Source: Capitulum mitella
Lineage: Eukaryota > Arthropoda > Thecostraca > Pollicipedomorpha > Pollicipedidae
Assembly (NCBI GenBank): GCA_030062745.1
Contig: CP099846.1
Coordinates: forward strand, 5,456,001-5,520,000
Direction: 5' to 3'
DNA: 64,000 bases
The notes below the pieces were generated by a model. The model was not told the origin of the DNA. It saw nothing but the letters and a program-made list of their open reading frames with translations, and searched no databases. The position numbers and the translations under genes are program-made. Below, piece by piece: positions 1-64,000 of this stretch (positions within the stretch are counted from its first letter, which is position 1; every line of letters begins with the position of its first letter).

Positions 1-466
1 GGCTGAGCAGTTGACAGACAGAGGCGTAGTCCGCGTAGCGGTCGTATACGATGATTATTTTTCAGGCTTATTTTTACATTTACTCGATTTCGGTTGACGG
101 TGGCTATGTCAGGACGTGCTACAGTTGAAAACAGTATTATAGTACCAGTCGAGTAAAGCTGATGTAGATGGCGCGAAGGTCGACCAGGTTCTCGTGATAC
201 TGTCGTACGATGCAGAGCATGACTGGCTTATGGGAGGTGCTTGGTATGATACTTTTTACTTGAGTTACCCATTTCATATCGGTGGTGATGAAGTTACCCA
301 GAAGTTTCGTTGTCGAGACTACGGATATAGCGCTGTTGCCGATATTGACTTTCATTTGCGCGGAAGGCACTTCGGTACATGGAAAAATTTAATACCAGCA
401 TTTAACACTTTACTCCTTTTATTTCCAAGACATTTTTCTTGGTCCATGGTTCCAGAGATGTGGTGA
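1..466 (-). pseudogene. Degraded reverse transcriptase C-terminal fragment of a non-LTR retrotransposon
   Basis: Read on the minus strand, 370 down to 137 encodes a stretch with AISVVSTTKLLGNFITTDMKW and HENLVDLRAIYISFTRLVL. This matches the pattern I know from the segment downstream of the RT catalytic core (TKLLGvyIT.DmkW ... LRAIYvSFIRpvLEYC) of CR1/RTE-like elements. After RLVL a stop replaces the expected glutamate, and the YC-like continuation is broken. The upstream part (370-466) keeps only a faint trace. No YADD box, endonuclease or 3' tail is present, so this is a small dead scrap, unrelated to the LINEs at 5-15 kb. The clade assignment is uncertain. Confidence 0.45.
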
Positions 467-514
467 CGGACTGAACTTTGTTGAATAAGTTGTCGACGTT
501 ATTTGCAGGCGACA

Positions 515-550
515 GGTCTGTCTGTCTGTCGGTCGGTCGGTCGGTCGGTT
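515..550. repeat. TCTG/TCGG tetranucleotide microsatellite
   Basis: A short run of TCTG units passes directly into GGTC units. It is a simple tetranucleotide tract with one interrupting base change and no coding meaning. Confidence 0.8.
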
Positions 551-559
551 TTGGTCACC

Positions 560-1700
560 TCATGTAAATCTGTCCTGAGCATCGACAGGACAGATGCTCA
601 GGTGATCCACATACTGCTATGGATGTTGTTCGTTTCGTGCGCAGTCATTGATGTGAGCCAGAAATGCGATTGGTGCGATTCTGGTATTTTGGTATCAGAA
701 GTGGTGTTTGGCTCTTATATGACACGAGTTTCGCCATTTGTTTCGGCATAGCATTCAAGTCTTTTCGAGGGAAGAAGTGTGAGGGAAACTGGCCTAAGGT
801 CACTAAGGAAGAAAGGTGGACTAGATTTCGGAATATGCGAAATGAAGGATAATTTCCAGGATACGATGGGCACTAGCTCTGCAGCCTAAATTGGCACTGT
901 CGGACAACTTGGAGCTCACACATATCGCAGTCCTGGCCTGGGTGTCCTCTTTCAGGTAACGAAGGCACACCAAGAAAGGCCCTGCCTTCCTCTTCCATTT
1001 GTGCAGTAATCGCAAATTTAATTTTCTGTAACAAAGTTTTCAAGAGGCCATGCAAAAGCATTCGATGACGGACGGTAGGATAAATTTTCCATGACGTGTC
1101 TTCGAGAAATAGATAATGGTCTTTGATTATCCCAGATGTTGACGTCAAGTTTTGCGAAAGTACGTAAAAAAATAAAAGGAGATAAAACACAGCTGTTCAA
1201 AATTTTAGGGAGATCTCAGCCGTCGTTTTAGGGAGACTTGCAAAAACCTTACAGCGATTACGCCAACCCCGTGCACTGACGAGGATTAACATGGAAGGCA
1301 TTGGAAAGCAATTTTTTAACATTACATTAAGCAAGGATGTCAACAAAGGATGTGCAGAAGGCACAACAGGTGACTCACGCGTTGGCGTAAGTCATCTATT
1401 GTCATTTATGATCTCGCAAATTGACCCATTCAAAACAAAAAGGGTGGGAGTGACGTTTTCAAAGGAAAATGTGTTATGCCTAAGAATTGATATCGCTAGC
1501 GACCTTCAGACGTCCAGGAGTACGCACTTAACTGAGCCTCAGTCCCGATCAGCAATGCAAAGAAAACTTTTTAATCGCCGGATTGAGAACGCTGCGATAT
1601 CGACGATGTGTGGAGAAGCGTTAACTCCCTATTTAGATTGACACCTGAGTTTGTGAATGGCGAACAAAAGGGATGTCTCCACTATCAGACGCTGCCCAGC
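560..1700. other. No supported gene; one unrecognised 116-codon open frame at 1291-1641 (+)
   Basis: This stretch holds no recognisable domain or repeat. The plus-strand open frame at 1291-1641 begins with ATG and has a mixed hydrophilic composition, but it has no motif I recognise, no clear splice sites and no paralogue in the window. It may be a chance frame or a lone exon. The minus-strand frames at 821-1200 also show nothing recognisable. Confidence 0.3.
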
Positions 1701-1704
1701 TGTT

Positions 1705-1935
1705 TGCCTCAAGGTGAATGGTGACGTAACGGGTCAGGTCAAAGCGTCGATATTGGCGGTAAAGTGCCAGCCGGTTCAGAGGCCAGTGAACAACATGATA
1801 AAGGTGGGAACTGGTAGCATGCCATTCAAAGATGAATGGTGACATTACGAGCTAAGCCAAAGCCTCGATATTGGCGGTAAAATGCCAGCCGGCTCAGAGG
1901 CAAGTTAACAGCACGATAATGCTGGATAAAGGGTG
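1705..1935. repeat. Diverged tandem duplication, about 117-bp period, two units
   Basis: The segment beginning GAATGGTGACGTAACGGG near 1714 recurs as GAATGGTGACATTACGAG near 1831. Both units contain TCGATATTGGCGGTAAA followed by TGCCAGCCGG and TCAGAGGC, and both end with a similar ACA.GATAA motif. The spacing is about 117 bp. The units carry scattered substitutions, so this is an old duplication. No open frame crosses both units convincingly. Confidence 0.7.
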
Positions 1936-1939
1936 CTGG

Positions 1940-4480
1940 TAGCATGTCCTTTAGAAAAGTTGACTGGATTGAATGCAAAAGCTCTATGGGACTGCTCGCT
2001 GTGTTGTTGTAGTGCCTAGCGACACACACGCTTTGTCGCCAGGCCAAACCTTCTTCGCTTGCCTCTAGGATTACGTCGCGTCGGTGCCGACGTAGCGGTA
2101 TCTCGGCCGCCAGATGGCGGTGGGTAAGCGTGTTTTCTTTACCATGATTAGTCGTCTTCCCTTCCTCTTTATCGCGCTGACTAGTCATTGTCTCTACGAA
2201 ACATGCACAGGACAACTGTACTAATGCGCATAATAATGCCGCCGAAATCATTCTATCTTTGCTCTATTTGTGGCCAAATATCTCTCAGAACTAACCGCAT
2301 CGATAATTGTGCATCAACATAAAACATTTGGTAGATCATGAGTACTGAGATGTTAATTTACGCTTTCAATTCAGGCCAGAATGATCTTATCCATACCGTG
2401 AAGCATGATTAAACCGCCCTGGTAAGGAGATAATTATCATTTACCTCCTAGACAGACGCCTATTCAACCACGAGCCATCCCTTCAAAAAGTCTGAACACC
2501 ATCAACTTGTTATATGGAAGTGAGATGGGGAAGAAGCTGACAGGTTTCTCGGGAAGTTTGCCAGATTTGAGTCTAGGGCGAATAGTAGAGAAGGATCAAG
2601 AGGCAGGAAACCCCCATTTTAACGAGTTCCCATGAAGTGTTGAAATCGACCGGTCTTGGGGGGAGGGTCCCAGGAAAGCAGTATGCTGTCTGCTCCAACC
2701 CTACCGAGGCTGTGCCGCATCTACCACGTCCGTCCTTGAATTACATCGAGTCAAGGTAGTGTTGCATAGTTCGACATTGTCTGAGACGAAGTGGCATTGC
2801 AGTAATGAATTGTTGAGTTTATTGACGGTGAAGTGGCTGCACTGCACATAGCGCAGAGACAGATCACCGACATCGATCATTGCATGTGCGCCCAGCCGGT
2901 TTCGTGATGCGCCGTCCCAGCAGCCGAACCGTGCGGCTTCCCCACGGTCAGGCGGACCAGACGGGTGGCCAGGCGTCTGAGGCACCGCCGGGCCGGATCA
3001 GCCGCCCGGTGCAGGTGCACCGAGAGCAGAACAGCCCGGCTTTAATGCGTGGATTGCACGTCGCTGGAGCATCAGAACACAGTCACGAATCTGGGTGGGG
3101 GATGGCCATTGGGCGCTTTTCGTTGGAAGGGGGCAACAAGTCTTTTACTTTCCCCTTTTCTGACAAAAAACGCACATTGTTTTGTTTTCGGAACATTCAT
3201 TCATTCGAAAAATACCATTCAAAAAAACATTAATTTTCAAGAATGGCGAGACAAATCCCCCAAAATCCGGGGAGAAACCAACCTTTGGGGCTGCGTTAGG
3301 TTACACGGATGGAGAAATGCCCGGCACTCTGTAGCGGATTTCGGACTGTCTGTGTGATAGTTATCCTAGTGATGGCTTCTCATGCCAGGCTTTCCTGCTA
3401 GTTCCAACATCAGTTACAAAAGAGACCGCCAAGTCTAAAACCTCTATTCTTAATGTAAATCAGCGAACCAAATATCTACACGATCACCTACACTTTCAGT
3501 TACAAGTTCTTGAACAGATGCCCCAATCAGGGGCAGCTTTCAAGGGTAATAAATGTAAGCAATGTTTACCCACATTAACGATCATGAATTCTGTTGAGCC
3601 TTTATGTCATGAGAACGATGTTAGCAAAACAAACAGCAATCCACAGTCCTGAAACAAAGTTTTTCAAGTCTCTTGCTATGCACTAGTTATTCGGTTTGCT
3701 GGTCATATAATGGGAGAAAAACGTTGTTGCAACTAGTTTATCTCGTCAACTAGAACAATGAGGTTGCCAGTCCACCCCATGATGATTGGTTTGCTACTTG
3801 TTGCGTGCTAATCTTTTCGCATCATTTGCGTTATTAGATGATTTATGTGAAAAAGCCTATGTGTGCCACAGCTGGTTTAAACCATTCTATATTCGGTTTT
3901 TAAAATGATTATTCTGTTTGCGCCTACGATATTCAAATCCACCAAACAGATTTGGTTGGAAATGACACGCCAAGGCGGGTCGGGCAAAACAACATACCTC
4001 GGCAAAAATGACGAATATAAACATGCATCAGCCCCTGAAGTCGTCTTGGCTTTCTTTTGATAATTTAATGCATTAAATTAGTTTTTTTACAGCAACTAAC
4101 CTAACCCAATCTTACGTTACCAAAATAATTCGCGACATAAGCCTGGGGCAAACTGGGTAATGAAGAAAGTTCTCTAACGGATGACCTCAAGGATAAGCCT
4201 GCATAAGCCAGTCATGCGGATTTAGTCAAATCCTACGCGATGCAGACGATACACATCCTTTTCGTGGAAGCACGCAACATGTAAAATGGCAAGTGGGTTA
4301 TAGCATTATCATAGCCGTTGCATTTGCGTTTCAGCCAAACAGGCCAAGTTTGGTGAACTGTGGATAACTCTAGCACAAGAAAATGCATCAACCTGATATC
4401 ATTGAGTTTACGGAAATCTGTGGAAAGGTGTTATATGACAACAATGAAATGAAATATAACAATGAAATAAATGGAACAGT
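1940..4480. other. Intergenic; no gene recognised, one GC-rich patch at about 2880-3050
   Basis: I see no conserved domain in this 2.5 kb. Positions 2880-3050 are clearly GC-richer than their surroundings, and a 117-codon plus frame (2880-3233) passes through them, but its composition (Arg, Gly, Pro, Gln) and lack of motif suggest a composition artefact. Positions 3360-4480 are AT-rich with no frame of note. A single CTCF-like half motif, CCAGATGGCGG, lies at 2110-2120. Confidence 0.5.
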
Positions 4481-4890
4481 TAAAATACGGACGGAGGAAG
4501 CCAGGGGTGTCGTTTCTTGTAAATGATTAGGAAGGGGGGGGACAGAGACGAGGAGGCCCACAGTCTAACCTTCCCAAATGTGAGTTTCGGAACGGATTTA
4601 GGGCACTTTATTTTGACCGAGGACAGTTTTCCATTTCCTTGAAAAAAATACGAAAGATATTTGGTTTCTTCATATATGTAAATAAAATCAATGAAATTGA
4701 AGTGACCTGAATCCGGTGAAATACACACACATCAACGTATACATGTATGTATATCACCAGATTTAGGTCGCTTTAATTTCACCGATTTCATGTTCCATTC
4801 CTCAGAAAGATCTATACAGTTTATATGTATGAAATCACTCACGACGGCTAACAATATAATGGCTACGGGGGCCGCTTAAACTTCCAACTT
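4480..4890. repeat. Interspersed repeat with an imperfect 28-bp inverted repeat (4692-4719 / 4754-4781)
   Basis: The sequence at 4692-4719 is complementary to 4754-4781 apart from a few mismatches, with a 34-nt AT-rich loop containing ACATGTAT. The upstream part (CCCAAATGTGAGTTTCGG, then GGGCACTTTATTTTGA) resembles 61868-61915, so it is a dispersed element and not unique DNA. No coding capacity is visible. Confidence 0.5.
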
Positions 4891-5187
4891 TTTGGGCGTT
4901 ATATGCTGAACTACATAGATCGACAGATGTACGTCGATATTTCAACGCCCGTAAGAATGAGAGCCAAATGGATTTCTCCAGAGTATCTCCTTGATTTTAT
5001 CCAGAGGGTCCATTGCAGCATGCTGTGGGGTCTTCAAGCTTTTGAGGGGCTCTCATTATTTCTAGAGAGCCCTGAAACTTTCAGGAGATGATTTTCTGAA
5101 CCGAACGAGGAAACATTTCTGTAACTTTAATTTGCTTACTGATTAGTGTTGTCGTGTGAAAAAGTTACAGAATTCTTCATCAGATCA

Positions 5188-5246
5188 GGGGCAGACCCAA
5201 CAAGAGCAAATGAGGCTTTTTCTCGAGCAAATGAGGCTTTTTCACA
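5188..5246. repeat. Direct duplication of a 19-bp segment
   Basis: GAGCAAATGAGGCTTTTTC occurs twice, separated by only a few bases. It lies next to the truncated end of the LINE ORF1 fragment at about 5330 and may mark an old rearrangement junction. Confidence 0.7.
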
Positions 5247-5329
5247 CCTGTAGAGCGAAAAATGGGGGAACGGCCGGGAGGGGGGAGCCGTGCTGACCAT
5301 CCGTCCCCTTGGCGAAATCCTGGATCCGC

Positions 5330-6122
5330 GGAGTTGAGGTGCAAACACAGTTCCCTTGCACGAGTTTCAAGCGGGGTGAAGGGTGATCGTCACTGCCTTG
5401 TTACAGAAAGCAGTCTGTTTGAGGAGTATTTTTGTTTGGTCGCGGTTGTTTGTGTTTATTATGAGAGAGCCATCGCGAGGTACTTGGATGTGGAGCCGAA
5501 TGTTTGGACCACAGATTGTTTCTATCTGTTTTGGAGGTGCCCAGACGTTGATTTTCTGAAAGTTTGTATTCGAGTCGTTGGGTTTCACTACTACGTATGA
5601 CCCGAACGGGTCCAGGTAGGGCTCTCGAACCGGGCATGGTGTCCCGTGCATCTGACCGCGTGTTGCCCTGACGGTATCCTCTGCCACAGCGCACATGTCG
5701 TTTGCCCTGGTTGTTCGCGCGGGACGGGATAAGCCCTTCGACCCTTCCAGCCAGGCCGGTCCTGACACGCTGCCAGGGCCGTGGGGCCCGGGCGCAGTCC
5801 GGGACAGGTCAAGGTCACGAGAACGTGAGGAGTCAGTGTGTTTGAAAATGGTGCGGTCCTGAGCAGTGACAGAGTTCGTGCGAAGGTCAGTATCCGATAT
5901 CGTGTCAGACGAAGTGTGTTCGTGTGTAGAGGTCTGTTCCGGGTTCAAGCCGTGGTCATCTTTCTGTGCGTGAATCGTCCTGTCCGGTACACCTCTGCAA
6001 ACACCAATGTCGATGTCTGCAGAGGGGCTGACATCAGAGTCCGAGTTCGAACATATAGAGTCAGTGTCGTTTTTCTTCCGTTTCCCTCGCTTGCCCATGA
6101 CAAAAAAGTCAGGGAACAGCAC
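5330..6122 (-). pseudogene. 5' part of LINE ORF1 (gag-like), truncated
   Basis: The minus strand carries an open frame of about 250 codons starting at 6122, with a better ATG slightly downstream before GKRGKRKKNDTDS. The N-terminus is basic and then Ser/Asp/Thr-rich. The C-terminal part (FGSYVVVKPNDSNTNFQKINVW through a VTITLHP-like end) resembles the folded nucleic-acid-binding region of I/R1/Jockey-type ORF1 proteins. It is clearly paralogous to the ORF1 start at 14.63-15.45 kb in this window. Similarity stops near 5330, before the zinc knuckles, so only the 5' end survives. Losing the 3' end is the reverse of normal LINE 5' truncation and points to a later deletion or rearrangement. Confidence 0.75.
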
Positions 6123-6249
6123 GGAAAAGAAATGCGGACAAGTGCCTGTCCCCTGAATGCGGACAATGCCGTCACCTACAGAATGGCAAAAATAAAGCAG
6201 AAAAGGGGCCTAAGCCATGACAGCTACAAAAAAACTATCAAACGGGTGA

Positions 6250-7019
6250 CAAGTCTAGATGTCACGTAACTCTACCGAACGACCAAACGACCTGAAAACA
6301 GGGATGTTTCGCGGTACTTTGAGCTTGAATACCTGCAACTAGCTGTCAGTTATACACGCGGTCTTCCTCGAAACGTCGGGGTTGTCAGTAATAAGCGCGG
6401 TTTGCCGCGAGAAGCGATACTACTTCGCGCACACTTACGCGCAACTTTCTATGCTCTTTAGTTACGAACGCAATCTGCCGCGAGAAGACGACCACAACAG
6501 AGTGATGGTCTATTTTTGATACTTCGAAGGGACTCCAGCAGGTGGCGGAAAGTTATGCCAATGCAAGCCGGACAGACCAAACTGTGACAGTTGGTGTATG
6601 CTGCCCAGACCAGAGTGCCAGGTTCACCACAATTGCACAGGCCGCACGGCAAGCGGCGGGAAAACCAACATTATCATGTAAGTGGCGGCAGCACCAACTC
6701 GAGCATGACACCAGGACCAGCAAGTAGGCGGCACCAGGGCCATCCACTATCAGAATCAGGACCATATAATTCTAGGTCCATGGAATAAATTTTCAGACGC
6801 AACCAACAGCCTTCCAATTTTGTTGATGCAATCTAAGACACTTTTATTCATTGCAAAATGCTAATGTAGACAAAACATTTGTTTTAGAAACATCTTACCA
6901 AGAAGACTAACCTATACAGTAAAACAGACTGCACATGCACCATTTCAGTGCTAACAAGTTTCATTTAATTAAAAAAAAATAAGTTTCAGTGTGAACATTA
7001 TAAAAACAAGACCCGCACT
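6250..7019. other. No gene recognised
   Basis: This lies between two LINE pieces. Positions 6350-6480 contain a loosely repeated CGCG/GCCGCGAGAAG motif pair that may be LINE 5' UTR of the element to its left. Several short frames around 6540-6790 show no domain. Confidence 0.4.
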
Positions 7020-7107
7020 GTGATGATGTTTTTGTTGTTTATTGGTGTTTTCGGACGAGCCGACCACTGAGGTCATTTTGCGCCCATAACGAGGTTGCTT
7101 TACCTAA

Positions 7108-7386
7108 CTAGTGAGCTGTATAAACAGCCTTGAAATCAGCGTCTTTAAGAAACAAAAAGAGCTGTTTGGATTCAAGGAAGCGCGACTTGTCTCCAAGTAC
7201 ATCGCAGAGCATCAGAGGCGAAGTGTACTGTCCAACGTGAAGTGAACGCTCTTCAGCCAAGTGTGGACACGATACGATCACGTGGTTAACAGTGAGCAGG
7301 GCACCACATCGATGGCACAGAGGCCTATCAGCCCCACGCAACAGATAGCCATGGGTCGTAGAGTGTGACCGATACACAGCCTGCAC
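7108..7386 (-). pseudogene. LINE ORF2 C-terminal CCHC-type tail
   Basis: This is the C-terminal end of the same broken ORF2. It reads THGYLLRG then DRPLCHRCGALLTVNHVIVSC, a CX2CX7HX4C arrangement typical of the ORF2 tail in I/R1/Jockey-like elements and thought to bind nucleic acid. It is out of frame with the RNase H part, so at least one indel lies between 7448 and 7390. The stop at 7108 is probably the true ORF2 end. Confidence 0.75.
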
Positions 7387-7447
7387 AGTATTATTTCCTC
7401 TTGCCTCGCCTTGCGAGAGCAGGATAACTATAAACCATGCTGGGGTT

Positions 7448-8143
7448 TTACCGTTCTGAGTTTATTGCCATCTGTCTCATTCCAAGAGCGCTGGCACTTT
7501 TGTACAGGAAGTTCCCAGTTGCCGGATAAAAGTCTCTGGCAGAGATTGGCAGAGAACGTGTACATGGTGCCAGCGCTGCTCGCAGCGGTACAACGCTGCG
7601 AGCAGCGCTGGCAGCGTTGTACCGCTGCGTGTAACGTGTACATGGTGCCAGCCTGGCAGCGGCATCGGCCAACTCGTTGCCCGTAATTCCGACGTGACTG
7701 GGTATCCAGCACAGGGCGGTTTTCTTTCCAGTCCGATCCAGTTGTGTCAGGCGTAGTAAAATGTCCTGTACAAGGGGACATGATGGATAAAAAGATCTAA
7801 CAGCAATAAGACTGCTAAGGGAATCCGTTAAAATCAGGTGTAGTGATTCGTCACCAACTTGGATGAAACATAACGTCTTGGTGATTGCTATCAATTCCGA
7901 TGGAAAAACAGACGCGGGTGCAGGCAACGAGAACGATCTGGTGACAGAACCGCTCACAAACGTACAACCAACACCACCGGCGGTCTTAGATCCGTCCGTG
8001 TTGGTCAGTGCGTATCTGTCATATGACGGCATGCGCTCCAGCGCCCTGGATCTCATTATATTTGGCATGGCTTCATTCTTCCTGATTTCTGTAAACGAGC
8101 TGTCTATTGAAACACTCTGATGGTGAATGCAATGAGAATGCAC
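7448..8143 (-). pseudogene. LINE ORF2 fragment: RNase H domain with intact catalytic residues
   Basis: The frame is open for about 231 codons. It shows TNTDGSK (first catalytic Asp), FPSELIAI (Glu), LTDSLSSL (second Asp) and WIPSHVGITGNELADAA (His plus last Asp), the D-E-D-D set of type I RNase H found in I, R1 and Jockey-group LINEs. The enzyme would remove RNA from the cDNA hybrid during retrotransposition. After LADAAAR the frame runs through an in-frame hairpin-forming insertion (7569-7629) that repeats LAPCTR, then continues to a frame loss near 7448. The RT and endonuclease are absent, so it cannot act alone. Confidence 0.8.
7555..7653. repeat. Templated insertion: overlapping perfect hairpins between 19-bp direct repeats
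   Basis: ACGTGTACATGGTGCCAGC occurs at about 7556 and again at about 7635. Between the copies are two mutually exclusive perfect inverted repeats with 19-bp arms: 7569-7587 with 7594-7612 (6-nt loop), and 7581-7599 with 7611-7629. The whole insert sits inside the RNase H frame without breaking it. The pattern looks like repeated snap-back copying by a polymerase or reverse transcriptase. Confidence 0.85.
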
Positions 8144-8159
8144 AAAGTTGATGCTCAGA

Positions 8160-9540
8160 GGTCATTGAGCTGCATAATGCATAACATCCAAATGCGGCAA
8201 ATATTTACATCATGAAATCCCATCTTGCCTTTGCAATGCTTCATGGGAACGTTTTGTGGGGGAGTGGCTGATCTCTTCAGCATCCTTGGATTTCACATGG
8301 AATCAACATCCGGCCTCTCAAACCGGAGATCACATTCATGGTCTTAAACCAAGAAGTGATTAGACCATACAAAAACTTGTGTATCCTGAAGTGCATTCTC
8401 CCTCTTTGTGGCCTGCACATTTATCTACCGCCACTTTATCTTTCGGGAGCTGGTGCATCATCACATTATGGTCTTCCATGACCCTATAATTTCCCACTAG
8501 TGCACTCAGGCTATTAGCTTCTCTTGGTTTTTTCACCAATGTATCCATCTGGGACAAAACAAACTCAGTTATCACACCTGTGCTCAGTGGTGTAACTGAT
8601 CTCAGGTGCTCTTCAGCTCTGAGAAGCACCAGTAGCTGCTGAAACTTCATCCGTGAGCACATCAGCATCACAAACAAATCTTCTCACTGAGGTTACATGC
8701 ACAACGATACAAAACTCCACAAAGTTTCAGGATGCGAACCATGCATGACTGATGCAAACACTCCAACTGGTCCTCCTAAAAATGAGCTAGCACGTATTAC
8801 ATAAGGTATGCATATGTAGATAATCAGTTGTGCAAAGTCTGGTAGTCAGCTTGATGTGCACCAGGGAAAGCAAAAGGTGCACCTGGAGCTGAGCTCAGGT
8901 GCACTACCCTAAAATGTACTCAGAATGTACAAATTACACACACACACCAGAACTACACTTATGTATATGACATGACAATTAAGCATCTGTCATGCTTAAT
9001 CTGAGCCTAGAATGGAACTTCTACACCACATAATTTCAAAATGGACATCTGAGACATCATGTGCACCAGCAAGATCTTGTCAAAGAGCACCTTACCAACA
9101 GACCACAGCAGCATACCAAAACACCAATACATTGTGTATGTAAAGCCCACCAGACAACAATGATTGTCCAAACAGTTAGTAGGTTAGCATACCTTTATCG
9201 CAAACCTGTTTGCAATATAACGCAAACTGTGAAGCTTTCCGGATTTACTAAACCATGAGAACGTGTCCGATAAACTACCGAAGTACCAACACAGGACCAT
9301 CATTCCCTAACAGCGTCAGATCGGAAGGCAAACTCAGACCACTTAGAAATTAAATCACACCATGGACACATGCAAATTGAACAAATGACGGAAAACACTT
9401 TAAAACAACGACGTAGCGAACATCTTATCACGAATTACATCCTGAACAACCCACACTAGCCAAAGCTACCTTGCACGTGGAGGCACGCAGTAACCACCAT
9501 GATCTTGACGGTGTTAACGGTCTTAACCAAGGCGATACGT
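8160..9540. other. Otherwise featureless spacer between the two LINEs
   Basis: Apart from the 105-codon frame at 8360-8677, I see no gene, RNA or repeat with support. It is AT-rich with scattered short frames only. Confidence 0.5.
8360..8677 (-). CDS. Unrecognised 105-codon open frame, possible terminal exon
   Basis: The minus strand is open from 8677 to a stop at 8360. The protein has a balanced composition with a helical-looking start (RMKFQQLLVLLRAEEHLRS) and no low complexity, unlike most chance frames here. It lies just downstream, in minus-strand sense, of CCTCAGTGAGAAG, which could contain a splice acceptor. I know no family for it, there is no paralogue in the window, and no neighbouring exon is identifiable. 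It may be a host exon, a piece of an unrecognised element, or chance. Confidence 0.25.
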   Translation of the reverse strand: MFVMLMCSRMKFQQLLVLLRAEEHLRSVTPLSTGVITEFVLSQMDTLVKKPREANSLSALVGNYRVMEDHNVMMHQLPKDKVAVDKCAGHKEGECTSGYTSFCMV

Positions 9541-9852
9541 ACGTCTTAACAGTTTGTTTGTGTGCTTGTTTGCTGCGGATTAGGACGCGCAGCCTCTTGG
9601 GCTCAAGCGTCCGTGTCTTGAGTCAAGTCTTGTGTCTCGTCGGGCATCAATCAGTCGTCTGCACGTCTTAACGGTCCTTGTTCTTGTTCTTGAGGAGTTT
9701 GGGCGCACAGCCGCTCGGGCTGAAGCGTCCGCGTCGAATCTTGTCTGGGAAGTCTGGTGGTATGAGAAGTTAGTTAACAGGAATCTTGGTTGCTAAATAG
9801 TGCATGTTTTAACTAAAGAGTAGAGGAGAGAAACATGTGGGAAAATGTATCG

Positions 9853-10128
9853 TCAGAGGTGAGAGAACAAGTGGATTTGTGTGAGGAAACACATCAGGGC
9901 TTTTATAAATGGTTCGTTGTTTCTTTGTATGCCGTGTAATGAGAATGGTAGGTTTAAGCTTCGGCACGTCAGTTGTTGTTTTTCTCTTTCTCCCTGGTAC
10001 CTCTGGCAGTCAAAGAGTATGTGCCATACGGAGAGGTTTGAGTGGCATGGGACACATAGAGGTCTGTCTGAGTGGTTTATTACGTGTGAATGAGTCAGTC
10101 TTGTGTGCCCCAGTCGTAAGCGTGCCAA
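9853..10128 (-). pseudogene. LINE ORF2 C-terminal CCHC-type tail
   Basis: ARLRLGHTRLTHSHVI then DRPLCVPCHSNLSVWHILFDC gives the CX2CX7HX4C tail seen at the end of I/R1/Jockey ORF2 proteins. It parallels 7108-7386 but differs enough in sequence to show that the two LINEs belong to different families. The stop near 9853 is the probable ORF2 end. Confidence 0.75.
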
Positions 10129-10234
10129 AACAGTTTCTTCCCGGCGGTTTCGGCGGTAGCTAGTATCCCATCCAGCAGCCGAATTTTTGATGTGTTTTAA
10201 AAGTGTTGGACGAGGGTGGTTGCGCCAATATCCA

Positions 10235-11218
10235 TCAAAGTATTGATATATCAGTTTCCTTATTTCTGGAAAAAAATTGTATGTGACCAGCTGGGACCGG
10301 GGTGACTGTGATTATTCGTAAGGCTTCCTTTGCTCGCATATCTGCTATGCCGTTTCCACGTGTGCCTTGGCCACTGAGAATCCATAAAAATTTAACGGTC
10401 ATGCCCTTCTCTGTGATGTCGCAATACAAGTCGAATATAAGGACAGCGAGGTGGTCCGGCTTGCGCAATGACTGTAGGGCCTGGAGAGCGGAGAAAGAGT
10501 CAGAGCAGATAACCGATTTCCGGATGCCTTGAGCCTGAATAAATTTCAAGCTTTGATGAATTGCGCTAAGTTCCGCGGTGAAAACCGAAATTTTGTCCGG
10601 TAATCTGTGCCGTCCGGTGATTTGTCTGTACACAAAAGCGTACCCTACTGTGTCGTGTTTTTTTTTTTGGAGCCGTCGGTAGGAAAGAAGTGGTAGTCCG
10701 AATGATTTTCAACAAACTGCAAGAACATCTCCTGTACTTTATCATGGTCTAGGGTGCTCTTGTTTTGTGAGGTGAGCATTTGGAAACTGATCTGCAAGAT
10801 GATCCAAGGAGGATGGCTACTGTGAATTTTGCTCACGTTAGTCGGCACCAAGATGCCTGTGTCTCTGTAGACTTTGTGAAAACGTAGTGACAGAGGAAAA
10901 CCACAGAGTCGATAAATTCCTTGTTCGTCCATGTGTCTGACGTATTCCACAAAGTGTTTCAGATGGTAGCAAGAAAGCAAGTTCTCGGTCGCTTAGAATC
11001 CGTAGGAAATACCGTGTGGTCATCTCCCGCCCCCTCAGCGACAGTGGTGGCACGTTAGCCTCAACTCTGAGACTCTCAACCGGTGAGATTCGCAGAGCGC
11101 CCAGTGCGATTCTCAGACAAGCGTTTTGTACCGTCTCTAAAGACTGAAGGGCCCTTGACGAGTGGTCGAAGACTTGTGCGCCATATTCCAGAATTGATCT
11201 CATCAGTACGAAGTACAT
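10235..11218 (-). pseudogene. LINE ORF2: thumb/connection and RNase H domain
   Basis: The thumb region (11218-10838) has the typical YFVLMRSILEYGAQVF motif followed by QNACLRIALGALR. The RNase H part begins with PTDGSK near 10665 (first Asp), then TAELSAIHQSL (Glu), CSDSFSALQAL (Asp) and GNGIADMRAKEA (last Asp). The usual SHVGI box has become GQGTRG, so the active-site His is lost. There is a frame break at about 10640 within an A/T run. Confidence 0.75.
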
Positions 11219-11399
11219 ACGACGATTAGTTTTTTCCTATCTGCCCCGAGGCCCGAACCAGCTATGCATTTAAGGAAGGGAATTCTTCTCATCGCTCTTG
11301 CCTTAAGATATTGTAGGTGAGTGGTGAAATTTAACTTGGCGTCCAGGTGTACTCCTAGAAATATGACGTTTTCCACGAATTCGATGGGCTGCCGATTGA

Positions 11400-12118
11400 G
11401 AATTAGATCTATCGGATCTATAGCACTGCTCGTTTCTTATTTATTTTTTGAAAATGACTGCTTTCGATTTCGGTGCGGAGAATAAGAGACTTCATTTTTT
11501 GGCCCAGTCTTCAATTCGGGAAAGAGCAGATTGGAGAGTCTGAAAAATCAACCGCAGGTTTTTTTCCGGTGGCCTACAGAGCACAGTCATCTGCGTACAG
11601 TGTGTAAGACCCACCAGCCGGACAATCGTCGAAGAGATCATCAATCATAAAAAGAAAAAGCAGAGGAGAAATGACCCCGCCCTGGACCACACCATTGTCC
11701 AGGGGAAGGAATCCGAGAAGGTTCCGCTTTTAACTTGTTGTGTCCGGCCGTTGAGATAAGAATTCATAAAATGCTTGAGGTATCCACGGAAACCTATGTG
11801 ATGAAGTTTTGTAAGAAGGTCTGCTCGGGACACCATTTTATTGGCGTACTTAACGTCGAGGAAAATTGCCATGGTAAACTTTCTTGCAAAGAAGCCGCCG
11901 TTTATGTCAGATTCAACGCGAAGTACATGGTCAACTGTGGTCCGCCCAGGGCGAAAAGCAAATTGGTATTTCGACAGAATTTGGAATTTTTCGGCGTGCC
12001 ACAACATCCTGGAGTTCACCATTTTTCCCATGATTTTGCATGAACAAGAAGTAAGTTGAGCTGGTCGGTAGGACGCAGGTGCGTCTGTAGGTTTTCCCGG
12101 TTTTAAAAGAGGAACCAC
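11400..12118 (-). pseudogene. LINE ORF2: reverse transcriptase core
   Basis: The RT fingers and palm are recognisable: KPGKPTDAPASYRP, FRPGRTTVDHV, AIFLDVKYANKMV (the first catalytic Asp retained in FLD, but the usual FD of the following helix lost), then LYADDCAL at about 11574-11597 with the catalytic YADD box intact (11586-11597). A stop follows the YADD box immediately, and another frame change lies upstream near 11645. It would copy element RNA into DNA at the nick, but cannot in this state. Confidence 0.85.
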
Positions 12119-12157
12119 AAAAGCGTGCTTCCAAGTCGTGGGGATTCTGTTCTGTGT

Positions 12158-12974
12158 CTACACATATTTGAAGGAAGCAAGGAGTCTGCTTCTTTGAGTG
12201 TCGTCAAACAGCTTAAAAAAATCACAGTGAATGAGATCCGGACCAACCGATGTTGAACCGGATGAATTTATGGATGAGTTCAGTTCGTGCAAAGAGAAAG
12301 GATTGTTGTATGGCTCTGAGTTGTTTGAATCGAGATCAAAGTCCGGCATGTTGTATGTCAGAAGACTGTCTTGGATACGAAAACCTGCGTCAAAATTTGT
12401 GGAGGACGACAGTTGGGAGTAAAAGTGACTAAGGTGATTGGCCACTTCTTCCGGGCTATCTGCCTGGATTCCTTGGATTTTGAGAACCGGAACAGGACGC
12501 TGGAAGCTTCTTTTGTGTATGAAACTTCGAACAGTATCCCATAATGTGTGCACGGGTGTGGAGGTGGTAAATTTACTCAGGAGCTATAGCCAAATGTACC
12601 GCTTAGCTGCTCGAATATCTCGCCTAGCTTTGGACATTTCCCTTTTTGTAGTCAAGGAGAGTGCTTGGGTTTTCTCTGTTTCGACAGAAACGATTTAATG
12701 CTCTTTTTCGCGCTGCTATTGCCTGTTTACAGGCGTCAGACCACCAATGACCAAGTCAGACCACCAAGTATGTCTCTTTTGGCTTGGTCCTGGGGATCTG
12801 GGCTCGCGCAGCGGAAATAATCGATTGCGTTGCTTTTATGCAGGCAGAGTCAACATCTGTGAATTCTGTGACGATTTGACACTGGGCTCGGAAGGAGTCC
12901 CAGTCAGCTTTTTTTAATGCTCCACCCTGCTGGAGCATCGTATTGGGAATGCGTTGTTTGGGTTGCGCCGTCAA
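12158..12974 (-). pseudogene. LINE ORF2: linker between endonuclease and RT
   Basis: Two broken pieces lie here. One (12974-12756) is the post-endonuclease region, and a direct duplication of CAGACCACCAA at about 12738-12768 has disrupted it. The other (12553-12158) contains LWDTVRSF, PEEVANHLSHFYSQ and SVGPDLIHCDFFKLF, the familiar pre-RT stretch (..pDGi...flk.l) of I-type elements. No catalytic residues are expected. Confidence 0.7.
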
Positions 12975-13621
12975 TGTGTTTAATTGTTATCGGAAAGTGG
13001 TCACTAGAAAGTGGGTCGTTTTCAGTTTCCTCATGAAAGGAAAGGAGCTTATCCGCTAGAACATAGTGAAATATCAATGTGTGGGACCAGTCCAGAAAAT
13101 TCATCCAGCCTTGTCGGGGAGCCGTTGTTCAAGACATGTAAAACGTTGATTCTAATGAGTTGTTCAAAGACTAGTCCTCCTCTGTCGCATCGGTCAGAAC
13201 CCCATAAAAAATGTTTGCTATTGGCGTCGGAACACAGTATGAAAGGCGGTGGGAGCTGATTAGTGAGGTTTTGTAGATCTTGAAGACAAATAGGTACGCC
13301 TGGAGGAAGATATAGTGAACATACATTGATACGGCGGTTTGAAATGAGAGCCGTGCAGGCGACCGCTTGTAGGTCTGTTTCAACCAATAGCTCTTTGTGA
13401 GGCATTTTGTTAGAAATGTATATGGCAACTCCACCATGGCGTCTGTGAACGTCATCACATTTTATGAACATAGAGTATCCGGGTAGAAGGAAGTCGTACG
13501 GGTCGTCTGTGAGGAAGTCTGTCTCCTGTAAACATAAAATATTAGAACAAAACATCACTAAAGGTTTGATTTCGGCCCATTTGCTAATTAAACCACGACA
13601 GTTCCACTGAAGAATAGTCAT
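12904..13621 (-). pseudogene. LINE ORF2: AP-type endonuclease domain
   Basis: From MTILQWNCRGLISKW at 13621 all landmark motifs of LINE APE endonucleases appear: NCRG, LCLQETD (catalytic Glu), HGGVAIYIS, NVCSLYLPP, FILCSDANSKHFLWGS (Asp/Asn/His), HIDISL and, in the next frame, SSDHFPI (catalytic Asp/His). The enzyme nicks target DNA to prime reverse transcription. A frameshift at about 13049-13104 separates the SDH motif from the rest. The start codon is chosen because the motif-bearing sequence begins immediately after it. Confidence 0.85.
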
Positions 13622-15446
13622 TAATGATGTTGTGTAAAGCCCAAGGCAGACACCTTGGCTCTGAGAAAGTAGTGGCATTGGGTGTTATGTAGCTAAAGAT
13701 GCTCTGAATCCCTAAAAGGGCCTGTGACCCCTGCTGCGTCCTATCATGACTGGATGAGCGGCCCCGGGGTCGACTGGGGCCGGGTCGGGGCGATGGAGTT
13801 TGATTGTCCTTATGCGGAGTCCACGGTAGAGCCTCAGCACCAGGGTGGTGTGCGGGTGAATGTGACCGGAGCGTAGGCTGTGGCGATCTCCTGGGGACAA
13901 ACTGCCCTGGAGTTGCGGGGGCAGTTGCCGATGCCCCTCTCGCAGGTTGTTTTGCACCAGCCTTTTGTGTTTTAGTCACTGTGTGCTTCTCACTGGACTG
14001 AGAGGGGACAGAACTAGGTTCGTGACATAGACGCTTTAAAAGCTGAAGTGGAGGAAGCTGTGGGATGTCATCAGTCTGAGAAGACGAAGAGATGGTGCTT
14101 TTTGATGTGACTTGAGCATACATCCTTTTGTGTTTGGTTTGTCTCTCATTGTACCTGACGTCGTGCTTCGGGATATGAAGATGCTTGTTTTTGTCTGAGG
14201 CTCGCAAATGCGCTCTTCTGTCAGCCAGACGGGACAGTTCTTCGAATTAGTGGCGTGATCGGAAGACTCGCAAGAGATGCATCTAGCGGGTTTGGCAGCA
14301 CAGGGAGCCCTCATGCGCAGCATCACCACAGCGACCGCAACGAGCACTTTGTCTGCAGTTACGGGAGCCATGACGAAATCTTTGGCAGCTGGAACAGCGC
14401 AGAGGGTTGGGGATGAATGGACGCACTTCGAAGCAGAGGTAGCCTGCGTGGAGGGTCGGAGAGAAACTGGGAGTTTTTCTAACGTGAGGACAAGAAGACT
14501 GGGTCGGTGTCGGTGTCGGTGTCCTGACGATATCCGTTCCTGAAGGTGGTCAGTCGACGAACGTGGCTGACCAGTTCGTTCCTCAGTTCGTGTTGAATCT
14601 CCGTTTCAGACATAAAGCGGAGTTCAGGTGCGAACACAGTTCAGTTCCCTTGCACAAATTTCGAGTGGGGTGAAGGGTGACCTCACTGCCTTAGTACAGA
14701 AAGTAGTCTGTTTGAGAAGCATTTTTGTTTGGTGGCGGTTGTTTGTTTTGATGATGAGAGAGCCATCGCGAGGTGCTTGGATGTGGAGCCGAATGTTTGG
14801 ACCACAGATTGCTTCTATCTGTTTTGGAGGTGCCCAGACGTTGATTTTCTGGAACTTGATGTTCGAGTCGGTTGGTTTTACTATAACGTATGACCCGAGC
14901 GGGTCCAGATAGGGTTCTTGAACCAGTTCTTGAATAGGCGTGGTGTTCTATGCATGTGATCGCGTGCTGTCCCGACGGTATCCTTTGCCAAGAATGCACA
15001 TATTGTTTGCTCTGGTTGCTTGCACGGATCGGGATAAGTCCTTCTACTCTTCCAGCCGGGCTGGGCCTGGCACGCTGCCAGGGCCGTGGGGCCCGGACGC
15101 AGTCAATGGCAGGTCAAAGTCACGAGAAGTGACCTTGACCGTCAAGTGAAGTGAGGTGTGAAGAAGTGATCTTGACTTGAAGCGAGGAGTCAGTGTGTCC
15201 AAGAGTGATGCGGTCCTGAGCAGTGGCCGAGTTCGTGCTAAGGTCAGTGTCCGATTTCGCGGAAGACGAAGTGTGTTCGTGTGCAGAGTTCTGTTCCGGA
15301 TTCAAGCCGTAGTCATCATCTTTCTGGGTATACATTGTCCTATCCAACACACCTCTGCGAACACCATTGTCGATGCCTTCAGACGGGGTGACGTCAGAGT
15401 CCGAATTCGAGCCTATGGAGTCAGTGCCATTTTTCTTCCGTTGCAT
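13584..15446 (-). pseudogene. LINE ORF1 (gag-like), frameshifted
   Basis: ORF1 starts near 15446 with a Ser/Asp-rich N-terminus paralogous to the fragment at 5.3-6.1 kb. It continues through the FTITYDPSG-side region (about 14.9-14.65 kb) and reaches three zinc knuckles. These are CSSCQRFRHGSRNC (about 14356-14399, CX2CX4HX4C), CGRCGDAAHEGSLC (about 14305-14346) and, after a frame change, CISCESSDHATNSKNC followed by CPVW (about 14236-14283). The C-terminal 200 codons are Pro/Ser/Arg-rich and overlap the ORF2 start by a few tens of bases. The protein would bind the element RNA. At least two frame breaks are visible. Confidence 0.75.
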
Positions 15447-15529
15447 TGCTTGTCCGTGAGAGAACAGTTCGGGAACAGCTCGGAAAAGAAAACTTGAAAT
15501 TGAAAGTATGCCTGCCGTAAAAATTTGTG

Positions 15530-16190
15530 GATCTCAGAAATAAACGTGGAGGTGTAGAACAAAACTATCTGAAAGCGCAAAGTCTAAGTGGGGACAAGAG
15601 ACTAAGAGTTCGTGTCGACCCAATCGACCTACGAGCGGAGCGGATCGGAGTGCGTCCGACCTCCGCGAGGACTGCCGCACGACGTTCATCTTTTCAAGCG
15701 CTCACGGTGTGATCCCGTTTTCCAACCAGCGCCGTTAATGTCTTCTGAGCTGCAGACATTCGTGCCGATGAACGATTTAGCAATAACAAAAGAAGCATTC
15801 AAATTTTAGATACAATTCAGACTATCAGAAAAATACGCAAATAATAAAATGAGCGAAGAAGTATGAATGCACTAAGTAACACGTCATATCCGAAGAGAAA
15901 TAAATCGTTGTCGTTTTGTGACGTCATGTACCATTTCAGAAAAGCCTGCGAACTGCCCGGCGGATTTGTGTATTGTTGCCACGAGCGTATGACCACTCGT
16001 TTACACACCAGTCAGATATTCGCCCCGAAGTAAGGACCATCCTGATATTGAGAGCAGTGGCATCTATCGGCAAATGGGTCAGTTTGCAATAGGTCTGTGG
16101 AGTGAGGACCGGCAAACGGCCCTCACTCCGCAGACGGTCCTCGCTTCGCGTGTGTTTATCCGGCTCCGGTTACACTATGGGGTGCTTGTC
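15530..16190. other. LINE 5' flank and spacer; no gene
   Basis: Sequence upstream of ORF1 may include the LINE 5' UTR (15450-15530 resembles 6085-6130). Beyond that I see no supported feature. Confidence 0.4.
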
Positions 16191-16191
16191 A

Positions 16192-16316
16192 ACGCGCGCA
16201 CACGCACATGCATGCACATATACGCAAACGCATACGCACGCGCACGCGCGCGCGCACACACAAACACACATACACACACACTCACTCACGCATGCACGCA
16301 CGCACGCACGCACCTC
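16192..16316. repeat. Alternating purine-pyrimidine tract (CA/CG/TA dinucleotides), Z-DNA-prone
   Basis: About 120 bp of near-continuous CA, CG and TA steps, including an 11-nt CGCGCGCGC-type core near 16245, flanked by CACACA and GCACGCACGCAC. Such tracts form left-handed DNA readily and are unstable. The frames translated from it are artefacts. Confidence 0.9.
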
Positions 16317-16467
16317 AATCTGAACTTTTCCGAGCGACCGCCATATATGAGATCTCACTCGCTAAGAGCGTGCAAAGTGCGCTTTTACCTCTTTTGTTTT
16401 TGAACTATGGTTAAATTTTGTTGCATCGTGCACAGAAGGGCGAGTACACGATCACGCCAGTCCGGCC

Positions 16468-16990
16468 TTAACCCTATTCCCGGCAGAGGGGCTGAATCCG
16501 CCCCCCTCGGGTTTTTTGCTTGCCAATTCCAGGGCTTTTAACGCAGCTCCACGGAACTTGGTGACTTTTCCTAGCTATTCTTTCTACGTGTTGTGACAAA
16601 ATTTCGAAATTCTGGTTTGCTCAGGGGCGGAGTCAGGTGACGTTTTTGAGAGGCACCGCAGGCCATTTTTGGCCATGTTGAGGATAAAAGACAAATGACT
16701 GCTAACAATAGCGTTTTTAAGATAGAACTTAAAATTTTATATGGATGTCTAGCTTAATAGTTGGGCAACGTGCAACTACAATTTTGTTCATTTGAGGTCA
16801 CTTTACAAGGTCAAGTCAAGGTCAAAAGTCAAAACTTGGTTTTATAGTAATAACTTCGGCGCTATCTTTTGAAATGCCAAACCCGGAATATATGACGTAG
16901 AATGGTACCTTGTTATGTCAAGGGTTTTCTGTTTATTTTATGTTACATCGGAAAGAAAACCCCTCATTTCAGACCAAGGGCGCGGAAAGC
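16468..16990 (+). mobile_element. TTAA-flanked MITE, 5' portion only
   Basis: It starts with TTAACCCTATTCCCGG, a G-rich/C-rich subterminal hairpin and CTCGGGTTTTTTGCTTGCC, then follows the full copies at 50.0 and 54.9 kb up to the ACCCGGAATATATGACGTAGAA region, after which similarity fades. It is a diverged copy with the right half lost or replaced. Confidence 0.8.
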
Positions 16991-16999
16991 AGACAAATG

Positions 17000-17820
17000 G
17001 AGGAATAAAAGGCAGCTCTCCGTCCTCCCTCACTTTTTTAATTTGACTTGGACGCTATGGACGTTGACTGGAACGAATTTATGACGTAAAGGAATTTAAA
17101 CCCGAAATGCTGCTTTGCCTCCCCTCCCCCGAACTGCGGAGGAATTCTCACGTCGCAGCTTCATACTTTACCCCAAATTTGGCGGGAAACCACTCCAGGG
17201 TTTTGTCGTTTTCCTAGATGTCGCTACCACTGTCGGAATTGCGGATAAAATGGCAAGGTATAGGAAATCGTACCGTTTGATGTAAGATTTAACAATGAAA
17301 TGAAGGACAGAAACCTTGGTTCCATGCTCTGAAATCCTGTAAAATCATGTTCGAAGATTGTAAGAACCCTTAAAGGCTGCGTGAAATGGAGCTTTGCGCC
17401 GTTCACTGAGTTTAGGCGCAGCATCGTTATTGGTGGCCCCTGCTCGCGACGTGAAATATAAGTTGGCAAAAGTGAGGTCACAGGTCATGGCAGCAGTCCC
17501 GACGCCTTCTGCAGGCTTGCAGCTTTCGAACGGCGAGGCACCGAATCCAAAAGCCTGCACCAAATGGTGGCTTGTTTATGCAATTTTAGGCATTTGCATT
17601 TGTATACGTTATTTGGCAAGTTTTTCTTCCAATGCTTTTTACTGAAGTAATATTTTAATCTTCGGCCTTTTTCGTACTTGGCTTTTTTTATCCGGTCTGG
17701 ATTGCCATATACGGCTCAGTAATGACATCAACCAACATAATGGGCGCGTGGGACGGGTAAACGTGCGATTCTTTACGTGCGAGATATATAAAATTTAATG
17801 GCCAGCATGCAAGATGAAAC
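17000..17820. other. Spacer; no gene recognised
   Basis: Short overlapping frames at 17224-17645 on both strands show no domain or paralogue. Nothing else is visible. Confidence 0.4.
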
Positions 17821-17825
17821 ATCTT

Positions 17826-18240
17826 TTCATGAGAAGTTCATATTCTTTCATGATTGGTGCAAAAATCCATTAAACCGAGGTGCCAAGATATCTTATTTTT
17901 TCACTAGTGCAAAGACGGCTAAACTTATTTCCCACAGGTGTGCTATCCATCACGCTCGTGCTTTTGAAACGAAAAATCAGTAACTCAATAGCCTTCTCAT
18001 ACATGAAAAGAATAAAGTCGTTTGCTTGCCAGCCTGCGAATAAAAATTGTTTTCATTCGAAATTCAAATCTTCAAACTCAAGGCCCTCGTCCTGTCGTTT
18101 GAAGATTTTGAACTTCTCATAAAAATCTATTTCATGCCATTTTTTCACTAGTGAAAAAATGAGATATCTTGGTACCTGATTGTAATGGGTTTTTGCGTCA
18201 GTCATGAAAGAAATCGAAATATGTAGGTCAAGATTAGCTT
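17826..18240. repeat. Inverted repeat pair with a central perfect 24-bp palindrome
   Basis: Positions 17826-17905 (GAGAAGTTC ... TTTCATGA ... CCAAGATATCTTATTTTTTCACTAGTG) recur in reverse complement at about 18110-18235. Positions 18138-18161 form a perfect palindrome, CATTTTTTCACTAGTG and its complement. The arrangement suggests two head-to-head copies of a small element, or a fold-back element of about 400 bp. No coding capacity is seen. Confidence 0.65.
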
Positions 18241-20480
18241 GTATTCCAAAAGACGTCAGACGAAATAAATATACATTAGTAATCTTGTACAATACTTTTG
18301 TAGGCTTGGAGGAGACGTAGTAGGCTGCGGTCGTTTTGCGTCTCACAAGGCGCCTTTCTGGCTGTATCAGTTGCGTTATATGCCTCAGGCTGTTAACATT
18401 TTTCCTTTTCCGTTGAAAGGCCTTAGCGTCACATTTTGTGGCAGCCTGTTGTGTGCCTCAAGTCGTTACAGCTCGCACGATTATTATTGGCCTCGTTCAA
18501 CACTTGAGTCGGTGCGCCTCTAAGCCCCAATAACCAACCAACCAACCGTTCAACACTTGATAAGAGAAAATGAGCTTGGCCGATTGCGTACAACAGCTGT
18601 TGATCACGCTTCTCAGCCGAATGCTCCACGTCGAACAGCTTTTTAAGAATATATCCAGCCGGTGCCATACTGTGGCGCTCACCAGCGACACCAGCGACTT
18701 TGATCGCTGATACTGTTTTCAACTATCCGTTTTCTTGGGCAATGCTTGAAAGCATAAGTATAATGTACCGAGAACGTCAACGAAAACATAAACGTACTGG
18801 CGTCATCCATTGACACGTTCCCACAATAATGCACGATAAATCACATTGACACAATATAGGTTTTTTGGTAACCCTAATTGGCCTGCTCCTGCTTGTGTTG
18901 TCACCAACAGCTGACAGACGCGGGAAAATCGGCAAAATGTTTTAAAACTTAACTACTTTTGCGTTTGAAGTAAAATGTGAGGTGCGAACGTAGGTGTAGA
19001 ATTGGGACGTTCTATTTTTGCATGAAGAAATAAATCCATCGAGGTCATAAATGTTCCTTTGATAACCTATTCAGAGCACGTTATTTTACAGCGCAAGAAA
19101 ACACAAGAATGGGCCAAGATACTGTTATGGGATCCTATGATAGTTATTCCCTTTGGTATGGTTAATTCCATACCAAAGGTATACGAAGTGACGATTGCGA
19201 ATAGGTCTGTAGGAGAAAAGCTACAACTTGGCCACCTCCGTTCAAAACACGTAGAGTTGGAATTGCAGTCTGAAATTCATTTTAATCCGAAAGTTGCCGG
19301 GTCATTTCACCTTCGTAGACTTGCGGAGGGCCGTCAACCCACCCTCGCCCCTTCCCCGTCACGCTCACTCAGTAACTTAGTAATCAGCGGATTGATTCGG
19401 CTGATTCAAACGTCAGTCGTTTGCCCTCGGCGATTGACCGCGTGGTATTCACATGTTTGGATCGCAGGGATATATGGTTGGTCGCCGTCCATGTCAAATA
19501 TTTAATTTCACCCATTTGGTACGTCCCATTTTTTTGGTGAGCAAAGTGGAGGCTTATTCCTCCTAAGTCTGAAATAGGGAAAAAGTTGTGCGTAAGGTGT
19601 TAATACACTTCTGAAGAAGATAGTGACACAGGTAAACGTGTCATGTAGCACCAAGAGACCAATTGTATGTTGCGTTTAAGTATGCCTAATGCAATGCATA
19701 AAAATCAATAGACACAAATTAACTCGATCGCATGTCTCAAGATGCGTCGTTTTGCGTCGTAAAGTCGTCATGTGTCTGCCAGCCGATTTTACGACGTAAA
19801 TTGGCACTATCTGAAAAACGGCAGTTACACGAATGTAACGTTTGATGGCCTTGTCTCAGACCATGAGCGTTTTCCACTGACTTTTCGCGGCATTTTAAGA
19901 TATACTACACACGATCCTCTATCTCCCACGGCCGATATCAGTCGACCGTGAAGACCAACGCGGATTTTTGAAAACGCAAAAATCCCCAAAATTCACGCCC
20001 TTATGACGCTGTCCTGGCATGACTTTCGACGATCGTGTCAAAAAAAAATCATCCAGATGTACAGAACTGCTATACCGAGAGGCGAGGTAAATTGGGCCTT
20101 TCCACGCGGTTTGATTACGGAGTTAAGGATGAAAAGAAAAACTTGGGGCTGGACGTCAGACGCCCCCCCCCCCCCCCCTACAGTAAGTTACGTGTTAACC
20201 TTCGCCAAACCGGGGCATGTTCTGATTGGACGTTTTTGATGCACTCCGCTAAGGATTTTTGGTGATGGTAGAAAAAGGCGCGTGAAGCGCACTGGATATT
20301 TCAGTACCCTTTCTTACGTGCTTTGCTAATGCTCTGCAGAGTTTTCGACCTCCGGTCGTGTCAGGTAGCTGGCCTATGTCACGTTTAAAGTTTGTGACGA
20401 ACCACGCCGTCCGATCGTTCGACCTGGAACTTTCAGGGATGGTAGAGGATGGCATTCCTTTGAATCGTGCTTTCTCAGAT
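18240..20480. other. Intergenic; one unrecognised 148-codon frame at 19059-19505 (+)
   Basis: No supported gene. The 148-codon plus frame (19059-19505) has no motif and spans a perfect hairpin (19150-19179), which argues against a normal coding exon. A 16-base C run lies at 20163-20178. Confidence 0.4.
19150..19179. repeat. Perfect 12-bp hairpin
   Basis: CCTTTGGTATGG and CCATACCAAAGG are separated by TTAATT. The repeat is perfect, with no terminator-like T run in either direction. Confidence 0.9.
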
Positions 20481-21120
20481 TTGTGTTTTTCGAGATCAAG
20501 GTCAAGGTATGAGGCCAGCTGTCAACCAGAGGCCAGTTAAATATCCGTCCTATGCATTCCTAGATCAAGGAAGTCACGAAAAAAGACAAATAATGTGGAC
20601 TCACGTGAAGCGTTATGAGGTCAGGTCAGGACATATTTTGGGCAAACTATCAAAAAGGAGTTTAAAATCTCGTTTTGGTGATCTGTGAAGTAAAAATTGT
20701 AACTGAAGTCGATATTACGTCCCAAAATTGCACTAAGATTCGTCCATGCTGTGAAATGACCTTAGGTCAAGTGGCGTCATGCGAGGTCACCGCGGTAGAA
20801 GCTCAGATGCATTTTTTGTGTCTGAAATGCATTCTTGGGCCAAGGAAGTCACTAAGCACGGCAAATAGTATTGACCAACGTGAAGACTCATGGGGTCGGG
20901 TCAGGCCACATTTAAGTTAAGTAGCAAAAAGAAGTCCAAACTCCGTTTTTATGAGTCCTGGGGTTGAAATATGCACAGAAATCAGTTTTGCTAAGGTTCT
21001 TTGTCTCTCTGGTGTCATTCATGCGTCATTGGCAGATGTAGGCATACAAGATGAAATCCAAGCGTGCTTCGAATCAGGCCATGATCCTACGGTAGGCCAG
21101 GTCATATGACTGACTTGATA
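20480..21120. repeat. Diverged tandem repeat, about 275-bp period, rich in GGTCA half-sites
   Basis: AAGGAAGTCAC followed by CAAATA, CGTGAAG and GGTC.GGTCAGG occurs near 20568 and again near 20843, and the downstream segments (AAAAGGAGT / AAAAGAAGT ... CTCGTTTTGGTGA / CTCCGTTTTTATGA) also correspond. A third, fainter unit may follow. Each unit contains several AGGTCA-like hexamers. No coding is apparent. Confidence 0.55.
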
Positions 21121-21766
21121 TTGATCACGGTTGTGGAGCGCAAGGAGTTTCAGGCCTAAGGTACTCCTTGCCCTTTCGTTTGCATTGTTATTGATCCTCG
21201 ACAGAGCACGAAATAAAATAAAGGAGACTGTTGCGCATTAGGTCACGTCAGGTCACATGGGTTCATTGGCGTTGGAGTCTGTTGGCACGTAACATATGTT
21301 AGTGCAAATCGCGTCCACCGTTTTGGAAGGATACATAGGTGACACCTCACCAAGAACGGTCAGAAACCTCAAATATAGCGAAATGAAAAACGGCAGAATA
21401 TCAGGTCACCTGGTGCGATATGTGGTGATATGAATATTATAAATTATATGTTGTCGTAATCCACTTCCTGTTAGCTTTTCATTGGCATAATTGCTCTAGC
21501 GTTATTAGGGGCGGAGCTAGAGCTCTTTTTTTGAAAGTATTTCTTTGCATGTAAAAGCACAAAGATGGATTATTTTTCAAAATTTTCCAAAAATGAACTA
21601 CTTTAGAACGTGCTTATGACAAGCGTTCCCTTCGTACAAATTTTATTTCCTCCGACGTTCTGTTCCGTTCCGTTCCGTTCCATCCTCCGTTCGTGGGGTG
21701 GGGGGAGGGGGCAGAAAGCCTCCGCCGGTTCCGACCGCTCACGTCGGGGTACCAGTTGGAGGGGAG

Positions 21767-22705
21767 TTAACCCTATTCCCGGCGGGGGGCTGAATCCGCC
21801 CCCTCGGGTTTTTTGCTTGCCGATTCCAGGCTTTTTAACACAGCGTCACGAACTTTGGTGACTTTTCCTAATTATTCTTTCTACATGCTGTGACAACATT
21901 TCAAAATTTCGTTTTGCTCAGGGACGCAGCCAGGCAACGTTTTTGGGAGGCACTTCGTGCCATTTTTGGCCATGTTGAGGGTAAAAGAAAAATGTCTGCC
22001 AAAAACAGCGTTTTTAAGATAGAACTCAAAACTTTATATGAATGTATAGCTAAATAGTTGGGCAATGTGTAGATATAATGTTGTTCATCTGAGGTCACTT
22101 CACAAGGTCAGATCAAGATCAAATATCAAAATTTGGTTTTATTGCAATAATTTCGGCGCTGTTTTTTTTTTTAATGCCAAACCCGGAATATGTATGACGT
22201 AGAAAGGTGCCCTGTACTTGTGTATCACGTTTCAGCTTGATATTAGGTCGCGTCATGGAGCTACGATCTAAAATGTCAGTGCGCGTACCCTATATCGCAA
22301 TAGCCATAAAATGGAGTTTTTGAAATGGAGTGAATTCAAATGATTGGAAACGTTTACAGATAATATTAAATGCACACGAGATCATTCCAAGTGACTCCAA
22401 AGTCATTTAAGGTCATTTAAGGTCAAAGGTCACAAGTTGATCTGAAGAACTTGACAGTTCCCCTTTTTCATGTCCCTGACATCGCCTATGCTAACGTTAT
22501 GCAAACATTGTAATGCGATTTGTACTTCTTTAGCATAACATGTTCAAAAAGTCCAAGTCCAAAAATACCCCTAATTTTTACTTTTTTCCCCAATATCCGC
22601 CTTTTTTCAAAATTTTGAAAATTTCTTTTTGTAAAAATGTAGTTCACATCATGGCAAATCGATTGCCGTTGCTTGCGATGAAATCGGACTAATAGTTCTC
22701 GAGAT
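21767..22705 (+). mobile_element. TTAA-flanked MITE, lacking its right terminus
   Basis: It begins TTAACCCTATTCCCGGCGGGG and follows the full-length copies through the GGTCAAAGGTCA direct repeat (22430-22442) to the GATGAAATCGGA..AGTTCTCGAGAT block. The last 80 bp, including the right inverted repeat, are missing and replaced by repeat Z at about 22724. Confidence 0.85.
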
Positions 22706-22723
22706 TTTCGACTATTGGTATTT

Positions 22724-23930
22724 GGTATTTTTGCAAAGGCCGGCGTACGTCTGTCGACAGAGTTTCTGCTGTTCGGCGTGCAATTTTCTTCCTTCAGCTG
22801 CCTCTCGTTGAACATTGCCAAAAGAAGTCCAGATCTGTCAGCAGCACGGACAAGTGCACTGAACCGCCTAGCACAGCGACATCTATACGCACCGCAGTGA
22901 CGTCTCGTCATTAGAGGAAGCTTAGATAGTGCCTCACCAAAAATGTCGGAAAATGTAGAATTGAAATAGGACGCAATCTGTGTGAAATAACACCGCTTAT
23001 AAAGCTGAATGCATGATGAAACAGGAACAATGTGTTCATTTTGTCCCGGATTCACAACATAGCAGTGAACACGCCCGCAAAGACGCCCCATCCCGAGCCG
23101 CATCCCCACCGCCACTGGGCCCTCAAGCATGCGTCGCAAGACGACCGAAGAAGCAGCCTGTTCATTCGAATGAGCCAAGGCTAGAACCTGGTGTAATACG
23201 GCGCCCCTGATGAACGCCCGTGAAACTGCATGTTGGCCGCCAATAAGCAGGTGACGGAGATACTGTGAGTCGAGACGCAGTACTGCTTCTGGCCACCGCC
23301 GTCGCGGTGCGACTGTCGTATCTACCACGAAAAATGTTCGACTGCATGAACTAGCATCAGTGGCGGAGAAAGGAAACTGCAGACAAATTTATAACATGTT
23401 ATATATTTACACTTCGTACTAAATCACGGTTTGGATGTACGTTTTGAAACCGAGCACAAATGATTCAGTAATATGGCAGTATGCCACCAGCAGTGACGAT
23501 CATTTATCCACCGCTGTAAGAGAGAACTTTCCGCCTCGGACGCTGAACGCGAGCGTATTTTGACAATTTTCGTTCTTTGATTCGAGTTCCTCTAGGCTCC
23601 TTTGTGGATACCGACAAAAAAACGACTGTGATCCGTCATGTAACGTTGAAGTATATTGTTATTTCGTATACGTCGATCTGAAGAGGGACGCATATCATTT
23701 ACGGTGTAATAGTTAGACAACGTATACAAGAAAGACAGCCGTACATCAAACAGTTTAGAGCTGCACTTACTCTATGCCTCAAATGTTTGTGAGGCCACGA
23801 GGCGCCACTGATGCACCGTCTCCTGGGATTTGACGGCTTATCTGTCCAACGACTTCATCATGCTCCAACAACTACAACAACGGCATTCCCTATTCCCACG
23901 ACAGCCGGTGATACATGATGTGACGGCGCG
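22724..23930 (+). repeat. Interspersed repeat Z, copy 1
   Basis: From TTTTTGCAAAGGCCGGCGTACG to about the ACAACGGCATTCCCTATTC region it matches 62295-63480, with shared GTCGACAG, CTGCTGTTCGGC, CATGCGTCGCAAGACGACCG and CATTTATCCACCGCTGTAA. A 280-codon minus-strand frame (23328-22486) crosses from Z into the MITE and is therefore not a gene. No transposase motif is visible. Z may be a non-autonomous element or a dispersed satellite-like unit. Confidence 0.7.
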
Positions 23931-23934
23931 TAGA

Positions 23935-24054
23935 AACAATAGCTAGGAAAAGTGCCCAAGTTTCGTGAAGCTCCCTTAAAAAGGCTGGAACTGGGAAGCA
24001 AAAAACCGGAGGGAGGGGCGGATTCAGCCCCCACCCTGCCGGGAATAGGGTTAA
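23935..24054 (-). mobile_element. MITE left terminus in reverse orientation (end fragment)
   Basis: CAAGTTTCGTGAAGCTCCC ... CCTGCCGGGAATAGGGTTAA is the reverse complement of the MITE left end. It abuts the TTAA at 24051-24054, which is shared with the following MITE right-half fragment. Confidence 0.8.
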
Positions 24055-24615
24055 GGTCAAAGGTCAAAAATTGATCTGAAGAACGTGTGACCGTGACAGT
24101 TTCCCCTTTTCCATGTCCCTGGCACCGCCTATACTAACATTATACAAACATTGTGATGCGATTTGTACTTCTTTAGCATAACATGACTAGCAGAAGCCAA
24201 AAAAGTGTTTTGCCTCTTTTGTTCATTCATTTGTTAGAAAACCAATCCTCCTTTTTTTGAAACTCTGTGATGAACGCTGATGAATTTTCTCAGAATTTGA
24301 GATTTGTGTACGCATGGTAAAAGCCGCATCCATAATCTTTCGAATCAGGCCATTGTCATTGAAAGCGGTCTATAAACAACGGAGTTATAAGAAGTCCAAA
24401 AATACCCCTGATTTTGACATTTTTGCCCTCCTGTGTCCACACATTTCAAAATTTTGAAAATTTCTTTTTATAAAAATGTAGTTCACGTCATGGCAAATCG
24501 ACTGCCGTTTGTTGCGATGAAATCGGATGTGTAGTTCTTGGGATTTCAGGGGGCGTGAGTCCGCCGCCCTGCCGGGAATCGGCCATACCGTCTAGCCCTC
24601 CGGGAATAGGGTTAA
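24054..24615 (+). mobile_element. MITE right half, ending in the TTAA terminus
   Basis: It starts exactly at AAGGTCAAAGGTCA (the point where intact copies also have an internal TTAA) and runs to GGAATCGGCCATACCGTC and CCGGGAATAGGGTTAA. The left half is replaced by the reversed end fragment, so this is the product of a nested or rearranged insertion. Confidence 0.8.
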
Positions 24616-24929
24616 ACAAGCACCATGTGCACAGCAAATGAAGGAATTTTCCGCTCCCTTGCCAGTCTTTCTGTGCTTCCAGTTTATCAGTCTTCAACCA
24701 ATCAGCGCCTTCATTATAAAACCTTTCATCCTTGTCGAGGTATATAACCTTTGTGAACCACTGGATTTGGCCAGCGGCTGCACTGGCGAGACGCGGCCAG
24801 GCTGGCCACAAGCTACCATATGAACCGCGGAACATGTAGTACAGAAAGCCAGTGTTTCTATCCCTTTTATTCCAAGCTTGTTTCCATTGAAATTCATTCA
24901 TTCTGCCTTATGATGTTAAAATACGCCTT

Positions 24930-26285
24930 TCCAGACCCCACTGTAGTTATAATCAGCATCTATTTCACAGCTGGTCAATCCGGCCAACTTGGCCGGGAAT
25001 CTGGCAGCTTTCCAAATGCTCGTATAAACGCGCTTAATATGCTCATTTTGTTCGACATTCATCAATATAGCAGACAAAATGCCTACAGGCACCGCACGTC
25101 ACGCTTTTTCTTCACCGTCGCTGCCTCTTTAAGCATGCAAGACGGTCGAAGAGGCAGCCAGCTTACCCTCCTCAGCCAAGGCTAGAATCGGTTTTCGAGC
25201 AGAAGTTCGTCGGTCTAAAATTCGTAGGACAGAAGTTCGTCGGGCAATACTTCGTAAGGACAGAAGTTCGTCGGACTAAGGTTCGTCTAGAGCAAAAGTT
25301 CGTCTTGCGAAAGTTCGTGTAGGACAGAAGTTCGTCCGGGACAAAAGTTCGTCTGGCTGAAATTTGTTTAAGACAAAAGTTCGTCTGGGCCAAAAGTTGA
25401 TCTAGGGCAAAAGTTCGTGCAAAAACAAAGACTGTGCGAGTTAAATTGTCCTCGCACGAAGGTCCTTCAGGGCAGTATATGTCTAGTCAGGAAACATTGC
25501 AAACTGTCAGACGCCAGCTCATGGAATCATGATGGCGAATGAAGCTCTACCCATGGCGAGATCCGGAACTGATCCCATTCAAACTCGTTGATATCCAGCT
25601 TTAGCAACTGTGCACCGTATTGACCTAGCCGAGTCACAGGCGAGCAGGTAACCGGACCAAGGTTCGTAAGTCAAGGGTTGGTACGGGAAAAGGCTCGTTG
25701 CCAAACACCATATTTATATAGAAAAATATCTATGGCATGTTATATATTTAGATTTCCCATTAATTCAACATACTCTGACAACTCCAACGGCAGCATTTCC
25801 CTGTTCCCGAGACAGCTTGTCATACATCATGCAACGCGACATGAGCCTGGCAGTCGAGATTCTTAATAAATAATCAAATAGAGGTTCCAATGGGTCCCGT
25901 ACTGGACCAGAGACGATGTGTTGCCGAGTAGCGGGACCTCTGAAGATCTCTTCATTATGGTACAGAAGAACGCGTCCTGAGCCTTGGTGGAGATCCGTAC
26001 CCTTTGACCGTGCATAAAAGGGAAGGAGACGAGCTTCGACATCCCGCCAAAGTGCGGCCGGGGCGGATGCCTTACCAGCAAGTACGCTGACGCGCCATCC
26101 ACTGGACTGCGCTGTCGGACGGACTGACACTTAATTGGACGCAAGCTATTGCTCGGAGAAGGCTGTACTGTGAACAGGATGGCACTCATGCTGGGACGAC
26201 TTGCCAACTACTGGCACAGGTTCGTTACTCTGACGAATGAAGTGAAGGGTATAGAGGTCTCAGTGTACCATCTACTGGAGAATGG
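24930..26285 (+). repeat. Interspersed repeat Z, copy 3 (interrupted)
   Basis: Positions 25025-25195 match Z (CTCATTTTGTTCGACATTCA.CAATATAGCAG, GCATGCAAGACGGTCG, GAGCCAAGGCTAGA-like), and 25680-26285 match the Z part at 63440-63990 (CATGCAACGC, GACGATGTGTTGCCGAG, GAGATCCGTACCCTTTGACC, CCATCTACTGGAG). The two parts are separated by a 17-bp minisatellite and unrelated sequence. Confidence 0.65.
25190..25420. repeat. Minisatellite, about 17-bp unit (AGTTCGTCTGGGACAAA), about 13 degenerate units
   Basis: AGTTCGTC recurs every 15-18 bp with variable linkers. It translates on the minus strand as repeated (R)TNFC-type units, but it is interrupted and has no start context, so a protein is unlikely. 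Confidence 0.85.
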
Positions 26286-26289
26286 CATT

Positions 26290-28675
26290 CTTATCTGCCG
26301 GACGCAATGAAATTCACTGCGTCAGCGGCCCCCAAGAGTCCGTTGCTGTGAAACGTAGCGACACCTATGACGTTCCTCTGCGTCATCTACAGGAAAGAAT
26401 GCCCTGTCGTAGCCGAACGGGGCGACACGCCTTGAGAATTTCGTGCACCAACCGCCGTGGAAGTATACATATTGCAAGTCGCCTGAAGCTTAGTCCACAT
26501 CTCAATTTTCGGAACATTTCGGTTTTACTGAATACCTGCCATGTAATTGCCTTGGATATGCTTCACACGTCAGCTGATATGGACATCCAATCCCCGGAGA
26601 ATTAAACACTCTGGTGGGCAGGCGCAGGCACCCCACAAACTGTGGCGTGCCTGTTTACCTTTCCAAAGAACTCATCAAAGAACTTAGAGAAAGCATGCAT
26701 CTGAAAAAAACTGCCATGACTGAAAACCAACAGTGCTCAGTATGGCAATCTTAACGCTGTTTTTTCTTTGTAAAAATGAGATTAAATGGGCTATTACCAA
26801 TGCGTTTTTTTGTTAATGATTTCAACTCAGCTATATTATGGTTTAGTTTAGTTACTTAACCACATGGTTGGGATTGTCAAGACGTTCCATGTAATTTGAT
26901 CATTTGCAGTCGTGGTTGGTTCCCTTGAAAATAACTGTGTTTTCAACAACAAAATGTTAGAAACAGAATGCTTCGCTTCCGATCGAAGTAATACCTCTAT
27001 GCAATGGGGTGACTGCGTCATGTGCCAATATCATGTGTCATGCCAACATCATGTGTATCACGTGTCATCGTCTGATGCGGGGGCAACACTAAAGAGATGT
27101 CCCACTGAACCTTAGGCTAGGATGAGCCTGCTACCACGTCTCACGACATCTACTGGGTTAAAGTTTTCTTTTTACTCTCAATGAAGCGAAGCCTGAGGTT
27201 CTCTTGTGAAGTGTTTGGTCCTTTCCCAATGGGGGCGTGCTTTGTTCCCGACGAGGGACAGAGTGACACATTTAGCACTCCATTGCTCCATCTGTTGGCA
27301 AAGTCTACTGCTGACACCGGACAGCCGACAGTGGAGTTGTGGCGGTGCCGGAACAGTCTCATTTCTCTCATTTCCCCTTCAGTCAGGGGTTGGCCCTGTT
27401 CTGGTGCCTTGGGAACAGATAATGATGTGCGCATTAAGAGAACAGATACGGCGCCGAAACGGACGCCTGTGGTCTAAAATGGCCGTCATGAACGCACCCC
27501 TTGTAGTGGCAGTTCATTCAAATCGACGATTGGTAGTCTCAGCTCGTTTACGAATATGATGAACGTCTCGGTTCTTTGCCTGCCAGGCGCAATCAGCAAC
27601 ATAACTGATGCATTTAAACCCCTCACGCATGTGCGCAGCAGCCCATAGAGCAGGTTTGGCAGCGGCCCTGATATCCTGGAGGTGGCACCCTACTAAATTT
27701 GAACGATTTTAGCATTTACTCTGTCGTCTACAGAAATGGTTTAAAGATAGCCTTGGCCCCCACAGTGTTGAAAACGCTTTTGCTGCTTTGACTGCTTGTT
27801 TTTTTTTAAAGTCGCGCCGGTGAGGGGAGGCAAAAAAATGGCCGTCGACATTTTGTTTCTATTTTTCTTTGTACGCATAACTTTGCGGTAATAACGCAGC
27901 AGTGCTCAAAGATTCTATCCTCTGCTTAACGTCTGGTACATCTGTTGCCGTCTGAAATTTTGAAATCGGTCGGAACCTTTCTTTACTACAGCCCTGCGAA
28001 GTCCGGAGGCTGACAACGCAGCCAATGCGTTGTCGGCTGAGGACTGCCACAGAAGTGTCGGGCCGTAAGGCGAACGCAGTTCTGCGTTTAGAATAGATTC
28101 TGCTGGACAGCCAGTTACAAAACAATGTAAAACGTTAACCTATATGATGTACGAATATTAATTAACAGTTACAGCACAGTGATAGTCTAGTATTGCGCTT
28201 ACAGTTCAATGGCACACCTGCGCCAGGTAATTTGAAGTCAATGAAGGTTAGATGTTAGGTGCTGCAACCAAAGTTAGGTGTTGGAAATATGCCATTTTCT
28301 AAATGACTCATATGGAAAAAAGGTAGGACCGTGGACTGCATGTTAAATGCAGGAGCTTAAAAGTACTGACAGGTAGGTCAGATCAGCTGAACTTTTTGCG
28401 GGGAATAACAAGCAAATGGTTCCCATTAGGTTTAATGAAGATTTTTTACCTCGGTTGACCTCTGGTGACAAGACTTCGGTAAATTTGGTTTGTAGCAGAG
28501 ACGAATCCATAATTCGGCCACGGGGGAATGCGCGAATGGTTAGCGCCAGCCCCCTCCCGACCTAGCCCCCATTTTTTCTCCGCAGATATGAAAAAATGCT
28601 GATGTGCTTGCGGCCAGGCTGAAATATCTGACGCAATTTTGTGTTTTATGTCATATAGAGTAACAGTAAAATTCA
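26290..28675. other. No confident gene; overlapping short frames at 27150-27560
   Basis: Three open frames overlap between 27150 and 27560 (two plus, one minus, 94-117 codons). None has a recognisable domain. The overlap probably reflects GC-rich composition with few stops. Elsewhere I see only AT-rich spacer. Confidence 0.4.
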
Positions 28676-28679
28676 AGCG

Positions 28680-28768
28680 CATCATCATCATCATCATCAC
28701 ACCATCACAACATCACATCATCACCACATCATCATCACATCACACATCACACACCACATCACATTAGA
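28680..28768. repeat. CAT/CACA microsatellite
   Basis: ATCATCATCATCATCATCAC and variants with CACATCACATC. The minus-strand poly-Met frame here is an artefact. Confidence 0.9.
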
Positions 28769-28839
28769 AAATTTTAAGATTCGTTCGCCTACATAGTGAC
28801 CGAAATATGTCAGCAACGGCGGGATTTCAAGCGACTTTG

Positions 28840-29890
28840 TCCCTCCCACTATTTGAAATGTCGTTTCTGCATCTAGTCCAGGAGCCCCTCTACCTCCTCG
28901 TAGCTTCTGGAGACATTTTTGCGCGGTTTTTGGTGGTTTCGGGCCGTCTGCCGTGTCAGAGCCCTCTAGTACTCTCCGATTCCTTCAACAGTTTCATGTC
29001 CCTCGGGACGTCTCAGATGCCCCTTTGGCAATTTCAGGGGCATCTCAGAGAGTGTCATACACCCATTTGGCGAATTCAGCGACACTTCGCCATCTCGGGT
29101 TCCCTCCTGTCGTCCCTGGGGATTTCTTGCCGTGTAGGAGACCTCTCAGGCAGTAACAAAGGTCCTCTTTAAGTCTCTCTTCCTGCCGTGTCAGAGGCGC
29201 CTCCGGCAATGCTACTCTGGCCGTTTCAGGAGCTGTCTGGTTATCTCAAAGTTAAGTAGTTTCAGCAGCCCCTCTGGTCATCTCAGTTAGCCCCTTGTTT
29301 TTTTAGATACACTTCTTATCTCTCGGAAACATTTTGTCGTGTCATGGGCCCTCTAACAGTTACAAAAGGCCTTTTGGTGATTTCAGGGCCCCTGTGCAGT
29401 ATCATGGGCCCTCCGGACGGCTCCGGTGGTCTTCATAACTATCAGGTGTCTTTCTCTGCTATATTGTGTATAGCTAGTAGTCTTAAGGCCCCTCTAGCCG
29501 TATCGGGCGCCTTTGTTGGCGATTCCTGGGCCTCACTGGTAGTCTCAGAGAAACCTTTTCCGTGCCAGGAGCCAGCCTCACACACTTGCGGACCCTCGGG
29601 CCGTCCAAGGCACCCATACCGTGTAAGAGTTCGTCTTGTCGTCTTTGCCTCGCAGGGCTCCTCAGACCTTTTTTTGCGGTTTCAGGGCCATCTGTCGTGT
29701 AGAGGCCTAGCTTGCAGTCTCAGGACCCACCTGACCTCCCAGAGGTAACTAACTGTATCAAGAATCCCTCATGTTTTCTAAAAGACCAGTGAAGCCCCTG
29801 TAGGGCCCCTCTCAACGTTGAGATAACTGATGAATCCCTGTCCAAAGGTTTCTCTGGCTGGGCAGGGTCTCCTTACCCCGTGCTAGGCAC
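28840..29890. repeat. Decayed satellite, about 22-bp unit, roughly 1 kb
   Basis: Units of the type TCTCAGATGCCCCTTTGGCAA, TTCAGGGGCATCTCAGAGAG and TCATACACCCATTTGGCGAA follow one another at about 20-23 bp spacing for the whole kilobase, built on TTCAG-N-GCCCCTCTGGC-N-GT. Substitutions are heavy, so the array is old. Frames of up to 134 codons within it are by-products of low stop density. Confidence 0.7.
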
Positions 29891-29892
29891 CC

Positions 29893-29945
29893 TACTAACC
29901 TTATTCCCGGCAGGGATGAGGGGCTGAATTCGCACCTCCCTCACA
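29893..29945 (+). mobile_element. MITE left-end fragment
   Basis: CTAACCTTATTCCCGGCAGGG followed by GGGGCTGAATTCGC matches the MITE left terminus for about 50 bp, then diverges. The TTAA is mutated to CTAA. Confidence 0.7.
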
Positions 29946-30149
29946 TTCAGGACCTAGAATGGAATGTTTCATGCCATCTATGCGTTCGTAATAATTAGAT
30001 TTATTGGGAAATAGGTGATAATAGGCAATACGATTTCGTTGTTCACTGCTGGTAGGTGAAGTTTTTGCTATGCACTTATAATCTGCTATATTTTCAATGA
30101 AGCCAACAATATAATTGCATTCACGTCGTTTAACTGTCAAACGAATCTA

Positions 30150-33100
30150 AGCCGCCGACAGTGAACTAATTTCTTGAATGCAGAGATTCGCCGCCTCGCC
30201 ACGATATTGCAGACGCATCGCACGCACATTTCACCATTTATTGCGTTGAAGACCACACAAGCTACTGTACTCAATACATCAGCGCCGTTTCATCTAAATC
30301 GTAAAATATATTCCCGCTTGGAAAACAGCACAGAGACTAACACCACACCGAAAAGGCATTACTGAATTAAGCGAGCAAACACCTGTGTGAAGACCTGTGA
30401 ACCTGTGAAGCCCACACTAGCCACGCCAGGCACTGTGCCCTCCAGAACAGCTAAGACAGGCGCCAGCTGACGTGGTTAGTCTGGAGTTTTTCATTTCCTT
30501 CAGGCACCATTCATTATAAAACAACAATAGCAGGCGACTAACAGCAAAAACATTATGACAAGCACCGCTTCGCTCAGACCAGCCGCTTCGCATCCCGCTC
30601 AGCTCAATGGCTAATCCACACAGAGCTCCTGTCAGCTACGGTTTGCGCTGCCCAGCTCACACGATGGGCTCATAACACGCCGCCCAGCTCCGTACAGTGT
30701 TCATGGGCGCTGCCCAGCGCCGTTCAGCCGAACAGGGCGCTGTCCAGGTCTATGCAGCCGGACTGGGTGCTGCCCACCTCCATACAGCCATACTCGGCGC
30801 CGCCCAGCTCCGAACAGCGTAAACGGGAGCTGTCCAGCTCGATACAGTCGTTCCAGGCGCTGTTCAGCTCGATACAGCCATGCCGGGCGCTGCCCAGCTC
30901 CATACAGCCGTAATGGACGCTGCTCAGCTCCGTACAGCGTTCAAGGGGGCTGCCCAGCTTCGTATAACCGTAATGGGAGCTACCCGGTCCCAAACAGTTG
31001 TACCGGATGCTGCCCAGCTCAGTACAGCCTACTGTGCTACTGCTACTGGGCGCTGCCCAGCTCCGTGCAGCCTCACCGGGCGCTGCCTAGCTCAGAACAG
31101 CCGTACTGGGAATTGCCCAGCTCGCATCCACATCGGAGAATGTCCGGTTCAAACCAGCCACGCCAAACGCCTTCGTAACGGGCGTTCTTCTGAGAGGCCA
31201 CTCACCCACTTCTTGAAGCCCACTAGGCCCCAGAGAAGATGGCCAAAGACCTACCGTCGAAGGTCATTGAGGTTGGCACGCCACAGAACTGAAAGACCTG
31301 CATGAAGACGGCGGCGAGCGAGCGAGCGAGCAGCACTTCGACGATGGTGTGCACGATGGCTACCAGGCCGGCCTCCTCCAGTCGGCAGGCTCGAGTCATG
31401 CAGAGGTACCCCAAGAGAACGCAGACTGCCAGACTCAGTTCGCTCGCGGTACCAAAAGACGGTGATGGCACGCCGGAAACAGGTGATGACTTTCATGGAG
31501 AGCTGCCGTCATGCTTGGAGTTAGAATACCAATGAAACGAATCGTGGCCAACTTCGAGGGTCATATTGGTCCGGACGTTTTAGCAGTAGCGATCAGAAAG
31601 AGTAAAACGCTGCCGATCTGAATGCAAATGGAATTCCACGGCGAGCTATACGGAACTTCAAATTTCCAATGCTGCAGATCGCGCGTTTGGCGTGCCGGCT
31701 ACAACCCCATTGACTTCGTCATCCTGGCGACCGTGGCAGTTGTTTCGTTGGCCGGAGACTCCGGGGGGCGTTATTGCGTTTTCCAGTGAGGTCATCCTCT
31801 AATCTCAAACCTGAAAGACGACATGTTGATAAATGCCTACTGCTTGTGCGACATGCGACCACGAAGCACCGCCGATTACAATTATCCTCGCGACAGTACT
31901 AACAGAAAAAGAACACGGCAACGGAAAAAAAACATCACATGAACCAGTGGATGTGATCTGTGTTTGGGAAACGATTCGTCTTTTGATTAAGCACTGAAAA
32001 ATAAATTCGTTTTTAGTTGATCAATTATCTAACGAGGTCCCAAATCTGAGCGGATGCAAAATTGGTTTTAAACGAAATTGTTCATGAACGAATAGTGGCA
32101 TAGATTCCAGCTTATTTTTGACAGGAAGAACTGATTTTGGGTGAAAATGAAAAAACGGTTCGAAGGACGGCTCAGTGCAAAAACTGCCCAATCCCACGAG
32201 GCGAAAAGATTACGTGGACCTTTCCGAAATGCTTATCCTTCAGCGTTTACTCGAGGCCTACGCGCCAGCGCATACCTACAACCCTAACTCATCCTCACAT
32301 CTAATGTGCTGGTGACGACCACCCGCAAACCGAGCAGTCGGCCGCTTCTTCCCAGCAGTCACGTGCTGTTCCAGCAGACACTTGGATGATGTGCAGTGAC
32401 GGAGTGAGCCATTTTCCAACGTCTGACACTGGTGAACACCAGTGGTGCGACGTGCCAGCTGCGGCGTTCCTTGGGTTGGGGTCACCTGTCAGAAGCAGGA
32501 CTTCCTGAGAAACTGATCCCAGCCGCCTTCCGTGTCCTGCTTTTCTACCCTTCCAACAGATGAAGAGGAATGTCCTCAGGCAGCGCCAGGTAACGAATAA
32601 CTCGGCTTTCAGTATGCGGAAGACTGCAGTACAGGGGAAATTATCGACGACCCATCAGACGACATCTCGCGACCGATCATCTCGGCATCTGTTCCACCTC
32701 TCCTGGATTCCGGCAAACAATGCAAAACACGCCACCCCCGGGACATCGCTCATCGGAAAATCACGGCCAGCCATCTCCCGCCTGTCTAGATGACACCGCA
32801 CAAGCCAGAAACGCTGGTGTTGTGTCCCAGTTTAAACAGCGAACGTATGCACTTAGCATGCTGGTGAAGATGTACTACTCTATTTCATCGTCGGCAGTAT
32901 GCCGGAGTTCACAGCCAGCTGAAGCAAACTGAATTCGACGAAGCAAGGTAGGCGAAAAGCAACAAAGGCGCAAACCAAACCAAAATATCTAGCAACAAAT
33001 ATGTCGGCACTCCGAATCCAAAAGAAAACAGAAAATCATCTCTGAAGCCCACCACCGGTTTGTCAATGAACCGCTTCATCATACGGCAGAGGTGTGCTGG

Positions 33101-33370
33101 TTGAAGCCAGCAAGGCTTGTGTGAACCAGTGAGCCAAAAAAGATCACAAAAAAGGGAATATTGTCCAAAGACGAAGGCAAACGCAACAAAAACGAGACCA
33201 CATCGTAACAACAAAGCGGCTACCCAGCAATGCAGGGCAAGCTGGAGTGAGGCTATCATTTCAGAAAGGCCGCACATAACCCGACAGTTACTGGGAGCAT
33301 TTCGTAACACGATTTACGGGGGGGACATTCCTCCCTCTGTCCTTGCAACCAATAAACCGATTGCGTGAAT
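30150..33370 (+). repeat. Complex interspersed repeat R, copy 1
   Basis: Blocks at 30170-30470, 31105-31560, 31690-31810, 32230-32660 and 32815-33130 match, in the same order, blocks at 40900-41200, 41480-41900, 42060-42200, 42640-42935 and 45160-45500. Shared strings include GCCACGCCAAACGCCT, CTGCCGTCATGCTTGG and CAGTATGCGGAAGA. No open frame is conserved between copies, so I treat it as a non-coding repeat. A hydrophobic minus frame (33310-32909) has a loosely similar counterpart at 45.3-45.5 kb but is broken there. Confidence 0.7.
30670..31110. repeat. Minisatellite, 30-bp unit (GGGCGCTGCCCAGCTCCATA + CAGCCGTAAT), about 14 units
   Basis: CTGCCCAGCTC..(T)ACAGCC recurs every 30 bp. Because 30 is divisible by three, it encodes a 10-residue repeat of the type GAAQLHTAVM on the plus strand and a second repeat on the minus strand. 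The same unit recurs at 41285-41480 and, inverted, at about 42945-43035. It lies within repeat R and is probably non-coding. Confidence 0.85.
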
Positions 33371-33379
33371 TCAAACGCC

Positions 33380-34009
33380 AATGGATATCTGAATATTTTT
33401 TTTTTATCGAGCGGATTTTTGCATTATTCCTAGAGCTCGTCGAAGACGTCACAGGTCACAGGTTCGCTGAAGTAAAAAGACTTCACTGATGTCTAAGACC
33501 TATTTTTCCGACGTAAGTCGGAGACGTATTGCGATGCAAAACACGAACTGTGGTTGCAGGTACGCATCAGATATCTGCCAATGTTCACTTTTACCCTTTT
33601 TGGTTTAGGGTCACAAAAGGTCATTTGAGTTGAACGCAAAATTGCTCTTGTTCGCTGTGTGATATGATGTATGTTTCTAGACTGGATTTTCAGAAGGAAG
33701 CTCCAGAAAACTGTTCTAAAACGTCGTATATGACACAGAATATTGGCGATGGCATATTGGCATATTTTGGCGCAAACACCGCTCAAACACAAACACAAAG
33801 TGTCCAAGGTCACAGCAGCTAAATGAAAAGAACAGCACGGTGGTGATAACAGCATAGTACACCATAAACACATTGAGACTGATCTCTTAGTACCTGTGGA
33901 CCAGACTGCATCGGCAAAAATGCCTTTTCAGGCGACAAGTGTGTCACCTAGGATAGCACTTATGACTTCGTGACGATCTAACCAAGGATAAACTTGCCAT
34001 AAAGTTTTT

Positions 34010-34010
<1 letters not shown>
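33380..34010. other. Spacer; no gene recognised
   Basis: A 126-codon minus frame (33873-33493) has no motif. Nothing else is visible. Confidence 0.35.
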
Positions 34011-34013
<3 letters not shown>

Positions 34014-34065
<52 letters not shown>

Positions 34066-34113
34066 TATTAATTAAAAATTTAAAATTTTTTTAAAAAAAA
34101 AAAAAAAAAAAAA
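34014..34113. repeat. Long A tracts (48 A and 21 A) separated by AT-only sequence
   Basis: An uninterrupted 48-base A run (34014-34061) is followed by A/T-only sequence and a second 21-base A run. This may be a retroposon tail, but no source element is recognised beside it, and an assembly or consensus artefact is equally possible. Confidence 0.9.
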
Positions 34114-34119
34114 TGGAAT

Positions 34120-36220
34120 TGTTGAGTCGCAAACGATCGATAAAAGCGAGGAAAAAACGGAACATGAATGTGATCCAAGATGATCTGGCTGAGGTCATAC
34201 GGTGCAAATTGACCTCTAGTTTCTAATCATTTATGACTGGCACGTCAGCACCACTGAAACCGTTCATGTCGTTTCACACATTTGAACAAAACGTTTTACA
34301 CGGTAAAGAATGAAACCTACCATGACTTTCGTGACGTCATTATAACACGACCTAGGATGACCCTGACATAAACTGTTTCACAAAAGTTGCCTGAGATTTT
34401 CATTTGAAGGTACTGAAAGGTTCCAGACTCTGACAGTAAAGGTGGGCTGGGTTTATGCCACATTGCTAAAATACACGACGACACGTAATAACGCACTGGC
34501 CAGGTATTGAAGCGATGTCGCAAGCAGCATCCATGGTGGTGACGGGAACAGTGAATCTTCCTGGAAATTCACCGAGTGCCATCCAAGCAGGAATGCTGCC
34601 AAGAGTTTTTTGCGGACTGTTGCAAAATGTCATCAAAAGCAGAAGATAAATATTTTGTGAGTTTATTTCGAGTCACCTGAACTGAATTCTCCGTGGGCCC
34701 CCTGTTACTTCAAAGGCCTGCTGCTTACTGGAAGAGAGCAGAAATAACTTCCGGGTTGCACCACCAAACGTAATGGTTTGCTCGCTACGAAACTGGAATA
34801 TGACGCTTCGTATGCAGTGCAGTAGCTTGGATGTCTAAACCTAAGTCTGTTCTACGGTACAAACAACGATTGGTCTCCCGAGGGTTCTCAGACGGTGTTT
34901 AGCAAAACTGTTTCTCCTCTTTACCTTCAGGAGCAGAGAGACGGGGTCTGATGAAATTCTTAGGTTTTTGGTAGATGTTAAGGAAAGGGTGCTTAGATCG
35001 CTCTGGGATTTTGGAAAGCCGACTGGCCAAAAAGGTTATTAGTTATGCGCTTGCTATTTTTATATAAGTATTTTATTTATATTATATTTTTTATATTTAG
35101 AAGTATAAAATATTTTTGTTATACTTTTACATAAGTATATTTATAAACGTGTTTTGATCCTCGCCTCTGTAGGGATTTCTGCATAACGCGGAAACATGGC
35201 GGCAAGCCGTACGATCTACCCGGCCTTTTCCACACCGTGCGTCCTAGAGCGTCGCCAAAAAGCAGCATGTTGCACGTGATGAGAGCTCACGACTGGTACC
35301 CGTTTTAAGGTTTTGGTTCAACGAGGAACCTTTCAGCTTGGGTCAAATCTCAAAAAGTGACAGAAATTGGTTGCTTTTCGAGTTTAGGCACAAATGAACG
35401 ACAAAGAATAATGATGATAAAACAAAACGGATGTCATAGTCTTTGTCAATCTGTTACGAGTCGATCTGTACTCAACATGATTGGATTTTACCCATGGAAT
35501 CCGATCCAGGCCATGCTAGGACAATCGTTGTCTAACGGGGTCATCGGCTAAAATGCAAAAGGTGTTGCAAAAGCGTTTTTGCTAGGTAATAGAAGATGCT
35601 GAAGCCAAATGTAGCGTCGGATTTAAGAAGAGTCATTGCCGTATGACATAAAGGCTATATTAGGTCACCCAAGACCACCTTTGGTCATCCAAAGTTAGCT
35701 TAACACATGCCCGAGTGGGAGGGGGGGAGGAATTGGGCCTCTTGAGGTTTTCCATAATAGGTCCGAAACGGTGTGGTGCAATCGCACGAAATTTGGCGTA
35801 GGTGTACACAACTCAATACCGCATTTTTCTCTTCAAATGATTCCGGTCTTTCAGGATCACGAAGTTAGTGTCAGTCAAAGTCACATCATGGTTTTCAGAA
35901 GAAGTCATTTTTGGGGCAAACTTGAAACTGCTGCCACGAAGATATTTTTAAAGGCAGACTTTCATACTTTTCAAGTGTGCATTGATAACCACTGAAAAAA
36001 CACGAAAATGGTTTGACTGATTTGAGATCAGGTCACAAAATCAGGTCGAAGTCAAAGGCCAAAAATCTTTTCGAAATATGGAACTTCTGTTGTTATTATC
36101 TCAGACAAAATATCGGAATATATGCGAAAGGCCACTTCATTTTCTCATGATGTACGAAGTTCCAGGTCGATATGAGTTTAGGTCACTGAGAAATGTGTTG
36201 GCGAATACCAGTTTCCTGTA
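34120..36220. other. Intergenic; no gene recognised
   Basis: AT-rich sequence with scattered GGTCA motifs near 35650-36060. There are no frames above about 75 codons with any recognisable feature. Confidence 0.45.
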
Positions 36221-36224
36221 TCGG

Positions 36225-37015
36225 CAAAATGCTTGAGTGTAAATAAGGGAGCTAAACGCATGTTTTGGAGGATTTTCAGTGAAGATAGCCAACATCGGTA
36301 CATTTGATAACTTTCAGAGTTTTTATTTATGTACGAATGTATATGTAAATACATATGAGTATCAATGCACCAAACGTATTTTGAATAGGTTCTTTCAATG
36401 CATATTTCATGCAAATCGACATATTGGAAAGCAAATCTGGACCATTGCACAAAATAGTTACCCTTGGCCTTTGATAACTTGACCTCCAAAGACCCTGGTA
36501 TATATAAGCGTATTCATGTGCTCATATGTGCTTTTATAAGGGTCTTTCTACGCATATTTCATAGAAATCGACATGTCGCAAAGCAAACGTGGGTCAGGTC
36601 ACAAGATATTTTATCTTGACTTTTGATGACTGACCTTTACTGACCCTGGTATATGTAAGCGTATCAGTGTGCGCTCACGTGTTTTTATCAGGGTTTTTGA
36701 ATGCATATTTCATACAAACCGCCATATTGCAAAGGAAATCTGGATCAGGTCACAAGTTGGTTGACCTTGACTTTTGATGAGCTTGGTCTTTATTGACCCT
36801 GGCTTTGGTCTTAGTACATCCATCACTTATGCCCGAATGACGTCGCGTGATTGTGTTCAAACGGTAACCTTAGGTAGAACACTAGCCGTTTCGGAAAGTT
36901 CCCATTTGCCAGCGACAACCGTTGTTTTCGTTGTATGTGCCTGTCTTCAAATGCTTGAAACTTCAGACATTTCCGGCCAATTTTCGATTTTTCTGCGTCA
37001 GTCGACGAGGTAATC
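36225..37015 (+). repeat. Interspersed repeat Y, copy 1, with a 151-bp internal triplication
   Basis: It matches 39690-40180 from GTAAATAAGGG and GATAGCCAACATCG to ACATCCATCACTTATG, GATTGTGTT.AA and CTTAGGTAGAAC. Inside this copy a block ending GACCCTGG is repeated at 36491, 36642 and 36794 (period about 151 bp), whereas copy 2 has one. It is non-coding. Confidence 0.75.
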
Positions 37016-37130
37016 AATAACCATCAACGTCACAAACACAAATCACAGCTCCGATCGGTTCTCGAGATTTCCAAGAAAAACAAGTGGGGGAGCACAAAAT
37101 GACCCCCTTTCCAGTTGGCATGTTAATATA

Positions 37131-37447
37131 GCTTAGAAGTCCCTCTTATTCGTCGTGATATTCGGCGGCTTTCTGATAGAATTGGGCGTCCTATTGGGCT
37201 GATGTCTGTGCTTAGCTTGCTGATGAGGCTGGGGGCCAGTGCAATGTATGCCGCATCCTTGATCTCTCTCACTTTCCAGTGAAGCCCTGTTGATAATAGT
37301 TCTTTCATACCATGCTGGTCGATGATGTCCTTCCGACAATGCATGCTTTGTGATGCCAGACGTGAATCTCATCCCGGATGGTTTCACTCCCGTGCTCTTC
37401 CAGTCTGATTGAAATATCCAGGATATAAATAAAAGGGACTTCTAAGC
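37131..37447 (-). mobile_element. 317-bp element with 20-bp inverted ends and a GIY-YIG/Penelope-like remnant
   Basis: The ends GCTTAGAAGTCCCTCTTATT (37131-37150) and AATAAAAGGGACTTCTAAGC (37428-37447) are inverted repeats matching at 19 of 20 positions. On the minus strand the interior reads, over two frames, GITKHALSEGHH then LHWKVREIKDAAYIALAPS and LISKLSTDISPI. This resembles the C-terminal part of the GIY-YIG endonuclease of Penelope-like elements (H...GH ... W..RE.KEA..I). Only this tail is present, in two frames, so it is a dead fragment. The family assignment rests on pattern memory. Confidence 0.5.
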
Positions 37448-37691
37448 ACCGTAAATACCGTCCTCTTCGATGGCGCAGTCGTGAGCGTGCAGGCTTATGG
37501 ATTTAATGGTCCCTGGTTCGAGTTCAGAAATACAGCAAGTCTTTCGAGGAGACATGGCCGAATGCCATACACTTGCAAAACCATCTCCACCTGAACTACC
37601 ATCTGACCAACTGACACCCGACGACGGCCGGAGAAGACACCGGCCGAAAGGCTGTGTACGTAACTCACAAGACAGTTTAATGAGAATAATA

Positions 37692-37781
37692 AGTCAAAAA
37701 ATTCGTAATGCTTACAATTGGTCTCAATCAATATGGAAAAAAATTCGTAATGCTTACAATTGGTCTCAATCAGTATGGAAA
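37692..37781. repeat. 43-bp perfect or near-perfect tandem duplication
   Basis: AAAAATTCGTAATGCTTACA followed by ATTGGTCTCAATCA.TATGGA occurs twice in tandem with almost no differences, so it is recent. Confidence 0.9.
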
Positions 37782-37888
37782 CCTCTAAGAGCTTAAGTCG
37801 TTTCATCCAAACTTTTTTCAAATATACCTCAAACTAGCCAGATATTTTCAGCTACGATTGCATTCAGTTTGGTATCAAAGCCAAGGAA

Positions 37889-39104
37889 TTAACCTTATTT
37901 CCGGAGGGCTACACGATACGACCGATTCCCGGCAGGGAGAGGGGAGGGCGGATTCGGCCGCCCTGAGATCTCGAGAACTACTCATCCGATTTAATCGCAA
38001 CAAACGGCAATCGATTTGCCATGACATAAACTACAGTTAAAAAAAAAATAACTTCAGAATTTTGAAAGGGGTTGATAATGTGGCTAAAATATCAAAATGG
38101 GGCATACTTTTGAACTTCTTATAACTCTGTTGTTTATGGACCGATTTCGATGAAATTGGCATGAATCGAGAGATTATGGATATGACTTTTGCCACTGGTG
38201 CACATATTTGACGTGCTGAGAAAATTCATGGATGTACACAGGGTTTGGAAAATATTAGGATTAGTTTTTCAAAACCTGCATCAAGAAAAAAGGTAAAAGC
38301 AATTTTTTGGCTTCTGCTAGTCATGATATTCTAAACGAGTGCAAATAGTATTGCGGTGTTTGTATGATGTTATTATAGACGGTGCCAGGGACATGCAAAA
38401 TTGGAACTGTCATGGTCACATGCTCTTCAGATCAACTTATGACCTTTGACCTTAAATGGCCTCCAGTGACCTTGGGGTCACTCTGAATGATCTCGTGTGC
38501 ATTGTGTATTATCTGAAAACGTTTTCGACCATTTGAATCCACTCTGTTTCAAAAATTCCGCTTCACGGCTATTGTGATAAAGGGTACGCGCACTGACATT
38601 TTAGGTCATGGCTGCGTGACCCGACCTGATATCAAACTGAAACTTGGTAGAAAGGTAGATGTTAACCTCCTACGTCATATATATTCCGAGTTTGGCATTT
38701 TAAAAAATCACCGAAATTATTCCTACAGAAACAAATTTTGACTTTTGACCTAGGCCTGACCTTGTAAAGTGACCTCAGACAAACAAAATTGTATTTGCAT
38801 GTTGTCCAACTATTTAGCTATACATGCATATAAAGTTTTAAGTTCTATCTTAAAAGCGCCATTTTTGGCAGTCATTTTCCTCTTACCCTCAAAAAGGCCA
38901 AAAAAAGTCTTAGGTGCCTCACAAAAATGTTGCCTGGCTCCGCCCCTGAGCAGAAGAGAATTTCGAAATTCTGTCACAATGCGTAGAAAAAATAACTAAG
39001 AAAAATCACCATGTTTTTTGAAGCTGCGTAAAAAGCCTGTAATTGGCAAGCACAAAACCCGAGGGGCGCGCAAATTCAGCCCCCCACTGCCCGGAATAGG
39101 GTGA
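37889..39104 (-). mobile_element. TTAA-flanked MITE, full-length, reverse orientation
   Basis: It runs from TTAACCTTATTTCCGGAGGG (the right terminus reversed) to CCCGGAATAGGGTGAA (the left terminus reversed, with TTAA changed to TGAA). It contains every internal block of the full copies, including TGACCTTTGACCT (38440-38452). At about 1216 bp it is the most diverged full copy. Confidence 0.85.
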
Positions 39105-39109
39105 AGGCA

Positions 39110-39690
39110 ACAGTACCAAATAAAATGTGAAAATTTGAAATATATGGCTGCTACCAAATTCAATGAAACAGTAAAGTCATGTTCTCTGTCAGCACGAAAG
39201 CCATTGCTGAGTATTAGTCACGACCCTCCTCGCTGTTGCAGAGTTCGTGCTGCCATCGCCACGGCCATGCCTGCGACGTGACTTGACTCACGCAGTGAAG
39301 GGGGTTTCGCGCTAACGCGCACTGGGGTCTAAGAGGACCCCCTCCGATCTCGGAAATAGAAAGAGCTAGAGACATGAAATTTTGAGGACAGGGTAGAGCC
39401 GTAACGATTTACGCTGTGTGCAATGTTCATGACCGTAAGTCAATATCTTCGAAGTGAAATGAAGTCAAGAAGGTCAACTTTGGACACTCTCTGCGCGAAC
39501 AGGCCATTCCGTACAAATTTTCGAGCGAAACGGGAAAATGATGTTTGTCTGAGCATTAAAACATGGAAAACGACAATTCCCTTTCATTTGACGTGTTGAC
39601 TGATGATTTCGGGCCGAAGTCATGTCAGATCGTTGAGTTAAGGCGTAATTTTTTCATCTTTTGTGGATCAAATTTCGAGCAACAAGGGAT
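39110..39690. other. Spacer; no gene recognised
   Basis: No frame, RNA or repeat with support was seen in this stretch. Confidence 0.45.
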
Positions 39691-40180
39691 AGTTTGAATG
39701 TAAATAAGGGCGCCACGCATTTTTTGGCGTATTTTCAGTAAGGGTAGCCAACATCGTTACATCTGACCACTTCCAGAGTTTATATTCATGCATGTATGTA
39801 TATGTATATATGTGTACACATGAGTACCAATGCGCCAAATGTGTTTTTATTAGGGTCTCTAAAAGCATATTTCATAAAAACAGACATGTTGCACGGCGAA
39901 TCTGGATCAGGTCGCAAATTGTTTGACCTTCACCTTTGGTGACGTTAACCCTTATTCACCCAGGCTTTGGTCTTGGAACATCCATCACTTATGTCCGTAC
40001 GACGTCGCCTGATTGTGTTGAAGCGGTAATCTTAGGTAGAACGCCAGTCCTTTCACAATGTTCCCGTTTCTCAACGACAACAGTTATTTTCATTATGTTT
40101 GCTCGATTTCGAATGCTTGGAACTTTTAAAATTTCTGGCCGATTTCCGATTTTCTGCCTCAGGCCGAGATATATTTAAAC
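39690..40180 (+). repeat. Interspersed repeat Y, copy 2
   Basis: It shares order and sequence with 36225-37015 but has only one copy of the 151-bp block. Confidence 0.75.
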
Positions 40181-40189
40181 CACAAAATT

Positions 40190-40385
40190 TAAAAAGGGAG
40201 AAGCAACCAACAAAAAAACAAAAAAAATTTAAAAAAAAAAAAGCAGGGGAACAAAAAACCACCCCCACAGCAAGAAAAAAAAATAATCTCATAGGGTGAA
40301 AATTTATCTTTTAAGAGTTTAAAATGTGAAATAAAAATGGAAATATTTTAAAAAAAAAAATAAAAAAAATAAAAATTTTTATCTT
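40190..40385. repeat. A-rich low-complexity tract
   Basis: Runs of A with interspersed C and G (AAAAAAACAAAAAAAATTTAAA and similar). The hydrophobic minus-strand and Lys-rich plus-strand frames here are artefacts. Confidence 0.85.
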
Positions 40386-40849
40386 CATAGTCATCAGAAG
40401 CTTGCGTAGTGACATTTTTTAATAATTAAATTTAATGATTTAATAATAAGCCTTATGTTATGACGTCTACATGCAAGAATACTATGTTTATGATGACTAC
40501 TTGCAAAAGCAATATCAGTCATGAATGGTTCTTCCCCGATTGGCCTTTTGTAGATTCCTCAAACCGAAATTTTTATAGTTTTTGATTCACAGCGTACGAA
40601 CAATCATCAGTTAACAGAAAAAGGTATCGTATTTAGCCTATTGAAAGCAATGTTTGAAACAATTTCAGCGACATAGCAATGGCCGATTCATTGGAATTTC
40701 GTTGCATTTGATGTTGCCGCCACCAGGTGAAGTCACCACTGTATACTGGCAATTTGCTTCGCTTCTTTGATTCCATGGCAATTTGTTTCGCTTCTCTTCT
40801 TTGATTCTATTATGTCATCCAGTTCATGAATAGAATCATAAGCAATCTG

Positions 40850-42935
40850 GTTAACGAATATTTGCAGTCCGGAGAAAACTCGTTCTTCGAGAGTATAAAC
40901 ATCTCACCCAAATCATTGCAGTCAACGCGCATATTCATTCTTGCCATTTATTGTGTAAAACAACACACAAACGATTACCACAGTCTACGAACGTTGCTTT
41001 ATCTAGACTGAAATAGCATACTCAAAGAAGCACCAAGCCTATCACCACACCGGACAGACGTAACTACATCACGCGAACAAACAAAACTAGCCGGCCACGT
41101 AGACACGACCAGGTATGAAAGACGCCAGCTGGCGTGGCTACTCCGGTTCATCCCCCATCCATAACATGCAGTCCGTCTCTTAACAGCCATGACAGGCACT
41201 GTGCAGCCTACAGACGTTATGAGAAGCACCCCTTTGCTCGGAACAGCAACGTCACGCGCCGAACCTATGCCAGGAGGTGACCAGTTCATAACGCGCTCCC
41301 CAGCTCCATACAGCATTAACAGGTGCAGCCCAGCTCCGCACAGCCACACCGGGCGTTGCCCAACTCCATACAGCATTAATGGGTGCTGTCCAGCGCCGTA
41401 CAGCCTCACCGGGCGCTGCCCAGCTCCGCATAGCTGTACGGAGAGCTGCACAGCTCCATGGAGCCGTACTGGGCCCTCTCCAACTAGCGTCCACATCGGG
41501 GAATGTCCAGTTCAGACAAGCCACGCCAAACGCCTCCGTAACGGGCAGTCTTCTGAGATGCCATTCACCCACTTCTCGAGGCCCGCCAGGCCTCGGAGAT
41601 GACCAGAGCCATGCCGTCGAAGGTCGGTGGGACTGACAAGTCACCGAACTGAAGGACCTGCATGAGGACGGCCAGCAGCACTTCAGGGATGGTGCACACT
41701 GGGCCGAACTCCTGCAGTCTACAGGCTCGAGTCATACAGAGGTTCCACAGGAAACTACATATTGCCAGGCCCTATTCGCTAGATACACCAGAAGGCGGTT
41801 ACGGCAGGATGGAAGCAGGTGATGACCTTCATGGTGAACTGCCGTCATGCTTGGCATCAGAGTGCCAACGAAATGAAAGACGTGACGGAATGGCAACGAA
41901 ATCGTGGCCATTCCGATGATCTTTAATTTTCCTTCATTTATTTTGTTTTATATTTATCTTCTACTTACGTTTCTCGAGCAATGAACAGAATAAAACGTTG
42001 CCGATATCAATGCAAATAGAATCCAGGGTATACGGAATTCCATGTTTCTTAATTTTAAACAGCGCTCGTTCGAAGCGCCGGCCACAGCCCCTTCAGTTGC
42101 AGCATCCTTAGGAACGGCCGAAGCAGCTGTTTCGTTTGCTGGTGCCTGGAAGCGTTATTCCATTTTCCAGTGTAGCGGTTATCTTCTGGTCTCAAACCTG
42201 GAAGACACCATGTTTCAGATAACATGCAGACTGCTAGTTCGGCATTCGGCCATAAAGCGCCGCCGACTGCAGTTACCAACATGAGCACAAACACAAACAG
42301 CGAAACAAGAGGAAGAACATCGCGTTGAACAATGACCATGCTATGCTTTCAGCAGAAAACCCGTCCTCTAATGACGCAATGAGGAATAAATTTATTTTCA
42401 GTCTTTGCAGTTAACTGAGGTGGTTCTAAATCTAACGAACAGCAGGACTGCGTAGTACGAAACTGTTGTAAACGAATAGTATCATGGAGATCAGCTCAAC
42501 TTTCCGTGTAGGAAACATTCATTTCCAATGAAAGCGTGAACTGCTTCAAGAACGGTTAAGTGCAAACAACTGTCAAACCTCACATGACTAGGACATTACG
42601 AGGTCCCCTCCGAATTTCACCCAGACTGCGTCTACTCACTGCCTACGTGCCAGCAGACACCTATTTCCATAACTCGTACTCACCTTTACTGTGCTTGTGA
42701 TGACCATCAGCAAACCGGGGCTGAGATATGCCAGCTGCTGCATTCCCTGGGTCCGGCGTCACCCGTCAGAATCAAGACCTCCGGAGAAACTGGTGCCAAC
42801 CGCCTTCCGCGTCCTGCTTTTCTACCGCTGGAGAAGCGGAAGCGGAATGACATCTGGCACTGCCGTGTAACGCAAAATTCTGTTTACAGTATGCGGAAGA
42901 ATGAAGCACAGGAAATTATCGGTGACCCATCAGCA
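40850..42935 (+). repeat. Interspersed repeat R, copy 2 (interrupted by repeat S)
   Basis: It matches R copy 1 block by block (see 30150-33370). Collinearity breaks at about 42935 and resumes at about 45160, so roughly 2.2 kb of S-type sequence interrupts it. It includes a 30-bp minisatellite at 41285-41480 with about 6 units. Confidence 0.7.
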
Positions 42936-42939
42936 AATC

Positions 42940-43375
42940 TCGGTAAATCTCGGTACAGCTATACGGAGCTGAGCAGGGTCCGGAGAGACTGCGCGGCGCT
43001 GGACAGCACCCGTTGATGCTGTGTGGAGCTGGGGAGCGCGTTGTGAACTGGTCACCTCCTGGCATATGTTCGGCGCGTGACGTTGCTGTTCCGAGCAGAG
43101 CGGTGCTTGTTATCACGTCTGTATGCTGTGCCTTGTTGTAGCTAACAGGAGATCTGTGTGGATTAGCTATTGAGCTGAGCGGGATGCGACGCGGCCCGTC
43201 CGAGCAGAGCGGTGCTTGTCATCACGTTTGTGCTGTTAGGCGCCTGCCAGCTGGCAGAAGCTCTGTATTAGCTATTGAGCTGAGCGGCATGCGACGCGGC
43301 CCGTTCATACAGAATGGTGTACTGGAACAGCAGCCTCGGAAGGAGGCTCATTATGCGTCAGACGCAATGTAACTG
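42940..43375 (-). repeat. Inverted fragments of repeat R
   Basis: CAGCTATACGGAGCTGAGC ... and TAGCTATTGAGCTGAGCGGGATGCGACGCGG are reverse complements of R copy 1 at about 30555-30640, plus its 30-bp minisatellite. The GAGCTGAGCGG.ATGCGACGCGG string occurs twice here. Confidence 0.65.
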
Positions 43376-43599
43376 CGGACATTAGGGCGAAAAGAAAAAA
43401 GCACATGTTCTCGAGCAGATATCAAGACGTTTAATATTTCCTACTTAGTTACAACTATGGCGCATTTGCGATAGTTGCCGCGCACTGTGTTGGCGATTAC
43501 GTATTGGCTAATGTTGGCTAATATATATGATGGCTAATGGATATAAATGCTGGCATAGGGATTAACTTCCGTGCGTAAATGCATTGTCACATTAAAATT

Positions 43600-45113
43600 T
43601 AATGCAGTGGGGTGCAGTTGAAAGGATTTATTCTGTGAAGGTAATTTAAATCGAAGTATGTTAAACAACTTCCTGGATTGTGCATTTCTGTGCTAATATT
43701 GGGCAGAGAGTGGAAAAGGCAGGGTTTGGGGGATTGGGGCCTGTACAGTGGCGACGGCGATTTTGTGAACGATAGGAATGCAAAGGTAACCAAACATGCT
43801 GTGTGCTGAAAGTGCCTTACAGAGGTAGCTTCTGTGCACAATATCTACATCTTGTCAACAAATATCTGCAAATGTCAGCAAAACGCAAGCAATGGGAATA
43901 AACACCCAGGGGCGTCAAGAATGCAAAGTGTACACGATGACGAGAAAAGGAAAAACGAGACGACCGGGAGCACGCAAAATGGTACATAAGTAATGGGGTT
44001 CTATGTCCATTATATGCAGCATTTAAACGTCCGATGGGGACAACCAAAAAACATAGTAGTGCTGTCTGGCTGCTGTTGATTCTCCCCGGCGGAGAGCTGT
44101 AGCGGGCGCTCAGTGGCCGTCTGCCCCGCTGCCGTCAGGGATCAACCGTAGGACAGTGTTGTGATCACAGTCCGGGAGCGCCACAGCCGCAAGAACAAAC
44201 CGAAGATCAAGCGGGCCATGGTGGCTTGGCCGAAACGCAGAGATCAATTCGGGAAGTACAGACCCGCTGGCTGTGTAGTGCAGTCGGTGACCCCAGTCCA
44301 TGTCCATGATTTGAAATATAAAGAAAATATCAATGCGCATGTGAATGCGCAAAGCCGTTATACATCACATTCCAGAAATGCCTCAAGGCAACGACACCGA
44401 AATAGTAAGCACAGGGGAAGGCAAAGCAACCTACTAGGAAAATCTTGTAATCCAAACCGTAATCCAGTAAGGCAAACGGAGGACAGGGGGCTGTTGTAAT
44501 CATGCAGTGCCTGTGGTAGCTGGCGCCTGTTGGGTGGCGTGGTGTGAGCTGGACAACGTGTGTGAGCTGGGCATCACCTGTTGTGGCTGGCAGGAGCTCG
44601 GTGTTAATTAACTATTAAGCTGAGCGCGATGAGAGGAGTCTCCTCCGGAGCGGTGCCTGTCATCACGTTTGTGCTGTTAGTCGCCTGCTGTAGCTGGCAG
44701 GAGCTCTGTGTAAATTAACTATTGAGCTGAGCGCGATGAGAGGAGTCTCCTCCGGAGCGGTGCCTGTCATCACGTTTGTGCTGTTAGTCGCCTGCAGTAG
44801 CTGGCAGGAGCTCTGTGTAAATTAACTATTGAGCTGAGCGCGATGAGAGGAGTCTCCTCCGGAGCGGTGCCCGTCATCACTTTTGTGCTGTTAGTCGCCT
44901 GCCGTAGCTGGCAGGAGCTCGGTGCAAATTAACTATTGAGCTGAGCGGCATGCGACGCGGCCCGTTCAAACCGAGCGGTGCTTGCCATTACGTCTGTATA
45001 CTGTGCAGCGTCTGCCTTGGCTGCTGTGAGACAGACTGTATGTTATGGATGGATAAACCGGAGTAGCCCTCCATACCAGGTTTTCTAGTTTTCTTTGCCC
45101 GCGTAATGCAGTT
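43600..45113. repeat. Repeat S, copy 1
   Basis: Positions 43890-44520 and 44950-45113 are closely similar to 48930-49560 and 49800-50012. Shared sequence includes TGTTGATTCTCCCCGGCGGAGAGCTGTAGCGGG and GGGAAGTACAGACCCGCT. Several frames are open in one copy but not in the other, so coding is unlikely. Confidence 0.75.
44585..45010. repeat. Tandem array, 107-bp unit, about 4 units
   Basis: CTGGCAGGAGCTC begins units at 44587, 44694, 44801 and 44908, an exact 107-bp period. Each unit contains TTAACTATT.AGCTGAGCG, CTCCTCCGGAGCGGTGCC and GTTTGTGCTGTTAGTCGCCTGC. The internal CTCCTCCGGAG is a short palindrome. One unit also stands alone in S copy 2 at about 49556-49665. Confidence 0.9.
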
Positions 45114-45159
45114 ATGTCTTTTCGGAGTGGTAATAGCATACTTGGAAAGCAGCACAGAC

Positions 45160-45890
45160 TATCTTCATTCCAGTTGAAACAGCGAACGTGTTCACTCAGC
45201 ACGCTGAGACACGAACACACTCAGCATGCTGAAAATGCTCTACTTTGCCTCAGTCCGGAGTATGCTAGAGTTCACAACCAGCAACAGAAATATATAGACG
45301 AAGGAAGGCGGAGAAAAAGCAACAATGGCGTAAACCAGACCAGAATATTTGCAACCAGTGCGTCGGGACACCGGATCCAGAAGTAGAAAAACTGCTCTGG
45401 AGCCCATTAACGGTTCGCCAGTGGACCACCCTATCATACAGCAAATCTGCTGGTTGAAAACACTGTTGCACAGGAAAACGCAATAATGCCTTCAGATTCC
45501 TCCGCAAACGAAGACACTACCAGGATCGCCCCAAGGATGGCCCATGCGGCTTACGTTAATCGATGAACAAGTTGACTACGGAAGCGCAAGATTTCGCAAA
45601 GACGGATACGCATGACTGACTCTCTCAAAAACAAGTCATGTGCATTGGTCTATTCGATTTATTTTCCGTGTTACTCGCCATGTTATTTTCAGTTTTTGCT
45701 GTGCAGATACTTATAGTCGTCAAGGCCTCGTGGCCGAACGTTGGACTGAGTTATGCATTCTGCCAACATCTGTGTTCAGACTGAGATCTAAGGATGACCG
45801 CTGCACTGGAAAACGCAATATCGCCTTCAGATTCTTCCGCAAACGAAGAGACTACCAGGATCGCCACAAGGATAACTCACGGGCCGGCGC
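45160..45890. repeat. R-tail segment and adjoining 333-bp spaced duplication
   Basis: Positions 45160-45500 match R copy 1 at 32820-33130 and the segment at 51232-51400. GGAAAACGCAATA.(T/C)GCCTTCAGATTC(C/T)TCCGC occurs at 45474 and 45807. The TTCA at 45164-45167 corresponds to the point where a MITE is inserted in the 50-kb paralogue. Confidence 0.7.
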
Positions 45891-46312
45891 ATGGAACGCG
45901 CGCTCTGAAATAATTGGGGGCATGAGACTATGTAAACCCTGTGATTCCATTTTTATCGATATCAACGTTTTCGATTCTGCTATTGCCATCCTCATGACAG
46001 CCATTTAGTTCGGTGCCGAGCCTAACCTAGCGACCCTCGGCGGCATGGCTCGTCACCTTTTCCGTTCTCGTTGTGGCTCAAGAAGTGGGTGAGTAGCCTT
46101 CAGAAGAAGGCCAGATACTGAGCTCTGCCCTTATGACTAGCTCCCAGCGGAAAACGGAATAACGTCTCCGAAAAACGAAACGACTGGCTGATAAACATAA
46201 AGACGACGCAGTTGATAGGACTGTGACCGACACATAGAATACGCGGTCTTCAATATCTGGAAACATGAAGTATGGTATGCCCTGGTGTTATTCGCTGCCG
46301 GCGAAATACCTG

Positions 46313-46340
46313 TATAAATAAGACACTCTGTACCTGTCAG
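46313..46340 (+). promoter_or_regulatory. Putative core promoter: TATAAATA plus TCAG initiator
   Basis: TATAAATA starts at 46313, and TCAG lies at 46337-46340, which places the initiator A 26 bp from the TATA start. This is the canonical arthropod spacing. It precedes dual-coding copy 1 by about 315 bp. Transcription is inferred only. Confidence 0.5.
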
Positions 46341-46440
46341 AATCTCTTACTAGATGAGTTTTACTGGACATGTTTCTCCAACTGAACCGCCCTGATCAAG
46401 GTCTTTCAGTTCGGTGACAAGCGGAAACCCACCGACCTTT

Positions 46441-46504
46441 GGTCAACGACTTTTGCGTCTCCCCTATACAGGGGTCGAGTGCACATTAGCAAAAGTCGTT
46501 GACC
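46441..46504. repeat. Branched hairpin: perfect 16-bp stem enclosing a small hairpin
   Basis: GGTCAACGACTTTTGC (46441-46456) pairs perfectly with GCAAAAGTCGTTGACC (46489-46504). The 32-nt interior contains CCCCTATACAGGGG, a 5-bp stem with a 4-nt loop. It lies between the putative promoter and the first start codon of copy 1, so it would sit in the 5' leader if that promoter is used. Confidence 0.9.
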
Positions 46505-46650
46505 TATTGATCCGAGCGAGGGAGGAGGGAGACATGACAATACAGTTAATGAACGAACCGAGGCCGGATGAGCCGCACAGAAACTTTTCAGTCTCGATCC
46601 AGCAGCCGTGCAGTGAGCATCTGTGTCCAGCGAGCTCCCGCCCACCATGA

Positions 46651-47613
46651 AAAAATGGAGCCGATCACAACATACCAGTCACCGACAGAGCCCGTATTCC
46701 ATCCGACGGCGACCCACACCGTCATTCACCAGCGGACGTACCGGATTCACCTGCAAGTCCCCAGCAACATCGACGTCCTGGGACACATGGAGGACTGGAT
46801 CTCTCCGGCGGATTTGAACTTAGACATTTTGAGCTCTACACACCCTGCGATAACAGCGCACAAGATGTCTGCGACGAACGCGAGCGAAACATGCAGGATC
46901 GACGTCAACAACATATCGAACTTCACAACGCGGAAGCTATTAGGACAATGGATTCTCCACCTGCCAGCGAGGAACATCCTCGACACGGCGATCCTGTGGC
47001 ACTCCGGGAGTCTGACGGCCGAGAGGTATCATCCGAGGACGACGACCCATTTCTTGGAATACCTCTCGGCCAACTACTCCCGGAGGAGAAGGCTGTCAGA
47101 CGCCGTCGCGCCGGAGGAGCTGATGGCCGACATTCGCCAGCTTCGTTCCATCCAGAACTTCCAGTACGACCTGACCGATCCGGCAGCCCTGAGGCGGTGC
47201 CTGGTCCATCCGGAGCGCAGCCTTCCGCCGCCTGCAGCACCGGCCGCGACCAGGAGGAGGACGACACCTACTTCTCACCGGCCGAGCACAGCGGCCAACA
47301 GATCGTCTACTTCCTCCCGCAGTTCTCCGACGCTGCCGATGATGACGACCCACTGAATCAGCAACCCATTGGACAGAAATGGGTATTGTGCATTGCCACG
47401 AAACGGTCTTTTGGTATTCGTTTCACACGCATTCACAGAGTGGGTTTTATCCACCAGTCAGTACATCAACAAATAAAACACGGCGAACAGTCAGGCAAAG
47501 AAGTAAAACCACAGTCACGGTATAAAAAACAAAAGGATGATCCAGGAGCACAGGACACAGCACTCAGCCGTCGTCTCACCACACCGGTTTTGGTAGCTCC
47601 AAACAAGAGCTGA
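46651..47613 (+). CDS. Dual-coding locus copy 1, frame B protein
   Basis: Frame B is open from just after a TGA at 46648 through to 47613. The first in-frame ATG is only at 46891, and the similarity to copy 3 frame B begins well before it (PHRHSPADV, QQHRRPG, RRQQHIELHNAEAIRT). The true start is therefore probably supplied by an upstream exon or a non-AUG codon. Further on it has EVSSEDDDPFLGIPLGQLL (near-identical in copy 2), a PGPSGA motif also found in copies 2 and 3, and YFLPQFSDA matched by FFSQFSHADN in copy 2. Similarity ends near 47370, and the remaining codons to 47613 are probably chance. The protein is acidic and Ser/Pro-rich. Its function is unknown. Confidence 0.5.
   Translation, partial: KNGADHNIPVTDRARIPSDGDPHRHSPADVPDSPASPQQHRRPGTHGGLDLSGGFELRHFELYTPCDNSAQDVCDERERNMQDRRQQHIELHNAEAIRTMDSPPASEEHPRHGDPVALRESDGREVSSEDDDPFLGIPLGQLLPEEKAVRRRRAGGADGRHSPASFHPELPVRPDRSGSPEAVPGPSGAQPSAACSTGRDQEEDDTYFSPAEHSGQQIVYFLPQFSDAADDDDPLNQQPIGQKWVLCIATKRSFGIRFTRIHRVGFIHQSVHQQIKHGEQSGKEVKPQSRYKKQKDDPGAQDTALSRRLTTPVLVAPNKS
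46655..47356 (+). CDS. Dual-coding locus copy 1, frame A protein (233 aa)
   Basis: This frame is open from the ATG at 46655, chosen because MEPITTYQSP aligns with the copy 3 start MNNILTTYPVRP; the frame is also open back to an ATG at 46568. Landmarks are VIHQRTY near residue 25, VNNISNFTTRK near 90, LWHSGSLTAERYHPRTTTHF near 120, and ANYSRRRR. The first and last parts match copies 2 and 3. The C-terminus is Pro/Thr/Ser/Arg-rich. There is no signal peptide or membrane segment. I do not recognise the family. The whole frame overlaps frame B. It may be an accessory protein of an endogenous virus (compare densovirus NS2-like nested frames), but this is inference. It is free of stops here and in copy 3. 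Confidence 0.6.
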   Translation: MEPITTYQSPTEPVFHPTATHTVIHQRTYRIHLQVPSNIDVLGHMEDWISPADLNLDILSSTHPAITAHKMSATNASETCRIDVNNISNFTTRKLLGQWILHLPARNILDTAILWHSGSLTAERYHPRTTTHFLEYLSANYSRRRRLSDAVAPEELMADIRQLRSIQNFQYDLTDPAALRRCLVHPERSLPPPAAPAATRRRTTPTSHRPSTAANRSSTSSRSSPTLPMMTTH

Positions 47614-47619
47614 TCGGTA

Positions 47620-48900
47620 GGGGTGAAGTCGATGCTTGCTGGCTTTATCAAAACTGGTCCTTCAGGCTGTCAGATATGAACCAGACCTTGTACTTTGTAC
47701 CAGAGTTTCTGTGATCAATGCTGCCCAAATGTTTATCTTTGTACGTGTATGAAGGTAAATGTATCAACGATGAAATTCGAAATCACCGTCTCAAAATGCA
47801 CTAAAATATAACCAAACTGAAAAGAGTCACTCGAAGTCAGGTCAGTCAAGGCCCATGGCCTCAGAAAGGTTTCTAACCTATGTCATCTCAAATGAATAAC
47901 TTGCCAAAAAACCCAAACATCCATGACCACCAACTATTTTAACACTGCGTGAAACAAGGAAAACAAACGCAGATTGTCGAGAAGCCGGGCATGCTCCGTT
48001 GTGATAGTTATGTGGCCTGGCATGACCGTAAAGTCAATTTTTACCGAAGGTTGCGAAAGGTTGTCACATGAACTATGCGGAAAGGTTATCACAAGCTATG
48101 CGAGTATAAGCGAAATCGCGCCATTCAGCGACCAGATCCGAAAAAAAAACGTTTGGGTGGTCAGGGAATCCGCAAGCCGCGGATAGCGGCGCGGCCTTTC
48201 TGGATACTTTCAAGCATAAAATTACGCAGCAATTTTTTTCCGATTCGGAGAGGCCGTGTTTCACATTGCAGCATATCTTTATCTGCCTTCCAAAGATCGG
48301 ACAACGGTTGTATTGCAATGCGTTGTATTATATTAGTATTACACTTACTGTTTCCCACTTCGGGCGCGCCTCGCCATGTTTCGGAGGCGCAGTCTGCTAA
48401 CTTCCAAATCGAAAATAGTCATTTTTGTTGTCAGAGACTGACCAGACCAGACCTATGAGTTATTCACAAAGTTGTAAATAGATTAGATTCCGATTCACAG
48501 CTGTAAAGTTGATCGATTCTGATTCTTATTCACGAGCAGAGTTGGCAGATAGGAACATATTATGATCAGATTCTGAATCGGTCACAAGCTTCGACCAGAC
48601 GTAGCTCAACAGTTGGAAGATACGTTAATCTACAATGATCAGAATTCCCAGGATACCAGCATCGCATGTCTCGAAAAGGAGATCAGTGATTATGCTGCGT
48701 ACTTTTTACCAGGTTCAGCGTCATAATGAAGCAGTTGTGCACTAGGAGCGCGATGACAGATGGCCGCTTCTGTTCCCCAATCGCCGGTCCAACAGAGTTG
48801 GCCTGGTGAAGACGCAAAATGTTGTGTATTTTATAACATGCTTGGCGGTAGCTGTGTCTCCAACATCAACGAAAGAAATACCGCCCGTTGACAATACAGC
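47620..48900. other. Spacer; no gene recognised
   Basis: A 127-codon plus frame at 48075-48458 and its overlaps lack motifs. No repeat recognised elsewhere in the window extends through here. Confidence 0.4.
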
Positions 48901-50012
48901 CCAATCATCAAAGTCCGCAAACCCAAGCAAGGGAGAAACACTCAGGAATATCACGAATGCGAAGTGTACAAGATGGCGAAGATAAAAGGGAAAACCACAG
49001 ACTACCGGGACGACGCAAAATGGTAAACTGGTGGTGGGTGGCGATATTCCTTATATGCAGCGCTTAAGCGCACGACGAAGAAAACCAATGAAGACAGTCG
49101 TGTCTGGTTGCTGTTGATTCTCCCCGGCGGAGAGCTGTAGCGGGTGCTCAGTGGCCGTCTGCCCCGCTGCCGTCAGGGATCAAGCGTAGGACAGAGTCTG
49201 ATCACAGTCCGGGAGCGTCACAGCCGCAGTAACAAAGCAAAGATCAAGTGGGCCGTGACGGCTTGGCAGACACGCAAAGAGATCAGTTCGGGAAGTACAG
49301 ACCCGCTAGCTGTGTGGTGCAGTCAGGCAGTCGCCCCAGGCATGTCCATGGTTTGAAATATATGAAGGAAATATCAACGCTCATATGAATGCGCAATGAG
49401 AATGGTGGGAAGCCATTAAACATAGGTATTCAAGAAATGACGCAAGGTCACGAAACCAAAATAGTAAGCACAGAGGAAGGCAAAGCAACCAAACTATGAA
49501 AACCTTATAATCCAAACTGCAATACAGTGAAGCAAAGGAAGACAGTGGGCTGTTGTAGCTGGCAGGAGCTGGGTGTAAATTAACTATTGAGCTGAGCGGG
49601 ATGAGAGGCGGCTCGGTCGGAGCGGTGCCTGTCATCACGTTTGTGCTGTTAGTCGCCTCCTGTTGTTGTTTGATCATGAATGGTGCATGGAAAAAATGGA
49701 AAGTGTTTGTGCAGATTAGCTATTGAGCTTGTGCTTGTCATCACGTTTGTACTGTTAGGCGCGTGCCGTAGCTGTCAGCTCTGTATTAGTTATTGAGCTG
49801 AGCGGCATGCGACGCGGCCCATTTGAGCAGAGCGGTGCATGCCATTACGTCTGTATGCTGTGCAGCGTTTGCCTTGGCTGCTCTGAGACGGACTGTATGT
49901 TATGGATGGATAAACTGGAGTAGCCCTCCACACCAGGTCTTGTTTTATTTGCCAGCGTAATGCAGTTACGTCTTTTCGGAGTGGTCATAGTCTGTGCTGC
50001 TAGAATGCTATC
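48900..50012. repeat. Repeat S, copy 2
   Basis: It is collinear with S copy 1 but has only one clear 107-bp unit (about 49556-49665) plus degenerate ones. It ends at GAATGCTATC, immediately before the TTAA of a full MITE. Confidence 0.75.
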
Positions 50013-51231
50013 TTAACCCTATTCCCGGCAGGGGGGGGGGGGCGGAATCCGCCCCCCTCGGGTTTTTTGCTTGCCAATTCCAGGATTTTTGACGCAGCTT
50101 CACGAAACTTGGTCACTTTTCCTAGCTATTCTTTCTACGTGCCGTGACGAAATTTCGAAATTCTATTTTGCTCAGGGGCGGAGCCAGGCAACTTTTTGGG
50201 AGGCACCTCAGGTCATTTTTAGCCATGTTGAGGGTAAAAGGAAAATGTCTGCCAAAAACACAGTTTTTAAGATAGAACTTAAAACTTTATATGAATATAT
50301 AGCTAAATAGTTGGGCAATGTGCATATGTAATTTTGTTTATCTGAGGTCACTTTACAAGGTCAGGTCAAGGTCAAAAGTCAAAATTTGTTTTTTCGCAAT
50401 AATTTCGGCGCCGTTTTTTTCAAATGTCAAACCCGGAATATATATGACGTAGAAAGATGCCCTCTACTTGTGTACCAAGTTTCAGCTTGATATCAGGTCA
50501 GGTCACGGAGCTATGACCTAAAATGTCAGTGCACGTACCCTATATCGCAAAAGCCAAAAAATGAATTTTTTGGAATCGAGTGAATTTAATCGATTAAAAA
50601 CGTTTACAGATAATATTGAATGCACACGACATCATTCCAGGTGACCCCAAGGTCACTGGAGGTCATTTAAGGTCAAAGGTCACAAGTTGATCTGAGAAAC
50701 GTGTGACCATGACAGTTCCCCCTTTTTTATGTCCCTGGCACCGCCTATGCTAACATTATACAAACATTGTAATGCGATTTGTACTTCTTTAGCATAACAT
50801 GACTAGCAGAAGCTAAAAAAGTGTTTTGGCCTCTTTTGTTCATTCCGTTATTGGAAAACTAATCCCCCTATTTTTGAAACCCTGTGAGCGCCCATGAATT
50901 TTCTCAAAATTTCAAATTTGCATACCCATGGTAAAAGCCCTATCCATAATCTCTCGATTGATGCCAGTTTCATCGAAATCGGTCCATAAACAACGGAGTT
51001 ATAAGAAGTCAAAAAGTACCCCCCATTTTGACATTTTTGCCCTCCTGTATCCACAAATTTCAAAATTTTGAAAATTTCTTTTTATCAAAATGTAGTTCAC
51101 GTCACGGCAAATCGATTGCCGTTTGTTGCGATGAAATCGGATAAGTAGTTCTCGAGATCTCAGGGGGGGCCGAATCCGCCCCCCCTGCCGGGAATCGGCC
51201 ATACCGTCTAGCCCTCCGGGAATAGGGTTAA
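50013..51231 (+). mobile_element. Full-length TTAA-flanked MITE (piggyBac-like ends)
   Basis: It runs from TTAACCCTATTCCCGGCAGG to CCTCCGGGAATAGGGTTAA, 1219 bp including both TTAA. The outer 16 bases are a perfect inverted repeat. Both ends also carry a second internal CCGGGAAT/ATTCCCGG motif and a G-run/C-run hairpin (GGGCGGAATCCGCCC). There is no long frame, so it is non-autonomous. A TTAA target and CCC-starting ends are hallmarks of the piggyBac superfamily. The paralogous empty site at 45164 supports TTAA as the target duplication. It contains AGGTCAAAGGTCA at 50670-50682. Confidence 0.85.
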
Positions 51232-51400
51232 TCCCAGTTGAAACAGCGAACGTGTTCAAACGTACGAACGCTCTTAGCATGTTGAAGATGCCCTGCTGTG
51301 CCTCAGACAGCAATATGCTAGAGTTTACAACCAGCAGCGGAAATATATATAATACACGAAGGAAGGCGAACAAAAAGCAAGACTGGATTCGACGTAAACA
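51232..51400 (+). repeat. R-tail segment following the MITE
   Basis: CCCAGTTGAAACAGCGAACGTGTTCA ... to AAAAAGCAA matches 45170-45325. Similarity then changes to the dual-coding family at about 51385-51400. Confidence 0.75.
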
Positions 51401-52582
51401 ATTCCAGCAACTATACGACGAAGAAGCAATTCGCGCAGTTTGTTCTCCACCTGACAGCGAAACATAACAGACGTGGCCCTGACCTGGTACTCCGGCAACC
51501 TGAGCACGGAGACGTATCATCCGAAGACGACGACCCATTTCATGACATTCCTCTCGGGCAACTACTCCAAGAGGAACGTTCTCCCACCAGCCCTACCATC
51601 GGCAGTGGCGCTCTCCGACATCAGAGACCTGCATCCTCTCCAGTCATTCCAATACAACCTCCAAAATCCAACAGCCCTTCGGCTATCGCAGGCCCATCCC
51701 GAGCGATCCCTGCCATCATCGACCTAAACACCGAGGACGACGCCAACACACTGTGGCCATCACAGAGACCTCCATCCAGACAGCACCAGGAGCGCTACAG
51801 AGTTTTTCTCACAGTTCTCCCACGCCGACAACGAACCGATGGATCCGAACGATGCACCAGCAGCAGCCGCCGGCGACGCCGGCGCCCCCACCGACGACAG
51901 CCTCCGAAACGCACCCTATCTAGTCACCATGGTCTTCCCGAGAGACCTCCGTGGACGGATCAGAGGCAACAAATGGACAGGCGTTATCACCTGGCACCCT
52001 GGCTGCGCTCGAGGACATACTTTAAACCGTGAACTATACCATGGACCCAACGGACATACACATGTCACCATCCCCGACACGGGGAAGAACAAATCAAGAG
52101 CCATCACAAACCCCTGCAGACTCCTCGGGCTCGGCCAGGATGCAAGAGGTCAGTGCTAACTTACATTTCAGTGCATTAGAAATGTTACGCGCTGGGTGGG
52201 GTATCTCGCAAGGTTTGGCTTATCCAAGATGGAGGTTCATAATATACCCCACCCAGCGGTAGCAATCATCAAGGCAATCATGACAAAGATCAGCAACCTG
52301 TTCGTCGGTTGCTGTGCCCGTGAAGATGACACAACCGACGGCGCAACAGAAGCAGACACCCTCTACGACCTGCCTGGCAGCTGCCTGCCCAACGACGAGG
52401 TGGACGCCAACCACACGTCAGCAGAAAACGCCAGAAACAGAAGCCAAGAGCAGCGTCAACAAAACCAACAACAGCAACGCGGCAGAAAACGACGACACGA
52501 CGAAATCGACCAACAAGAACCGGACTACATCCGAAGCCAAGTCAAGAAATACGACAGCCGCACAGTAGGAGACGATTCATGA
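51390..52582 (+). pseudogene. Dual-coding locus copy 2, frameshifted (both frames)
   Basis: Frame A is visible as VNNSSNYTTKK, FVLHLTAKHN and, after a frame change near 51460, TWYSGNLSTETYHPKTTTHF (stop at 51727). Frame B gives RRKQFQQLYDEEAIRA, then (same shift) VSSEDDDPFHDIPLGQLL and, after a second shift near 51795, FFSQFSHADNEPMDPNDAP and WTGVITWHPG. The first indel moves both frames together. Frame B meets a TAA at 52157-52159 and then stays open to 52582 with WVGYLARFGLSKMEV and a Gln/Arg-rich segment containing RGRKRRHDE, a likely nuclear localisation signal. GHTHVTI (HxH) and a later Tyr could recall a nickase, but copy 3 does not keep the HxH. Its 5' end is joined to repeat R. Confidence 0.6.
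52144..52171 (+). promoter_or_regulatory. Splice-like signals crowded in 23 nt (donor, branch point, acceptor)
   Basis: GAG|GTCAGT at 52146-52154 is followed by TGCTAAC (branch-point consensus, 52154-52160) and TTACATTTCAG ending at 52171. The copy 3 exon ends at an equivalent CAG|GTCAGG. Twenty-three bases is too short for a normal animal intron, so either longer flanking sites are used or this is the scar of a shortened intron. Confidence 0.4.
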
Positions 52583-52619
52583 ACACCATCAGCGACCATT
52601 AATTAACCACCCTATACAG

Positions 52620-52868
52620 TTGACACCAAACTTCAAAGAGCGAGTCAAGGTGATCATACAGTTGGAAAATAATCAACGGAACAAGACCCTGAAGAAGACT
52701 CCGTTCTGGAAAACCTACGAGCAACACTTCTCGTCAACCGCCGACAAGTCTCTCTCTCCCCAGCCGAGCGAAAGCAATAGACTAGATTTACCCGAGCGGC
52801 CTGGCGTGGTCTCTTACCCGCGACGGCCTGGGGATGTTCAAAAGGGCACCTGTTACTTCAGGATCTAG
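52620..52868 (+). CDS. Unrecognised 82-codon open frame downstream of copy 2
   Basis: It reads KERVKVIIQLENNQRNKTLKK near the start, then KTPFWKTYEQHF. The composition looks protein-like in the first half. The listed start is TTG, so it may be the continuation of a broken larger gene or a chance frame. No paralogue follows copies 1 or 3, and no helicase P-loop was found anywhere nearby. Confidence 0.25.
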   Translation: MTPNFKERVKVIIQLENNQRNKTLKKTPFWKTYEQHFSSTADKSLSPQPSESNRLDLPERPGVVSYPRRPGDVQKGTCYFRI

Positions 52869-53139
52869 TCTCAGACCGGTTCAGATTGTTCATGAATCTA
52901 CCATCAATCGATCACCGAGAGTCTTGCGATTTGTTGGTCATGCTTTCTGGCCCTATTTACTTTGTTGGCCATGGCCACCTGACTGATGTCGCAGATCACG
53001 TAGAACTAATAACACGTCAAAAAAAACTGATGCAGGTTCGTACATCATGGGCAATAATGGCACTAGCCTTCAGCTGAGTATCATACCAAACGTCACCATC
53101 TTCTGCATCAGCAGGATGTCCTAATGTGCAAAATGCAAA

Positions 53140-53321
53140 ATGTCAAGGTCAAGCTCGGTCAGAAAAAATGTCCTTTACCTGCCAATCTTACTTGACCAGC
53201 CAAAGATCGATAACTACTCGCAGCCGCTGCGAGAAACGTTACAAGTACTGAATTGGAACCTTCTGATAAGCAGTTTTGCATTGCTTACTTTGCATGCAGT
53301 CAGTCATTTTGGCCAGGTCAG
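53140..53321 (+). CDS. Putative upstream coding exon of dual-coding copy 3
   Basis: The ATG at 53140 opens a frame (start MSRSSSVRKN) that reaches CAG|GTAAGT, a perfect donor, at 53319-53327. Removing 53322-53595 (274 nt) brings this frame into phase with frame A of the next exon. The exon-1 frame that would join frame B is open only from about 53214 and has no ATG. The sequence is hydrophobic toward its end and unrecognised. The exon is inferred from splice signals and phase only. Confidence 0.4.
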
Positions 53322-53595
53322 GTAAGTTTGCATTACTCTTTCTGAAAGGTATTCTGAGCCGCGTCAAAGTGCCCCGCTAGCTGATTGGATGAAACTTTTT
53401 TGCTGATGAAAAGAGTGCGGATAACGCGGAGCAGTTTCAGTCCTGTTCCGTACTCTGTGAAGGTGTGACTTCTCTTCGAGACTACCCTACTTCCACTATG
53501 CAAGTAAGTGATATACACGTCTACTAGAAACACAATATTAATACTTATTCAAGTAAAAAATATCACTTTCTAATACACGTTTATATCACTTACAG

Positions 53596-54513
53596 AATGA
53601 ACAACATCCTGACAACGTACCCAGTCAGACCGACATCACCAATTCATCACCCCATCGGAGGCCACATACTCCATCAGAGATCATACGTGTTTCAACTCAA
53701 CCAGAGGAGCACCGAGAACCTGTTGTCGCAACTACGGTCTTGGGCCCAGAGTACTTCTCAGATGACGCCGGAACTTCTTCATCAGAAGAGTCCCTCGGTT
53801 TCGATGCGCAAGTTTCACGGTTTGAGAAACATCTCATACGTGTTGAGCGTCAACAACGTAACCAACTTCAATTGGCGAAAGACGTTTGCGACGTTCCTGA
53901 CAACCCTACCGAACGCGACGATCCTCCAAATGGGGATCAAATGGTACAGCGGAGTACTATCGACAGAGACGTATATCCCGACGAAATCCCAGGACCTTCA
54001 AACCTTGATGCTGGGCAACTTCGCCGCCAGACGGAAGATGAGGATAGCCCCCCCGTCATCATCCGTAGAAGAGGCCCTAAGTCGTCCAGCTCCGTTCGAA
54101 GTGGAAATACCACTTCCTCCAGACCACCCTCCGTCCCCGGTAGCCCCATCCCCTCAGACTCCTCCATCCCCTGTGGACAGCCGAACCAGGACAGAGGCCG
54201 CACGATCACAGGTCTCGAAACGGCGGAGGACGTCTTACGCCTCTACCACTCAGACCAGCGCAACACAGACGGAGAGCCCGCTCTCGCGACCTTCGTCCTC
54301 CCCGGTGATTACCGAGAGGCCCTCAGAAACACAAAAACCAAGTGGAACGGAATCGCGACATGGCACCCCGACCGACTCAACCATGGACCACATATTCGAA
54401 CAAGCACCGTTGACGGAGCTGGACCATCAGGAGCTGGAACAAATAATCCAAAGGCTCATTCTAGACCTGCGTCAAGCCAGGTCAGGAGAAATAGTCATTT
54501 TCTTTTTTTCTGA
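53596..54513 (+). CDS. Dual-coding locus copy 3, frame B protein
   Basis: It is open from 53557 (after a TAA at 53554) through the acceptor to 54513. Between acceptor and donor (53596-54480, 885 nt) there are exactly 295 codons. No ATG occurs before DQMVQ, deep in the frame, so initiation must come from another exon or a non-AUG codon. It contains SDDAGTSSSEES, VERQQRNQLQL, VYPDEIPGPSNLDAGQLRR and LPGDYREALRNTKTKWNGI followed by ATWHPDR. The last part matches WTGVITWHPG in copy 2. It is acidic and Ser/Pro-rich with a folded-looking C-terminal 70 residues. The family is not recognised. Confidence 0.5.
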   Translation, partial: NEQHPDNVPSQTDITNSSPHRRPHTPSEIIRVSTQPEEHREPVVATTVLGPEYFSDDAGTSSSEESLGFDAQVSRFEKHLIRVERQQRNQLQLAKDVCDVPDNPTERDDPPNGDQMVQRSTIDRDVYPDEIPGPSNLDAGQLRRQTEDEDSPPVIIRRRGPKSSSSVRSGNTTSSRPPSVPGSPIPSDSSIPCGQPNQDRGRTITGLETAEDVLRLYHSDQRNTDGEPALATFVLPGDYREALRNTKTKWNGIATWHPDRLNHGPHIRTSTVDGAGPSGAGTNNPKAHSRPASSQVRRNSHFLFF

Positions 54514-54550
54514 CAAGGAAAAAAACTGTTCTGCTGCTCTGAGTGCTTAA
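53597..54550 (+). CDS. Dual-coding locus copy 3, frame A protein
   Basis: The ATG at 53597 lies one base after a splice acceptor (TTTATATCACTTACAG, ending 53595). The frame is open for 317 codons, but the probable exon end is the donor after 54480, so about 294 codons are exonic. Landmarks are HILHQRSYVFQLN near 25-37, VNNVTNFNWRKTF near 85, IKWYSGVLSTETY near 115, and a long Pro/Ser/Thr-rich segment. The C-terminal helix TMDHIFEQAPLTELDHQELE is acidic and leucine-rich. It aligns with copies 1 and 2. It has no recognisable enzyme motif. It overlaps frame B completely. Confidence 0.6.
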   Translation: MNNILTTYPVRPTSPIHHPIGGHILHQRSYVFQLNQRSTENLLSQLRSWAQSTSQMTPELLHQKSPSVSMRKFHGLRNISYVLSVNNVTNFNWRKTFATFLTTLPNATILQMGIKWYSGVLSTETYIPTKSQDLQTLMLGNFAARRKMRIAPPSSSVEEALSRPAPFEVEIPLPPDHPPSPVAPSPQTPPSPVDSRTRTEAARSQVSKRRRTSYASTTQTSATQTESPLSRPSSSPVITERPSETQKPSGTESRHGTPTDSTMDHIFEQAPLTELDHQELEQIIQRLILDLRQARSGEIVIFFFSDKEKNCSAALSA

Positions 54551-54867
54551 GGACGTAGTGATTTTAAGATGCTAAAATAACGTTAAGTAATCTGCGATGA
54601 TCTATGCAGGATCATTTAGACGAAACATGAATTTATTTAATAAGCGATCTTCCACAGACAATGTTCCATTGCATCTCCTTTTTACATCCACCTTATGACG
54701 CGACCTCACATGACCTCACATCGCATTTGGTCAGCCTTGCGAAACGGCGCATAAAGATTGGCATTCCTGGCTTGACGATTGGGAACTCAGACGCAACCAC
54801 TTCTGTAGCCCACACTGCAAAGCAAGTCCAAGTATGAATGTGTTCTAGCCATGGCCTCTATTTGCCT

Positions 54868-56092
54868 TTAACCCTATTCCCGGCAGAGGGGGGGGGGGGC
54901 GGAATCCGCCCCCACTCGGGTTTTTTGCTTGCCAATTCTAGGCTTTTTGACGCAGCTTCACGAAACTTGGTCACTTTTCCTAGCTATTCCTTCTACGCGC
55001 CATGACGAAATTTCGAAATTCTATTTTGCTCAGGGGCGGAGCCAGGCAACGTTTTTGGGAGGCACCTCAGGTCATTTTTGGCCATGTTGAGGGTAAAAGG
55101 AAAATGTCTGCCAAAAACACAGTTTTTAAGATAGAACTTAAAACTTTATATGAATGTATAGCTAAATAGTTGGGCAATGTACATATGTAATTTTGTTTAT
55201 CTGAGGTCACTTTACAAGGTCAGGTCAAGGTCAAAAGTCAAAATTTATTTTTTCGCAATAATTTCGGCGCCGTTTTTTCAAATGCCAAACCCGGAATATA
55301 TATGACGTAGAAAGATGCCCTCTACTTGTGTACCAAGTTTCAGCTTGATATCAGGTCAGGTCACGGAGCTATGACCTAAAATGTCAGTGCACGTACCCTA
55401 TATCGCAAAAGCCAAAAAATGAATTTTTTGGAATAGAGTGAATTTAATCGATTAAAAACGCTTACAGATAATACTGAATGCACACGACATCATTCCAGGT
55501 GACCCCAAGGTCACTGGAGGTCATTTAAGGTCAAAGGTCACAAGTTGATCTGAGAAACGTGTGACCATGACAGTTCCCCCTTTTTTATGTCCCTGGCACC
55601 GCCTATGCTAACATTATACAAACATTGTAATGCGATTTGTACTTCTTTAGCATAACATGACTAGCAGAAGCTAAAAAAGTGTTTTGGCCTCTTTTGTTCA
55701 TTCCGTTATTGGAAAACTAATCCCCCTATTTTTGAAACCCTGTGAACGCCCATGAATTTTCTCAAAATTTCAAATTTGCATACCCATGGTAAAAGCCCTA
55801 TCCATTATCTCTCGATTCATGCCAGTTTCATCGAAATCGGTCCATAAACAACGGAGTTATAAGAAGTCCAAAAGTACCCCCATTTTGACATTTTTGCCCC
55901 CTGTATCCACAAATTTCAAAATTTTGAAAATTTCTTTTTATCAAAATGTAGTTCACGTCACGGCAAATCGATTGCCGTTTGTTGCGATGAAATCGGATGA
56001 GTAGTTCTCGAGATCTCAGGGGGGGGCCGAATCCGCCCCCCCCCCCTGCCGGGAATCGGCCATACCGTCTAGCCCTCCGGGAATAGGGTTAA
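54868..56092 (+). mobile_element. Full-length TTAA-flanked MITE (piggyBac-like ends)
   Basis: It runs from TTAACCCTATTCCCGGCAGA to CTCCGGGAATAGGGTTAA, 1225 bp with both TTAA. It is nearly identical to the copy at 50013-51231 along its entire length, differing mainly in G/C homopolymer lengths, so the two are recent. It contains AGGTCAAAGGTCA at 55528-55540. A short frame at 55786-56004 is part of the repeat, not a gene. Confidence 0.9.
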
Positions 56093-56099
56093 TGCTGAC

Positions 56100-59000
56100 A
56101 TCAAACGGTTATATATTCTTTTAAGGACCGTGTCCTTGTTAAGCCAAATAATCTATGCATCATGATCACGAATATCAAGGAACGAAACATGTCCAAACCA
56201 CCATCCGCAGAGACGTAAACATGCATGCATTGGCTTACTAATGACGTCATCTCCACGACCTGACGTAGCATGGAAATAGTTTTGATGTCAAGAGTATGTA
56301 AAATTGATGACCGACAGTTACCAAAAAATTCGGTTGGGCTGGCTCTAACGGTTCGTATCTCATTCTCCCAAAACAGAGGTTTGTCCTTTTTGACACCACT
56401 TTTCCCATAGGCGATGTCGGGTTAACAGCGTAGCCCGGATGCTCATGTAACATTGTATATAGATCAATGTTCAGAGCGTCAGCAGCTTGAGCAAAAGAAA
56501 CAACTAGAGAGGTAATTTAGACAGAAACTAAAGCAGTGCCGAAACGACCCGGGATCACTAAGACAGGAGACAGAAGGGACCAAAATGGCAGCAAACTGTG
56601 CGGTGGCTGAATCATCATCATAGAAGCAATCTGATGGATAGAACTATTGGCAGTACGCTCAACATTTGTGCAGCCTCTAAGCAGTACAATAAAATGTACT
56701 CAAATACTAACCGCTATACAGGCGTATCTTTCCCAGACATGGCTCGTCTTAAGGGTATCTATTTACATTTTTTGCAGGGACTGCGCACCCCATGTGGATC
56801 TTTGCCCCTCAAAGTTCGGTTTTGCACCCACCCCAACAATTTCCAACATGTTTCTTTTTAATGGATGGTAAACAAAACGCAAATTAAAATGTCATCGCCA
56901 GAATAAGGCGGGCTAAAACAGACAAGAAATATCCATTTGTGTATAGATTAGGTTGCCAGGCCTTCGGTCCCCACTCCAATCATTTACACAAAACCAGTCC
57001 CAGAACGGGCAACTGTACCGAGAGGGTCAGCGAGGCACGGGGCGACCGTGCTATGGAGTTGCACGGCAGGATGAAGATCCTCCAGCGCCATCTGGCTTGG
57101 CACAGGTGGCAAAATTACTCCATATATGGCAATATTTGGGTGGCGGGGTCAGGGTCGAGCAACAAGCCTGCTTAGCTTGCGTAGCTGGGCTCTGATTCAG
57201 ATGCCTCCCACTTCCAACACGTACGTACGGGCTAAATTGATTAAGTAGTGACAAAAAGGCACGCCCTAGCCTGTCTAGTGTAGTAATTTTGTTATTGGTA
57301 GTTTGTGACATGCCTTCCACAGAATGAAAATTACACTTTTTTGAAACAATGCCAATGTCTGGAATCAGCTTGCGTAAAGTTAGATTGACACTTAATTTTT
57401 ATCAATGTTAATTTTACACTTAATTTACAATCAACGAAGATGTACAAGACATGTGAATGAAATGTAGACACACAAAGTGGAATCCGGGAAGGCTCGTGTG
57501 ACGTGCTGTGCTGGCACTAACTGGTCACAAACTGAACACTAGTTATTGATGCGGTTGATGTTCATGGGTGATGAATACAACGGTGAAGCAACTGAATTAA
57601 GCAAGTCGAAATATTTTACGCCCTTTACGCAGACGCATTACAATGGGCAACAAGACATTTCACTAGCTTATCGGTGACGAAATCCAAAGACTAAATTACA
57701 GGCAGATCTTCCACCGATCGGATCGCTCGGGGAGAACGCAAACACTGAACAGGCAGGAGTTGAAACTCATGCGTAGATCAGCAAACTCTATAGGAAATGT
57801 CTACCAAGGCGCAAAGTTTCCTTTAGTAGGCGAACCACATGTTCCAAATAGCCAAGAGCTCCACTGCTAATGTACTGAAATGGGGACGACCAGCAAATTT
57901 TGCTTAGTTTCGAAGTTAAGAAGGCGTCAAGAGTACCCACTAGAAGTGCGCCTCCATGTTGCCCTAGGCAAAACTAACTGCATGAACACGATACTATTCA
58001 AGTCCGCTGTTCAGTTAGCAAGCTGTATTACGCCTCAGGTGCCCGGAATACTAAACACAATGGACTCAACATAGGTACGACGACAGGCATATTATTACAA
58101 GCATCTCTGGCTGTATTTTGTGTGGTCGCATAGGCCTCTCAAGACACATTCAGTTCACTTAGCTTAGTAAAGGAGTCATGCCAGATTGATGGAAAGTCCA
58201 CTGTTGGTTGTTGGCCGACCTCAGTTCCCTTTACGCATCCAGGAGACAGATACTCCGCACCAGTAAAGACGTTCGTCGCGGAAGATCCCATCGTAGATCA
58301 CTGCCGGAAACAAGTCAGATAAGACAAGACCTACGTAAGCGTACGCCAGCCAAATCACCAAGCAACCCTCTGGATTCTGCAACACTCAGACACGTTCCCA
58401 AATAACCACAGCCATTACGGAACGACGACAGACTAAACCGCATGAACTGGTAGTAATAGTGCAATTAAATGCCATAACATCCATTAGACGGGTAGTTTCA
58501 CGTTGATGTTTGCAATGCTCCGAACAGTACTGTCGAGCGCACACGGGCAAATCACATGCATGAAGGTTGCGGTTATTTTAACTTACATAGATTAACATTA
58601 AACAATGACAATCAGGGAAAGGTGTCCCATACAATAAATTAAGCATATGCCGTGCACCTTATACCTGAATGGTTAATTGCTGTTATAGTAGGGAGGATCA
58701 CTTCCAATTTGTAATTTATCCACTATCCATGAAACGCACCGTTTCTTACCTGCTAAATTATTAACAAATCGATGGCGTTCCAAGGGCTGAGGAAGCCTCC
58801 AGACAGCTGTACAATCGCAGCGTGGGTCCACGCCAGCCACATAACCTACTCTGGTATGGCGTTTCAGAACCATCCCCGAAATGACCTGTCCAGCTCGGTC
58901 AGCTGGTGAAAGAGCCGCCGGCGATGGGCTGGTGTTTCGCCGAGGTTGACCTTTCCACCCCGAGAGGTCGAGTGCGGACCCTCCGGCTATGGAAGGTTCC

Positions 59001-59370
59001 CGGCCGGGTCTGGCGGTACCGGGGACGCTGTCGTTAGCCGGCCTTCAAACCGCGCAGCGCGCAACCAAAAAACATCATAACTTCAAATCGAGCAGATCAA
59101 TTTAAATCTCCCAACGTACGTTCACGTACGAGTCACCGTTCATGTTTGTATGGTTGTCTGTTATTTTGATTCATTGCATTTCTACCTGGTATGTCTTGGT
59201 CGTTGTGAAAACGTATTATTGATGGAAGACGCATGATTCTCGGAAAACGATTATGACAACAACGCCAGCGACTGTAGAAAAACCTCACGATCCAAGCGAG
59301 GACCATTCTGAATATATTTACTAATTTGGGATGGGAAGTATACAAACTTCACCTTATCACAGATTTCTGA
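56100..59370. other. Intergenic; no gene recognised
   Basis: Only short frames are present. Overlapping plus frames at 56939-57195 and a minus frame (57320-57051) have no motif. A CTCF-like GCGCCATCTGG lies at 57085-57095. Positions 58900-59060 are GC-rich without recognisable content. Confidence 0.5.
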
Positions 59371-59371
59371 A

Positions 59372-59445
59372 TCTCCGAAAAGCTTAACTCACTTAAGCTT
59401 TTCGGAGAGTCAAAGGCACGTGTTTAGTAAACACGTGCCTTTGAC
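59372..59445. repeat. Two abutting perfect palindromes
   Basis: TCTCCGAAAAGCTTAA (59372-59387) and its exact complement (59393-59408) flank CTCAC. Directly adjoining, GTCAAAGGCACGTGTTTA (59409-59426) and its exact complement (59428-59445) flank a single G. Neither has a mismatch. Confidence 0.95.
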
Positions 59446-59628
59446 GTAAAAAAACGGAGCTCTTTGACCGGGTCGCGACCACTGATATCCTCCCTGTAAA
59501 TTTGACGGTCCATTAAGGCTTCAGTACAACATGGACCCAGCACAGGCTGAGTCTGATAGGAACACCCGATATCGTCCCAAATTTGGAGAAGATGAGCGTC
59601 ATTCGACTGCGCCCGAAATAATTTTTTC

Positions 59629-60105
59629 ATGTTTATACTGTTTATTCATTCATTCTGCTTCTTTATTTATTGCACTACGTATTTGACTAAGCAACGCTGC
59701 GCAGACTACTCCTTATTCCGAGTTCAGTATGCCAAAAAACAATGCATGCCCAGCAATTTCTTCACCATCTTCAATCATCCTGAAAATCTGATGTGCTCGG
59801 TTTTAGTTGCCGTAGCATTCGCCCTACTTTTCCTACCGCCAGTGCATTTATGCAGATGGATGTTGACAAGGCCTGAAAAGCTTGGCCGGCATGTCACAGT
59901 GTATCATATGAAAGGACTCTCCGAAGCCAGGTTATTCCTTCCTCACCAATCTCATTTTTTTATGTGCAGCTTGAAATGGTTTTGGCGACCGATTTTGCCG
60001 ATGTTCAAGCACGTCTGGAACAAGGACGCTACCATCTCGGCGCACGCGGACACCACCTGCATGGTCATCATTGCAGCCTACACCATTTGCTGCCTATCGC
60101 ACTAA
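59629..60105 (+). CDS. Unrecognised 158-codon open frame with hydrophobic segments
   Basis: It starts with ATG and has a hydrophobic N-terminal stretch (about residues 1-18), a second near residues 57-72 (VLVAVAFALLFLPPVHL) and a third near the C-terminus, with a basic middle (RPEKLGRHVTVYHMKG). This could be a small membrane protein or an exon of one. I see no known motif, no paralogue and no promoter, and the base composition is not distinctive. It may be chance. Confidence 0.25.
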   Translation: MFILFIHSFCFFIYCTTYLTKQRCADYSLFRVQYAKKQCMPSNFFTIFNHPENLMCSVLVAVAFALLFLPPVHLCRWMLTRPEKLGRHVTVYHMKGLSEARLFLPHQSHFFMCSLKWFWRPILPMFKHVWNKDATISAHADTTCMVIIAAYTICCLSH

Positions 60106-60493
60106 CTGCTCATGCCGTCCACTGACATATCATGCATCGCCATATCACACGGCAACTGGGGCGGCCATCGGTCGTGCGCATCGTGTGCGTCGCCACGACC
60201 CACCACCACAGCCATGGCGTGTATGTGTGACCGCCATTTCAACGTTCAACATGTGTCTCCTGCCTGCGCCGAGCCTGATCGTGTCGTTCGTGACGTCACG
60301 TCACGCCGTGCCGATCGCCCTCGGCCCGACGGACCTCAGGCTACCGGTGACCCTGTGCCGAGGTCACGGCCCTGCCTCCGGCGCTGCGTGAGTCGGCCGG
60401 CCTGGACCGGTCGACCAACTGATCCGAGACACGCAGCCCCACCTGGCGTGCTGGCTAGCAACGGCAACGGCCGGCGCCCGTAGTCATTCCCGT

Positions 60494-60510
60494 AATATAT
60501 ATATATATAG
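60494..60510. repeat. AT dinucleotide run
   Basis: A short (AT)n stretch; a longer TATATGCATATATA-type tract lies at 61224-61265. Confidence 0.9.
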
Positions 60511-60514
60511 ACTT

Positions 60515-61850
60515 ATATCAAAGCTCCTCGCAAATGCCTTTTTTAGAACTCCCTTGTTAAATGAACCAGGAAACATGCATTGCATGACCCGTCAACACGG
60601 ACGCCACATTTGACCTAGCCTGTTACCTTAAGCTTTGATGACCATGGATCAGGAAGTACTCATAAGAACAGATGAAGCCTCTTGAGATGTATTACCATCC
60701 AAAACGCCAACCTATGTTTGTATTCCATTGCGATAAAGCGACTTTGGGGAAAAGTGTTGCATCTGGGTGTTTTATTTAGCTTGGGGTGTCATCAGTGACC
60801 CTTAAATAAATGATACACACATCGAAAACCGCACGGTCCGGCGCTATCGATTGCCGTTTCAATCATCTCAATCGGACCAATGGTTTCCGAGATAGACTGG
60901 TGGGGAGTTCAACGCCAATCCTCAGTCAATGGTGGCGGCGAAATACCCGAGTCAATGCCGGCAAGCCAAACATTCCAGCAGGCTGATAGTTCTCCCTGGT
61001 TACGAGTTGAAGCGCTCTCAAAAGCAGTTTTCTCTTTAAGGTCACGGCGGAGTTGCAAAGCCGTGCATTGCCGATTTTGCGGCAAAATGATTAACGTTCC
61101 GGTTCCTACCAACCTCGAGTCTTGCGTGCAGTCACTAAAGCAGTTGTTCAAGTTAGGTCGACAGGAGGTTGAGGTGGGCACTGTTTTATTGCATTCTATT
61201 GTTGTCCATATATTTCAATTGCGATGTGCATATATATGCATATATATATGCATATATATATATAATAGTTGTTAATATGTATTATATTAACCGCTCTCGT
61301 ATGCCACGGCCCCTCTAAACGCAGATTTTGCAGACTTCAATGCCTAATAGCAGCATGTATTCCTACATTACGCAGGACGTTATTATCGTCATTACTCCTA
61401 CATTGCCCAGAATTATCAGAGATGATCTGAACATCTGTATGCTCTCTAACGATAGATCACGTTTCGGTTGTAGGAAATTGACTGAGTTTATATCAACATA
61501 CCCGCTGTCTCAAAATGTCACGATGCAAACTCACTCCATTGGATGTCTTTTGGATGTTTTTTTTTTGTCAACCGTATCTTGATGAAGCGTATCGGCACCA
61601 GATACAGTCCCTGTAGTTCGCACCAATTCATATGAAGTCGCAAACTTGCGGTTACCAAAGCCAGGTACTTACGCACCATCTATCATACCGCATACCATCG
61701 TGACTCCATATGTTGTGACTGGAGCAATGTGTATTCATGTGTGGCAGTTACCGACACGCGGAACTAATTCGTTAGCACTGAGCGAAGCGTACTCGACCGC
61801 AGGGATGCCGATTTCTGTGAATAATTGGGGGCCGAGCCGAGAGCCAGACA
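60515..61850. other. Intergenic; no gene recognised
   Basis: A 131-codon plus frame (60880-61275) ends in the AT tract and has no motif. Nothing else is supported. Confidence 0.45.
61224..61265. repeat. TATATGCATATATA simple repeat
   Basis: Alternating AT with periodic GC; simple sequence. Confidence 0.9.
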
Positions 61851-61854
61851 ACCT

Positions 61855-62040
61855 AAGCTCGCCCGCCCCCCAAATGTGGGTTTCTCATCGGATTTAACCC
61901 ACTTTATTTTGATCAATGGAAAATTGTAGCTTTTTTGCTACCAGTTATGAAACTAAAAACTGCTTTCATCCCCATATACACAGGTATATAAACAGACAAA
62001 AGATAGAATGATAGAGGAACATATTGCTTTAGATTTTACT
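61855..62040. repeat. Fragment related to the repeat at 4480-4890
   Basis: CCCAAATGTGGGTTTCTCATCGGATTT then CCCACTTTATTTTGA resembles the sequence near 4572-4617. The inverted repeat itself is not kept. Confidence 0.4.
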
Positions 62041-62171
62041 CTTTCTTTTCTGCCCATCTGTTACCTATTTCGGCCGTTCTTTTTGCTACTACAGCTCATT
62101 TCTTTTTTAACCGGGCATAAAATATACATAAAATTTTTTATAAACTGGCATAAAATATACGTGAAAAAATA

Positions 62172-62281
62172 GCTAAGAAAAGTCACCAAGTTTCGTGAAG
62201 CTGCGTCAAAACGCCTAGAATTGGCAAACAAAAACCCAAGGGGGGCGAATTTAGCGCCCCCCTGCCGGGAATAGGGGTAAT
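62172..62281 (-). mobile_element. MITE left-end fragment, reverse orientation
   Basis: CACCAAGTTTCGTGAAGCTGCG ... CCCTGCCGGGAATAGGGGTAA is the reversed MITE left end, with TTAA changed to GTAA. Repeat Z follows within about 15 bp, as the association at 22.7-24.05 kb also suggests. Confidence 0.75.
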
Positions 62282-62294
62282 GATGGAACACGAT

Positions 62295-64000
62295 GCATAT
62301 TTTTGCAAAGGCCGGCGTACGTGTGTCGACAGATTTTCTGCTGTTCGGCATGCAAGTTTCTTCTTTCAGCTGCCGCTGGTTGACCATTGCCTAAAGAGGT
62401 CCAGATATGTCATCAGCAGGGACAAGCACATTGAACCGCCGAGCACAGCGACACCTACCGGGATTCTGACGCACTGCAGTGACGGCTCGTCATCAGAAAA
62501 AGCCGATGTAGTGACTCACCAAAAATGTCCCAAAATGTGCAATTAAAATAATACGTAATCTGTGTGAAATAACACGGTTTATAAAACTGAATGTATGATG
62601 AAACAGGAATAATGTGTTCATTTTGTCCCAGATTCACCAAAATAGCAGCGAAAATGCCCGCAAAGACGCCCCATGCCGAGCCGCATCCCCACAGCCGCTG
62701 GGCTCTCAAGCATGCGTCGCAAGACGACCGAAGAGGCAGCCTGCTCAACGAAATGAGCCAAGGCTAGAGCCCGGTGTAATACAGCGCCCCTGGTGAGCGC
62801 CCGCGAAACTGCACGTTGGCCGCAACTAAGCTCCTGACAGGCGAGACGCAGTACTGCTTCTGGCTACCGCCGTCGCGTTGCCACCGTCGTATCCACCGAC
62901 GAAAGATGTTCGACTGCACGATGAACCATTAGTGACGGAGAAAGGAAACTGCAGACAGCTTTATAAAATGTTGTATATTCGCATTTCGTAGTAAATCAGG
63001 ATGTCAGATGTACGTTTTGCAACTGTGCACAAATGATTCAATAATATGACAGTATGCCACCAGCAGTGACGATCATTTATCCACCGCTGTAACAGGACAG
63101 AACTTTCCGCCTGAGACGCTGAACGCGAGCGTATTTTGATAATTTTCGTCCTTTGTTTCGAGTTCATCTAGGTTTCTTTGTGGATACAGACAAAAAACTG
63201 ACCGTGATGCGTCATGTGATATTGTAGCATTTCTTTTCTTTTGTACACGTCGACCTGAAGAGGGTCGCATATCATTTATGTTATAATAATTAGACAAGGT
63301 ATACAAGAAAGACAGCCGTACATCAAACAATTTAGAGCTACACGTACGCTGTGCCTCAAATGTTTGTGGGGGCACAAGGCACCACTAATGCACCGTCTCC
63401 TGGGATTTGACGGCTTCTCTGTCCAACTTCAGCATGCTCCAACAACGCAACAACGACTTCAGCAACTACAACAACGGCATTGCCCTGTTCCAGCGGCAAC
63501 CGGTGATACATCATGCAACGCCAAATGAGCCTGACGGCCGAGATTGTTAATAAGTAATCAAATAGGGCTTCCAATGGGCCACATATTGGACCAAAGACGA
63601 TGTGTTGCCGAGCTGCGGGACCTGAGAGGGTCTCTTCATAATGACACAGAAGAACGCGTCCTCAACTTTGGCGGAGATCCGTTCCCTTTGACCGTGCAGT
63701 GCAAAAGGGAAGGAGACGCTCCTCGATATCCTACCAAAGTGCGGCCGGGGACGAAAGCCTTATCAGCAAGTATACTCATGCGCCATCTACTGGAACGGGA
63801 GACTCCAATATCCAACGACTAACGAACTTACACCTAAGTGGATACCGCCGCGCCATCTACTGCCCGGAGAAGGCTGTGCTGTAAACAGGATGGTACCCAT
63901 GCTGGGACGACTTCCATTTACTGGTACAAAACCGTTACTCTGACGAATGAAGCGAAGCGTGTAGAGGTCCAAGTGTACCATCTACTGGAGATAGGCATAC
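62295..64000 (+). repeat. Interspersed repeat Z, copy 2 (runs off the window)
   Basis: It is collinear with 22724-23930 (first part) and with 25750-26285 (last part), so it is the most complete Z copy here. It carries CTCF-like motifs at 63780-63793, 63850-63863 and 63978-63988. Short frames of up to 108 codons are not shared in a consistent reading frame between copies. Confidence 0.75.

What the first reader, a model, noticed from the sequence alone, without database searches (positions are those of the whole stretch)
46651..54513. Three-member gene family that appears to encode two proteins in overlapping frames
At 46.65-47.37, 51.39-52.15 and 53.60-54.48 kb the same DNA is open in two plus-strand frames, and the amino-acid similarity between copies is visible in BOTH frames. 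Frame A: VNNISNFTTRK / VNNSSNYTTKK / VNNVTNFNWRK and LWHSGSL / TWYSGNL / KWYSGVL. Frame B: RRQQHIELHNAEAI / RRKQFQQLYDEEAI / VERQQRNQLQL and EVSSEDDDPF / DVSSEDDDPF, with GPS motifs in all three. Copies 1 and 3 have diverged strongly yet remain open in both frames. Chance open frames would not share substitutions compatible with both proteins. I recognise neither protein. Overlapping accessory frames are typical of small viruses; densovirus/parvovirus NS regions have this layout, so endogenous viral DNA is the leading idea.
Basis: partly seen in the sequence, partly recalled or inferred. Interest (0 to 1): 0.88.

Follow-up and report, generated by a model that had tools for sequence, protein, structure and literature searches.

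The report
Parvovirus relics with two overlapping genes
An animal-type genome carries three old fragments of a small DNA virus in which one stretch of DNA encodes two proteins at once; this kind of viral fossil is known, but these are unusually divergent and two of them keep both reading frames.

Summary
Copies 1 and 3 are open in two plus-strand frames over 699 and 914 nt; copy 2 is 5'-truncated and frameshifted. With the frame A protein fixed, 0 of 2000 synonymous shuffles cleared frame B of stops in either copy. A conditional permutation finds excess conservation in B between copies 1 and 2b (P 0-0.0035) but not in the third frame.

No sequence search placed the proteins; structure did. AlphaFold models of frame A from copies 3 and 1 share a ferredoxin-like topology. 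Among viral models their top four matches are the same four parvoviral proteins, three named NS2 (E 6e-7 to 1.3e-4). Frame B then fits the NS1 N-terminus: NS2 lies in its +1 frame, as in densoviruses, and copy 2 has a near-HuH motif close to the position in whitefly densovirus NS1. No SF3 helicase was found.

Best reading: endogenous parvoviral NS1/NS2 fragments, a new member of a known kind. Oddities: a predicted 92-nt hairpin intron between copy 3's two start codons, and hairpins beside the other copies. The own-genome search was unreachable (12 of 12 tries).

The parts
46655..47356 (+). Copy 1, frame A: NS2-like ORF (233 aa from ATG 46655)
   Evidence: AlphaFold model and viral fold search
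46651..47350 (+). Copy 1, frame B: NS1 N-terminus-like frame; no ATG opens it here (nearest upstream ATG 46647 is in the third frame); open to 47610 but homology ends near 47350
46313..46320 (+). TATA-like box TATAAATA upstream of copy 1, with an initiator-like TCAGAAT about 25 nt downstream (read by eye)
   Evidence: inference
46441..46504 (.). Perfect 16-bp hairpin, 32-nt loop, upstream of copy 1
51388..51462 (+). Copy 2, first piece (frame A 51388-51462, frame B 51390-51461); 5'-truncated
51455..51727 (+). Copy 2, second piece of frame A (after a register shift)
51454..51816 (+). Copy 2, second piece of frame B as aligned; clear homology to copy 1 ends near 51714
51728..52159 (+). Copy 2, third piece of frame B: NS1-like start of the nuclease region (K-W-x-G...TWHP...HGP...), conserved with copy 3
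52052..52066 (+). Near-HuH motif G-H-T-H-V in frame B of copy 2
   Evidence: position compared with BtaDV HuH 256-258 (PMC12297876)
52190..52258 (.). Perfect 15-bp hairpin, 39-nt loop, just after copy 2
53498..53503 (+). Predicted short coding end of exon 1 of copy 3 (start codon for frame B plus one codon)
   Evidence: inference
53504..53595 (+). Predicted 92-nt intron GTAAGT...TTACAG of copy 3, with 27-nt inverted arms (53504-53530 and 53567-53593)
53597..54550 (+). Copy 3, frame A: NS2-like ORF (317 aa from ATG 53597; the last residues are probably flank)
53596..54513 (+). Copy 3, frame B: NS1 N-terminus-like frame after the predicted splice

Best explanation
The three copies are germline-integrated fragments of the non-structural gene unit of a parvovirus that no sequence search used here could place. 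Frame A is NS2, a nested protein with a ferredoxin-like domain and a low-complexity tail. Frame B is the polar, acidic N-terminal part of NS1 up to the start of its HuH nickase domain; the rest of NS1 (SF3 helicase) was not found in the window. In the virus the two proteins would be read from one mRNA: ribosomes start at the NS1 AUG or scan past it to the NS2 AUG in the +1 frame. In copy 3 a predicted 92-nt GT-AG intron would bring the two AUGs 7 nt apart. Shown: two open, co-conserved frames; structural match of A to parvoviral NS2; +1 frame relation. Inferred: B as NS1, the splice, leaky scanning, germline integration. Whether any copy works in the host is unknown; copy 2 is broken and copy 1 has no ATG that opens frame B.
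For: Dual constraint. Fold of A from copy 3 against BFVD: IHHNV NS2 B4YSS3 6.2e-7, IHHNV NS2 H6U730 1.1e-6, Parvoviridae sp. A0A7D3V1I0 1.4e-5, Ambidensovirus NS2 A0A2P1G6B1 1.3e-4, then 1.1e-3. From copy 1: the same four at 1.3e-6 to 1.4e-5, then 7.2e-3. Layout: A is +1 to B; published start positions give NS2 at +1 to NS1 in GmDNV (N4 spacing) and AdMADV (N19) (PMC3820778) and in BtaDV (AUGs 437 and 636; PMC12297876). Copy 3 after the predicted splice has the N4 spacing. Near-HuH: the HGP of copy 3 (residue 264) aligns with the HGP just before HTH in copy 2; BtaDV has HuH at 256-258. Frame A lengths 233 and 317 aa against 332 (BtaDV), 363 (IHHNV) and about 294 (sea star viruses, 883 nt). Precedent: whitefly genome with the 5' half of an NS1/NS2 unit (PMC12297876).
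Against: No sequence-level match: Pfam, PHROGs, 5.8 billion proteins, IMG/VR, PDB sequences (one chance-level match each, E 0.52 and 1.6). Both models are of moderate confidence (mean pLDDT 55.7 and 54.1; 51-79 and 47-85 per ten-residue block over residues 31-140); TM-scores of the four matches are 0.27-0.44 and rmsd 4.4-29.9, as the floppy tails are aligned too. The fold is a common one, and for copy 3 no PDB match reaches E 0.001. No Walker A motif near the copies, no capsid gene recognised, no YuxK seen. The HuH is HTH, seen in one copy. The two fold searches are not independent, since both models rest on the same three sequences.
Confidence: 0.85

Rival explanations
1. A single-coding gene family: frame A is the only protein, and frame B is its translation shadow kept open by base composition.
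For: Aligned on frame A, A scores above B in all four comparisons; aligned on B, copy 1 v 3 favours B (190 v 62), so alignment choice matters. In the copy 1 v 3 alignment made on A, an antisense frame scores higher (70) than B (26). In the conditional test copy 1 v 3 and 2b v 3 give only P 0.006-0.155.
Against: B has 0 stops where 5.9-6.5 are expected, 0 of 2000 shuffles in each copy. Selection on A alone gives the observed B similarity of copy 1 v 2b in 0 of 300 simulations for each of three strengths and both directions. The conditional permutation gives P 0-0.0035 for B in that pair against 0.59-0.79 for the third frame. A frame B region beyond the part shared with copy 1 is conserved between copies 2 and 3.
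Confidence: 0.05
2. A domesticated host gene pair of parvoviral origin that still encodes both proteins, with splicing in copy 3 deciding which start is used.
For: Both frames open in two diverged copies; canonical GT-AG intron exactly between two starts; published precedent of a spliced, transcribed NS1/NS2 5'-half integrant (PMC12297876).
Against: Copy 2 is frameshifted; copy 1 has no ATG that opens B; copy 3 ends in apparent flank. No expression or orthologue data.
Confidence: 0.12
3. Another small virus or element with a nested gene (bidnavirus, CRESS virus, unknown transposon).
For: A CRESS Rep protein appears weakly in the copy 1 fold list (E 1.2e-2, rank 7). PMC11768917 (passages) says NS2 occurs in all invertebrate ssDNA viruses, bidnaviruses among them.
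Against: The top four matches in both searches are parvoviral, and rank 5 is roughly 8 times and 500 times weaker in E than rank 4.
Confidence: 0.06

Closest known systems
[quoted passage not shown]
   Same: Best structural matches of frame A in both searches; NS2 of similar length.
   Different: Only 12-18% identity; no sequence search used here detects the link; not sorted to a subfamily.
Ambisense densovirus NS cassette (GmDNV, AdMADV, BtaDV)
   Same: NS2 in the +1 frame of NS1; N4 spacing of starts in GmDNV as in copy 3 after the predicted splice; HuH near residue 256 in BtaDV; leaky scanning proposed.
   Different: In GmDNV and AdMADV the splice acceptor lies just before the NS1 AUG; in copy 3 the predicted intron lies between the two AUGs. 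No NS3, VP or ITR recognised here.
Whitefly (Bemisia tabaci) integrated 5' half of the BtaDV NS1/NS2 unit
   Same: Fragment covering both starts and the overlap, lacking the helicase; GT-AG intron.
   Different: That locus is transcribed and fused to a host domain, with its donor inside the NS1 sequence; here expression is untested and three diverged copies lie within 8 kb.
Sea star densovirus EVEs
   Same: Fragmentary NS1 relics in host DNA.
   Different: Those keep the Walker/SF3 part and lack RCR motifs (PMC7737747); these keep the opposite end, as many whitefly EVEs do (PMC12297876).

Membership tests
Parvoviral NS2 (invertebrate) | Fold like known parvoviral NS2 | tested here: met
   Top four of BFVD in two searches, three named NS2
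Parvoviral NS2 (invertebrate) | Reading frame nested in the NS1 N-terminal region | tested here: met
   Two overlapping constrained frames; +1 as in GmDNV, AdMADV, BtaDV. That the partner is NS1 is itself inferred
Parvoviral NS2 (invertebrate) | Sequence similarity to known NS2 | tested here: inconclusive
   No hits; whether the collections hold invertebrate parvoviruses is unclear (one search found none with one capsid motif). Foldseek identity 12-18%
Parvoviral NS1 | HuH and YuxK nickase motifs | tested here: inconclusive
   Near-HuH HTH in copy 2 only; no YuxK seen, and the copies end soon after the HuH position
Parvoviral NS1 | SF3 helicase with Walker A | tested here: not met
   No credible GxxxxGK[ST] in six frames of the window (one hit at 32740 beside stops). 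The copies are fragments, so the loci are not filed as complete NS1 genes
Parvovirus genome | Capsid gene | tested here: inconclusive
   None of the 30 Pfam inputs matched a capsid family; not every ORF was tested
Parvovirus genome | Terminal palindromic hairpins | tested here: inconclusive
   Hairpins lie beside all three copies, but not at demonstrable ends
Endogenous viral element | Embedded in host chromosomal DNA | tested here: met
   LINE ORFs and dispersed repeats on both sides within one 64-kb window; host not named; misassembly not tested

The most novel reading that the evidence does not exclude
Copy 3 is a working host gene: a former viral NS1/NS2 overlap captured as a bicistronic gene, in which a newly gained hairpin intron sits between the two start codons so that splicing decides whether the frame B or the frame A protein is made. 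NS2, with its globular ferredoxin-like domain, would be the older protein, and the disordered NS1 N-terminus the one overprinted on it.
Probability: 0.12. Interest if true: 0.75.

Novelty: new member of a known kind. Interest (0 to 1): 0.45.

Why it matters
[quoted passage not shown] These copies give diverged sequences with a predicted ferredoxin-like fold, so its core (the W-x-S-G-x-L-x-x-E-x-Y-x-P block of frame A) can be named and tested. They also show that parvoviral relics can be missed by sequence searches and found by fold, and they add a case, after the whitefly, of relics that keep the NS1/NS2-overlap end and not the helicase end.
Full report
What is there. The window is eukaryotic, most likely animal, DNA: it holds LINE-type endonuclease and RNase H reading frames on the minus strand and dispersed repeats. 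At 46.65-47.35, 51.39-52.16 and 53.60-54.51 kb lie three related stretches on the plus strand. In copies 1 and 3 two frames are open together: frame A (46655-47353, 53597-54547) and frame B (46651-47610, 53557-54510). Frame A is frame B plus one. Copy 2 lacks its 5' part and is out of register at about 51455-51462 in both frames and again in B before about 51800. tblastn with nine queries from these stretches found no credible fourth copy; the other hits at E<=1 are weak (0.45-0.55) or belong to flanking repeats and the copy 2 hairpin. DNA homology spans 46876-47226 with 51362-51714 (66%) and 46903-47176 with 53848-54125 (60%).

Is it more than chance. Three tests. (1) Synonymous shuffles, 2000 each: with A fixed, B has 0 stops against means of 5.9 (copy 1) and 6.5 (copy 3 to 54454), reached by none; the other frame (+1 of A) has 11 and 16 stops, about as many as shuffles (8.9 and 14.1). 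With B fixed, A is stop-free in 4.5% and 1.2% of shuffles. (2) Forward simulation to the observed number of differences, 300 runs per setting: selection on A alone reproduced the B similarity of copy 1 v 2b in 0 of 300 at each of three strengths and in both directions, and left no stop in B in 1-6% of runs. For 1 v 2a the similarity was reached in 0-2%, for the copy 1 v 3 core in 0.7-4.3%, for 2b v 3 in 1.7-10.7%. The simulation is crude: settings with selection on both frames also fell short of the observed A similarity in most comparisons. (3) Because uneven rates can mimic this, a conditional permutation kept the frame A proteins and either the positions or the number of changes per codon, 2000 draws: for B of copy 1 v 2b P = 0.0030, 0.0035, 0.0000 and 0.0025; for 1 v 2a 0.03-0.10; for 1 v 3 0.006-0.128; for 2b v 3 0.04-0.155. 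The third frame as control gave 0.05-0.96, one of 16 values below 0.05. So both frames are constrained, and most of the power comes from copies 1 and 2. Aligned on A, A scores above B in all four comparisons; aligned on B, copy 1 v 3 favours B.

What the proteins are. No family or sequence search placed them. A is ordinary in hydrophobic content (0.37-0.39 over the first 180 residues); B is polar and acidic (0.22-0.24; D+E 0.17-0.18). AlphaFold models of A from copy 3 and copy 1, each on the three-sequence alignment, share one topology: strand, helix, two strands, helix, two strands, helices. Confidence is moderate (ten-residue means 51-79 and 47-85 over residues 31-140; much of the tails below 50). 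Foldseek against BFVD returned 4 matches at E<=0.001 in each search, and they are the same four proteins: two IHHNV NS2, one Ambidensovirus NS2 and one unnamed Parvoviridae protein; the fifth is at 1.1e-3 and 7.2e-3. Identity is 12-18%, TM-scores 0.27-0.44, and the rmsd of the full-length alignments is large where tails are included. Against the PDB there is only the common ferredoxin-like arrangement. I take A as a parvoviral NS2 relative.

Frame B as NS1. This is inference from A, supported by published layout and one motif. NS2 is mostly contained in the NS1 frame in invertebrate ssDNA viruses (PMC11768917, passages). The +1 relation equals that computed from published starts of GmDNV and AdMADV (PMC3820778, whole text) and BtaDV (PMC12297876, passages). 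Frame B of copies 2 and 3 is conserved up to a W-x-G, TWHP and HGP block (20 invariant of 61 columns), and copy 2 has G-H-T-H-V right after HGP; HGP is residue 264 in copy 3, where BtaDV NS1 has HuH at 256-258. The published NS1 of BtaDV is 719 aa with its helicase at 447-652, so the part seen here would be roughly its first third. Against: no YuxK seen, HTH is not a strict HuH, and no helicase in the window.

How it would work. In the virus NS1 and NS2 are thought to come from one mRNA by leaky scanning (PMC3820778; PMC12297876). Copy 3 shows a canonical donor GTAAGT at 53504 and acceptor TTACAG ending at 53595, 92 nt in all. Splicing this out would put an upstream ATG in frame B and leave the frame A ATG 7 nt after it, the N4 spacing reported for GmDNV. 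In copy 1 two ATGs lie 8 nt apart (46647 and 46655) with no such intron; the first is in the third frame, so no ATG opens B there. Frame A of copy 3 carries a basic K-R-R-R stretch at residue 208, which may be a nuclear signal as reported for other NS2 proteins (PMC11768917, passages). None of this was tested by expression.

Hairpins. The intron of copy 3 is itself a hairpin with 27-nt arms, 89% paired, and hairpins of 16 and 15 perfect pairs stand upstream of copy 1 and after copy 2. As single-stranded DNA each folds better than all 200 shuffles, z -5.3, -5.0 and -6.3. Of 11 hairpins of score 13 or more in the window, the three with score 15 or more and loops of 32-39 nt are these three; a further one of score 13 with a 29-nt loop lies inside copy 1 at 47017-47071. 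That grouping was made after seeing them. I cannot explain them: they are not at demonstrable virus ends, and only one has splice-site edges.

Known or new. Parvovirus-related sequences were reported in the genomes of 31 invertebrates in one survey (PMC5013282, passages), and sea star relics usually keep the helicase end (PMC7737747, passages). A very close precedent is the whitefly locus with the 5' half of an NS1/NS2 unit, transcribed and spliced; most whitefly relics encode the nickase part (PMC12297876, passages). So this is a new, very divergent member of a known kind. The listings of my paper searches did not turn up these copies or a host intron placed between NS1 and NS2 starts, but that library is partial. 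Subfamily cannot be told: the fold matches include both IHHNV (Hamaparvovirinae) and an Ambidensovirus.

Limits. The own genome could not be searched, so copy number, age and orthology are unknown. The two fold searches are not independent evidence, because both models use the same three sequences. No control model of an unrelated ferredoxin-like protein was run.

Noticed in passing
50013-51231 and 54868-56093: piggyBac-like non-autonomous elements: about 1.22 kb, TTAA + CCCTATTCCCGG inverted ends, 97.6% identical, flanking the segment with copies 2 and 3; diverged relatives at 37885-39106, 21767-22542, 16467-16902 and 24051-24615. The family name is recalled from the TTAA/CCC ends.
   Followed up: partly
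46441-46504, 52190-52258, 53504-53593: The only three window hairpins with score 15 or more and loops of 32-39 nt all lie beside the three copies (grouping made after the fact).
   Followed up: partly
7111-14605 (minus strand): LINE remnants: endonuclease domain at 13052-13684 (Exo_endo_phos_2 3.9e-10) and RNase H at 7451-8161 (1.3e-6).
   Followed up: no
52160-52868: Downstream of copy 2 several plus-strand frames are open at once, one with a basic R-G-R-K-R-R stretch; no Pfam match above cut-off; in the window one piece has a self-inverse match at the hairpin and a weak hit at 6537-6590.
   Followed up: partly
45164-45328, 51228-51386, 32850-33105: A dispersed repeat ends about where copy 2 begins (76% between the first two), so its insertion may have cut off the 5' part of copy 2.
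   Followed up: no
43098-44997 and 49544-49990: A cluster of about 107-nt tandem-like repeats shared between the two regions (75-95% identity).
   Followed up: no
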